A DNA stretch of 37,915 nt from an uncultured Eubacteriales bacterium (lineage in GTDB: Bacteria; Bacillota; Clostridia; Lachnospirales; Lachnospiraceae): the NCBI GenBank assembly GCA_900321855.1, contig ONXS01000006.1, forward strand, positions 1 through 37,915, read 5' to 3'. The position numbers were made by a program, and so were the translations under genes. Shown in pieces: positions 1-37,915 of the stretch. Each line of letters opens with the position of its first letter. The first letter of the stretch is position 1. The notes beneath the pieces are model-generated. The model searched no databases. It was not told the origin of the DNA and saw nothing but the letters and a program-made list of their open reading frames with translations.

Positions 1-1046
1 CCATATCCATTTAAAATCTCTATTCCAAAATTTCTGAATTCCGTTATATACTGCCTTTCTAATTTAGCTCCACCACATATGATATACCGTAAATTTCCAC
101 CAAATTGTTCTCTTACCGAGCGAAATAACACCTTTCTAAAATCAATTCCCACTTTTAAGAGTAATTGATTTATCTTTATCGTTTTCTCCAACTTATCACT
201 TAGCTTTTTCTCTTTTGCAGACTTCCATATCAATTTACTGAAATTTTCAATAAATAAAGGGACTAAAAAAAGTGTTTGAGGTCTTATATCCTGTAAACTT
301 CTCATAATAGTTTTAAGACTTTTATTAATATGAATTCGAAATCCATAATGAAAAGGCATTAATACACCTACCACTAAGCCAAATGCGTGATGAAATGGTA
401 AGAGTGCAACTGTATCACCTTCCAATTTAAAAAGTTGACAACTTCCATTTATATCTTCTACTATATTCCTTTGACTTAACATAACACATTTGTTCTTTCC
501 AGATGTGCCCGAAGTAAACATAATACAACACATTTTATCTACATTAATCTCAGATGATAACAATAAACCATTTGTATTTTTTGCAAAATCTATTCCCATT
601 TTTGTATATGTTTGAAAATGATTAAATGAAAATATATCCTTTTCTGTGTTTTGACCTTCTATGAATTCTTTATATGCATTGGAATAAAAAACACTCTGCA
701 CATCAGCATTAATAATAAGTGTGTGTATCTCTTGTTCTGGTAATTCTTTGTCTATAAGCACAGCTACATTTCCAGTATTCACAATTGCAAAAAATGTACA
801 TATCCACTCGTAAGAATTTTCTCCTACAAGTGCAATATGTTTCTCTTCAATACCTTTGCTTTGCAAGAAAAAACTTATGGACTGAACATCTTCATAAAAT
901 TGATGATATGTTTTTGTAATTATATTTTTGCCCTGATAAAATGAAAATGCAATTCCATTTGGATTACTATTCTTTTTTAACACAATCATATCGTTCAAAT
1001 CAGCAATTATTGGTAACTCATATAATTCATACGATTTATTTCTCAT
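1..1046 (-). CDS. AMP-dependent acyl ligase (fatty-acyl-CoA/ACP synthetase type), 3' end cut by window
   Basis: An open frame starts at ATG 1046-1044 and runs off the left edge without a stop, giving about 348 visible residues. It reads as a class I adenylate-forming enzyme: the phosphate-binding loop is FTSGTSGKNK (about residues 174-183), followed by LPFHHAFGLV, typical of FadD-like fatty-acid ligases, and the visible part ends at the NGYG (A5-type) motif. The C-terminal subdomain lies outside the window. The start is one base after the NRPS stop codon, so translation is probably coupled and both are on one transcript. Inference: it activates a carboxylic acid, most likely a fatty acid, for the condensation domain that begins the NRPS. 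The loop has N and C where KPKG is usual. A free-standing amino-acid adenylation domain is less likely. Substrate unknown. Confidence 0.85.
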   Translation of the reverse strand, partial: MRNKSYELYELPIIADLNDMIVLKKNSNPNGIAFSFYQGKNIITKTYHQFYEDVQSISFFLQSKGIEEKHIALVGENSYEWICTFFAIVNTGNVAVLIDKELPEQEIHTLIINADVQSVFYSNAYKEFIEGQNTEKDIFSFNHFQTYTKMGIDFAKNTNGLLLSSEINVDKMCCIMFTSGTSGKNKCVMLSQRNIVEDINGSCQLFKLEGDTVALLPFHHAFGLVVGVLMPFHYGFRIHINKSLKTIMRSLQDIRPQTLFLVPLFIENFSKLIWKSAKEKKLSDKLEKTIKINQLLLKVGIDFRKVLFRSVREQFGGNLRYIICGGAKLERQYITEFRNFGIEILNGY

Positions 1047-1047
1047 C

Positions 1048-4000
1048 TTACACCTCAAAATACCCTAATTCTCTAAAGTAATTTATGTATCCATCTATAT
1101 ATGTCTCATCTGTCTGATTCCATTCAAATCCTACTTTCTTCAAAAACCAGAGTGTAAAGTCATTCATAATACGAATATTACTGTCATAAACAAGTTTTCC
1201 AGCCTTATCCATATCATTTTGTACCGCTTCAAATATATACTCTCTGCCAGATTGTCTCATAGTGTCTTCCAATGATTTTATAAATGTGTTACCGTCTACT
1301 ATCTTCATCGAGATATTTAAACTTTGTACTACCTTCAAAAATTGGTCAAAATAAATCGGTTTGTTACTGTTTAGGTGAAAAATATTCTGTTTATCCGCAT
1401 ACTGTGCAATTTTTATTACGCCCTCTGCCGTCTTATCAATTGGTGAAAACTCTGCATACAAATACATCAGATAATCTGGAAACATTCCAAATTCCAAAAT
1501 TGCCTTTACTCTTGTTAAAAATGCATTGTTTTTATAATTCGGCTGAAATTTATAATCTGATTCTCTGTTTGTGAGATTTCCAACACGAATTACCTTTGCA
1601 TCAAGACCGTCAAGCATTGCATCATACACCACTTTTTCTGCCTCAAATTTACTCCTTACATAGACATTATCCAGTGGCTGTCCAATATAAAAAGAAGACT
1701 CATAGAACATTTTTTCTTCTGCTGAACGATATACTGAAAAATCATCTGCCAAACTGTTTCCACTCACACTCAATGTTGAAATATGAATCATTCTTGCATT
1801 TTTTGACTTAGCAAAATCTACAACATTTTTTGTGCCATTTACATTCATATTATTGAAATACTGATAAGAACCATAATGCTTGACACTGGCAGCAGTATGA
1901 ATCACTGTATGAATTTCATCTGTTGTATGAATAAATGACTCCTTCTGTGTGATATCCCCACATACTACAGTGATACGTTCATCTAAAATACTCAAATATC
2001 TTTCATCATAATAATATTTAATAATATTATAAAGTCTCTCGGTTGCTTTTATCTGATTTTCACCTCGAACAAGACAATATATATGTCCAGTCTCTTTTTC
2101 AAGTAGTTCCCCCAACACATGACTTCCCAAAAATCCCGTAGCACCTGTCAAAAATACATTTCCAAGATTTCGTCTTACTGGAATAAAATCATTTTCTATC
2201 TGATTTTTTTCAAAAATATACTGATACTTTTCAAAATCTGATTTCTGATAAACAGTTTTATTTTCTATTCCATCATGCAAAAATTTTTCCAACTGTGCAA
2301 TTGTAGGATAATCAAACACATTTTGTAAATTAAAATCAATACCTGATGTATGTGCTTTTGCAACATATTCAATTGCATACAAACTATCTCCACCAAGTTC
2401 AAAGAAATCATCTTCAATGCCAATTTCATCTATATGTAAAATCTGTTTTAATATCTTACATAGAACTCTCTCGAATTCATTAGACGGTTTGACGATATTT
2501 GTTCTTTCTACTGAAATATCTGGTAAAGGAAGAGATTTTCTATCTGTCTTTCCACTTGGTGTAACCGGCATCTTATCTAATTGCATAAAATAATTGGGAA
2601 CCATATATTTCGGCAGTTTTGACAGCAAATATGCTCGAAACTTTGCATGATCGATTTCGTGTTCACATATATAATATCCAACTAAAAACTGTTTTTTATT
2701 TTTATCCTCCTTTACTCCGGCAACAGCCTCTGTGATTCCTTTATAAGAATTCATTACACTTTCGACTTCTCCCAATTCTATTCGAAGTCCTCTGATTTTG
2801 ACCTGACTGTCTATTCTGCCTAAATACTCAATATCTCCATCTCTGTTCAATCGAACCAAATCACCAGTATGATACATAATCTTTCCATGTTGATTTTCAT
2901 CTGTTGCAAATGGATTTGTTACAAAAGTTCTTTTTGTTAATTCCGGATTATTTAAGTATCCATTTCCTACTCCTGCACCTGCAATACATAATTCTCCAGC
3001 AACACCTTGTGGTACTAATTGTCCATGCATATCAAGAATGTATGCCTGCGTATTTGCAATAGGTTTTCCAATTGTTATCTGCATATTAGTTCTATCTGTC
3101 TGATTGAGTTCGCCACCAATGTCCCATACACTACATTCACTTGGACCGATAGGATTAAAAATCTTTGCATCACTATACATAGTAAATTTATTTAACAATT
3201 CTTTTGTAAGAGTTTCACCAGATGTAACAATAACTTTTATTTTCTTGGCAAATTCTAGTTTTCCCTCTTCATTAAAATAAATCTTATATCTTGTTGGTGT
3301 AGTTTGTACGATATTTCCATTGTATTTATTTACCAAATTAGCAAATAAATCCTGTTTCGTACTCTCATCTTCACTTGCAAGCACAACCGTAAATCCATTT
3401 AATAGTGGCAATAACGACTCTGCTATAAAGAAATCAAAGGATATCGTATTTACGCTAATTGCAACAGGGTGTACCAACTTTCTACACTCTGGCAAAATAT
3501 TATTATTGATACAGAAATTGACCAGTCCTTTGTTACTTAATGTACAGCCTTTTGGTCTTCCTGTACTTCCTGAGGTAAATATTATGTAACATGTATCTTC
3601 AACATTTACTCTCTCAGATATATCCACAATATTATCTTTTAAAAACTTCCAATTTTCAATCATTACCTCATTTTCAAATTTTGTTTCATTCTCTTTATTC
3701 TGTAATATTACTTTGGCATTACTTGTCTGTAAAATATATTCAATTCTATCTTTTGGATATCTGGTGTCAATCGGAATAAACACCGCTCCAAGTCTCAAAA
3801 CTGCCAATTGCGCTATAATTACACGCTCATCTCGATTTAGATATACAGCTACTTTATCTCCTTTAGAGACTCCATTTTCTCTTAACATCATTGCCAAAGA
3901 ATTTGATAATGCATCTAGTTCTCCATAAGATATTTCTTTTCCTTGATAAATCAATGCTGTCTTGTCTCTATTTTGATTTACCTGCTGCTCAAATAAATCA

Positions 4001-7000
4001 ATTATTGTTTTTTGCGAATCATACTCAATCCTTGTTTGATTTATTTGATTTACCACATAATCTATTTCTTTGTCTCCCAAGACACATATGTCTGATAAAT
4101 TTTTACAATCCAATTGCCTAATAATATTATTCCAACCACTAAAGAGCTGATCCATAAGTATTTCATCATATTTTTCAGAATTCATCTCAAACCGAATGGT
4201 TACACTCTCCTTATGAGGAGAAACCTCTAATAGCAGATCAAATTTTGAAACATTTACATTCTCATATTTTGGTTTTAATCTCTCGCCTTCAATTACCAAA
4301 CTTGACAATTCGTCTGTCTGCAACACAAATGATGTATTGATAATATTTTTATCATTCATACCTACTGCATTGGCAATTTCAAAAAACGATAATTCCTGAT
4401 ATTCATATAATCCTAAAATATACTTCCTAATAGATGTAAAATAGTCATCTACAGATTTATTGGTATTAAAATAAACAGGTAATGTATTCACAAACATTCC
4501 CAATGTGTTTCTATATTTCAAATGATTTCTGTTTTGCAGTACAACACTACTTAACACATCATCTTTCGCTGTATATTTTGATAATAGAATTCCATATATA
4601 CCAAGATAGAACATTGTATCTGTAAGGTTATACTTTTCTTTATATCTCTTTACAATTTCAATATCATTGTCAGTCATTATATATTCTTTTGAATTCATAT
4701 CTGATTTTTTATCAGCAACAGGCAATTCCACTTTTTCAAAATCACATTTTAAATGTTCTTTGAAAAATCTTTTATACTCAGTAAAATCTCTCCTGTAGTA
4801 ATCATTTGAATAATTAAAATAGTCTGCCATCTCATTTTCACATTGATTTCCATTATATACAGATAAAATATTATGAATGAGAAGTCCCAAAGAAGTTCCA
4901 TCAGCAATAATATGGTGCATATCAAAGAGTATTTTATTTTCAAAAAACCCAATTCGTATAAGAACATCTTGTTCCAAATTAAATGGTTGAACAAATGACC
5001 TCACTGTCTCACCAGTATATTCCTTTATTTCCAACTTAGCATCTTTATCATATACTCCATATATTTCATCATCTTTTTGTAAAATATGCGTTTTTAATAT
5101 CTTATATTTATTCCATACGGTTTCAATTGCTCGTTTTAACTTCTCTATGTCCGTATGTACTGGTAAATCTACTTCTGCTGGCATATTGTAGCTCAATGAT
5201 TTTTTATTTTTCTGCCATTCGATATACAATGCTTTCTGTTGTGGTAATAAAATGTACTCGTTTGTTTCTTTTCTATTCTCAACTATTGTTGTTGGTCTTT
5301 CGTCAATTAATTGTGCTAATTTCTCTAATGAAGAGTTATCCATAATATCCTTAATTGTTATTTCACATAAGAATACTTCAGATATCTTCGAAATCATACT
5401 AATTGCAAGCAGACTATCTCCTCCCAGTTCAAAGAAATCATCATTTTCACCTACATTATCTATATTTAATAAATCCTTGAAAATATTTGCCAATTTCTTT
5501 TCTGTTTCTGTTTTAGGTGCTATATAGTCTTTTATTTCTGAATCAAAGTCTGGTATTGGTAAATTCTTCCGGTCTGTCTTTCCACTTGGAGTTGTTGGAA
5601 TATTGTCTAATCGCATAAAATAATTTGGAACCATATATTTAGGCAATTTTGAACCAATAAATGTCCTCAATTCCTTATCATCAATATCCTCCACTGATGT
5701 ATAATACCCTACTAAATATTGTCTATTATTTTCATCTTTTTTATCCGTAACTGCTGATAAAGTAATTCCCTTAAACTGAGTCATCACACTTTCAATTTCA
5801 CCAAGTTCAACGCGAAGTCCCCTGATTTTAACTTGAGTATCAATTCTACCCAGATATTCAATCTCACCATCAGTTCTCCAACTTGCCAAATCTCCTGTAT
5901 GATATAGTATTTCTCCATGCCTACTATTTTCTCGCACAAATGGATTTCTAGTAAATCTTTCCTTTGTTATGTCAGGACGATTTAAATATCCTTTTCCTAC
6001 ACCTTCTCCAGCAATACACAATTCTCCATGTACTCCAATCGGTAATAACTCATTATTTTTTCCAAGAATATATATCTGGGTATTCGCAATTGGTTTCCCT
6101 ATTGTAATATCACATGAATTTACTTTTATATTTGTAGACCATACCGTTGTTTCAGATGGACCATAAATATTAAATATATCTGCGTTCGTATATTTTCTCA
6201 ACTGTACATATAAATCTCTCGGAAATGCTTCACCACCAAGTATAATTGATTTTAATGTTTTCAAATATGAACATTTACTTGTATCTGAAATCAAACTTCT
6301 TAACCTAGTCGGTGTCGTCTGAAGAACTTCAACTCCATTTTCTGTAATCAACTTTGATAAGTCATTCTGATTATATGTCTGACTCTCTGATGCCATAATA
6401 ATTATTAAACCATTAATTAATGGTAATAAACTTTCCGTCACAAATATATCAAAGACAAAATTTGTAATTGAAACAATTTTGTTATACTCTTCATGAATTA
6501 AACTATGAAATACATTATTATTATTATCATCACAATAGTTAATAACACTACGGTGTGGCACCAGAACTCCTTTTGGTTTTCCAGTAGAACCAGAAGTAAA
6601 TACTGTATAACATAAATCTTCTATCTGATTTATATTTTCGATTTTACTTGTATTTTTTGCATAATCAAATTTCGATAACAAAACAGTATGAATATCTAAC
6701 TTGTTATCACATTGATAACAAAGACATATTTCACATTTTGCATCTTCAATCATAAATCTAATTCTGTCTTCTGGATAACTAGGATCTATTGGCATATAAG
6801 CACCACCAGCCTTTAAAATTCCAAGCATCGCAACAATGATGTGCCAACTCCTTTTAGAAATAATCGGCACTATATCATTTCTTCCAATTCCATGATTTCT
6901 TAATTCATATGCCAACGAATTTGACATTTCATCAATTTCTTTGTAAGTAAAACGCTTATCTTCAAATATCAATGCAGTTTTGTCTGGCGTTTTCTTCGCC

Positions 7001-8364
7001 TGTAATTCAAATAGTTCATGAACACATTTATCCTTTGAATATTCTACATATGTGTCATTAAAATCGTTTATAATGTATTCTTTTTCCTTATATGTAAGGA
7101 TATTAATATGAGTTAAATATATGTCATTCCTCTCAGAAACCTGCTCTATGATTGACATAAACCTGTCTAAAATAAGATTTACTTCTAATTCGTTTTCGAA
7201 TATATTTTTTTGATAATCTACTGTAATCCTGTGTGTTGATGTGTCATCTCTATTATCAATGTGAATCGTAAATGGTACTTCACTATATCCATTTGAATAC
7301 CACTCTGTAGTGGCATCTGTATGTGTCTTGGAATTTTGATAACTTATCATGGTTTCATATAGATTTCCTACTAAGTTATGTTTTTCTCTTATATACTTTA
7401 AAATTTCACTGTATGGATATTTTTGATGTCTGAATATGCTCATATGTTTTGTCTGGATTTTTTTTAACAATTCTAAAAATGATAATTTTTCCCCGACATC
7501 AATTGTCAGTGGAATAGTTGAAACAAACATTCCAATGGTTTGTTTTTCGAGCTTAGTATTTCTGTTTAATACAGGAATTCCAATGGTAATATTTGTATTT
7601 TCATCATTTATTTTATATAAATAAGTAACTAATATTCCTTCAAAAAATACCGCAGGTGTAACATTATTTTTTTTGCAAAATTCTTCTATCCTTGAATTAA
7701 TCTGATTTTCTAATTTTCTGCTAACCCTTCCACTCTCAATAGATTCATTCACATGTTTCCTATAATGAATTTCTGATTTTTCCGGTTTTATCTCGTATTC
7801 ATTTTCCCAGTATTTTTTATCTCTACGATACTTCTCTGATTCCAAATATATATTCTCTTGTTTTATCCAATCGAAATAGCTATAGTCCTCTTTTTCACAC
7901 TCCTTATGTTCTTTTAAATTCAGATATTCCTTATCAACAAGTTCTGCCAAAAGGCTAAAAGACCATGCATCACAAATTAAATGATTCATACAAATCAAAA
8001 TTCCTGTCTTTTCATTTACCTTAAAAACTCTAATTTTGTACATTTTACCATTTACTAATTCTATTGGTTCTTGAGCAAATCTTTGAGCAAACTCATCAAA
8101 CTCCTGTTTTGAAAAGAATTCTGTATATGGAATATCCCCTCGATAATCCGAATTCATAACCTGATATGGAAAATCCGCCTCATAAAATTTTAGACTAAAT
8201 ACTGCCTGTTTCTTAATCACATTTTTTAGTGCTTTTAACAATAAACTAATATCTTTTTCGCAATTATAAAATATTGCACCACATTGGTTTGCGATTGCCG
8301 TATTTTCATAATATTTTTGAACATTCCATATATTTTTTTGAGGTGTTGTTAATCTATAATACAT
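1048..8364 (-). CDS. Two-module non-ribosomal peptide synthetase, C-A-T-C-A-T-R
   Basis: 2438 residues. Rough domains: C1 1-430, A1 445-935, T1 950-1015, C2 1040-1440, A2 1453-1935, T2 1965-2030, thioester reductase 2070-2438. Visible motifs: A1 FTSGSTGKPKG (about 588) and YGPSETTVW; T1 LGGDSL (Ser about 980); C2 MHHIIADG (about 1150); A2 FTSGSTGRPKG (about 1600); T2 LGGDSL (about 1991); reductase LTGATGFLGSH (about 2078) and YVRSKFEAEK (about 2235). The reductase predicts NAD(P)H-dependent release of an aldehyde rather than a free acid. C1 precedes the first A domain, as in lipo-initiating synthetases; its active-site motif is NHLICDA, keeping the second His and the Asp but not the first His or Gly. 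There is no TE and no epimerase. Hand alignment to the GrsA code gives A1 about D-I-T-Q-I-G-I-V-W-K, close to a glycine-type code as I recall it; A2 about D-F-A-Q-V-S-P-V-W-K, not assignable. The RBS GGGAG sits before ATG 8364. No phosphopantetheinyl transferase is in the window. Confidence 0.95.
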   Translation of the reverse strand: MYYRLTTPQKNIWNVQKYYENTAIANQCGAIFYNCEKDISLLLKALKNVIKKQAVFSLKFYEADFPYQVMNSDYRGDIPYTEFFSKQEFDEFAQRFAQEPIELVNGKMYKIRVFKVNEKTGILICMNHLICDAWSFSLLAELVDKEYLNLKEHKECEKEDYSYFDWIKQENIYLESEKYRRDKKYWENEYEIKPEKSEIHYRKHVNESIESGRVSRKLENQINSRIEEFCKKNNVTPAVFFEGILVTYLYKINDENTNITIGIPVLNRNTKLEKQTIGMFVSTIPLTIDVGEKLSFLELLKKIQTKHMSIFRHQKYPYSEILKYIREKHNLVGNLYETMISYQNSKTHTDATTEWYSNGYSEVPFTIHIDNRDDTSTHRITVDYQKNIFENELEVNLILDRFMSIIEQVSERNDIYLTHINILTYKEKEYIINDFNDTYVEYSKDKCVHELFELQAKKTPDKTALIFEDKRFTYKEIDEMSNSLAYELRNHGIGRNDIVPIISKRSWHIIVAMLGILKAGGAYMPIDPSYPEDRIRFMIEDAKCEICLCYQCDNKLDIHTVLLSKFDYAKNTSKIENINQIEDLCYTVFTSGSTGKPKGVLVPHRSVINYCDDNNNNVFHSLIHEEYNKIVSITNFVFDIFVTESLLPLINGLIIIMASESQTYNQNDLSKLITENGVEVLQTTPTRLRSLISDTSKCSYLKTLKSIILGGEAFPRDLYVQLRKYTNADIFNIYGPSETTVWSTNIKVNSCDITIGKPIANTQIYILGKNNELLPIGVHGELCIAGEGVGKGYLNRPDITKERFTRNPFVRENSRHGEILYHTGDLASWRTDGEIEYLGRIDTQVKIRGLRVELGEIESVMTQFKGITLSAVTDKKDENNRQYLVGYYTSVEDIDDKELRTFIGSKLPKYMVPNYFMRLDNIPTTPSGKTDRKNLPIPDFDSEIKDYIAPKTETEKKLANIFKDLLNIDNVGENDDFFELGGDSLLAISMISKISEVFLCEITIKDIMDNSSLEKLAQLIDERPTTIVENRKETNEYILLPQQKALYIEWQKNKKSLSYNMPAEVDLPVHTDIEKLKRAIETVWNKYKILKTHILQKDDEIYGVYDKDAKLEIKEYTGETVRSFVQPFNLEQDVLIRIGFFENKILFDMHHIIADGTSLGLLIHNILSVYNGNQCENEMADYFNYSNDYYRRDFTEYKRFFKEHLKCDFEKVELPVADKKSDMNSKEYIMTDNDIEIVKRYKEKYNLTDTMFYLGIYGILLSKYTAKDDVLSSVVLQNRNHLKYRNTLGMFVNTLPVYFNTNKSVDDYFTSIRKYILGLYEYQELSFFEIANAVGMNDKNIINTSFVLQTDELSSLVIEGERLKPKYENVNVSKFDLLLEVSPHKESVTIRFEMNSEKYDEILMDQLFSGWNNIIRQLDCKNLSDICVLGDKEIDYVVNQINQTRIEYDSQKTIIDLFEQQVNQNRDKTALIYQGKEISYGELDALSNSLAMMLRENGVSKGDKVAVYLNRDERVIIAQLAVLRLGAVFIPIDTRYPKDRIEYILQTSNAKVILQNKENETKFENEVMIENWKFLKDNIVDISERVNVEDTCYIIFTSGSTGRPKGCTLSNKGLVNFCINNNILPECRKLVHPVAISVNTISFDFFIAESLLPLLNGFTVVLASEDESTKQDLFANLVNKYNGNIVQTTPTRYKIYFNEEGKLEFAKKIKVIVTSGETLTKELLNKFTMYSDAKIFNPIGPSECSVWDIGGELNQTDRTNMQITIGKPIANTQAYILDMHGQLVPQGVAGELCIAGAGVGNGYLNNPELTKRTFVTNPFATDENQHGKIMYHTGDLVRLNRDGDIEYLGRIDSQVKIRGLRIELGEVESVMNSYKGITEAVAGVKEDKNKKQFLVGYYICEHEIDHAKFRAYLLSKLPKYMVPNYFMQLDKMPVTPSGKTDRKSLPLPDISVERTNIVKPSNEFERVLCKILKQILHIDEIGIEDDFFELGGDSLYAIEYVAKAHTSGIDFNLQNVFDYPTIAQLEKFLHDGIENKTVYQKSDFEKYQYIFEKNQIENDFIPVRRNLGNVFLTGATGFLGSHVLGELLEKETGHIYCLVRGENQIKATERLYNIIKYYYDERYLSILDERITVVCGDITQKESFIHTTDEIHTVIHTAASVKHYGSYQYFNNMNVNGTKNVVDFAKSKNARMIHISTLSVSGNSLADDFSVYRSAEEKMFYESSFYIGQPLDNVYVRSKFEAEKVVYDAMLDGLDAKVIRVGNLTNRESDYKFQPNYKNNAFLTRVKAILEFGMFPDYLMYLYAEFSPIDKTAEGVIKIAQYADKQNIFHLNSNKPIYFDQFLKVVQSLNISMKIVDGNTFIKSLEDTMRQSGREYIFEAVQNDMDKAGKLVYDSNIRIMNDFTLWFLKKVGFEWNQTDETYIDGYINYFRELGYFEV

Positions 8365-8411
8365 ATCTTTTATCTCCCAGTTAATTATTATGTATCATAT
8401 ATTTTATCATA

Positions 8412-8439
8412 ACTATATTTATTTTTCTATGTATATCAA
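8412..8439 (-). promoter_or_regulatory. Putative sigma-A promoter of the NRPS gene
   Basis: Minus strand: -35 TTGATA (8439-8434), 16-bp spacer, -10 TATAGT (8417-8412), about 50 bp before the NRPS start. It lies just past the terminator of the preceding gene, so the NRPS locus is probably its own transcription unit. The region is very AT-rich, so chance matches are possible. Confidence 0.4.
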
Positions 8440-8500
8440 TAACTTTCATTTCAGTTTATGATGTTAGAAACGTATTACATACTATCCATTTTGTCATCTA

Positions 8501-8537
8501 AATAAAAAAGGTATCGAATTGTACTCGATACCTTTTC
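8501..8537 (-). terminator. Rho-independent terminator after the flavodoxin-ferredoxin gene
   Basis: A perfect 12-bp stem (8506-8517 with 8525-8536, 7-nt loop) is followed on the minus strand by a T-rich tail. It sits 15 bp past the stop of the 8552-9286 gene and separates the tetrapyrrole unit from the NRPS. Confidence 0.9.
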
Positions 8538-8551
8538 CTATATCTGCTCAT

Positions 8552-9286
8552 TTACACATACGGATTATAATAATGATTTCTCTTCTTCGTCCCTCTTCCA
8601 TACTGAATTGCATGTTTTGGACACTTGTTGATACAGGCTGTACATTTGGAACATTTTTCTTTTTTCCAGACTGGTTTGTGATTAATCATCTCTATGACAT
8701 GTTCCTGACAATTTTTCTCACAAAGCCCACAGCCAACACAAGCATCTGTGACAGAGAATTTTTTTGTACCTTTCACACGGTGATATACGCCAAGCAAAAC
8801 AGGAGTCAGAATACTTTTTGAAATTTTTCCAGTTTTCTCCTGCAAAATCGCTTTTTTTATCTTTACAATCTGCCTATCTGATGTCTGCAATTTCTTTTTA
8901 TTCTCTTCTTCAGGTGCAATATTATAATAAATCATCGCATTATCCGGCATTACCAAAGTGTATACATTCGATAAATGAATTTTTCTCTCCGACAATAAGT
9001 TTTTTAATTGTCCTCCAGCTCCTGAAATACTTGCACCACAGGTAATGACTGCATAGACATAGGAGGTATGTTTGATTTTCAAATTTCGAATAAATTCACT
9101 TACTATGTCATTTACGATATAAAAATACACTGGAAATACAAATCCCACTTTTTCATTGTCTTGTAATTCATATGTAAATTCTTTCTTTTCTAACGCCTCT
9201 GCTATATTAATTAATTTTTCATTGTCATCAATCAGTTTTTTCGCAGCATATAGAGAATTTCCTGTTCCACTATAATAAAAAATCAC
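8552..9286 (-). CDS. EFR1-type flavodoxin-ferredoxin fusion protein
   Basis: 244 residues, soluble. The N-terminal half is a flavodoxin-like fold with the FMN-phosphate loop YSGTGNS (residues 5-11). The C-terminal part carries two 4Fe-4S ferredoxin motifs: CVGCGLCEKNC and CSKCTACINKCP. This pairing matches the EFR1-type flavodoxin/ferredoxin proteins common in clostridia, which act as electron carriers or small reductases. The start codon is GTG at 9286, chosen because GGAGG lies 9 nt upstream and the flavodoxin strand begins at once (MIFYYSGTGNS). It is the last gene of the tetrapyrrole unit, 89 bp after cbiK, with a terminator just behind. A redox role in tetrapyrrole or corrinoid metabolism is inferred from position only. 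Confidence 0.85.
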   Translation of the reverse strand: MIFYYSGTGNSLYAAKKLIDDNEKLINIAEALEKKEFTYELQDNEKVGFVFPVYFYIVNDIVSEFIRNLKIKHTSYVYAVITCGASISGAGGQLKNLLSERKIHLSNVYTLVMPDNAMIYYNIAPEEENKKKLQTSDRQIVKIKKAILQEKTGKISKSILTPVLLGVYHRVKGTKKFSVTDACVGCGLCEKNCQEHVIEMINHKPVWKKEKCSKCTACINKCPKHAIQYGRGTKKRNHYYNPYV

Positions 9287-9375
9287 TACTTTCTACCTCC
9301 ACTATTTTATTTTTATAACCGATATTATTTCATCTAGTTTCATTCCCACATAAGTAGATATTCACCATTTGCACA

Positions 9376-10254
9376 TCATTTCTCTTCGCACAGAATATAT
9401 TCCCGCATCACCGCATAATCCAACAATCCATGAAAAACCTCTTCAATCTCTAACTTTCCATATTTCTTTCTAATATAGGAAATCACAGACTCTGGATTGT
9501 CGCCAAAAATATCTTTCTTCCCATGATAGCCAAGCGAAAATAACAGTGGGTGCACGACAACTGTCTGATACTTTTCAATTTGTTTTAACTTATCGCTATT
9601 TTCAGATGTAAAGCAGACATTCTGGGGCTGTTTCGCTACTTGCTCATGAGCGCAGGCTGTTTCGCAACCTGCGTTCAAATCATTCATTGTCACCACAAAG
9701 TGATTGCGTATCGTTTTGTTTTGAAACTCTCTCTCTAACAAATCATAGCCATTTTTCAAGCCATACTCCGAATAATCTCCGTGTCCCACCCACAGATGAG
9801 CAATATCCGTGTCCTGTGTCCTTATATTCATTTCTGATTTGTTTGCAATCATTTCAAGTAACCTTGCAACATCTAAAATCCTATTCTGATGTAACAATTC
9901 TGTTCTGACTTCAATGACACATTTGTGACTGGTGCGCGCATTTTTCAACTTCTCTCGCAGTTCTTCTGTCTGCTCAAGCAAAGACTGGTACTCCACTCCT
10001 GCAATCATCAAAACAGGTATCATGATAATTTTTTGATATTTTTCATCTTCTATCTGTCCAAATAGTTCTTCCACTGAAAAAACTTTTTCACCAGTTCTGT
10101 CAAAAATCTTCTGCCTGATTTTCTTACTTGTAAATGCAAACATGATTTCATCTTCCGGATAGACCTGTCGCATCTCGTCAAGCAATAGATTGATTCCCTG
10201 TCTTGCCTGCCTGTCACTTGTCCCGTTAAATACTACAATTCTCAGCGTATACAT
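9376..10254 (-). CDS. cbiK: Sirohydrochlorin cobaltochelatase, CbiK type
   Basis: 292 residues. It should insert Co2+ into sirohydrochlorin, the entry to anaerobic (early-cobalt) cobalamin synthesis. The sequence begins with the chelatase pattern IVVFNGTSD. Candidate metal-binding histidines are in WVGHGDYS (middle) and GYHGKKDIFGDNPES (C-terminus), the second matching the CbiK signature region. The start at 10254 is preferred over an upstream in-frame start because AAGGTGA lies just upstream and the extra 37 residues would be the hemD gene read in another frame. It overlaps the end of HemC-CobA-HemD by 13 bp, implying translational coupling. No signal peptide, so cytoplasmic. An iron chelatase (siroheme) function cannot be excluded from sequence alone. 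Confidence 0.85.
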   Translation of the reverse strand: MYTLRIVVFNGTSDRQARQGINLLLDEMRQVYPEDEIMFAFTSKKIRQKIFDRTGEKVFSVEELFGQIEDEKYQKIIMIPVLMIAGVEYQSLLEQTEELREKLKNARTSHKCVIEVRTELLHQNRILDVARLLEMIANKSEMNIRTQDTDIAHLWVGHGDYSEYGLKNGYDLLEREFQNKTIRNHFVVTMNDLNAGCETACAHEQVAKQPQNVCFTSENSDKLKQIEKYQTVVVHPLLFSLGYHGKKDIFGDNPESVISYIRKKYGKLEIEEVFHGLLDYAVMREYILCEEK

Positions 10255-12623
10255 GCTATCACCTTTTCTGTGAGCGATTGATAATCTGTCTGGTCTGAAA
10301 CATGGACATGGGTAATTCCATATTTTTGAAGTTTTTCTGCTGTTTTTTTGCCGATTGCAAAACATCTGTAGTTATTATAGTCTGCTCTCTGATTTTCCGG
10401 TATCTGCTCGAAAAATCGCTCTGCCATAGACGCACAGGTAAACACAAACGCATCTGCATCTGCCATTTTTTTAGCATCTATTGAGGTGTGAATTTTTACA
10501 TTTTCATATACTGCGACTGTTTCAATCTCCAAATCTGGTCTGGTCTTTTTTAAATCTGTAGTCCATACATTCTCTGAAACACGAGCTGTAATATGTATCA
10601 GTTTTGAATCTTTCTCTGCATGTGTTTCGAGATAAGTTCCCATCTCCTTACTGCCTGCAAAAAATTCATCATTCTCAGCAAAAATACCATAGGAGTTCAG
10701 TGCATCTCTCGTCTTACTTCCAACCACATAAATCTTCTTTCCAAACAGAGCACGAATATCCTGTTTTTTCAAATACTGCTCAAAAAAGAAATGAACACCA
10801 TGTTTGCTTGTAAATACAAGGTTGTCACATTGATTTATTCTTTCTATCTGTTCTGCAATGGATATCGAACAGATTTCCCCAAGCTGAATTTCCTCTACAT
10901 TTGCACCAAGTTCTCTAAAATTTCTTGTCAAGTCAGATACCTGTCTTCCAATTTTTGCAACCATCATCTGTTTTCCAAACAGCTTTTTATCCTCAAAAAA
11001 GTTTAAGGACTCTCTGAGCGAAATGACCTCACCGTATATAATCAGTGCCGGCGACTGAATATGTTCTTCCTCTACTTTTTGTACAATGTTTTCCAATGTT
11101 CCAACGCAAGATTTCTGATTGCTTGTCGTTGCCTTTGAAATCACTGCAATCTGGCTGTCTTTCCCTGCGCCTGCCTGTAAAAGTCCGCTCACAATCTCTG
11201 AGAGTTTATTTAGTCCCATTAAGAGTACCCATGTCTCTTTTCTCTTTGCAATCTGATGAAAATCGAGGTCTGCCAGCTCATCTCTCTTATTGTGTGCTGT
11301 GATGACATGAAATCCCGTGGAAATTCCTCTGTGTGTGATTGGAATTCCGGCAAATGCCAGACCTGCAATTGAGGAACTGATGCCCGGAACTTCCTCAAAG
11401 GTCACACCTGCTAAGTCACATGCAAGCCCCTCTTCTCCGCCTCTTCCAAATACATAGGGGTCTCCACCTTTCAAGCGGACAGTCAGCGGATATTCCATAG
11501 ATTTTTTTATCAGTAACTCGTTAATTTCCGGCTGTATCATAGCGTGGTTGTGGTTTTCTTTTCCGACATAGATGCACTCACAGTCCGGCTTGCACTCATT
11601 TAACAGCTCCATAGGAATTAGGCGGTCATAGACAATGCAGTCTGCCTGACGAATGAGTTCCATTCCTCTCACGGTAATCAAAGACGGATTTCCGGGGCCA
11701 GCTCCGACTAAAGCGACTGTTCCAGCTACTTTTCTTCGCATTTGTTTTGCGACCTCTGCCGCTAAGTTCTCCGGATTATTCCCAATACCTTCGGTAATAT
11801 AAATCTTTTTATCCTTCAAATCTTTTGAAGAGGGAATTTGTGACAAGGCTCGAAGTAAATATCTTCCGTCTTCCAATTTTGTGCACACTGCGCCAATCGC
11901 TGTGTGACAATCCCCTCCGATTGCCTCTAAATATCCTCTCTCTGCTCTTTTTTGTACTTCGGTGTCGTCATCTCCGAGACGGTTGATTTTATCAAGGAGT
12001 TCTTCCTGTGACTGATTGACTTCTATGGCAAGAATTCCCTGTGCCGGTGCCGGAATCATCTGGTCAAAGGATAAGACTGCCTTGTGCTTTATATTCATGC
12101 CAAGACGATTGAGCCCTGCAGCAGCCAGCACAATTCCGTCTAACTTTTGTTCTTCCATTTTTCTAAGTCTGGTGTCCACATTTCCGCGAATATCTTTGCA
12201 GGTAATATCTGGTCGCAATTGTTTTAACTGCAAGGCTCTTCTACTGCTTCCAGTTCCAATCACAGCTCCCGATTTTAATGTCTCCAAGCTGTCTGCCTCT
12301 CTGAGAATTAACACATCTCTTGAGTCTTCTCGCTTTAGGGATTTTGCAAAGACAAGTCCCTCCGGAAGTTTGGATGGCATATCTTTCATGCTGTGAACAG
12401 CCATATGAATCCTGCCGTCTAGCAGCTCCTCCTCAATCTCTTTGACAAATACGCCCTTTGTTCCCATTTGACTGAGTGAGCTCTTCTGATCTTTATCCCC
12501 TGTGGTCTTTATGATTTTTATTTCAAAACTATCCTCTGGGTATGCCTGTTCTAACATCTGTTTCACATAGGTTGTCTGCGTCAATGCCAGCCTAGACCCC
12601 CTTGTTCCTATGATATATTTCAC
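10242..12623 (-). CDS. Trifunctional HemC-CobA-HemD fusion (hydroxymethylbilane synthase / uroporphyrinogen-III methyltransferase / uroporphyrinogen-III synthase)
   Basis: 793 residues in one frame. Residues 1 to about 295 are hydroxymethylbilane synthase (MKYIIGTRGSRLA; cofactor Cys about 241 in GGDCHTAIG). Residues about 297-540 are the SAM-dependent methyltransferase CobA/SUMT (VALVGAGPGNP, RLKGGDPYVFGRGGEE, VPGISS, GIPITHRG). Residues about 545-793 are uroporphyrinogen-III synthase (VFTSKHGVHFFFEQ). One chain would take porphobilinogen through hydroxymethylbilane and uroporphyrinogen III to precorrin-2. CobA-HemD fusions are known in anaerobes; HemC joined as well is less common in my recollection. 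It starts with GTG directly after the hemA TAA, with AGGAAG upstream inside hemA. No frameshift or linker stop is visible, so the fusion looks genuine. Confidence 0.93.
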   Translation of the reverse strand: MKYIIGTRGSRLALTQTTYVKQMLEQAYPEDSFEIKIIKTTGDKDQKSSLSQMGTKGVFVKEIEEELLDGRIHMAVHSMKDMPSKLPEGLVFAKSLKREDSRDVLILREADSLETLKSGAVIGTGSSRRALQLKQLRPDITCKDIRGNVDTRLRKMEEQKLDGIVLAAAGLNRLGMNIKHKAVLSFDQMIPAPAQGILAIEVNQSQEELLDKINRLGDDDTEVQKRAERGYLEAIGGDCHTAIGAVCTKLEDGRYLLRALSQIPSSKDLKDKKIYITEGIGNNPENLAAEVAKQMRRKVAGTVALVGAGPGNPSLITVRGMELIRQADCIVYDRLIPMELLNECKPDCECIYVGKENHNHAMIQPEINELLIKKSMEYPLTVRLKGGDPYVFGRGGEEGLACDLAGVTFEEVPGISSSIAGLAFAGIPITHRGISTGFHVITAHNKRDELADLDFHQIAKRKETWVLLMGLNKLSEIVSGLLQAGAGKDSQIAVISKATTSNQKSCVGTLENIVQKVEEEHIQSPALIIYGEVISLRESLNFFEDKKLFGKQMMVAKIGRQVSDLTRNFRELGANVEEIQLGEICSISIAEQIERINQCDNLVFTSKHGVHFFFEQYLKKQDIRALFGKKIYVVGSKTRDALNSYGIFAENDEFFAGSKEMGTYLETHAEKDSKLIHITARVSENVWTTDLKKTRPDLEIETVAVYENVKIHTSIDAKKMADADAFVFTCASMAERFFEQIPENQRADYNNYRCFAIGKKTAEKLQKYGITHVHVSDQTDYQSLTEKVIACIR

Positions 12624-13886
12624 TTAATCTTCCTCATCTTCTAACTTAAATAATTTCTGTACAAATTCACGGTATGCGTCCTGATCCTCAACGCAATCCA
12701 GTTTCTTTAATTCGCGAATTGGTTCACGAATAAGTCTGTTTAGGGAGGCTCGCAGCATCTTATACAAAATTTTTTTTTTTTTTTTGTTTAAATCTAGTTT
12801 TCTGTCCAGATACTCATAGGTATCCTCCGCAATTTCTTCACAGCGTTTCTGTAGAGAGCCAATCGTTGCGTCCATTCGACTCATAAACAGCCACTCTTTC
12901 GTCTCATCGACATCACTTTCCAGTAACTCTCTTCCCTGTGCGACAAGCAGTTCTCGCTGTTTCAGGTTTTCATTTGCCACAAGATTTAATTCATCTAAAT
13001 CAATCAGCGATGTCTGTTCTTTCTTTGAAAATTTCTCATCAATATCTCTCGGCGATGCAAGGTCAAGAAACATTCTTTTCTTATCATATGTTCCACCAGA
13101 TTTTTCATATTCTTCTGCAAGAACAATCGTATGTGGTGCCGAGGTTGCAGCTATCATCAGGTCACTTTGTGCCATCAGCTCATATCTCTTTTCAAATGCA
13201 AAAACTTCAATCTCCGGATACTCTTCCTTTAATCTCTTTGCGTTGGATTTACTCCTGTTGCAGACAAAAATTTTCTCAGCTCCGTAGTAAGTGACATATT
13301 TGAGTGCCAACTCGGACGTCTTTCCACTTCCAAGAATTAAAACCGTTTTGCCTGAAATTCCCATCTCGTCCTCAAGCATTTTGATTCCGATATAACTCAC
13401 AGAGATTGGATTTTCACTGATTTTTAACTGTGTTTTCACCTTTTTTGCGCTTGTAATGGCATCTCTCACAATTTTATTGAGCTCTTTGCCACTAAATCCT
13501 GTCATCTTTGTAAAGTCAAGAGACTCCTGTATCTGTCCCAAAATCTGATCTTCTCCAAGCACCATCGATTCTAATCCCGCCGCTGTTCGAAACAGGTAAG
13601 AAATCGCATCTCTTCCTGTCTGCTCGATTAGATATTCCTGACTTTTGCTGTCTCCATAACCACAAAAAATATCCTTTACTTTGCAAAAGTCTTCCTCTGT
13701 TTCATACAAAAAATAAACTTCACTTCGGTTACAGGTGACAACTGGCATAACCTGTGAAATTTCATGTTTCGTCTCTTCTGAAATTTTTTGTAAAATACGC
13801 AGTTTTTCAGAATCTGAGAATGTAAATCGTTCTCTCACAGACAGCGAGGCTCTCTTATAATTTATGCCTATCATTCCAAATTTCAT
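12624..13886 (-). CDS. hemA: Glutamyl-tRNA reductase
   Basis: 420 residues, normal family length. It reduces glutamyl-tRNA(Glu) to glutamate-1-semialdehyde with NADPH, the first committed step of the C5 pathway. The catalytic Cys is C52 in TCNRSEVY; the GIGINYKRA-type start and the nucleotide-binding VLILGSGKTSELA segment (about 185-197) are intact. The C-terminal dimerisation domain contains a run of five lysines (about 368-372) encoded by a 16-base A tract, flagged separately. RBS AAGGAAG precedes ATG 13886. It sits between hemL (52-bp gap upstream) and the fused HemC-CobA-HemD (stop and start adjacent), clearly one operon. Confidence 0.96.
   Translation of the reverse strand: MKFGMIGINYKRASLSVRERFTFSDSEKLRILQKISEETKHEISQVMPVVTCNRSEVYFLYETEEDFCKVKDIFCGYGDSKSQEYLIEQTGRDAISYLFRTAAGLESMVLGEDQILGQIQESLDFTKMTGFSGKELNKIVRDAITSAKKVKTQLKISENPISVSYIGIKMLEDEMGISGKTVLILGSGKTSELALKYVTYYGAEKIFVCNRSKSNAKRLKEEYPEIEVFAFEKRYELMAQSDLMIAATSAPHTIVLAEEYEKSGGTYDKKRMFLDLASPRDIDEKFSKKEQTSLIDLDELNLVANENLKQRELLVAQGRELLESDVDETKEWLFMSRMDATIGSLQKRCEEIAEDTYEYLDRKLDLNKKKKKILYKMLRASLNRLIREPIRELKKLDCVEDQDAYREFVQKLFKLEDEED
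12770..12785 (-). repeat. 16-bp poly-A homopolymer inside hemA coding strand
   Basis: Sixteen consecutive T on the plus strand read as 16 A in hemA, giving Lys x5 followed by Ile. The reading frame is intact in this assembly. Such tracts are prone to replication and transcription slippage and to sequencing error. Confidence 0.95.
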
Positions 13887-13938
13887 ATTGCATACTTCCT
13901 TATCTGATTACTGATGATTTCATCTCTGATGGATTCTT

Positions 13939-15234
13939 TTATCGATATTCATTCTGAAAATATTCTTTTATTACCGTTGCTGTCGCTCTTAAATCCTCTT
14001 TGGTATGTGCATCCGATACAAACATTGCCTCATACTGAGAAGGTGCGGTATAAATTCCGTGGTCGAGTAAATAGCCGAAATACTGTGCATATTTCTTCGT
14101 ATCACTAGAGGTAGCCGATTCGAAATCATTGACCTCTTTTTCGGTAAAGAATACGGACAGAAGAGAACCCACCTGATTGACGTGTACCTGACTGCAGGCA
14201 TTTTTAATTGTGTCTGCCAAGTAAGCTCCGCTCTTTTCTAATCTGTCATAAATCGCCAAATCATTTTTCAAAATCGTGAGTGTTGCAATGCCTGCCGCTG
14301 TTGCAATTGGATTTCCAGACAGTGTTCCCGCCTGATAAACCGAACCAACTGGTGAAACCTTATCCATAATCTCTTTTCTTCCGCCATAAGCTCCCACTGG
14401 CATGCCTCCGCCGACAATCTTACCAAGTGTTGTCATATCAGGAGTTACTTTGTAATACTGCTGTGCACCGCCGAGAGACAGACGAAATCCTGTAATTACC
14501 TCATCAAAAATTAACAGAGAATTGTATTTTAACGTAAGTTCTCTGAGTCCCTGCAAAAATCCCTCCGCCGGAAGAACAACTCCCATATTTGCCGCCACAG
14601 GTTCCACGATAACGGCTGCAATGTCATCGCTGTTCGCCTCAAACAATGCCTCTACAGAAGATAAATCATTGTACTCTGCCACTAGGGTATGTTTGGTAAA
14701 ATCAGCAGGAACACCCTCACTGTCTGGGACAGATGTTGTGAGGGCAGCAGAACCTGCCTTTACTAAAAGTCCATCGGAATGTCCGTGATAACAGCCTCTG
14801 AACTTTATAATTTTATTTTTTCCTGTAAATCCCCTCGCCACACGAATAGCACTCATGACTGCCTCTGTTCCGGAACTTACCAATCTGCTGACTTCCATAG
14901 ACGGAATACATTCTGCAATCAAGTCTGCAAGAATGACTTCTTTCTCTGTCGGTGCGCCATAAGTTAATCCGAGGTCACACGCCGATTTCACTTTCTCAAT
15001 CACTTCTGGGTGAGCATGTCCAAGAATTCCCGGTCCCCAAGAACAGACGTAATCAATCATCTCGTTTCCGTCTACGTCAATAATTCTGTCCGCATATGCT
15101 CTCTCTATAAATCTTGGTGTTCTGCCAACAGAGCCAAATGCTCGGACAGGGCTGTTCACTCCTCCCGGTATAATTTTCTTTGCGCGCTCAAAGAGTGCTG
15201 CCGATTTGCTGTTGTTTTCTTTATATAAACTCAT
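13939..15234 (-). CDS. hemL: Glutamate-1-semialdehyde 2,1-aminomutase
   Basis: 431 residues, full family length. A PLP enzyme converting glutamate-1-semialdehyde to 5-aminolevulinate. Visible signatures: IPGGVNSPVRAF near the N-terminus, FRGCYHGHSDG, IFDEVITGFR before the PLP-binding segment, and the Schiff-base Lys in TTLGKIVGGGMPVGA (about 269). The start at 15234 has AGGAG 8 nt upstream. It lies between hemB and hemA, and the spacer upstream carries a three-armed inverted repeat that could affect its RBS. Confidence 0.97.
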   Translation of the reverse strand: MSLYKENNSKSAALFERAKKIIPGGVNSPVRAFGSVGRTPRFIERAYADRIIDVDGNEMIDYVCSWGPGILGHAHPEVIEKVKSACDLGLTYGAPTEKEVILADLIAECIPSMEVSRLVSSGTEAVMSAIRVARGFTGKNKIIKFRGCYHGHSDGLLVKAGSAALTTSVPDSEGVPADFTKHTLVAEYNDLSSVEALFEANSDDIAAVIVEPVAANMGVVLPAEGFLQGLRELTLKYNSLLIFDEVITGFRLSLGGAQQYYKVTPDMTTLGKIVGGGMPVGAYGGRKEIMDKVSPVGSVYQAGTLSGNPIATAAGIATLTILKNDLAIYDRLEKSGAYLADTIKNACSQVHVNQVGSLLSVFFTEKEVNDFESATSSDTKKYAQYFGYLLDHGIYTAPSQYEAMFVSDAHTKEDLRATATVIKEYFQNEYR

Positions 15235-15252
15235 TGCTTTCTCCTATTCCTA

Positions 15253-15348
15253 GCGTTTTTCCTGTCATAAGGTTGTGCCCCTTCGCTTCGCTCTGGGGCA
15301 GGTCGGAAAAACGCATATATACAGGAACTTCGTTCCTAGCGTTTTTCC
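15253..15348 (-). repeat. Three-armed inverted/direct repeat in the hemB-hemL spacer
   Basis: The 10-mer GCGTTTTTCC lies at 15253-15262 and again at 15339-15348, where it is the end of hemB; its reverse complement GGAAAAACGC is at 15305-15314. The middle arm can therefore pair with either outer arm. A smaller stem TGCCCC/GGGGCA (15276-15281, 15295-15300) and a GGAAC/GTTCC hairpin near 15324-15335 nest within. The arm at 15253-15262 is a few bases from the hemL ribosome binding site. Confidence 0.75.
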
Positions 15349-16304
15349 TCAATCCATCTTGCGACATCGAGGGCGTGGTAGGTGATAATCATCTTTGCTC
15401 CTGCTCTCTTTAATCCTGTCATAATCTCCATGACAATCTTTTTCTCATCAATCCAGCCATTTGCAGCAGCAGCCTTTACCATAGAGTATTCGCCACTGAC
15501 ATTGTAGGCTACGATTGGAACTCTAAAATTATTGTCAATCTCCTTGATAATGTCCATATATGCCATTGCCGGTTTTGCAATAATGAAATCTGCTCCCTCT
15601 AAAATATCTTCTTCGACCTCATTCATCGCCTCTTTTCCATTTGCCGGATCCATCTGGTAGGTCTTTCTGTCTCCAAATCCCGGTGCAGAATGAGCCGCAT
15701 CACGAAATGGACCGTAAAATCCAGAGGCAAATTTTGCGGAATATGCCATAATCGACACATAGAGAAATCCTGCGTTGTCTAACGCCTCACGAATGACCTC
15801 TACGCGCCTGTCCATCATATCACTCGGTGCAATGATGTCTGCACCGGCTTTTGCATAGGCTACTGCTGCTTTTGACAACAACGGAAGTGTCTCATCATTT
15901 AAAATAATACCGTCTTTTACAAGACCACAGTGTCCATGTGATGTGTACTCACAGAGACATACATCTGCAATTACTACAATCTCCGGATAATGTGATTTGA
16001 TATACCGAATTGCCTGAGGTACAACTCCCTCTTCATCATAGGCAGCACTTCCCACCTCATCTTTGTGTGCCGGAATTCCAAAGAGTAATACTGACACAAT
16101 TCCAGCCTCGACAATCTGATTCATAATCTCATGAAGTCGGTCTACGGAATACTGATTGATTCCCGGCATAGACTCAATTGGATTGCAGATATTTTCTCCT
16201 TCTATGACAAAAATCGGACAAATTAATTCATCTGTCCTCACATGATTTTCACGCAACATTTTTCTCAATGATTCACTTGTTCTGAGTCGTCTTGTTCTGT
16301 CCAT
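15336..16304 (-). CDS. hemB: Porphobilinogen synthase (delta-aminolevulinic acid dehydratase), zinc-type
   Basis: 322 residues, full length. It condenses two 5-aminolevulinates into porphobilinogen. The cysteine-rich DVCLCEYTSHGHCG (about 115-128) indicates an active-site zinc rather than the magnesium-only form. The active-site lysines are expected in YSAKFASGFYGPFRDA (about 190) and AKPAMAYMD (about 243), and VSGEYSM is conserved. Start ATG 16304 is preceded by AGGAGA. A 200-bp spacer separates it from the precorrin-2 dehydrogenase gene upstream, so it could have its own promoter as well as read-through. Its last codons are repeated in the hemL spacer. Confidence 0.97.
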   Translation of the reverse strand: MDRTRRLRTSESLRKMLRENHVRTDELICPIFVIEGENICNPIESMPGINQYSVDRLHEIMNQIVEAGIVSVLLFGIPAHKDEVGSAAYDEEGVVPQAIRYIKSHYPEIVVIADVCLCEYTSHGHCGLVKDGIILNDETLPLLSKAAVAYAKAGADIIAPSDMMDRRVEVIREALDNAGFLYVSIMAYSAKFASGFYGPFRDAAHSAPGFGDRKTYQMDPANGKEAMNEVEEDILEGADFIIAKPAMAYMDIIKEIDNNFRVPIVAYNVSGEYSMVKAAAANGWIDEKKIVMEIMTGLKRAGAKMIITYHALDVARWIEEKR

Positions 16305-16386
16305 TTCCTTTTTCTCCTATCACATATATGTTTTGCTATAATGATTCGTAACTATTTCGTTATCACATTTATTGTGGCTAAAATAC

Positions 16387-16414
16387 AGTGCAAGTAGTCA
16401 ATGTTTCTTGCACT
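16387..16414. repeat. 8-bp inverted repeat in the spacer upstream of hemB
   Basis: AGTGCAAG (16387-16394) and CTTGCACT (16407-16414) form a perfect 8-bp inverted repeat with a 12-nt centre. No T-run follows, so it is a weak terminator candidate at best; an operator or leader hairpin is equally possible. The rest of the 200-bp spacer shows no gene. Confidence 0.45.
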
Positions 16415-16504
16415 CCGTTGCGAAAGCAAAAATCATACTGCATAACATAATTCACCGCTTGTACCTTATGCAACATTTAATTGAAATCGTTTCCTTATAA
16501 ATAG

Positions 16505-17074
16505 TTATGAATGAATCTTTCTCAACTCACTCTCAAAAAACTGGTCGTATAGTTCCCGTTTTTCTTCTAATGTAAGACTCTCATCTTTTTGTATCTGACT
16601 TCGCAATTCTCCCATTTTGTCATTTAGCTCCGCTAAATCTTCGGTTACAAATTCAGAAATCTTTTCCCTAATATACTGAGATACCCGCGGGCTTTTGCCA
16701 CCGGTAGAAACCGATACGACAATATCACCCTGCTTATGAATGGCAGGCAGGGATATTTCATGAAATCCCTTGCTGACATTTAGGCACAATATATTTCTTT
16801 TTTTGCACTCAGACTCCACTTCCGCATTGACCTCATCACTCGATGTCGCAGCAATCACAAAGAAGAATGTTTCTACATCATCCGGTTTCCATTTTCGATA
16901 TTCTTTAATTATCCTATCATTCCTACTGATTTTCTCTGAAATCTCTGGTGCGATAACTGATATTGTAGCACCACTCTCATAAAATGTACACATCTTTTTG
17001 TATGCAATTTCTCCACCACCGACGACAAGACAATTTTTGCCCTCAAAATCAATTTCTATTGGTACATATGACAT
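16505..17074 (-). CDS. Precorrin-2 dehydrogenase (siroheme synthase N-terminal domain type)
   Basis: 189 residues. NAD+-dependent oxidation of precorrin-2 to sirohydrochlorin. The Rossmann motif CLVVGGGEIAYKK is at about residues 15-27, and GKSPRVSQYIREK is the conserved middle motif of the SirC/CysG-N family. It lacks the methyltransferase half of CysG, which fits because CobA is part of the triple fusion downstream. First gene of the tetrapyrrole unit, with a good promoter 40-65 bp upstream and a terminator of the previous unit before that. Whether the branch feeds siroheme, cobalamin or both is not decided here; cbiK at the operon end favours cobalt. Confidence 0.93.
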   Translation of the reverse strand: MSYVPIEIDFEGKNCLVVGGGEIAYKKMCTFYESGATISVIAPEISEKISRNDRIIKEYRKWKPDDVETFFFVIAATSSDEVNAEVESECKKRNILCLNVSKGFHEISLPAIHKQGDIVVSVSTGGKSPRVSQYIREKISEFVTEDLAELNDKMGELRSQIQKDESLTLEEKRELYDQFFESELRKIHS

Positions 17075-17110
17075 ATTTATATTTGCCCTGCTTTCGTAAA
17101 TTTTGAGATT

Positions 17111-17139
17111 ATTGTATCATTTTTGCAAAATGGTTACAA
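17111..17139 (-). promoter_or_regulatory. Putative promoter of the tetrapyrrole operon
   Basis: Minus strand: -35 TTGTAA (17139-17134), 17-bp spacer, -10 TACAAT (17116-17111). The spacer contains the palindrome TTTTGCAAAA, a possible operator. It is positioned about 40 bp before the first gene and after a terminator. Confidence 0.55.
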
Positions 17140-17236
17140 GCCGAGTCATAGAAGTTTTCATATTCGAGATATTCTTCCGGTTTTGCATTTTGCGAGAATA
17201 ATGACAGACTGCACGCTTTGCAAACAATCTATTGTC

Positions 17237-17279
17237 AAAAAAAGACCACAGTTGAGCATATTCTGCTCTCATGTGGTCA
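17237..17279 (-). terminator. Rho-independent terminator of the sulfotransferase/ABC operon
   Basis: GACCACA at 17244-17250 pairs with TGTGGTC at 17272-17278, extended by GAGCA/TGCTC around a short loop with a small internal mismatch. Seven T follow on the minus strand (17243-17237). It lies about 30 bp after the stop of the 17307-18797 gene. Confidence 0.88.
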
Positions 17280-17306
17280 GTTTTACATAATATAATGTTT
17301 AACCTT

Positions 17307-18797
17307 CTAGGATTTCATAACATCACTCTTTTTAATTGTCACAATGCAGGAATCAACAGTTTCTTCGTCATCAGAACTTCCACCTGTTGTCTGTCTCTTG
17401 AACGGATCAACTCCTTCCACCTCAGTAAATTTTCCCAATCCTTTTCCCACAACAGAACCCGGAACACGGAATGTCTCAATATCAATAGGTTCTATATTGA
17501 TTTCTTCCGGATGTTCCAGTTGAGGAATCCATTCGTAAGGAACTCTATAGGCCCGATAAATCATATTGTTAGAGAATTTTCCACCAAATGCTGTCTTGAA
17601 ATATGGATTAATATACTCCCATACAATCTCATGTTCTGGTGTTACTTCTATCAGTCTTCCATCCGAACCCTCTGTAATTAATGTGTTTCCATTTGGAAGT
17701 CTCTGGGCAGAACTGATATAAGAACTATAAAATTTAGAGGCATCTGAAAATAAGAAAAATCCTGCTTCAAGAGGAGTGTACTGCCATGTAATTTCTAAGG
17801 TAACAGGATTAAACTGAAGTACTCTTGAGTAATCTCTGTGAGCGTTGTTGACTCCATTTGCAGAGGCTGGATTCGGAACTCCATATCCACCTTCTCCTCC
17901 GTTGTCAAATACAAGTAAATCTCCTTCTCCCGGAAGTCCCTTTGGAATCATATGAAGATGATGCTGTCCAATAATCCATCCAAGTTTTCTCGTTGCCTCA
18001 TTTTCATTAAAATCAGGTCCTAGTCTCCAAACGATTTTACCTGTAGATTTTTCTATAATTGCTAAGATATTTGAATTTCTTGCATCAAAGATGATATTAT
18101 CCGGATGAAATCTCTCATCCCCTCCATCATACCACTTATTCTCTCCTAAAGTCGCAAAATTGTTGATGTGCATCCAATCTCCACCTGCATCACCATGAAT
18201 TCCGGGATTTCTGTAGAGCGTATTTTTCGCGGCCTCATCAAATCCCAATTCTTCAAAATGGTCCGATGCTTTCCAGCTCCAGATGATATTTCCATCCCAG
18301 TCTACTTCAATAATTTTATCATCGATTAAGAGTTTATCACTGATATTCGGATTGTGTACATTTTCATGTGTAAGAATCAATGTATTTCCACTTGATGTTT
18401 TAGGTGTGCCTCCCGGATAATAGTATCCTACCGTAGAACCCTCTCTCTGGTAATCGTGGTGCTGTCTCGCCTGCCATGAAGGTTCATATCCCTCATCTTC
18501 CACATACTCATTTTTGTTAAATTTCCATACGATATTGCCGTCCCAGTCAACCTGTACTAAATCGATTTGATCTTGATACGCATATTTTCCAGGTCTTGTA
18601 CCTGTAGTTCCAAATACATATCCACCCGGAAGTATCTTATTCGGAAATCCTCCAAGTCCTGCCCAAAGCTGAACTTCTCGCCCGTTCATATCAATCAGTA
18701 ATGCCCCTCTTGCTGACGGAAAAATTGTATATCCGCTATATGCCTTTTCTTTCTTATATAATGTTGTTCCCGTTGGAAAAATTGTTGGATATCCCAT
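17307..18797 (-). CDS. Arylsulfotransferase-like beta-propeller protein
   Basis: 496 residues. Repeated blade segments such as VDWDGNIVWKFN, VDWDGNIIWSWK, KSTGKIVWRLG and LEITWQYTP, each a conserved D/G-N-I-x-W strand, match the aryl-sulfate sulfotransferase (ASST) propeller family. Histidine clusters that could serve as the sulfate acceptor lie in QARQHHDYQ, DWMHINN and GQHHLHM; which is catalytic I cannot say. Known bacterial ASSTs move sulfate between phenolic donors and acceptors. No signal peptide or lipobox is visible, so it appears cytoplasmic, unlike periplasmic AssT of enterobacteria. RBS GGGAGG precedes ATG 18797; the gene follows an SsuA-like lipoprotein by 15 bp and ends the operon. 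Reaction not proven; it may be a divergent propeller enzyme. Confidence 0.8.
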   Translation of the reverse strand: MGYPTIFPTGTTLYKKEKAYSGYTIFPSARGALLIDMNGREVQLWAGLGGFPNKILPGGYVFGTTGTRPGKYAYQDQIDLVQVDWDGNIVWKFNKNEYVEDEGYEPSWQARQHHDYQREGSTVGYYYPGGTPKTSSGNTLILTHENVHNPNISDKLLIDDKIIEVDWDGNIIWSWKASDHFEELGFDEAAKNTLYRNPGIHGDAGGDWMHINNFATLGENKWYDGGDERFHPDNIIFDARNSNILAIIEKSTGKIVWRLGPDFNENEATRKLGWIIGQHHLHMIPKGLPGEGDLLVFDNGGEGGYGVPNPASANGVNNAHRDYSRVLQFNPVTLEITWQYTPLEAGFFLFSDASKFYSSYISSAQRLPNGNTLITEGSDGRLIEVTPEHEIVWEYINPYFKTAFGGKFSNNMIYRAYRVPYEWIPQLEHPEEINIEPIDIETFRVPGSVVGKGLGKFTEVEGVDPFKRQTTGGSSDDEETVDSCIVTIKKSDVMKS

Positions 18798-18812
18798 AGT
18801 TTCATCCTCCCT

Positions 18813-19844
18813 CTATTTCTGTATTGTTACATTTTCCGGAATCGCAATTTCTGCTGCGCTTGTATGAATGAAATCTCTAATATTGTATTCTTCTTCATAT
18901 CTTCCGTGTGTATAAGCCCATTCATTTAATTTATCAAGCTGAAGTGCTCCCTCTTCTGTAAATCCAATTCTAAATTTCTGTGAATTCCAGTTTTTCTTAA
19001 AATCTTCTGCTTTGATTCCAAATTTTGTCTCAACTCTTACCGCTGCATCATCAAGATTTTCCGTGATATAATCAATGCTCTCCTTCAATGCCTTTAAATA
19101 ATCAGCCAAGAGTTCTGTATTATTTTTAAGAAAATCAGATGTCGTGATTAGATAAGAACCTACACGAATTCCAATATCATCTGCTTTTGCAGCCAGTTTC
19201 CACCCGATTTCCTCGTATTTACTTCCCTCTGCACCATACGCAACAATTGCTGATGCATCTCCAGTCTGTGCCAATGCCAGATTTGTCTGATTTGAATCAG
19301 ACTGTACAATATTTTGTTTCGCAGGGTCCACTCCAATATAGGTCTGTGCCTGCCAGTTATAATATTCAGAAACTGTTCCTATTTTTGTAACCCATCCATT
19401 GCTGTTATTTAAACTTTCCAAATTATCTGCATATTTCGAATCCACATAGAGTCCTCCGTCTGTAGGAGCACTCACGCAAAGTTCTGAAAATATGGCAAGA
19501 TTTGTTGCATGCAATGTTTTTCCAAATCTGTTTGCTGCTGCAAAATCTGCTAAAAGTCCTGTGTCGGCTGTTCCATTTTGAATTGCATCCACTGTATTAA
19601 TACCAGACGCATATTCGGCTGTCTCTAATTTAATGCCATATTTTTTAAAAATCCCTTCTTCCTCTCCAATAAAAGTTGCATACTGGTCAGCAGCTCCCGT
19701 CATAATTCCTACACGAACGGTCTTTAATCCATCTGCATCGGCTTTCACTTCATTTCCAAGATTTTTATTTCCGCATCCGACTAATCCTACCATTAAACCG
19801 GCAGCTATTATCACAGATGCTATCTTTTTAAAATTTTTCTTCAT
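18813..19844 (-). CDS. ABC transporter substrate-binding lipoprotein, sulfonate/taurine/nitrate (SsuA/TauA) family
   Basis: 343 residues from ATG 19844. That start is chosen because AGGAGG lies just before it, and an in-frame ATG six codons earlier has no RBS. Signal: KKNFKK, a hydrophobic stretch, then lipobox LVGC, so a membrane-anchored lipoprotein. The mature part follows the NMT1/SsuA pattern (VRVGIMTGAADQYATFIGEEEGIFKKYG, NGTADTGLLADFA). It should deliver ligand to the permease and ATPase encoded just upstream. The family binds alkanesulfonates, taurine, nitrate, thiamine precursors or other small anions. Sulfonate or sulfate ester is favoured by the arylsulfotransferase gene that follows, but this is inference. 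Confidence 0.88.
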   Translation of the reverse strand: MKKNFKKIASVIIAAGLMVGLVGCGNKNLGNEVKADADGLKTVRVGIMTGAADQYATFIGEEEGIFKKYGIKLETAEYASGINTVDAIQNGTADTGLLADFAAANRFGKTLHATNLAIFSELCVSAPTDGGLYVDSKYADNLESLNNSNGWVTKIGTVSEYYNWQAQTYIGVDPAKQNIVQSDSNQTNLALAQTGDASAIVAYGAEGSKYEEIGWKLAAKADDIGIRVGSYLITTSDFLKNNTELLADYLKALKESIDYITENLDDAAVRVETKFGIKAEDFKKNWNSQKFRIGFTEEGALQLDKLNEWAYTHGRYEEEYNIRDFIHTSAAEIAIPENVTIQK

Positions 19845-19881
19845 ATCATTCTTCCTCCTCATGATTTTCTATATGTAAATT

Positions 19882-20667
19882 TTACTTCACACCAAAGTTT
19901 TTTAATGTTCGTCTGCCAATAAACTGAATGAGTTTATCAGACAGAAATCCCAGCAATGCAAGACTGACGATTCCGGCAAACGCACAATTTGTCTTGTAAT
20001 ACAATTTCGAACTATTAATCAAATATCCAAGTCCATCACTGCCCACCAGCATTTCTGCTGCCACAATACAGATAAATGAGGAACTGAGTCCAAGTCTAAT
20101 TCCCGTATAAATATTAGACACAGCAGACGGTACAATAACTAGAAAAAAAATCTTAGTCTTTGATGCTCCCATCACGGAGGCTGCCTCTATGAGTGAAAAA
20201 TCTGCTAATGCCACGCCTGCTATGGTATTTATGAATATCGGGAAGAATGAAGCATATATAATCAATGCAATTTTTGACTCATCTCCAACACCAAACCACA
20301 TCAAAAATAATGTTGTAAGAGCGATTGCCGGTACAAAGCGAAAGAAACTAAGTATCGGATCCATCAACCATTTTATTGGCTTAAATGTCCCTACCATCAA
20401 ACCTAACGGAACGCCCAGTACAACAGCAGACAGCCATCCTTTCAATACTCGAAAAAGACTTGCCACAATATCCCTCTGCAATGTATGATTGTTCCATACC
20501 TCTTTCAATCCTTCTATTGTTTCATATGGACTAGGTAAAAAATATGCATCGTAGGACAAAGAACCCAGTCCCCAAATTACAATTACCAAAATCCAAGATA
20601 TAATTCCACATCTTAAAATTTTTTCTATCCATCCTGACTTCTTATCATATGTATTTATACCTGTCAT
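19882..20667 (-). CDS. ABC transporter permease, SsuC/TauC family
   Basis: 261 residues from ATG 20667; GGGAGGTG lies 6 nt before it, making it better than the upstream in-frame ATG that would overlap the ATPase gene. About six hydrophobic segments are visible. The cytoplasmic EAA loop is present as EAASVMGASKTKIFFLVIVPSA. Typical of the BPD_transp_1 permeases of sulfonate/nitrate/taurine importers, working as a homodimer with the ATPase. The gene starts 16 bp after the ATPase stop and is followed by the lipoprotein gene. Confidence 0.93.
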   Translation of the reverse strand: MTGINTYDKKSGWIEKILRCGIISWILVIVIWGLGSLSYDAYFLPSPYETIEGLKEVWNNHTLQRDIVASLFRVLKGWLSAVVLGVPLGLMVGTFKPIKWLMDPILSFFRFVPAIALTTLFLMWFGVGDESKIALIIYASFFPIFINTIAGVALADFSLIEAASVMGASKTKIFFLVIVPSAVSNIYTGIRLGLSSSFICIVAAEMLVGSDGLGYLINSSKLYYKTNCAFAGIVSLALLGFLSDKLIQFIGRRTLKNFGVK

Positions 20668-20683
20668 AAGCCACACCTCCCGT

Positions 20684-21460
20684 TTAAATGACATAATCTA
20701 GTTCAATATCCTCATCAGCATCTTGGAATAAGTAATTGTAAATTTTCTTTTTATAGACATCAAAATCGCTGCTATTACGCTTTCTTCCTGCTGTACTAAT
20801 CGGAATGATTTCTTTGATTTCACCAGGTCTTGCAGACATTACCACAACTTTATTTCCAAGTACAATTGCCTCATCAATATCATGTGTCACAAGAACCATT
20901 GTTGTGCCTTCACTCTTTTGAATTTTTAAAATTTCTTTCTGCATCTGAATTCTTGTAAGTGCATCGAGCGCTCCAAATGGTTCATCCAATAAAAGAATTT
21001 TCGGATTATTCACAAGTCCCCTTGCGATGGCTGCTCTCTGCGACATACCTCCAGATAACTGTCTCGGATAGCTGTTTGCAAAATCGGTAAGCCCGACAAG
21101 TTCTAAATGTTTTTTTACTCTCTCTTCTTTTTCCTGTTTTGATACCTTATTTAGTCCAAATCCAACATTTGATTTAATCTTTAACCACGGGAGTAATCTG
21201 TGCTCCTGAAATACCATCCCACAATTGACATCCGGTCCGGTAACCGTCTTTCCGTTTCTCTCGACCACACCGGTCTGATAAGGAACAAGTCCACTGATAA
21301 TCTTTAACAGGGTACTCTTACCACAACCACTGTGTCCTACGATTGTGATAAAATCACCCTCCTCAATGTCAAGTGATATATCATTCAAAATCGGAACATC
21401 TTTTTTATCGACAGTATAAGTTTTATTTAAGTGTTCAATGTGTATCATTGTATTTGCCAT
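20684..21460 (-). CDS. ABC transporter ATP-binding protein, SsuB/TauB family
   Basis: 258 residues. Walker A GHSGCGKST (about 43-51), Q-loop VFQEHRLLPW, signature LSGGMSQR, Walker B ILLLDEPFGALD, and switch VTHDIDEA are all intact. The HRLLPW context is typical of SsuB/TauB/NrtD importers. First gene of the operon ATPase-permease-lipoprotein-sulfotransferase, with RBS AAGGAG before ATG 21460. It is the only ATPase in the region, so it may also energise the second permease/lipoprotein pair at 23094-24878. Confidence 0.95.
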   Translation of the reverse strand: MANTMIHIEHLNKTYTVDKKDVPILNDISLDIEEGDFITIVGHSGCGKSTLLKIISGLVPYQTGVVERNGKTVTGPDVNCGMVFQEHRLLPWLKIKSNVGFGLNKVSKQEKEERVKKHLELVGLTDFANSYPRQLSGGMSQRAAIARGLVNNPKILLLDEPFGALDALTRIQMQKEILKIQKSEGTTMVLVTHDIDEAIVLGNKVVVMSARPGEIKEIIPISTAGRKRNSSDFDVYKKKIYNYLFQDADEDIELDYVI

Positions 21461-21512
21461 ATAATCAGCTCCTTTTCGTTAATTTTATGTATCTCCCAGT
21501 TGATATGTGTGT

Positions 21513-21541
21513 ATTCTAGGATATATAAGTCCACTTTGCAA
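21513..21541 (-). promoter_or_regulatory. Promoter of the ABC-sulfotransferase operon
   Basis: Minus strand: -35 TTGCAA (21541-21536), 17-bp spacer, -10 TAGAAT (21518-21513), about 50 bp before the ATPase start. The operator-like site at 21552-21565 is exactly 10 nt upstream of the -35. The 367-bp spacer between the ATPase gene and the LacI gene holds this promoter, two operator sites and a terminator. Confidence 0.6.
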
Positions 21542-21551
21542 TTCATATTCG

Positions 21552-21565
21552 TGCAATCGTTTTCA
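21552..21565. promoter_or_regulatory. LacI/CcpA-type operator, proximal site
   Basis: Minus strand reads TGAAAACGATTGCA, a near-palindrome centred on CG that fits the pattern TGNAANCGNWWNCA used by CcpA and many LacI-family proteins. Centre is about 52 bp upstream of the likely transcription start, which suggests activation rather than simple roadblock. Confidence 0.6.
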
Positions 21566-21675
21566 TTTCAAATTCCGTTTCACATTAATAATGACTATCT
21601 CTCATCTTGATTTCTCTTTATTCTTATTTCCTGTATAATTTTTCTCTACTTCAATCATCAAAATAACACTTATAA

Positions 21676-21689
21676 TGCAATCGTTTGCA
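21676..21689. promoter_or_regulatory. LacI/CcpA-type operator, distal site
   Basis: Minus strand reads TGCAAACGATTGCA, one mismatch from a perfect palindrome, 124 bp from the proximal site. Two spaced sites could support looping by a tetrameric LacI-family protein, or this one may serve a second, weaker promoter (TTGATG, 18 bp, TATACA) just downstream. Confidence 0.55.
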
Positions 21690-21746
21690 CCGCTATAATC
21701 TGGAATTTTTCACAGTTCATTCATTCCCTGAAAATAATTTTGGAAC

Positions 21747-21786
21747 AAAAAAAAGATTTGCATGTGTTTTTTCATGCAAATCTTTT
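21747..21786 (-). terminator. Rho-independent terminator of the LacI-family regulator gene
   Basis: Perfect 14-bp stem (21751-21764 with 21773-21786), 8-nt loop, followed by eight T on the minus strand. It isolates the regulator gene from the ABC operon. Confidence 0.93.
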
Positions 21787-21798
21787 ATCTAAATTATG

Positions 21799-21833
21799 GT
21801 TAGATGTATCGAATCAGGTCAGACTCCCTATAT
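21799..21833 (-). repeat. Degenerate copy of the GGGGTCAGACCCC-type repeat at the end of the LacI gene
   Basis: Minus strand has GGGAGTCTGACC, a short gap, then ACATCTAAC, matching in order the two better copies at 28415-28480 and 30364-30435. It overlaps the last codons of the regulator gene, as the other copies overlap the ends of their genes. Confidence 0.5.
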
Positions 21834-22898
21834 GATATATTCACACTCCAATGCTGCACCTGCATCGGAGCAGCTTTCTCTCCGGATTAGTGTCCCCTCT
21901 GATTCAATTCTTGTCACTGCAGAATGTCCTTTTTTCATACGGTCCGTTAATAAATAGTAGGCAAACTTTGCCATCTCGCGTTTTGGCAGATGTACGGTTG
22001 TGAGCATTGGCGAAGTGTACTGTGCCTCCTCAATATCATCGGATGAAATAATTGACGGGCGGTAGTATCGGTTATGTCCCATTGATAAATATTTTAACAT
22101 TCCAATGGCAATAATATCGTTTGCGCAGTAAATAGCTGTTGGTGGATTCTCAAGCTCTATTAATTCCTTAATTGCCTGAATACCATCTTCCTCACTGATT
22201 TTACATTTGATAATATAATCCGGTTCGTATGAAATGTTATACCGAAATAAAGTCTCCTGATACCCTTTAAATCTCGCCTCTTTGTGACAGTCTCCCACAT
22301 AGGCAATATTTCTGTGCCCCAATGAAATCAAGTAATCAATCGCATCTCTTGCAATTTTTTTTCCATCACAGACAACCTCATCAATTTTGTAATTCAGTGG
22401 ATTTCTGCTGACTGCAACAATATTCTCCGAATGTCGCAGCAATTCATCTACAGCTCTCTCCACGCATCTTCCGATTACAACAATTCCATCTATTTTGCCA
22501 GAATCCTTAAATAAAACATTTATTTCCTTATGTATATCCAAATTTGCACATTTCTTTTCATCTGATAATTCTGATTTATAGATAATTTTGGTCAGAACAT
22601 TCCTGCTATTGTGTACTTCGCGCTCAATTTCCCTAATTAATTCTCTATAAAAGGGGTCCACTTCCATCGAATCTACACGCGTAACTATAATCATAATATT
22701 GGCATGATTCTTATCTTTATCTGAGTTACATTTTAGATTTCTGGCTGCCTCATTTGGAATATAGTTCAGTTTTCTTGCAGCTTTAAATACCCGTTCTCTG
22801 AGCCCTTCATCATTCTTATTATACTCCGGATGGTTCAATATTCTTGAAACCGTAGAAATGGATACTCCAACCTCTTCTGCTATTTCTTTTAACGACAT
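21828..22898 (-). CDS. LacI-family transcriptional regulator
   Basis: 356 residues. The N-terminal helix-turn-helix and hinge are clear: MSLKEIAEEVGVSISTVSRILNHPEYN, then AARKLNYIPNEAARNLK. The remainder is a periplasmic-binding-protein-like effector domain (VDPFYRELIREIERE, AIYCANDIIAIGMLKYL). It lies between the two transporter units, flanked by a terminator on each side, so it is separately transcribed. RBS GAGG before ATG 22898. It is the natural candidate to bind the palindromic operators upstream of the ABC operon and of metK. No operator is seen before its own gene. The effector is unknown. Confidence 0.93.
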   Translation of the reverse strand: MSLKEIAEEVGVSISTVSRILNHPEYNKNDEGLRERVFKAARKLNYIPNEAARNLKCNSDKDKNHANIMIIVTRVDSMEVDPFYRELIREIEREVHNSRNVLTKIIYKSELSDEKKCANLDIHKEINVLFKDSGKIDGIVVIGRCVERAVDELLRHSENIVAVSRNPLNYKIDEVVCDGKKIARDAIDYLISLGHRNIAYVGDCHKEARFKGYQETLFRYNISYEPDYIIKCKISEEDGIQAIKELIELENPPTAIYCANDIIAIGMLKYLSMGHNRYYRPSIISSDDIEEAQYTSPMLTTVHLPKREMAKFAYYLLTDRMKKGHSAVTRIESEGTLIRRESCSDAGAALECEYII

Positions 22899-22968
22899 AT
22901 GTTATCCTCATTTCAATGTGATTTTTCATACTATTCCTAGTGTTTTGCAATGATTTTGTATCTATCAT

Positions 22969-22997
22969 ATTATAACACTCAAATTGAAAAATGTATA
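22969..22997 (-). promoter_or_regulatory. Putative promoter of the LacI-family gene
   Basis: Minus strand: -35 TATACA (22997-22992), 17-bp spacer, -10 TATAAT (22974-22969). The -10 is perfect, the -35 weak. It lies between the preceding terminator and the gene. Confidence 0.5.
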
Positions 22998-23040
22998 TTA
23001 TTTTTATTTGTCTATTCCATACGGAATGATTATTTACATC

Positions 23041-23074
23041 AAAAAACGACAATACCGTCAAGGCACTGTCGTTT
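23041..23074 (-). terminator. Rho-independent terminator after the second lipoprotein gene
   Basis: A 13-bp stem with two G-T pairs (23044-23056 with 23062-23074), 5-nt loop, followed by a run of T on the minus strand. It lies 20 bp past the stop of the 23094 gene and ends the metK-led unit. Confidence 0.9.
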
Positions 23075-23093
23075 ACAAATGTATAAATTATCA

Positions 23094-24071
23094 TTATTTA
23101 ATATAATCCTGAATATCAAATGTCTTTTCAATAATGTCACTCTCTGCCAGAAAATCCACTGTGTTCTGCAAATCTACAGCATCAGCCTCATTCAAATCGA
23201 TTGGAAATTCCGCGTTTGCTAAAGCTGATACAAAATCTTCTTCCTCTAACCCAAAGTCTTCTGCATATGTTTTTGCAATGGCCTGCGGGTTATCCTTTAC
23301 TTTCTGTGCCGCTTTGCGATACTCATCTAAAAAGATTTTTACAAGTTCCTGATTTTTTTCTACATATGTTTTATTGGCAATGATTGGATTTTCACCCAAA
23401 AAGATTCCTGTTCCGTCTGCAAGCACTTTGGCATCTAAGGCTTTTCTGATTTTTGTAATATTGGGCTCCCATGTTGAAATAGCATCTACCTCTCCATTTT
23501 CCAATGCCACACTCTGTTCTGCAGGACTTAGATTGACAAGTGTCACATCTGCAATGGACAGCCCTACACTCTTTAGCTGTGCGTCAAGCAAGTTTTGAGC
23601 AATCGAACCCACAACTAAACCAACTTTTTTTCCCTTTAAATCCTCAAGTTTTGTGATGTCAGAATCCTTTGGAACAAGTGTAGCTTCCGTTTTTTCTCCG
23701 TTGTACGCAATTCCAACAAGCACTCTGTCCTGACCGGCTGCAATTCCTGTAATTGCGGGCACATTTCCAATGACTCCAATATCCTGCTGCCCCGCTGCAA
23801 ACGACTCATTTTCCGAAGGGCCCGATTCAAATTCTGTGAAATTGATTTTCACATCATATTCTTTTAACGCATTTTTTAAATCATCACTATCTCTCAATAA
23901 GTAGAGAGGGATATAACCCGGAACTTTCTGTAATGCTATATTTAAGTGCTTTCCATCATCTTTTTTATCAGATTTTCCGCAGCCAATCACACCTACGGCA
24001 AGACTTCCAATCAAAACTGCTCCTATTAATTTCTTAAAAATATTTTTCTTTTTTAAACGATTTTTCTTCAT
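23094..24071 (-). CDS. Second ABC substrate-binding lipoprotein, SsuA/TauA family
   Basis: 325 residues from ATG 24071, selected because AAAGGAG precedes it; an in-frame ATG eight codons upstream has no RBS. N-terminus is lysine-rich, then hydrophobic, then lipobox VIGC. The mature protein has the family pattern LNIALQKVPGYIPLYLLRD, FAAGQQDIGVIGNVPAI, ENGEVDAISTWEPNITK. The last segment is the sulfonate/nitrate-type ligand region, with a Trp-Glu pair near the site. It is distinct in sequence from the lipoprotein at 18813, so ligand range may differ. It pairs with the permease upstream; no ATPase gene accompanies this pair. Confidence 0.9.
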   Translation of the reverse strand: MKKNRLKKKNIFKKLIGAVLIGSLAVGVIGCGKSDKKDDGKHLNIALQKVPGYIPLYLLRDSDDLKNALKEYDVKINFTEFESGPSENESFAAGQQDIGVIGNVPAITGIAAGQDRVLVGIAYNGEKTEATLVPKDSDITKLEDLKGKKVGLVVGSIAQNLLDAQLKSVGLSIADVTLVNLSPAEQSVALENGEVDAISTWEPNITKIRKALDAKVLADGTGIFLGENPIIANKTYVEKNQELVKIFLDEYRKAAQKVKDNPQAIAKTYAEDFGLEEEDFVSALANAEFPIDLNEADAVDLQNTVDFLAESDIIEKTFDIQDYIK

Positions 24072-24116
24072 AAAAATTGCTCCTTTCCATTTCATGTTTA
24101 CATTTATAACAATTGC

Positions 24117-24878
24117 CTATTTCCAGACAATGACTCTCTTTTCTATCTGTTTTAAAATTACATCCATAATTTTTCCTATCACACCAATGGTAAACATTCC
24201 CATAATCACAATATCCATTCTCCCATAATTCCTTGCATTTGAAATCATATATCCAATGCCGGAACTACTTGCCACAAGCTCTGCCGCAACCACGCAAGTC
24301 CAGCAGGTATTGAGTCCCACTCTCAGTCCCGTAAAAATGGACGGGAGAGCGGATGGCAGAATAACTTGAAGAATATATTGAGTTTTTCCAATCTGAGCCA
24401 TTTTTGCCACCTCAATCATATGCTCATCAGTTGCTGCAACACCGTCAATCACGTTGACGAGAACCACGAAAAATCCTCCCAGAAAGATGAGAAACACTTT
24501 TGATTCCTCACCAATTCCAAACCAAAGAATTGCAAGCGGTATCCACGCAATCGGTGGAATCGGCTTTAAAATCTGAATGATGAGGTCTGTGAATCTCTTC
24601 ATATGTGTTGACAAACCTATCATGATTCCCAGCGACAATCCGCAGATAACAGCTAACGCGTAACCCTCTAGTACCCTCCGAATACTCACATAAACTGCCG
24701 CAAACAGCGATTTATCCTGCCATTTTATCCGGAATGTCTCTACAATCTTTGCCAATTTTGGAACAGATACGGTATTGATTCCTCCAGTCCTTTCATAAAA
24801 CCACCACAAGCTCAGCAGTATAACGGGAAGAGTGAGGTATTCTATGCTATTTCGTATATGTATTTTCTTTTCTTCCAT
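24117..24878 (-). CDS. Second ABC permease, SsuC/TauC family
   Basis: 253 residues from ATG 24878. The longer frame beginning with GTG at 24932 is less likely: the ATG has AGGAAGG upstream and begins close to the first membrane segment. About six hydrophobic segments; EAA-type loop EVAKMAQIGKTQYILQVILPSALP. The segment RVGLNTCWTCVVAAEL is typical of TauC/SsuC permeases. It follows the FMN-type protein gene and precedes the lipoprotein gene, all in one direction. Likely borrows the ATPase at 20684-21460. Confidence 0.92.
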   Translation of the reverse strand: MEEKKIHIRNSIEYLTLPVILLSLWWFYERTGGINTVSVPKLAKIVETFRIKWQDKSLFAAVYVSIRRVLEGYALAVICGLSLGIMIGLSTHMKRFTDLIIQILKPIPPIAWIPLAILWFGIGEESKVFLIFLGGFFVVLVNVIDGVAATDEHMIEVAKMAQIGKTQYILQVILPSALPSIFTGLRVGLNTCWTCVVAAELVASSSGIGYMISNARNYGRMDIVIMGMFTIGVIGKIMDVILKQIEKRVIVWK

Positions 24879-24939
24879 ATTTCCCAGCCTTCCTTCTATT
24901 TTTCTAATTCTTCCTTTTTGCTTTGGACTCACAACGATT

Positions 24940-25404
24940 TCACGAAACCGTTACTCTGTCCAAATGCCTCAAAATCGGATATTGTTCTTCCTCTTCTCTC
25001 TGTCTGACTAAAAATGACTCATTTCTTATCTCCACAGGTATCAGTGTCCATATTGCACCGAGGTCTACATCTCCCAATTTCTCCCGAATGTTTTCATATA
25101 TGCGCTCAAAATCATGGCCTGCTGTCACACTTTTTACTGGTCTGGCAATCACTTCATAGCTCTCATTATTTTTTGTAATCTGTACACTTACCAGCTTATC
25201 AAACCATAGACTATATACGAGATTTCTGTTATTTCTCGAACTCTCCAAGAGCTCATAGAGCAGCAGATTATGATTTTCATCTAACGTCAGATATTGTTTC
25301 CTGACTACATGAGGCACTCCATTTTTATCTACTGTTCCTATCAATTTGATAGAAGTTTCATCCTCAAACAATTTTTTCAGATTATCATCTATTTGCACTG
25401 CCAT
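24940..25404 (-). CDS. Pyridoxamine 5'-phosphate oxidase-like (split-barrel FMN) protein
   Basis: 154 residues from ATG 25404, which has AGGAGG 7 nt upstream; the longer frame starting at 25425 includes that RBS as codons. The pattern LIGTVDKNGVPHVVRKQYLTL followed by LLLYELLESSRNNRNL is the split-barrel fold of the PNPOx-like flavin family, where a G-x-P-x-V strand starts the FMN site. Many members reduce or bind flavin, heme or F420; true PNP oxidase is unlikely at this size and context. Located between the radical SAM gene and the permease, it probably works on the imported compound or as a redox partner. Function not assigned. Confidence 0.72.
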   Translation of the reverse strand: MAVQIDDNLKKLFEDETSIKLIGTVDKNGVPHVVRKQYLTLDENHNLLLYELLESSRNNRNLVYSLWFDKLVSVQITKNNESYEVIARPVKSVTAGHDFERIYENIREKLGDVDLGAIWTLIPVEIRNESFLVRQREEEEQYPILRHLDRVTVS

Positions 25405-25498
25405 GTCATTCCTCCTTTTTATCATCTAACAATCCAATCACATATTCTCAATTTACTTCTGAGAACTAAATTTCCAATAGGCTATTCTATTAATCTGG

Positions 25499-26755
25499 CT
25501 ATATCCTCAATAAATCCATTCCCGGATGAGCACCACATCTCCTGTAATCGTCTGTGTATGGATTGACTCCATAGTGATGTGCCAGTCTGTCAAATTCCAG
25601 ATATGTCTTTATAAAATATTCCAAAGACGGATTTTTCTGCTTTGCAAAAATTGCCCCCGGTGAAGTTCTCCAGACATTTGCGGCAAGTGCAATCCCGTGA
25701 GAGATGATACTCTCTGCCTCCTCCGTCACTCTTTTATATGCCTCTTCTTCACTTGCAAATCCATTTGGTGTGGCGAGTTCCGTTCCAAGAACAACTCCGG
25801 AAGATACATTTCCCTTTCCAAAATAATCAACGGACGCAATCAGTCTGCGTTTCCACTCCTCGTATCCGACATGATGTGCTTTTCCCGGACAAATCCACTC
25901 AAATTTTTCCCTATCAAGCACCTCAATATCTGTGGTGTATGTCAATAATCTTGTCTCGTTGTATAAAATTTCCAACTGCCTCTCGTCAAATGCCGATGAT
26001 ATGAGCTGACTTGGAATTCTGTCATTTCCCTCAAAAAATTCTCCCAGTGCCTTTATGAGTTCTACATATGCCTTTAACTCATCATCAAATAAATGTTCGC
26101 CAGATAAAATTGAACCGCCAGTCATCAAAATTGCGCTAAATCTTCCCTTTTGCTTTAATGCCTCTCCGACTGCCTCTGCAATGTACGCTGTCTCTTCTCT
26201 CTCCGTTGTCTGATGTCGCATCTTAAAGCAAGGAGTCATCGGGCAGTATTTACAGCCCTCTCCCGGCTTATCCCAAAAATGGCAGTATTGATTTAGATTA
26301 ATGTCAATTCTCTGAGGTCTTGCCTGAATATATTTGTGAAATGGCTCTCCATTTGATGCCAATTTATCATAAAAATCCGGTTTCTCCCAATACCACACTT
26401 CCTCAAGTGGTTCCCCCTTATCTGTGATGTAAATTTTATCGTCAATCACATCCACAATATAAGGCTCTCGAAAAGCTGTCTCCCTATTAAAATCAAAATT
26501 TGTTATAAGATAGGAACCATCTCTCAAAATCAGACTCTCTGGTGTATACTCCTGTGTGGTTCGAAACAATGCAATGGTTCCCGTATTGACCTGATGTATG
26601 GCGGGATTAATTTTTTCTTTTGCCGCCTGTGTATAAATCACACCTCGTCTCTGGACATCTACCTTGAGTGCCCATATTCTCGGAGCCAGAGGATATTTTT
26701 TTAACACCTCATCAAGACTCAGCTCCTCTTCTCTCCAATTTTTATCTATCGCCAT
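25499..26755 (-). CDS. Radical SAM protein of unknown function with CX9CX2C cluster motif
   Basis: 418 residues. The candidate 4Fe-4S motif is C158, C168, C171 (CHFWDKPGEGCKYC), a CX9CX2C spacing rather than CX3CX2C; a further Cys follows at 176. The GGE-like SAM-binding strand is probably ILMTGGSILSGE. An N-terminal domain of about 150 residues (RRGVIYTQAAKEK ... IYITDKGEP) precedes the radical core and resembles nothing I can name. C-terminus: GVNPYTDDYRRCGAHPGMDLLRI. It lies directly after metK, whose product makes its cofactor, and before the FMN-type and transporter genes. The start ATG and RBS are in a 38-bp repeat that copies the metK end. Substrate unknown; C-S bond chemistry on an imported organosulfur compound is a guess from context. 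Confidence 0.75.
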   Translation of the reverse strand: MAIDKNWREEELSLDEVLKKYPLAPRIWALKVDVQRRGVIYTQAAKEKINPAIHQVNTGTIALFRTTQEYTPESLILRDGSYLITNFDFNRETAFREPYIVDVIDDKIYITDKGEPLEEVWYWEKPDFYDKLASNGEPFHKYIQARPQRIDINLNQYCHFWDKPGEGCKYCPMTPCFKMRHQTTEREETAYIAEAVGEALKQKGRFSAILMTGGSILSGEHLFDDELKAYVELIKALGEFFEGNDRIPSQLISSAFDERQLEILYNETRLLTYTTDIEVLDREKFEWICPGKAHHVGYEEWKRRLIASVDYFGKGNVSSGVVLGTELATPNGFASEEEAYKRVTEEAESIISHGIALAANVWRTSPGAIFAKQKNPSLEYFIKTYLEFDRLAHHYGVNPYTDDYRRCGAHPGMDLLRI

Positions 26756-26850
26756 AAGCTGCTACCTTCTCTCTGATTTTTATCTATCACCATAAACTGC
26801 TACCTTCTCTCTGATTTTTATTTATCACCATAAGCTGCTACCTTCTCTCT
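26738..26850 (-). repeat. Three tandem 38-bp copies spanning metK end and radical SAM start
   Basis: Units begin at 26738, 26776 and 26814 (period exactly 38) with a few substitutions. On the minus strand each contains AAGGTAGCAG, two or three bases, then ATGG. The first transcribed copy is the metK C-terminus; the last provides the RBS and ATG (26755) of the radical SAM gene. The other two ATGs (26793, 26831) open mini-frames of about 14-15 codons. Confidence 0.95.
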
Positions 26851-28014
26851 TATTTCATCTACCCTGTCTAATCTCTCCCAAGTAAAATCTTCTTCATTTC
26901 TTCCAAAGTGTCCATAGGCTGCCGTCTTTTTATAAATTGGTCTTCGAAGTTCCAAAGCATTGATAATTGCCTCCGGTCTCAAATCAAAGACCTCATTTAC
27001 GACCTGCTCGATAATTTCCTCAGAATATTTTCCAGTTCCAAATGTCTCCGCCGAAATGGATACAGGCTTTGCAACACCAATCGCATAGGCGAGTTCAATT
27101 TCCAATTTTTCAGCAACACCAGCCGCCACAAGATTTTTTGCTACCCATCTGGCCGCATAAGCTGCCGAGCGGTCAACTTTTGTTGCGTCTTTTCCAGAAA
27201 ATGCTCCGCCTCCGTGACGACCACTTCCGCCATAAGTATCTACAATAATCTTTCTTCCGGTCAATCCCGCATCTCCCTGCGGACCTCCAATCACAAATCT
27301 TCCAGTCGGATTAATGAAATATTTTGTATCTTCGTCCAAGAGTTCATTTGGCAGAACTGCCTGAATTACATATTTTGTGACATCTTCCTTAATCTGTTCC
27401 TGAGTCACCTGTTCATCGTGCTGCGTAGAAATGACAATGGTATCAATTCGCTTTACACGGTTGTCATCATCAAATTCTACTGTGACCTGTGATTTTCCAT
27501 CTGGTCTTAAATATGGAAGTGTTCCATCTTTTCTGACTTTTGCAAGCTGCTTTGTCAGTCTGTGTGCAAAGGAAATCGCAGGTGGAAGATATTCCTCTGT
27601 CTCATTTGTCGCATATCCAAAAATAATTCCCTGATCACCTGCTCCTGTCCCAAAGTCCTCCGTCTCACCTTTTTGTTTCGACTCATACGCCTTGTCAACT
27701 CCAAGTGCAATATCTGCTGACTGCTCATCAATGGAAGTCAACACCGCAATAGAATCGGCGTCAAATCCTCCCTGATTATTTGTGTATCCGATTTCTCTTA
27801 TGGTATCTCTCACCACTTTTGAAATATCAACATAGGCATTGGTTGAAATCTCACCAACTACAAGAGCAAGTCCTGTCGCTACCGTTGTCTCTGCCGCCAC
27901 TCTGGCATTTGGGTCCTTCTCTAATAATGCATCTAAAATCGCATCTGAAATCTGATCTGCAATTTTATCTGGATGTCCCTCTGTTACTGATTCTGATGTA
28001 AATAATTTTCCCAT
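26818..28014 (-). CDS. metK: S-adenosylmethionine synthetase
   Basis: 398 residues from ATG 28014, the conserved start ([21 protein letters not shown]) with GGAGAG upstream; an in-frame ATG 24 codons earlier is not supported. Signatures [26 protein letters not shown] and [19 protein letters not shown] are intact; full length. It makes SAM from methionine and ATP. Context is unusual: its promoter carries the same upstream operator as the transporter operon, and the radical SAM gene follows immediately, so expression may be tuned to the needs of that enzyme. No SAM riboswitch was recognised in its leader. Confidence 0.98.
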
Positions 28015-28139
28015 ACTATCGCTCTCCAATCTTTTATCAATTTTATGACCTGCATCTTGGCAGTTATCTGTTTTGCGACTCATCAAAAAATCTCATCGTC
28101 AAATGTGTTTCTCAATGTCCGCTTTGTTTTCATGTGCAA

Positions 28140-28168
28140 ATCATACTCTCAGGAAAGACGATTTTCAA
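28140..28168 (-). promoter_or_regulatory. Promoter of the metK-radical SAM-transporter unit
   Basis: Minus strand: -35 TTGAAA (28168-28163), 17-bp spacer, -10 TATGAT (28145-28140). The operator at 28179-28192 is exactly 10 nt upstream of the -35, the same arrangement as before the ABC operon. The 424-bp spacer 28015-28438 holds this promoter, two operators, a terminator-like hairpin and part of a repeat, but no convincing gene. Confidence 0.65.
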
Positions 28169-28178
28169 ATCATTTGCA

Positions 28179-28192
28179 TGCAAGCGTTTGCA
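28179..28192. promoter_or_regulatory. LacI/CcpA-type operator upstream of the metK promoter
   Basis: Minus strand reads TGCAAACGCTTGCA, palindromic but for one position, centred about 52 bp upstream of the predicted start of transcription. The adjoining bases form TTGCATGCAA, a second overlapping palindrome. Confidence 0.62.
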
Positions 28193-28268
28193 GGTTCGAT
28201 TTCCCACATAAACATTTCGTACCTCATAATCCATGTTCTTGCGCCCAACCAATCGAATTTCATGCCAC

Positions 28269-28340
28269 AAAAAAAGAAACTCCTGCAAACGTTTGCACTT
28301 ATTGCATATCGCATAAATACAGCGTTTGCCGAGTTTCTTT
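28269..28340 (-). terminator. Long terminator-like hairpin between the EAL gene and metK
   Basis: Outer stem 28273-28282 with 28331-28340 (10 bp) and inner stem 28285-28291 with 28323-28329 (7 bp) around a 31-nt loop; seven T follow on the minus strand. It is placed to end transcription of the EAL gene. The inner stem contains half of the palindrome at 28284-28297. Confidence 0.7.
28284..28297. promoter_or_regulatory. Perfect LacI/CcpA-type palindrome inside the terminator hairpin
   Basis: TGCAAACGTTTGCA is a perfect 14-bp palindrome and the best match to the operator class in the window, about 105 bp upstream of the metK-proximal site. Spacing resembles the two-site layout (124 bp) before the ABC operon. 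Confidence 0.55.
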
Positions 28341-28414
28341 CTATAAAAAAAATTATATGTAAATCATAAAACTGCAAAAAAGTATATTTTGCATCTGTTT
28401 TTCACTAATAAATC

Positions 28415-28480
28415 AGGGTCTGACCCCGTTAGTTTTTGCTAACTAAAGTTAGATGTCTCTGCGGGGTCTGACCCCAATAA
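28415..28480 (-). repeat. REP-like palindromic repeat, copy A
   Basis: Two GGGGTCAGACCCC-type palindromes (28415-28427, slightly degenerate, and 28463-28475) flank a GTTAG/CTAAC hairpin. It covers the last codons and stop of the EAL gene. Copy B is at 30364-30435 and a weak copy C at 21799-21833. Confidence 0.85.
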
Positions 28481-30184
28481 GTTATTCAAAAATGTGCTCT
28501 CTGTACAAGGTTTTCCAAAATAATATCCTTGTATGGAATCTGGTTCCATACTGCTAATTGCATGTAACTCTTGCTCGTTTTCAATTCCCTCAACACAGAT
28601 TTTCAAGTTCAAACTGTGTGTTGCCTCTATAATGTGTGTCATCAACTGATGTTCATATGGATTTTTTACGGCTTTTATCGTAAATTCTCGGTCTAATTTA
28701 ATTGTATTTGGCAGAAGAATACCGATTGAACTCCAATTTGAATATCCTGTGCCAAAATCATCGAGTGCAATACCCACTCCTAATGTTTTTAACTCAGACC
28801 ACACTTTTTTAACAATCATTGATTTTTCCAAATATCCACTTTCAGTCATCTCAACAACCAGACACTGAGGTGGCAATTTGTTTTCTTTTAGGGCATTTTC
28901 AATCGTCTCTACGATATTACTTTTTAAAATCTGAACATAAGAAATATTCACACTAATCTTAAAATCAGGAATATATTGTCTGCATTTCTTACAAAATGAT
29001 AATGCCTGATAAATAATCCATCTGCCCACTGGAATAATCATTCCACTATCCTCCAGTAATGGGATAAATTTAACTGGTGACATCATAGTCCCATCCGAAC
29101 AATAAAAACGAAGAAGGCTCTCTGCACCATATATATCCCCTTGATTTCCATTGACGATTGGCTGAAAATATACCTCATATCTTTGATAATCATTGAGCAT
29201 CGCTTTCCTCAAATCTGATAACAAATATCGCTTATCCAAAAATTCGTTATATTCAGATTCCTTATAACAATAAATCGTACTCGGTCCCTGTTCTCTCATT
29301 TTCTCCAAAATGAACTGAGTAACCTGAATCATCGTATCATAGCTTAATTTCTCCGTATCTCTATTCGATATAATTCCACCTGAAATTGTATATAATGTCT
29401 GATAACCATTCTGCTCTATTCTTTGCTCAATACGACTTTGAATTCGCTCATACAGTTCAATGGCACATTCTGTCGAATCGGATTCCGACTCATAATCAAT
29501 AATGACAAACTGGTCTTTTAACAGACGATACAACATCTGTGTTTCCTTCATTTCTTTATTGATGCAGTCAACAACTTCCTGAACTACTGTGACTTCGTTT
29601 TTCTTTCCATTCCACTCATTTAAATGATGTAAATCATCAATGGAAATGCACATAATAAATCCGATTTTTGTATGTGATTTTCCAGTATTAAAAAAATCCT
29701 TGATAACTATATTTGTCAACAAGCCGCTCGCCTGATCTGCCACTGGATACCTTCCAAGTTCATTGATACATCCAATTAAAAATAGCGGTACTCCATCCTT
29801 TCCGCGAATACTTTTTCCACGACAATTAATCCATACAGGTTTCTTTTCTCTGTCAAGCCATCTATATGTTAAATTGTGTCCGTCAACTTCTCCATCAATG
29901 ACCCTCTGTAAATCTGCTATCAGCATATCATAATCTTTCTCATATACAAATGTCCGATGTGTCTCACTAACATCAGAAAAAAGTTCTTCCTCGATATTAA
30001 ATCGTTTTAAGGCAGACGGTGAAATATAATATTTATCATGAACCAAATCATATACATACAAAAAATCTTCCATACAATCCGAAAAATCCTGTACGGTTTT
30101 GCATAAATATTCAAAGGTCTTTATTGGCGATTCTGTCATCTGAAATTCATCAGCTTGTGTTTCTTTTACTTGTATTTTTTCCAT
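28439..30184 (-). CDS. PAS - degenerate GGDEF - EAL protein, probable c-di-GMP phosphodiesterase
   Basis: 581 residues from ATG 30184 (AAGGGATG upstream; the earlier in-frame TTG is less likely). Order: a PAS-like N-terminal region (YVYDLVHDKYYISPSALKRF ... YRWLDREKKPVWINCRGKSI), a GGDEF domain whose signature is replaced (around RLLKDQF), and a C-terminal EAL domain. EAL features look competent: AESLLRF (E-S-L variant), KLDREF, DDFGTGYSNW, CVEGIENEQE, QGYYFGKP. So it should hydrolyse c-di-GMP rather than make it, with the dead GGDEF perhaps sensing GTP. No membrane segment, so cytosolic. The last residues GSDPAETSNFS come from repeat copy A and match the end of TrmD. Own promoter upstream. 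Confidence 0.88.
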   Translation of the reverse strand: MEKIQVKETQADEFQMTESPIKTFEYLCKTVQDFSDCMEDFLYVYDLVHDKYYISPSALKRFNIEEELFSDVSETHRTFVYEKDYDMLIADLQRVIDGEVDGHNLTYRWLDREKKPVWINCRGKSIRGKDGVPLFLIGCINELGRYPVADQASGLLTNIVIKDFFNTGKSHTKIGFIMCISIDDLHHLNEWNGKKNEVTVVQEVVDCINKEMKETQMLYRLLKDQFVIIDYESESDSTECAIELYERIQSRIEQRIEQNGYQTLYTISGGIISNRDTEKLSYDTMIQVTQFILEKMREQGPSTIYCYKESEYNEFLDKRYLLSDLRKAMLNDYQRYEVYFQPIVNGNQGDIYGAESLLRFYCSDGTMMSPVKFIPLLEDSGMIIPVGRWIIYQALSFCKKCRQYIPDFKISVNISYVQILKSNIVETIENALKENKLPPQCLVVEMTESGYLEKSMIVKKVWSELKTLGVGIALDDFGTGYSNWSSIGILLPNTIKLDREFTIKAVKNPYEHQLMTHIIEATHSLNLKICVEGIENEQELHAISSMEPDSIQGYYFGKPCTESTFLNNLLGSDPAETSNFS

Positions 30185-30241
30185 ATTTGCATCCCTTACT
30201 AATCTCAATTATCGTTCTTTCACGTACAAATTATACTTATA

Positions 30242-30270
30242 ATTATAATGCCCATATAGAATAATATCAA
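30242..30270 (-). promoter_or_regulatory. Promoter of the GGDEF/EAL gene
   Basis: Minus strand: -35 TTGATA (30270-30265), 17-bp spacer, perfect -10 TATAAT (30247-30242), about 58 bp before the ATG. Confidence 0.65.
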
Positions 30271-30363
30271 TCTTTATTTTTCTTCTACTTTCTAAAATTT
30301 CACTAATTTTATCACCTTGTATTTTATTCACAGATTGTTTTCTGAGTTAACCTATTCGCTTTT

Positions 30364-30435
30364 CGTTAGTTTTTTGATTAGTTTACGCTAACTGAAGTTA
30401 GATGTTTCTATGGGGTCTGACCCCAATAATAAATC
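30364..30435 (-). repeat. REP-like palindromic repeat, copy B, at the trmD 3' end
   Basis: The palindrome GGGGTCAGACCCC (30412-30424) is followed on the minus strand by ACATCTAAC and a TTAG/CTAA hairpin, as in copy A. It encodes the last residues of TrmD (GSDPIETSNFS) and its stop. Confidence 0.85.
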
Positions 30436-31110
30436 AGGTCGTCTCTCTTTTGTTCTCTTTAATGACTCCTCATATCTCCACTGGTCGACTTTTTTGTGGT
30501 CTCCTGACAGCAGTACCTTTGGCACGGAGAGTCCCATGTACTCCTCTGGTCTTGTGTACTGTGGATATTCTAACAAATTGTTCGCAAAGGACTCATATTT
30601 AGCCGAGTCATCATTGTGAAGCACTCCGTCTACCAGTCTTGAAATACTGTCAATCATGACCATCGCAGGAAGTTCTCCGCCAGTCAGGACATAATCTCCA
30701 ATTGAGACATTGTCTGTGACAACCAGTTCTAAGGCTCTCTCATCAATTCCCTCATAGTGGCCACATAAAAATACAAGGTCCTCTTCTTTCGCAAATTCTT
30801 CTGCCATTCTCTGATTGAAAACCTTGCCCTGTGGCGTTGTATAAATGACTCTTGGTTTCTTTCTGCCCTCTGCCAGTATCTGTTCCTCTACTGCCTTATA
30901 AGAGAGATAGACAGGTTCTGCCTGCATCACCATTCCGGCTCCGCCTCCATATGGATAATCATCCACTTTTCCGTGGCGTTCCTTTGTGTAATCCCTGATA
31001 TTGACTGCATTCACATCAATGAGTCCATTTTTGATTGCACGTCCTGTAATACTTGTTCCAAGTCCCTGTTCAATCATCTCTGGAAATAATGTTAATATAT
31101 GAAAATTCAT
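30388..31110 (-). CDS. trmD: tRNA (guanine-N1-)-methyltransferase
   Basis: 240 residues. SAM-dependent methylation of G37 in tRNAs; SPOUT fold with the trefoil-knot motifs YGGGAGMVMQ, LCGHYEGIDER and SIGDYVLTGGELPAM intact. ATG 31110 with AGGAG upstream. It follows rimM as in most Firmicutes, but rplS, the usual next gene, is missing here. The final 11 residues (GSDPIETSNFS) are not native to the family end as far as I can tell: they are encoded by a palindromic repeat and nearly identical to the end of the neighbouring EAL protein. Confidence 0.97.
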   Translation of the reverse strand: MNFHILTLFPEMIEQGLGTSITGRAIKNGLIDVNAVNIRDYTKERHGKVDDYPYGGGAGMVMQAEPVYLSYKAVEEQILAEGRKKPRVIYTTPQGKVFNQRMAEEFAKEEDLVFLCGHYEGIDERALELVVTDNVSIGDYVLTGGELPAMVMIDSISRLVDGVLHNDDSAKYESFANNLLEYPQYTRPEEYMGLSVPKVLLSGDHKKVDQWRYEESLKRTKERRPDLLLGSDPIETSNFS

Positions 31111-31116
31111 CTTTAA

Positions 31117-31277
31117 TTTCTCCTATACGAATTAGTGCAAAACATCTGATAATAATCTACTAATCCTTTTAATAAATGTACTTTTACAACTTTGTTTTCT
31201 CCTATACGAATTAGTGCAAAACATCTGATATTAATCTACTAATCCTTTTAATAAATGTACTTTTACAACTTTGTTTT
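31117..31277 (-). repeat. 79-bp tandem duplication covering the rimM 3' end and the trmD leader
   Basis: Two copies with period 79 (TCCTATACGA recurs at 31121 and 31200) and few differences. The upstream-transcribed copy carries the last 15 or so rimM codons and the stop; the second copy changes the stop TAA to TTA and ends at the trmD RBS. Confidence 0.95.
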
Positions 31278-31785
31278 CCAAATCCACATTCAAAATACAG
31301 TCTTTGATTACTGGTATTAAAATCTCTTTATTGCCATAATCCATATTTCCTTTTACTACATAGACATCATTTGCACCAGTCTGTAAGACATCTTTTAAGA
31401 CTCCAATCTCTTTCTCCTCTTCATCAATGACTTTGAGGCCAATCAAATCTGCAATATAATATTCTCCCTCTTCAAGTGGAACTGCATCTTCCCTTGTCAC
31501 ATAGAGCTCATAGCCCTTATATTTTTCCACATCATTGATATTATCAATTCCGTCAAATTTTAAAATGACAAACTGCTTGAAATATTTCACGCCCTTGATT
31601 TTTAAATGAACCAGTTCATCATTTACTTTTCCCCTCATTCCCTGAGGAACCTGTCTTAAATATACATTTTCTAATACTTCAAATCTGGTTGGATCATCCG
31701 TTGTCGGATAAACCTTTACTTCCCCTTTGATTCCATGAGTCTGTGAAATGACACCTACTCGTAACATATCATCTTGTAATTTCAT
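31231..31785 (-). CDS. rimM: 16S rRNA processing protein RimM
   Basis: 184 residues. Assists maturation of the 30S head domain and binds S19. Typical features: [28 protein letters not shown] at the start (beta-barrel domain) and a PRC-barrel C-terminal half ([44 protein letters not shown]). RBS AGGAAGG before ATG 31785. It lies after a 266-bp spacer from khpA that contains a terminator and large inverted repeats, so it probably needs a promoter of its own or read-through. Its last codons are duplicated downstream. Confidence 0.95.
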
Positions 31786-31813
31786 AAAAAATCCTTCCTG
31801 AATAATTCCATAT

Positions 31814-31991
31814 CTATTCAGAAGATTCTAAAATCTATTCAAAAAATCGTGTTTCGCACTTTTTGGTCACTGCGTGACCATTTTTCTCATATGTTTTTGA
31901 ACAGTCTATGCGGCTGATATAAAACAATATAAGTGACTCTTATGCGCAAGCACAACGATTCACTTATATTGTTTCATATCCTTCTGAATAG
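31814..31991. repeat. Nested inverted-repeat element (MITE-like) between khpA and rimM
   Basis: CTATTCAGAAG (31814-31824) and its exact reverse complement CTTCTGAATAG (31981-31991) bracket 178 bp. Inside are a 21-bp stem with one mismatch (31916-31936 with 31960-31980) and a small GGTCAC/GTGACC hairpin (31865-31879). No coding frame is visible. The layout resembles a short non-autonomous mobile element, but no target duplication is clear. Confidence 0.6.
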
Positions 31992-32004
31992 TTCCCATTT
32001 ACTT

Positions 32005-32039
32005 AAAAAAAGACCACTTCAAAATACTTTGAAGTAGTC
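32005..32039 (-). terminator. Rho-independent terminator after khpA
   Basis: A 12-bp stem with one G-T pair (32012-32023 with 32028-32039), 4-nt loop, seven T following on the minus strand. It lies 13 bp after khpA and ends the ylxM-ffh-rpsP-khpA unit. Confidence 0.9.
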
Positions 32040-32051
32040 AAATAGCTTTCA

Positions 32052-32282
32052 TTATTGAACGATGTCAACAATAACTTTCTTATTCTCTTTAAAAGCTGCT
32101 GCCTTGACAACAGAGCGAATTGACTTAGCAATTCTTCCCTGTTTACCAATGACTTTACCCATATCTTCTGGTGCAACCTTTAACTCGATGATGACACCTT
32201 TTGCGTCCTCTCGTTCAGTTACTACAACTTCGTCAGGAGAATCAACTAGTGATTTTGCAAGTATCTCTACTAACTCTTTCAC
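32052..32282 (-). CDS. khpA: KH-domain RNA-binding protein KhpA
   Basis: 76 residues, a single KH domain with the loop GKVIGKQGRIAKSIR (about 42-56). In Firmicutes KhpA works with KhpB as an RNA chaperone affecting cell division and sRNAs. The start is GTG at 32282, supported by GGGAGG 8 nt upstream and the conserved MKELVEILAKSLVD start. It follows rpsP by 22 bp, the standard order. Confidence 0.95.
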   Translation of the reverse strand: MKELVEILAKSLVDSPDEVVVTEREDAKGVIIELKVAPEDMGKVIGKQGRIAKSIRSVVKAAAFKENKKVIVDIVQ

Positions 32283-32304
32283 GAAACATACCTCCCACTA
32301 GCTA

Positions 32305-32550
32305 TTATTTTTCAATACCAGCCTTCTTAAGTAACTTAGCTACTGTCTCTGTTGGCTGTGCACCATTGTTTAACCATTTCTTAGCGAGCTCTGCATCGAT
32401 TTTAACCTCACTTGGCTCTACTGTTGGATTGTAAGTACCAATCTCCTCGATGAACTTACCATCTCTTGGTGATCTTGAATCTGAAACTACTACTCTATAA
32501 AAAGGAGCCTTCTTCTGTCCCATTCTTCTTAATCTAATCTTTACTGCCAT
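32305..32550 (-). CDS. rpsP: 30S ribosomal protein S16
   Basis: 81 residues, full length. [38 protein letters not shown] is the invariant N-terminal signature (shown here in part: [17 protein letters not shown]). Strong GGAGGTGAAAT RBS. Located between ffh and khpA. Confidence 0.98.
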
Positions 32551-32626
32551 TTCATTTCACCTCCGCGTGTTTTTATTAATCTATAGTAATTATTCAAAAC
32601 TAAGTTCTGAATAGTTACAATCTATG

Positions 32627-33976
32627 TTAAAAAGGAAGTTTAAATCCACCCTTTTTACCACCAAAACCTTTTTTGCCCATCATTCCTGTGAGCTGTTTCA
32701 TCATTTTCTTGCTCTGCTCATGCTGCTTTACCAGTCTGTTGACCTCGGCGATATTGACGCCGGCACCCTTTGCAATTCTGTTCTTTCTCGATACATTCAA
32801 GATAGATGGATTACTTCTCTCCTCTGGAGTCATCGCATAAATGATTGCCTCAATTCTGCCAATCTGTTTCTCGTCTGGCATCTGGGCTCCCTTTAACTGG
32901 TCTCCCATCCCCGGAATCATTCCCATGATGTCCTCAAGACTTCCCATCTGTTTAATCTGCTGCATCTGTTCCAAATAGTCGTCAAATCCAAACTCTGCTT
33001 TTCGGAACTTCTTCTCAAGTTCTTTTGCCTTCTCCTCATCGACAAGCTGTTCTGCTTTCTCAATCAGAGTGAGTACATCGCCCATTCCAAGAATTCTTGA
33101 TGCCATTCTGTCTGGATAAAACTGTTCGAGGTCAGAAAGTTTTTCTCCCATACCTACATACAGGATTGGTTTTCCAGTGACTGCCTTAATCGAAAGTGCA
33201 GCACCACCTCTTGTATCACCATCCATCTTTGTGAGGATGACGCCGTCAATGCCAATCTTTTCATCAAATGTCTGTGATACATTCACTGCATCCTGACCAG
33301 TCATCGCATCGACTACTAATAAAGTATTATCTATATTGATATTTTCTTTTATCTCAATCAGCTCATTCATCATATCTTCATCGATGTGAAGACGTCCGGC
33401 TGTATCAATAATAACAACATTTAAGTCGTTTTTCTCAGCATGTTCCAATGCCGCTTTTACAATATTCACCGGCTTGTGACCAGTACCCATTGTAAATACA
33501 GGAACACCCTGTTTCTCACCATTCTTCTGCAGCTGCTCAATTGCAGCCGGTCTGTATATGTCACAGGCTGCCAGTAAAGGTTTTCTTCCTTTCTGTTTCA
33601 ACTTACCTGCAATCTTGGCTGTTGTGGTTGTCTTACCAGCACCCTGAAGACCAGTCATCATAATAACCGTAATCTCATTTGACGGTCTGAGTGTAATCTC
33701 TGTCGTCTCACTTCCCATAAGAGAAGTCATCTCTTCGTTTACGATTTTGATAACCATCTGTCCCGGAGTCAGGCTGTTCATAACCTCTGCTCCAACTGCT
33801 CTGGCCTCTACTGACTTCACAAAGTTCTTAACAACTTTAAAATTAACATCAGCCTCTAACAGTGCCATCTTAACTTCCTTCAGAGCTACCTTGACATCTG
33901 CTTCTGTAAGTTTACCTTTGCCTCTGAGACCTTTAAAAATGTTTTGAAGTTTATCTGATAAACTCTCAAATGCCAT
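32627..33976 (-). CDS. ffh: Signal recognition particle protein (SRP54)
   Basis: 449 residues. GTPase NG domain with GLQGAGKTTT (about 107), DTAGRLHID, TKMDGDTRGG; methionine-rich M domain from about 325 (YLEQMQQIKQMG, MIPGMGDQ) and a Gly/Lys-rich tail. It binds signal sequences and 4.5S/6S SRP RNA and docks with FtsY, whose gene is at the right edge. Follows ylxM by 44 bp. The SRP RNA gene is not in the window. Confidence 0.98.
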   Translation of the reverse strand: MAFESLSDKLQNIFKGLRGKGKLTEADVKVALKEVKMALLEADVNFKVVKNFVKSVEARAVGAEVMNSLTPGQMVIKIVNEEMTSLMGSETTEITLRPSNEITVIMMTGLQGAGKTTTTAKIAGKLKQKGRKPLLAACDIYRPAAIEQLQKNGEKQGVPVFTMGTGHKPVNIVKAALEHAEKNDLNVVIIDTAGRLHIDEDMMNELIEIKENINIDNTLLVVDAMTGQDAVNVSQTFDEKIGIDGVILTKMDGDTRGGAALSIKAVTGKPILYVGMGEKLSDLEQFYPDRMASRILGMGDVLTLIEKAEQLVDEEKAKELEKKFRKAEFGFDDYLEQMQQIKQMGSLEDIMGMIPGMGDQLKGAQMPDEKQIGRIEAIIYAMTPEERSNPSILNVSRKNRIAKGAGVNIAEVNRLVKQHEQSKKMMKQLTGMMGKKGFGGKKGGFKLPF

Positions 33977-34020
33977 CTAACATTCCTCCATATAACATAA
34001 CGATTTTTGTATGTTGACTT

Positions 34021-34365
34021 CTAAATCTCGCTTAAAATCTTATCTGTAACTTCTTCTATCTCATCAATCAGTCCAGTATCGTCTGTCTCTCTGAATTTCT
34101 GAAGTAAATCTTTGATATGGTCAGCATCTCTTTTCACATTCATAAATCGTTCTACCAGATGTAGTTTCTCCTCATAGTCACTGAGAATCTTATCACATCT
34201 TTTCACCAAATCATGAACGCCCTGTCTGCTTATACCCTCTTCCCTGGCGATTTCACTTGGTGACATATCATTAAAAACAACATCTTCATAAATCTTCTTC
34301 TGATGCTCGTTCAGTAACTCTCCATAGAAATCATAGAGCAAAGACTGTTCTACTATCTTAATCAT
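34021..34365 (-). CDS. ylxM: YlxM/p13-like helix-turn-helix protein
   Basis: 114 residues. Sigma-70 region-4-like helix-turn-helix: DMSPSEIAREEGISRQGVHD, with the family's LLYDFYGELLNEHQKKIYE start. UPF0122 family, nearly always upstream of ffh and thought to influence SRP expression or function. ATG 34365 with AAGGTGATAG upstream. First gene of the SRP operon; a hairpin of the repeated TCAAGTA motif lies over its predicted transcription start. Confidence 0.93.
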   Translation of the reverse strand: MIKIVEQSLLYDFYGELLNEHQKKIYEDVVFNDMSPSEIAREEGISRQGVHDLVKRCDKILSDYEEKLHLVERFMNVKRDADHIKDLLQKFRETDDTGLIDEIEEVTDKILSEI

Positions 34366-34379
34366 TCTATCACCTTTTC

Positions 34380-34399
34380 GTCAAGTATCTTTACTTGAC
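34380..34399. promoter_or_regulatory. Palindrome at the ylxM transcription start
   Basis: GTCAAGTA/TACTTGAC, an 8-bp perfect inverted repeat with 4-nt centre, just downstream of the -10 box. It would form a hairpin at the very 5' end of the mRNA or serve as a DNA operator. The same TCAAG core occurs in both arms of the adjacent terminator. Confidence 0.55.
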
Positions 34400-34401
34400 A
34401 G

Positions 34402-34430
34402 AGTATACTACATAAAAAAAAGTATGTCAA
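34402..34430 (-). promoter_or_regulatory. Strong promoter of the ylxM-ffh operon, nested in a terminator
   Basis: Minus strand: perfect -35 TTGACA (34430-34425), 17-bp spacer, -10 TATACT (34407-34402). The -35 is part of the descending arm of the preceding terminator stem and the terminator T-tract is the spacer. Confidence 0.85.
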
Positions 34431-34449
34431 GTAAAAAATCTTGACATAC
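34414..34449 (-). terminator. Rho-independent terminator of the GGDEF gene
   Basis: Perfect 10-bp stem GTATGTCAAG/CTTGACATAC (34422-34431 with 34440-34449), 8-nt loop, eight T on the minus strand (34421-34414). It overlaps the ylxM promoter. Confidence 0.92.
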
Positions 34450-34496
34450 CTTATTTTTCTGACAACAGATATTTCTAATATTCTAATCCATTGTTT

Positions 34497-35768
34497 TTAT
34501 CTTGCAATAAACGATGTTAATATGTATCTGTTCTTTCCAGATTTTTTGGCATCATATAAATTTTTGTCTGCCTGAGCATATAAAATATCCAGTTTCGATT
34601 CTTGATTTGCTATGACTGCTCCTGCTGAACAGCGAACTTCTATCTCCTGTCCTTCTTCTGAATAATATATTTTCAGACTATCCATCAAAACAGCAAGTTT
34701 CGCTTTTGCCACTCTTGCCTCTGTGACATTTTTCATGAATATAATGAATTCATCACCGCCAAATCTTCCGACATAATCTCCGGAATCAACTGCTACTTTC
34801 AGACTTTCTGAAACTTTTCGCAACAAGTCATTTCCTGTGATATGACCAAATGTGTCATTGACTTTTTTAAAGTTATCGACATCTACAATTACAAACATTC
34901 CCTCCGATTTGTTCTTGAGATATTTTCTGGTTAATATTTCAGTATATTCTCTGTTATACAATCCCGTCAGAGCATCTGTTCTTGCTCTGGTAATGTAGTC
35001 GAGGTCCATTCGTTTTTTGTCATCAATATCCTTAAACATGATAAATATCTTATCAAGTCTCTGAAGGGCTGCATTTGCAATAAATACAATTGTCATTTTT
35101 ACCCATATGTACCCCTTCTCTTTATTTTTAATACGAATATCATTTTCTATAAGATTTTGATTGGTCCTGATTCTCTTGATGATGTCAGAACCTCTGAAAA
35201 TATCCAGATATTCTGTATCTTCCGGATGAATACATTCAGTACACATATGCCAGAACCACTGCTCCGCATTTACAAAATACTGATTTACCTGAAACAATTT
35301 TCTAAACTTTTCCGCATCATATTTAAACGAATTATCCAGCAGATTATGCTCAAATATCACATCATAAGATAAATCTAAGACGTTTTTATACACCATATTA
35401 TGAAATGGCTTGTTATTTTCCTGATACACAACTTTGTCCATTCCACTCACATGTATGCCGCCAAAAATAAATTCATCGTTGATTTTTTTGCAGATAAAAC
35501 TGCCTTCCACCTTGATTCTTCCCGGTATATTTTCAGCCTTTAAGTGTATACATGCGTAGACATAATATACGGTATCTGAAAATTTATCCACTTTATAATG
35601 TTCATTAAAAATACTAAAATCTTCTGCCCAGTCTGTATTTTTTAATCCAATTAAAATTATATCGTATGTATCGCAATGTCCCATAATATAGTCCGAATTT
35701 CTATTTAAAAAATATTCGTGACAGGCTTTTTTTACAAAGTCAATTGCGAACTGTTTTCCCCTTTCCAT
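34497..35768 (-). CDS. GGDEF-domain diguanylate cyclase with N-terminal SnoaL-like and PAS-like regions
   Basis: 423 residues, no membrane segment. N-terminal 1-125 resembles a SnoaL-like sensor fold (FVKKACHEYFLNRNSDYIMGH); about 140-255 looks PAS-like (HPEDTEYLDIFRG, IKNKEKGYIWVKMTIVF). The GGDEF domain (about 265-420) has DALTGLYNREY, the metal-site VDVDNFKKVNDTFGH and the intact signature RFGGDEF (about 336), so it should make c-di-GMP. The RxxD inhibitory site is not conserved (DSGD in place), so product inhibition may be weak. RBS AAGGGATG before ATG 35768. It follows the threonine ammonia-lyase gene by 46 bp and has a terminator behind it; it interrupts the usual ftsY-ylxM order. Confidence 0.9.
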   Translation of the reverse strand: MERGKQFAIDFVKKACHEYFLNRNSDYIMGHCDTYDIILIGLKNTDWAEDFSIFNEHYKVDKFSDTVYYVYACIHLKAENIPGRIKVEGSFICKKINDEFIFGGIHVSGMDKVVYQENNKPFHNMVYKNVLDLSYDVIFEHNLLDNSFKYDAEKFRKLFQVNQYFVNAEQWFWHMCTECIHPEDTEYLDIFRGSDIIKRIRTNQNLIENDIRIKNKEKGYIWVKMTIVFIANAALQRLDKIFIMFKDIDDKKRMDLDYITRARTDALTGLYNREYTEILTRKYLKNKSEGMFVIVDVDNFKKVNDTFGHITGNDLLRKVSESLKVAVDSGDYVGRFGGDEFIIFMKNVTEARVAKAKLAVLMDSLKIYYSEEGQEIEVRCSAGAVIANQESKLDILYAQADKNLYDAKKSGKNRYILTSFIAR

Positions 35769-35814
35769 AAGCGCGCATCCCTTTCTACTCGTGTGATGTG
35801 TCTCCAGTATTTAA

Positions 35815-37032
35815 TTATAAAACTGGTCTTTCTAATTTTGGATTATATCCATTTTTCTTTAGTGCTTCAATAATCTGCTGTTTGTGTTCTGTTCCAAAGG
35901 CCTCCAATGTAATCTTTAACTCAACTGCCGCATTTCTGTTAATACTTACAAACTGATTGTGATCCAATTTTACGATATTGCCCTGCTCAGCAGCAATTAC
36001 ATTTGCAACTCTTACAAGTTCACCCGGCTTGTCAGGAAGAAGTACCGATACTGTGAAGATTCGGTCCCTCTCAATCAGACCATGCTGTAAAATAGACGAC
36101 ATAGTAATAATATCCATGTTTCCGCCACTGAGGATAGAAACTACTTTTTTGCCCTTGAAATCGAGATGTCTGAGTGCAGCCACTGTAAGAAGTCCTGAAT
36201 TCTCAACTACCATCTTGTGATTCTCTACCATATCAAGAAACGCTACAATCAGTTCTTCGTCTTCAATGGATATAATATCATCAATATTTTTCTGAATATA
36301 TGGAAAAATATTAGAACCCGGAGTTTTTACTGCTGTACCATCTGCAATTGTGCTTGCACTGTCGAGTGTGACAACTTTTCCTGCCTCAATAGATGCTTTC
36401 ATACAACTCGCATTTTTTGGTTCAACACCAATTACTTTGATGTTCGGATTCAATAATTTCGCAAGTGTGCTGACACCTGTTGCAAGTCCGCCTCCACCAA
36501 TTGGAACAAGAATGTAATCTACAGTTGGAAGTTCTTTGAAAATCTCCATCGCAATTGTTCCCTGTCCTGTCGCTACATCCGGATCATCAAATGGATGAAT
36601 AAATGTAAGTCCCTGCTCCTCGGCAATTTCATATGCCTTTGCACATGCCTCGTCATAGACATCTCCGTAAAGAACAACATTTGCACCATAACTCTTTGTT
36701 CGATTTACCTTCATAAGAGGTGTCGTAGTTGGCATCACAATTGTTGCCGGCACTCCGTATAACTTTGCTGCATATGCAACACCCTGTGCATGATTTCCGG
36801 CAGACGCTGTGATAAGTCCCTTCTCTCTCTCTTCTTCTGATAATGTGCTGATTTTATAATAAGCACCTCTAATTTTATATGCACCTGTAAGCTGCATATT
36901 TTCTGGTTTCAAATAAACTTTATTTCCAGTCTGTTCACTTAAATAATCACTGTAAACAAGTTTTGTCTTTAAAATGACGTCTTTTACTACCTCTGTAGCC
37001 TCTTCAAATTTTTCAAGTGTAATTGTGTCCAT
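35815..37032 (-). CDS. ilvA: Threonine ammonia-lyase with C-terminal ACT domain
   Basis: 405 residues. PLP enzyme deaminating threonine to 2-oxobutanoate. PLP Lys53 in TGAYKIRGAYYK; phosphate loop PIGGGGLATG (about 177-186). The C-terminal 75 residues (FTVSVLLPDKPGELVRVANVI) form one ACT domain, a length and layout typical of the roughly 400-residue clostridial form that may be catabolic (tdcB-like) or biosynthetic; the symbol ilvA is by convention. RBS AGAAGGAAG before ATG 37032. It lies 57 bp after ftsY. No T-box or leader attenuator is seen. Confidence 0.93.
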   Translation of the reverse strand: MDTITLEKFEEATEVVKDVILKTKLVYSDYLSEQTGNKVYLKPENMQLTGAYKIRGAYYKISTLSEEEREKGLITASAGNHAQGVAYAAKLYGVPATIVMPTTTPLMKVNRTKSYGANVVLYGDVYDEACAKAYEIAEEQGLTFIHPFDDPDVATGQGTIAMEIFKELPTVDYILVPIGGGGLATGVSTLAKLLNPNIKVIGVEPKNASCMKASIEAGKVVTLDSASTIADGTAVKTPGSNIFPYIQKNIDDIISIEDEELIVAFLDMVENHKMVVENSGLLTVAALRHLDFKGKKVVSILSGGNMDIITMSSILQHGLIERDRIFTVSVLLPDKPGELVRVANVIAAEQGNIVKLDHNQFVSINRNAAVELKITLEAFGTEHKQQIIEALKKNGYNPKLERPVL

Positions 37033-37089
37033 AGTTTATCTTCCTTCTATCCATTTATTAAAATTAATTCAATTATTTTTTATCATTGC

Positions 37090-37915
37090 CTACTCTTCAT
37101 CTAACTGCGTTTTCTTCACATCAAATAAGGCATCTACGAAACTGTCCGCATCGAACTTCTGCAAGTCTTGAATCTTTTCTCCAATACCAATGTATTTTAC
37201 TGGAATTCCAAGTTCCGACTGGATTGCAACTGCTATACCGCCCTTTGCTGTTCCATCCATTTTGGTGAGAATAACACCAGTGATGTCTGCACATTCCATA
37301 AATGTCTTTGCCTGTGAAAGAGCATTCTGACCTGTTGTGGCATCGAGAACAATAAACGTTTCCCTATATACTCCACTATATTCCTTTTCAATAATTCTGT
37401 CAATTTTTTTAAGTTCTTCCATCAGATTTTTCTTATTATGAAGTCGTCCGGCAGTATCACAAATCAGAATATCTGCATTTCTTGCCTTACTTGCCTGAAT
37501 CGCATCAAAAATGACTGCTCCCGGATCAGCACCTTCCTGCTGTGCAATAATATCCGTACCTGCTCTGTTTGCCCATTCAGTCAACTGCTCAATTGCTGCT
37601 GCACGGAAAGTATCTGCTGCAGCCATAATAACCTTATTTCCCTGTTCTTTTAACTGTGCAGCGAGTTTTCCCACAGAAGTAGTCTTTCCCACACCATTGA
37701 CACCGATTACAAGAATAATTGATTTCTGATGTTCAAATTCATAGGCATTTTCTCCAATATCCATCTGTTTTTTAATACTGTCAATTAAAAGCTGCTTACA
37801 TTCCTGTGGGTCTTTGATTTTGTTTTCTTTTACTCTTTCTTTTAAATCCTCAATAATCTTCTCAGTTGTCTCAACACCAATATCACCCATGATTAAAATT
37901 TCTTCAATCTCTTCA
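37090..37915 (-). CDS. ftsY: Signal recognition particle receptor FtsY, 5' end cut by window
   Basis: The frame stays open to the right edge; the ATG at 37890 is internal, because the codons before it read EEIEEILI, continuing the FtsY N-domain pattern ahead of MGDIGVETT. About 274 C-terminal residues are visible: G1 loop GVNGVGKTTSVGKLA, AADTFRAAAIEQL, DTAGRLHNK, TKMDGTAKGG, and the closing KYIGIGEKIQDLQKFD. FtsY docks SRP-ribosome complexes at the membrane. The acidic N-terminal A domain is outside the window. Confidence 0.97.
   Translation of the reverse strand, partial: EEIEEILIMGDIGVETTEKIIEDLKERVKENKIKDPQECKQLLIDSIKKQMDIGENAYEFEHQKSIILVIGVNGVGKTTSVGKLAAQLKEQGNKVIMAAADTFRAAAIEQLTEWANRAGTDIIAQQEGADPGAVIFDAIQASKARNADILICDTAGRLHNKKNLMEELKKIDRIIEKEYSGVYRETFIVLDATTGQNALSQAKTFMECADITGVILTKMDGTAKGGIAVAIQSELGIPVKYIGIGEKIQDLQKFDADSFVDALFDVKKTQLDEE

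Follow-up and report, generated by a model that had tools for sequence, protein, structure and literature searches.

The window analysed here, the entire 37,915-base contig C62, belongs to a genome of 83% completeness whose source is a bacterium of the Lachnospiraceae kind, probably of gut origin. At its left end lie a complete nonribosomal peptide synthetase (NRPS) gene and part of an acyl ligase gene, and a flavodoxin/ferredoxin gene sits directly upstream of the NRPS. The features, with the basis for each assignment in brackets, are as follows.

1..1046, reverse strand: acyl (fatty-acid-type) ligase, 348 aa up to the contig end (open reading frame reaching the contig edge)
1048..8364, reverse strand: complete NRPS gene, C-A-T-C-A-T-R, 2438 aa, ATG start (open reading frame, Pfam, profile searches)
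1054..2226, reverse strand: R, thioester reductase domain (PF07993, 143 bits; GATGFLG, YVRSK)
2269..2484, reverse strand: T2 carrier domain (profile search; GGDSL serine)
2521..4014, reverse strand: A2 adenylation domain, code DFAQVSPVWK, substrate uncertain (profile searches, code)
4039..5268, reverse strand: C2, internal-type condensation domain (profile searches; tree; HHIIADG)
5293..5514, reverse strand: T1 carrier domain (profile search; GGDSL serine)
5551..7032, reverse strand: A1 adenylation domain, residues 445-938, code DITQIGIVWK, glycine-like (profile searches, code)
7057..8364, reverse strand: C1, predicted starter-type condensation domain, residues 1-436 (PF00668; trees; motif NHLICDAWS)
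8552..9286, reverse strand: EFR1-family flavodoxin/ferredoxin (NCBIfam NF038196, 235.9 bits)

The NRPS stop codon occupies positions 1050-1048 and the ligase ATG positions 1046-1044, leaving a spacer of exactly one base, as a preliminary description of this DNA had stated. The ligase frame is still open at the contig end, which agrees with its further claim that the cluster runs past the left edge. That description also read the synthetase as a single C-A-T-C-A-T-R protein, and Pfam, profile searches and motifs all uphold this. Pfam finds the Condensation, AMP-binding and PP-binding domains twice each, every AMP-binding match being accompanied by AMP-binding_C, and NAD_binding_4 once, with E-values of 1.4e-152 for AMP-binding, 2.4e-106 for Condensation and 1.1e-41 for NAD_binding_4; a 7.3-kb open reading frame with such matches is far beyond chance. 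The domain order was taken from the profile searches, and since the C1 profile match begins at residue 3, no loading adenylation domain lies ahead of it. The whole protein also matches D-alanine and CoA ligases; we discounted these hits as crossing family borders.

The upstream EFR1 gene has a GC content of 32.9%, close to that of the cluster. A role for it as a cluster gene is not supported: a tblastn search of 36 relative loci (see below) gave one partial match (L119, 38% over 54 residues), whereas all nine genomes of the genus, among them that of the window, hold distant or partial matches to it. Its membership in the cluster is doubtful.

Adenylation-code prediction, which had been suggested as a check, gave a glycine-like code for A1 and an uncertain one for A2. 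The Stachelhaus codes were read from motifs, not from structure. The A1 code is four positions off the glycine code, and the glycine-like A1 code recurs in five other loci; glycine is most likely the A1 substrate, as judged from this code. To our knowledge, no known code matches that of A2. Glycine-like codes are also carried by one-module C-A-T-R kin (DITQIAAVWK in L060 and L125, DILQMGMVWK in L146). For LgrA, whose A2 domain activates glycine, the A2 code read by eye is DIANLCIIY with the last position cut off, and this comparison did not settle A1. A text search of the literature for six code strings matched only DILQLGMIW and DILQLG, and one published paper gives DILQLGMIWK for glycine.

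The solved relatives of the R domain include AusA R 4f6l and 6vtj, and release by R is presumed to be a two-electron step. If R instead performed a four-electron reduction, the product would be a lipopeptide alcohol, N-acyl-Gly-Xaa-ol. The fold is generally known to be common to R domains of either outcome, and for the window the Pfam match shows the family, with AusA R and 6vtj as relatives, but the literature describes the known gut relatives as aldehydes (PMC8518294; PMC12327764), and we regard the alcohol as rather unlikely.

Relatives were fetched with a profile of three C1 domains, which yielded 36 loci. Leaving out L150-L152 (weak or partial matches) gives 33 named loci, among which L125, L128 and L130 duplicate the DNA of L060, L127 and L061; these were kept in the 33 and dropped from a 104-domain tree. 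A scan of genome contigs with the whole NRPS as query found no relative. Truncated C domains were excluded from the trees, and the first-in-protein C domain of L088 was scored as internal, since a further NRPS gene lies ahead of it.

In the first tree, C1 lies inside a clade of 14 first-position C domains (support 100/99) that takes in all 12 first-position C domains with a ligase in the locus, the window's included, and none of the 36 internal domains; two of the 14 members have no ligase in the available stretch. The composition of C1 was flagged in this tree. The 104-domain tree gave a C1 clade of 44 domains, with none of 55 internal ones, and is biased, C1 itself having been used to fetch the loci added to it. 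In a further tree, into which starters of other genera were entered, the clade around C1 has 46 rows (100/99) and contains none of the 46 retained internal domains; it takes in C domains of first genes from Bacillus, Paenibacillus, Eleftheria and Priestia, which we take to be starters from gene position. Before this final starter tree was built, 18 rows were removed: near-duplicate sequences, rows on long branches, and the two internal domains of L090. These two adjoin the C1 clade in the first tree (90/87) and in the 104-domain tree, and were excluded from later trees; the pattern used recognised no HHxxxDG in them.

The C1 motif, NHLICDAWS, keeps the second His and the Asp, and the first His is replaced by Asn. 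The motif Gly is Ala or Ser in 31 of the 44 C1-clade members versus one of the 55 internal domains, and Ala/Ser at this position has also been reported for the ACP-dependent C_FAA (PMC13142362). Five free-standing C proteins are placed inside the C1 clade and are regarded as homologues of OaaC, which is the separate C domain of gut fatty-acid-amide cassettes; the two that were compared with OaaC (12KH) match it at 613 and 361 bits. The best solved matches of C1, used alone or as a profile, are non-starters (bacitracin synthase 3, LgrA and TycC), and RzmA-Cs is found among the solved matches of C1 and is absent from those of C2. The trees were inspected for the outcome named beforehand as contrary to the starter reading, C1 among ordinary LCL domains. 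In all three, C1 stands with starter-type domains and apart from internal ones, so the proposal that C1 is a starter-type condensation domain is supported at the level of sequence.

A second contrary outcome was an additional upstream NRPS module. Condensation matches in the genome number two, both within the NRPS of the window, and the genome, 83% complete, yielded no further Condensation gene; because of that completeness, there is room for a further NRPS gene.

The window ligase and the one next to the NRPS of L124 (an Enterocloster bolteae MAG) share 48% identity. The gene order is NRPS-LIG-ACP in L124 and L060 and R-LIG-ACP in L082, and a ligase is absent from the available stretch in 21 of the 33 named C1-clade loci. 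In the ligase tree, the window ligase falls inside a clade (96/96) made up of 17 NRPS-linked ligases, five cassette ligases and the head of a ligase on C50, another contig of this genome. This clade, which unites ligases from NRPS loci with those from fatty-acid-amide cassettes, argues against a ligase unrelated to lipid activation, the remaining contrary outcome named in advance. The ligase could still load another carboxylic acid, aromatic or short branched, since feruloyl-CoA synthetase and succinylbenzoate and oxalate ligases rank among the solved structures closest to one of the cluster ligases, and the Priestia first C beside dhb genes also falls within the larger starter clade. Such a substrate seems improbable to us, because OaaC-type cassette ligases group with the window ligase and the characterised OaaA uses oleate (PMC13142362).

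Contig C50 carries a ligase tail, an ACP and an AusB-like phosphopantetheinyl transferase (PPTase) behind a chimeric contig end. The tail is 57% identical to the L124 ligase, the ACP 43-51% to the three cluster ACPs that match it best and the PPTase 44% to the PPTase beside the NRPS of L118, with AusB as its best model (56 bits against a cut-off of 225). Among the sequences compared, the best matches of all three are genes beside NRPSs. The missing left side of the cluster is thus probably on C50, to judge by these similarities, with about 90 ligase residues on neither contig. We rejected the C50 ligase as a second complete ligase: its head has a GC content of 54% against 30% for the tail, and the halves differ in kinship. 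The head is at most 34% identical (BLAST) to any ligase compared and 38% to L129 in the tree alignment. Because it sits on a long branch within the ligase clade, it looks like another organism's homologue fused in assembly. Of the genes expected to the left in the preliminary description, a carrier protein and a PPTase were found on C50, which is probably joined to C62, and no exporter was identified within the window.

Alternatively, the cluster may be decaying or silent, with an intact NRPS, the rest lost, and the ACP and PPTase of C50 unrelated to it. The NRPS was found in one of nine genomes of the genus, and reading frames are broken or cut in some relatives (L119, L120, L122). Against this, the 7.3-kb frame is open with all motifs present, and among the sequences compared each of the three C50 genes resembles NRPS-adjacent genes most closely; decay is quite unlikely.

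The reading we favour, and consider likely, is a lipid-initiated dimodular NRPS whose ligase tail, ACP and PPTase, lying after it in the same orientation, are split onto C50 and which makes an N-acyl dipeptide aldehyde. It is built on domain order, motifs, the starter placement of C1 and the ligase, often with an ACP, beside the NRPSs of relatives. The ligase would activate a fatty acid and load it on the small discrete ACP, armed by the Sfp/AusB-type PPTase. C1 would then take the chain off the ACP and attach it to the amino acid held by T1, for which glycine is the likeliest candidate; we infer both the acyl chain itself and a donor on the ACP rather than on CoA. C2 would couple the acyl-aminoacyl unit to the amino acid on T2, and R would free the chain with NAD(P)H. 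The best reading of the product is an N-acyl-Gly-Xaa aldehyde loaded via the ACP, and such a compound would be expected to inhibit proteases.

The preliminary description had left open an N-acyl dipeptide aldehyde or a pyrazinone. N-acylation and pyrazinone formation are mutually exclusive, as the pyrazinone route needs a free alpha-amine, and the evidence for N-acylation therefore counts against pyrazinones. An aureusimine-type product would require that C1 has no activity or is of the ordinary LCL type, and that the dipeptide aldehyde, left unacylated, cyclises. Searched whole against NCBIfam, the protein does match AusA best (NF047350, 1387 bits) and the PPTase is AusB-like, yet that score is far under the cut-off of 2500 bits, C1 retains the second His and the Asp and is starter-type by tree, and the ligase and ACP would be left without a role. 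We consider a pyrazinone very improbable. The N-acyl half of the earlier proposal is thus favoured by the placement of C1 and the kinship of the ligase, with aldehyde release presumed.

AusA begins with an A domain, without an N-terminal condensation domain. Two modules and R are common to AusA and the window, and the C50 PPTase resembles AusB (NF047349), whereas the window adds the C domain at residues 1-436 and the ligase, with an ACP on C50. In the gut-clostridial N-acyl dipeptide aldehyde NRPSs, a single C-A-T-C-A-T-R protein carries both modules and ends in R. The window matches this layout, together with a first C that appears starter-type.

Published products of the type are N-octanoyl-Met-Phe-H, from the gut-clostridial NRPS BGC0001686, and ruminopeptin, from the rup pathway of Ruminococcus bromii (PMC8518294; PMC12327764 for rup). 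Set side by side by description, both are N-acylated dipeptide aldehydes, as predicted here, but the window differs in its glycine-like A1 and uncertain A2 codes; the rup backbone is Leu-Glu. OaaA-OaaACP-OaaC of Coprococcus eutactus likewise combines a ligase, a discrete ACP and a condensation step (PMC13142362). Oaa-type cassettes and the window have C1 and ligase in common clades and Ala at the motif Gly position; measured against the Oaa motif (D/H)HxxxD(S/A), NHLICDA matches at the second His, the Asp and the Ala, with Asn as first residue. Unlike the free-standing OaaC, C1 forms one protein with A-T-C-A-T-R, and its expected acceptor is an amino acid held on a carrier domain, not a free amine. 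RzmA-Cs (7C1H/7C1K), a lipopeptide starter C, has its starter-type placement in common with C1 but retains HHxxxDG, and starters typically take acyl-CoA (PMC7804268, PMC13142362).

N-acyl dipeptide aldehydes of gut clostridia are already published, and this locus adds one more member. The known compounds are reported to act in vitro as inhibitors of cathepsins and proteasomes, and to cause ER stress in epithelial cells of one line (PMC8518294). The locus and its relatives form a branch with small-residue codes whose starting step is kin to gut fatty-acid-amide signals, and they offer a minimal gene set of NRPS, ligase, ACP and PPTase. More speculatively, and with the odds against it, the reductive gut-Clostridia NRPS branch may derive from the fusion to A-T-(C-A-T)-R of a fatty-acid-amide cassette, which comprises a ligase, an ACP and a C domain gated by the ACP, with Ala in place of Gly in HHxxxDG, the window's member making N-acyl-Gly-Xaa aldehydes and one-module kin making N-acyl-glycinals reducible to N-acylethanolamines. 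Among the literature matches listed, as represented by title and abstract start, no NRPS route to N-acylglycinal or N-acylethanolamine is reported, which is not proof of absence. Were this fusion reading true, N-acylethanolamines, which resemble host endocannabinoids, would be made by an NRPS. Should both glycine at A1 and the ACP-bound donor prove right, gut protease inhibitors and endocannabinoid-like lipids would be joined through a single gene family.

The C-A-T-C-A-T-R architecture in a single protein, noted in the preliminary description, is borne out by one long frame in which the signature residues of the NRPS domains are in place in a motif check. The neighboring ligase does start one base past the NRPS stop, with a TAA, one base and then the ATG. 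This AMP-forming acyl ligase exits the contig edge after 348 residues. The features of the cluster and of its probable continuation are:

8364 to 1048, minus strand: NRPS, a 2438-aa ORF with the order C-A-T-C-A-T-R
Right end of C50, a second contig of the same assembly, oriented as fits a continuation of the cluster: ligase C-terminus, ACP (71 aa) and PPTase (190 aa)

The ligase and NRPS have a GC content of 29-31% and a GC3 of 21-22%, lower than those of the hem genes to the right of the NRPS (38-44% and 36-39%). Among nine genomes from the genus, the NRPS occurs only in that of the window (2.09 Mb in 128 contigs, 83% complete, with the window as one complete contig). Together, the lower GC and the single occurrence suggest that the NRPS and ligase form a gained island. 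Neither a regulator nor an exporter tied to the cluster was identified; transporters were looked at within the window, where their genes are of the uptake type by family (NMT1-like substrate-binding proteins with BPD permeases).

The window has several other features. In the hem/sirohaem run, porphobilinogen deaminase, tetrapyrrole methylase and HemD are fused in one 793-aa frame (10242-12623). A GA-cis RNA (RF02987; 15267-15352; 64.8 bits against a gathering score of 34.7) sits between the genes for a class-III aminotransferase (13939-15234) and aminolaevulinate dehydratase (15336-16304), overlapping the end of the latter. Within a cbiK-like (cobalt-chelatase-like) gene (9379-10254) lies an in-frame dispersed repeat of ~60 bases (9605-9670) with a GCAGG...CCTGC hairpin, seen by eye; copies occur at six other assembly sites (C58, C54, C113, C37, C125 and C97), five at 78-83% over 59-61 bases and one at 74% over 104. 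A 52-base repeat (28429-28480 and 30378-30429; 88%) with the palindrome GGGTCTGACCCC terminates two unrelated genes, those for an EAL protein and trmD, and gives each the C-terminal peptide GSDPxETSNFS. A 79-base tandem duplication (31108-31265; 95%) spans the rimM 3' end plus the sequence that follows, as far as the end of the trmD frame.

The cluster had been expected to continue past the left edge with a carrier protein and a PPTase, and both are found on C50, which we infer is very probably linked to the window. With the ligase of the related locus L082 (P0003) as query, the best match in the genome is the window ligase and the next best is the right end of C50. At the right end of C50 (10750-12256 of locus L059), GC climbs from ~30% to 54% within the ligase frame. 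The low-GC tail (98 residues) shares 57% identity with the ligase from L124, an Enterocloster bolteae MAG locus, whereas no ligase compared exceeds 34% BLAST identity to the high-GC head. L124 likewise provides the best BLAST relative of the window ligase (48%), which in the ligase tree pairs with L127, adjoining L124. The ACP shares 43-51% identity with the ligase-adjoining ACPs of L082, L124 and L060, and the PPTase shares 44% with its counterpart immediately after the C-A-T-R gene of L118. The best-scoring model for the C50 PPTase is AusB, at 56 bits against a cut-off of 225. PPTase matches in the assembly number two. Given the orientation, the L124-like tail and the cluster-like ACP and PPTase, the remainder of the cluster very probably lies on C50, with ~90 ligase residues absent from both contigs. 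The GC jump and the differing kinship of the ligase halves indicate that the extreme end of C50 is very probably an assembly chimera, a foreign 54% GC ligase half joined to a 30% GC tail. The full cluster would then run NRPS, ligase, ACP, PPTase. An additional NRPS module elsewhere had also been considered; the 83% complete assembly has no Condensation match outside the window NRPS.

The proposal that the first condensation domain is of the starter type is well supported by the C-domain phylogeny, which sets C1 apart from internal domains. A mixture-model tree of 55 well-covered domains (from the window and 31 loci of its family and order) places C1 in a clade of 14 (support 100/99), all first in their own protein. 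It takes all 12 first-position domains with a ligase in the locus, the window counted, and none of 36 internal domains; five of seven first-position domains without a ligase fall outside. Its neighbors are two internal domains of L090 (90/87), and the composition of C1, C2 and others was flagged by the tree tool. In a 104-domain set, biased because the added loci were retrieved with C1 itself, the clade has 44 members, including 22/22 with a ligase and 0/55 internal domains. Four outside references were added, all first-in-protein C domains: a 635-aa frame beside dacB in Bacillus amyloliquefaciens, presumably the fengycin position; one on a plasmid of Paenibacillus polymyxa; one from Eleftheria terrae; and one from a Priestia synthetase that neighbors dhb genes. 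All four group with the C1 clade, in 46 rows (100/99) that include none of the 46 retained internal domains. The L090 domains were dropped from this tree, and the tool warns that the rows of Priestia and Eleftheria are meeting long branches. Among solved structures, the starter RzmA-Cs is matched by C1 and missing from the matches of C2, though the best matches of C1 are non-starters. C2 is internal-type in the 55-domain tree; among solved structures, LgrA and TycC match it best.

The same family also contains five free-standing C proteins, one from the window's genus; all adjoin a ligase and two also a detected ACP. The two tested match structure 12KH (OaaC, the C domain of the Coprococcus eutactus fatty-acid-amide cassette) at 613 and 361 bits. 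In a genome of the window's genus, an OaaC homologue, an ACP and a ligase are consecutive (L162, 1906-5224), likely a fatty-acid-amide cassette; L161 has the same trio, and L160, L163 and L164 have the C protein and ligase, with no ACP found on searching. The five nest in the C1 clade (42 rows, 100/100; 99/86 with outside starters added), with their exact branching unsure because both trees use a single-matrix model and the stem of the five is long. At the Gly position of HHxxxDG, the C1 clade has Ala in 29/44 and Ser in 2/44, whereas 1/55 internal domains is non-Gly. A 2026 preprint reports Ser (42%) and Ala (36%) at this position in C_FAA domains, places these adjoining starters, and describes no observed product for OaaC with oleoyl-CoA (PMC13142362). 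The ligase, whose relation to lipid activation had been in question, shares a clade (96/96; 17 NRPS-linked and five cassette ligases, also the C50 head) with the cassette enzymes; the clade excludes four further ligase-like proteins from the same genome, three of which fall on the A-domain side. The kinship of C1 with C_FAA and the agreement of the ligase clade make acyl-ACP the likelier donor, so that the acyl chain would reach C1 from the ACP. The loading step would work as in a fatty-acid-amide cassette, without the locus being one.

The A1 code, DITQIGIVWK, recurs in seven further A domains of five other loci (L117, L121 twice, L124 twice, L126 and L129). It has 6/10 positions in common with the glycine code DILQLGMIWK, among them Trp331, a residue reportedly derived from glycine domains and found in cysteine domains too (PMC12283262). 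Textbook glycine codes occur in some clade relatives (L133, L140 and L142). Glycine is our best guess for A1, favored by a slight margin on the code. The A2 code is DFAQVSPVWK; within the set of domains compared, L119 and L121 are the only loci with near copies.

The C1 clade comprises 33 named loci, three of them repeats of DNA elsewhere in the set (for example, L130 = L061). By build, 16 are C-A-T-C-A-T-R, 10 C-A-T-R, two three-module, one split in the profile search (L129) and four broken or cut; by label, 12 are Lachnospiraceae, 13 only Clostridia, four Clostridiaceae, two Bacilli, one Oscillospiraceae and one none. A ligase lies near the NRPS in at least 12/33, a lower bound because many stretches are short. 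The whole NRPS is matched in 40 genomes, the window's included, of a 397-genome family sample (E up to 1e-120), a count that takes in NRPSs of other build. In L117 (Blautia sp. MAG), a 1022-aa CHAT (protease-type) domain protein (14612-17677) is directly downstream of the C-A-T-C-A-T-R NRPS, which may make a protease inhibitor. The more distant L064, L071 and L077 share the order NRPS, 617-637-aa protein, response-regulator-like protein (by eye), ligase and ACP, suggesting regulated clusters.

Guo et al. 2017 are said to have linked dimodular synthetases of gut clostridia to dipeptide aldehydes and pyrazinones. AusA is a weaker model for the window NRPS than the N-acyl peptide aldehyde kind, because the score is little over half of the AusA cut-off and the window protein carries an additional starter domain. 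Two reported gut products (PMC8518294, PMC12327764) are of the same kind as predicted here, a likeness judged on the published products: ruminopeptin, which is an N-acyl aldehyde with a Leu-Glu backbone, and N-octanoyl-Met-Phe-H, the product of BGC0001686. We therefore file the locus as a putative further member of the already known N-acyl peptide aldehyde kind.
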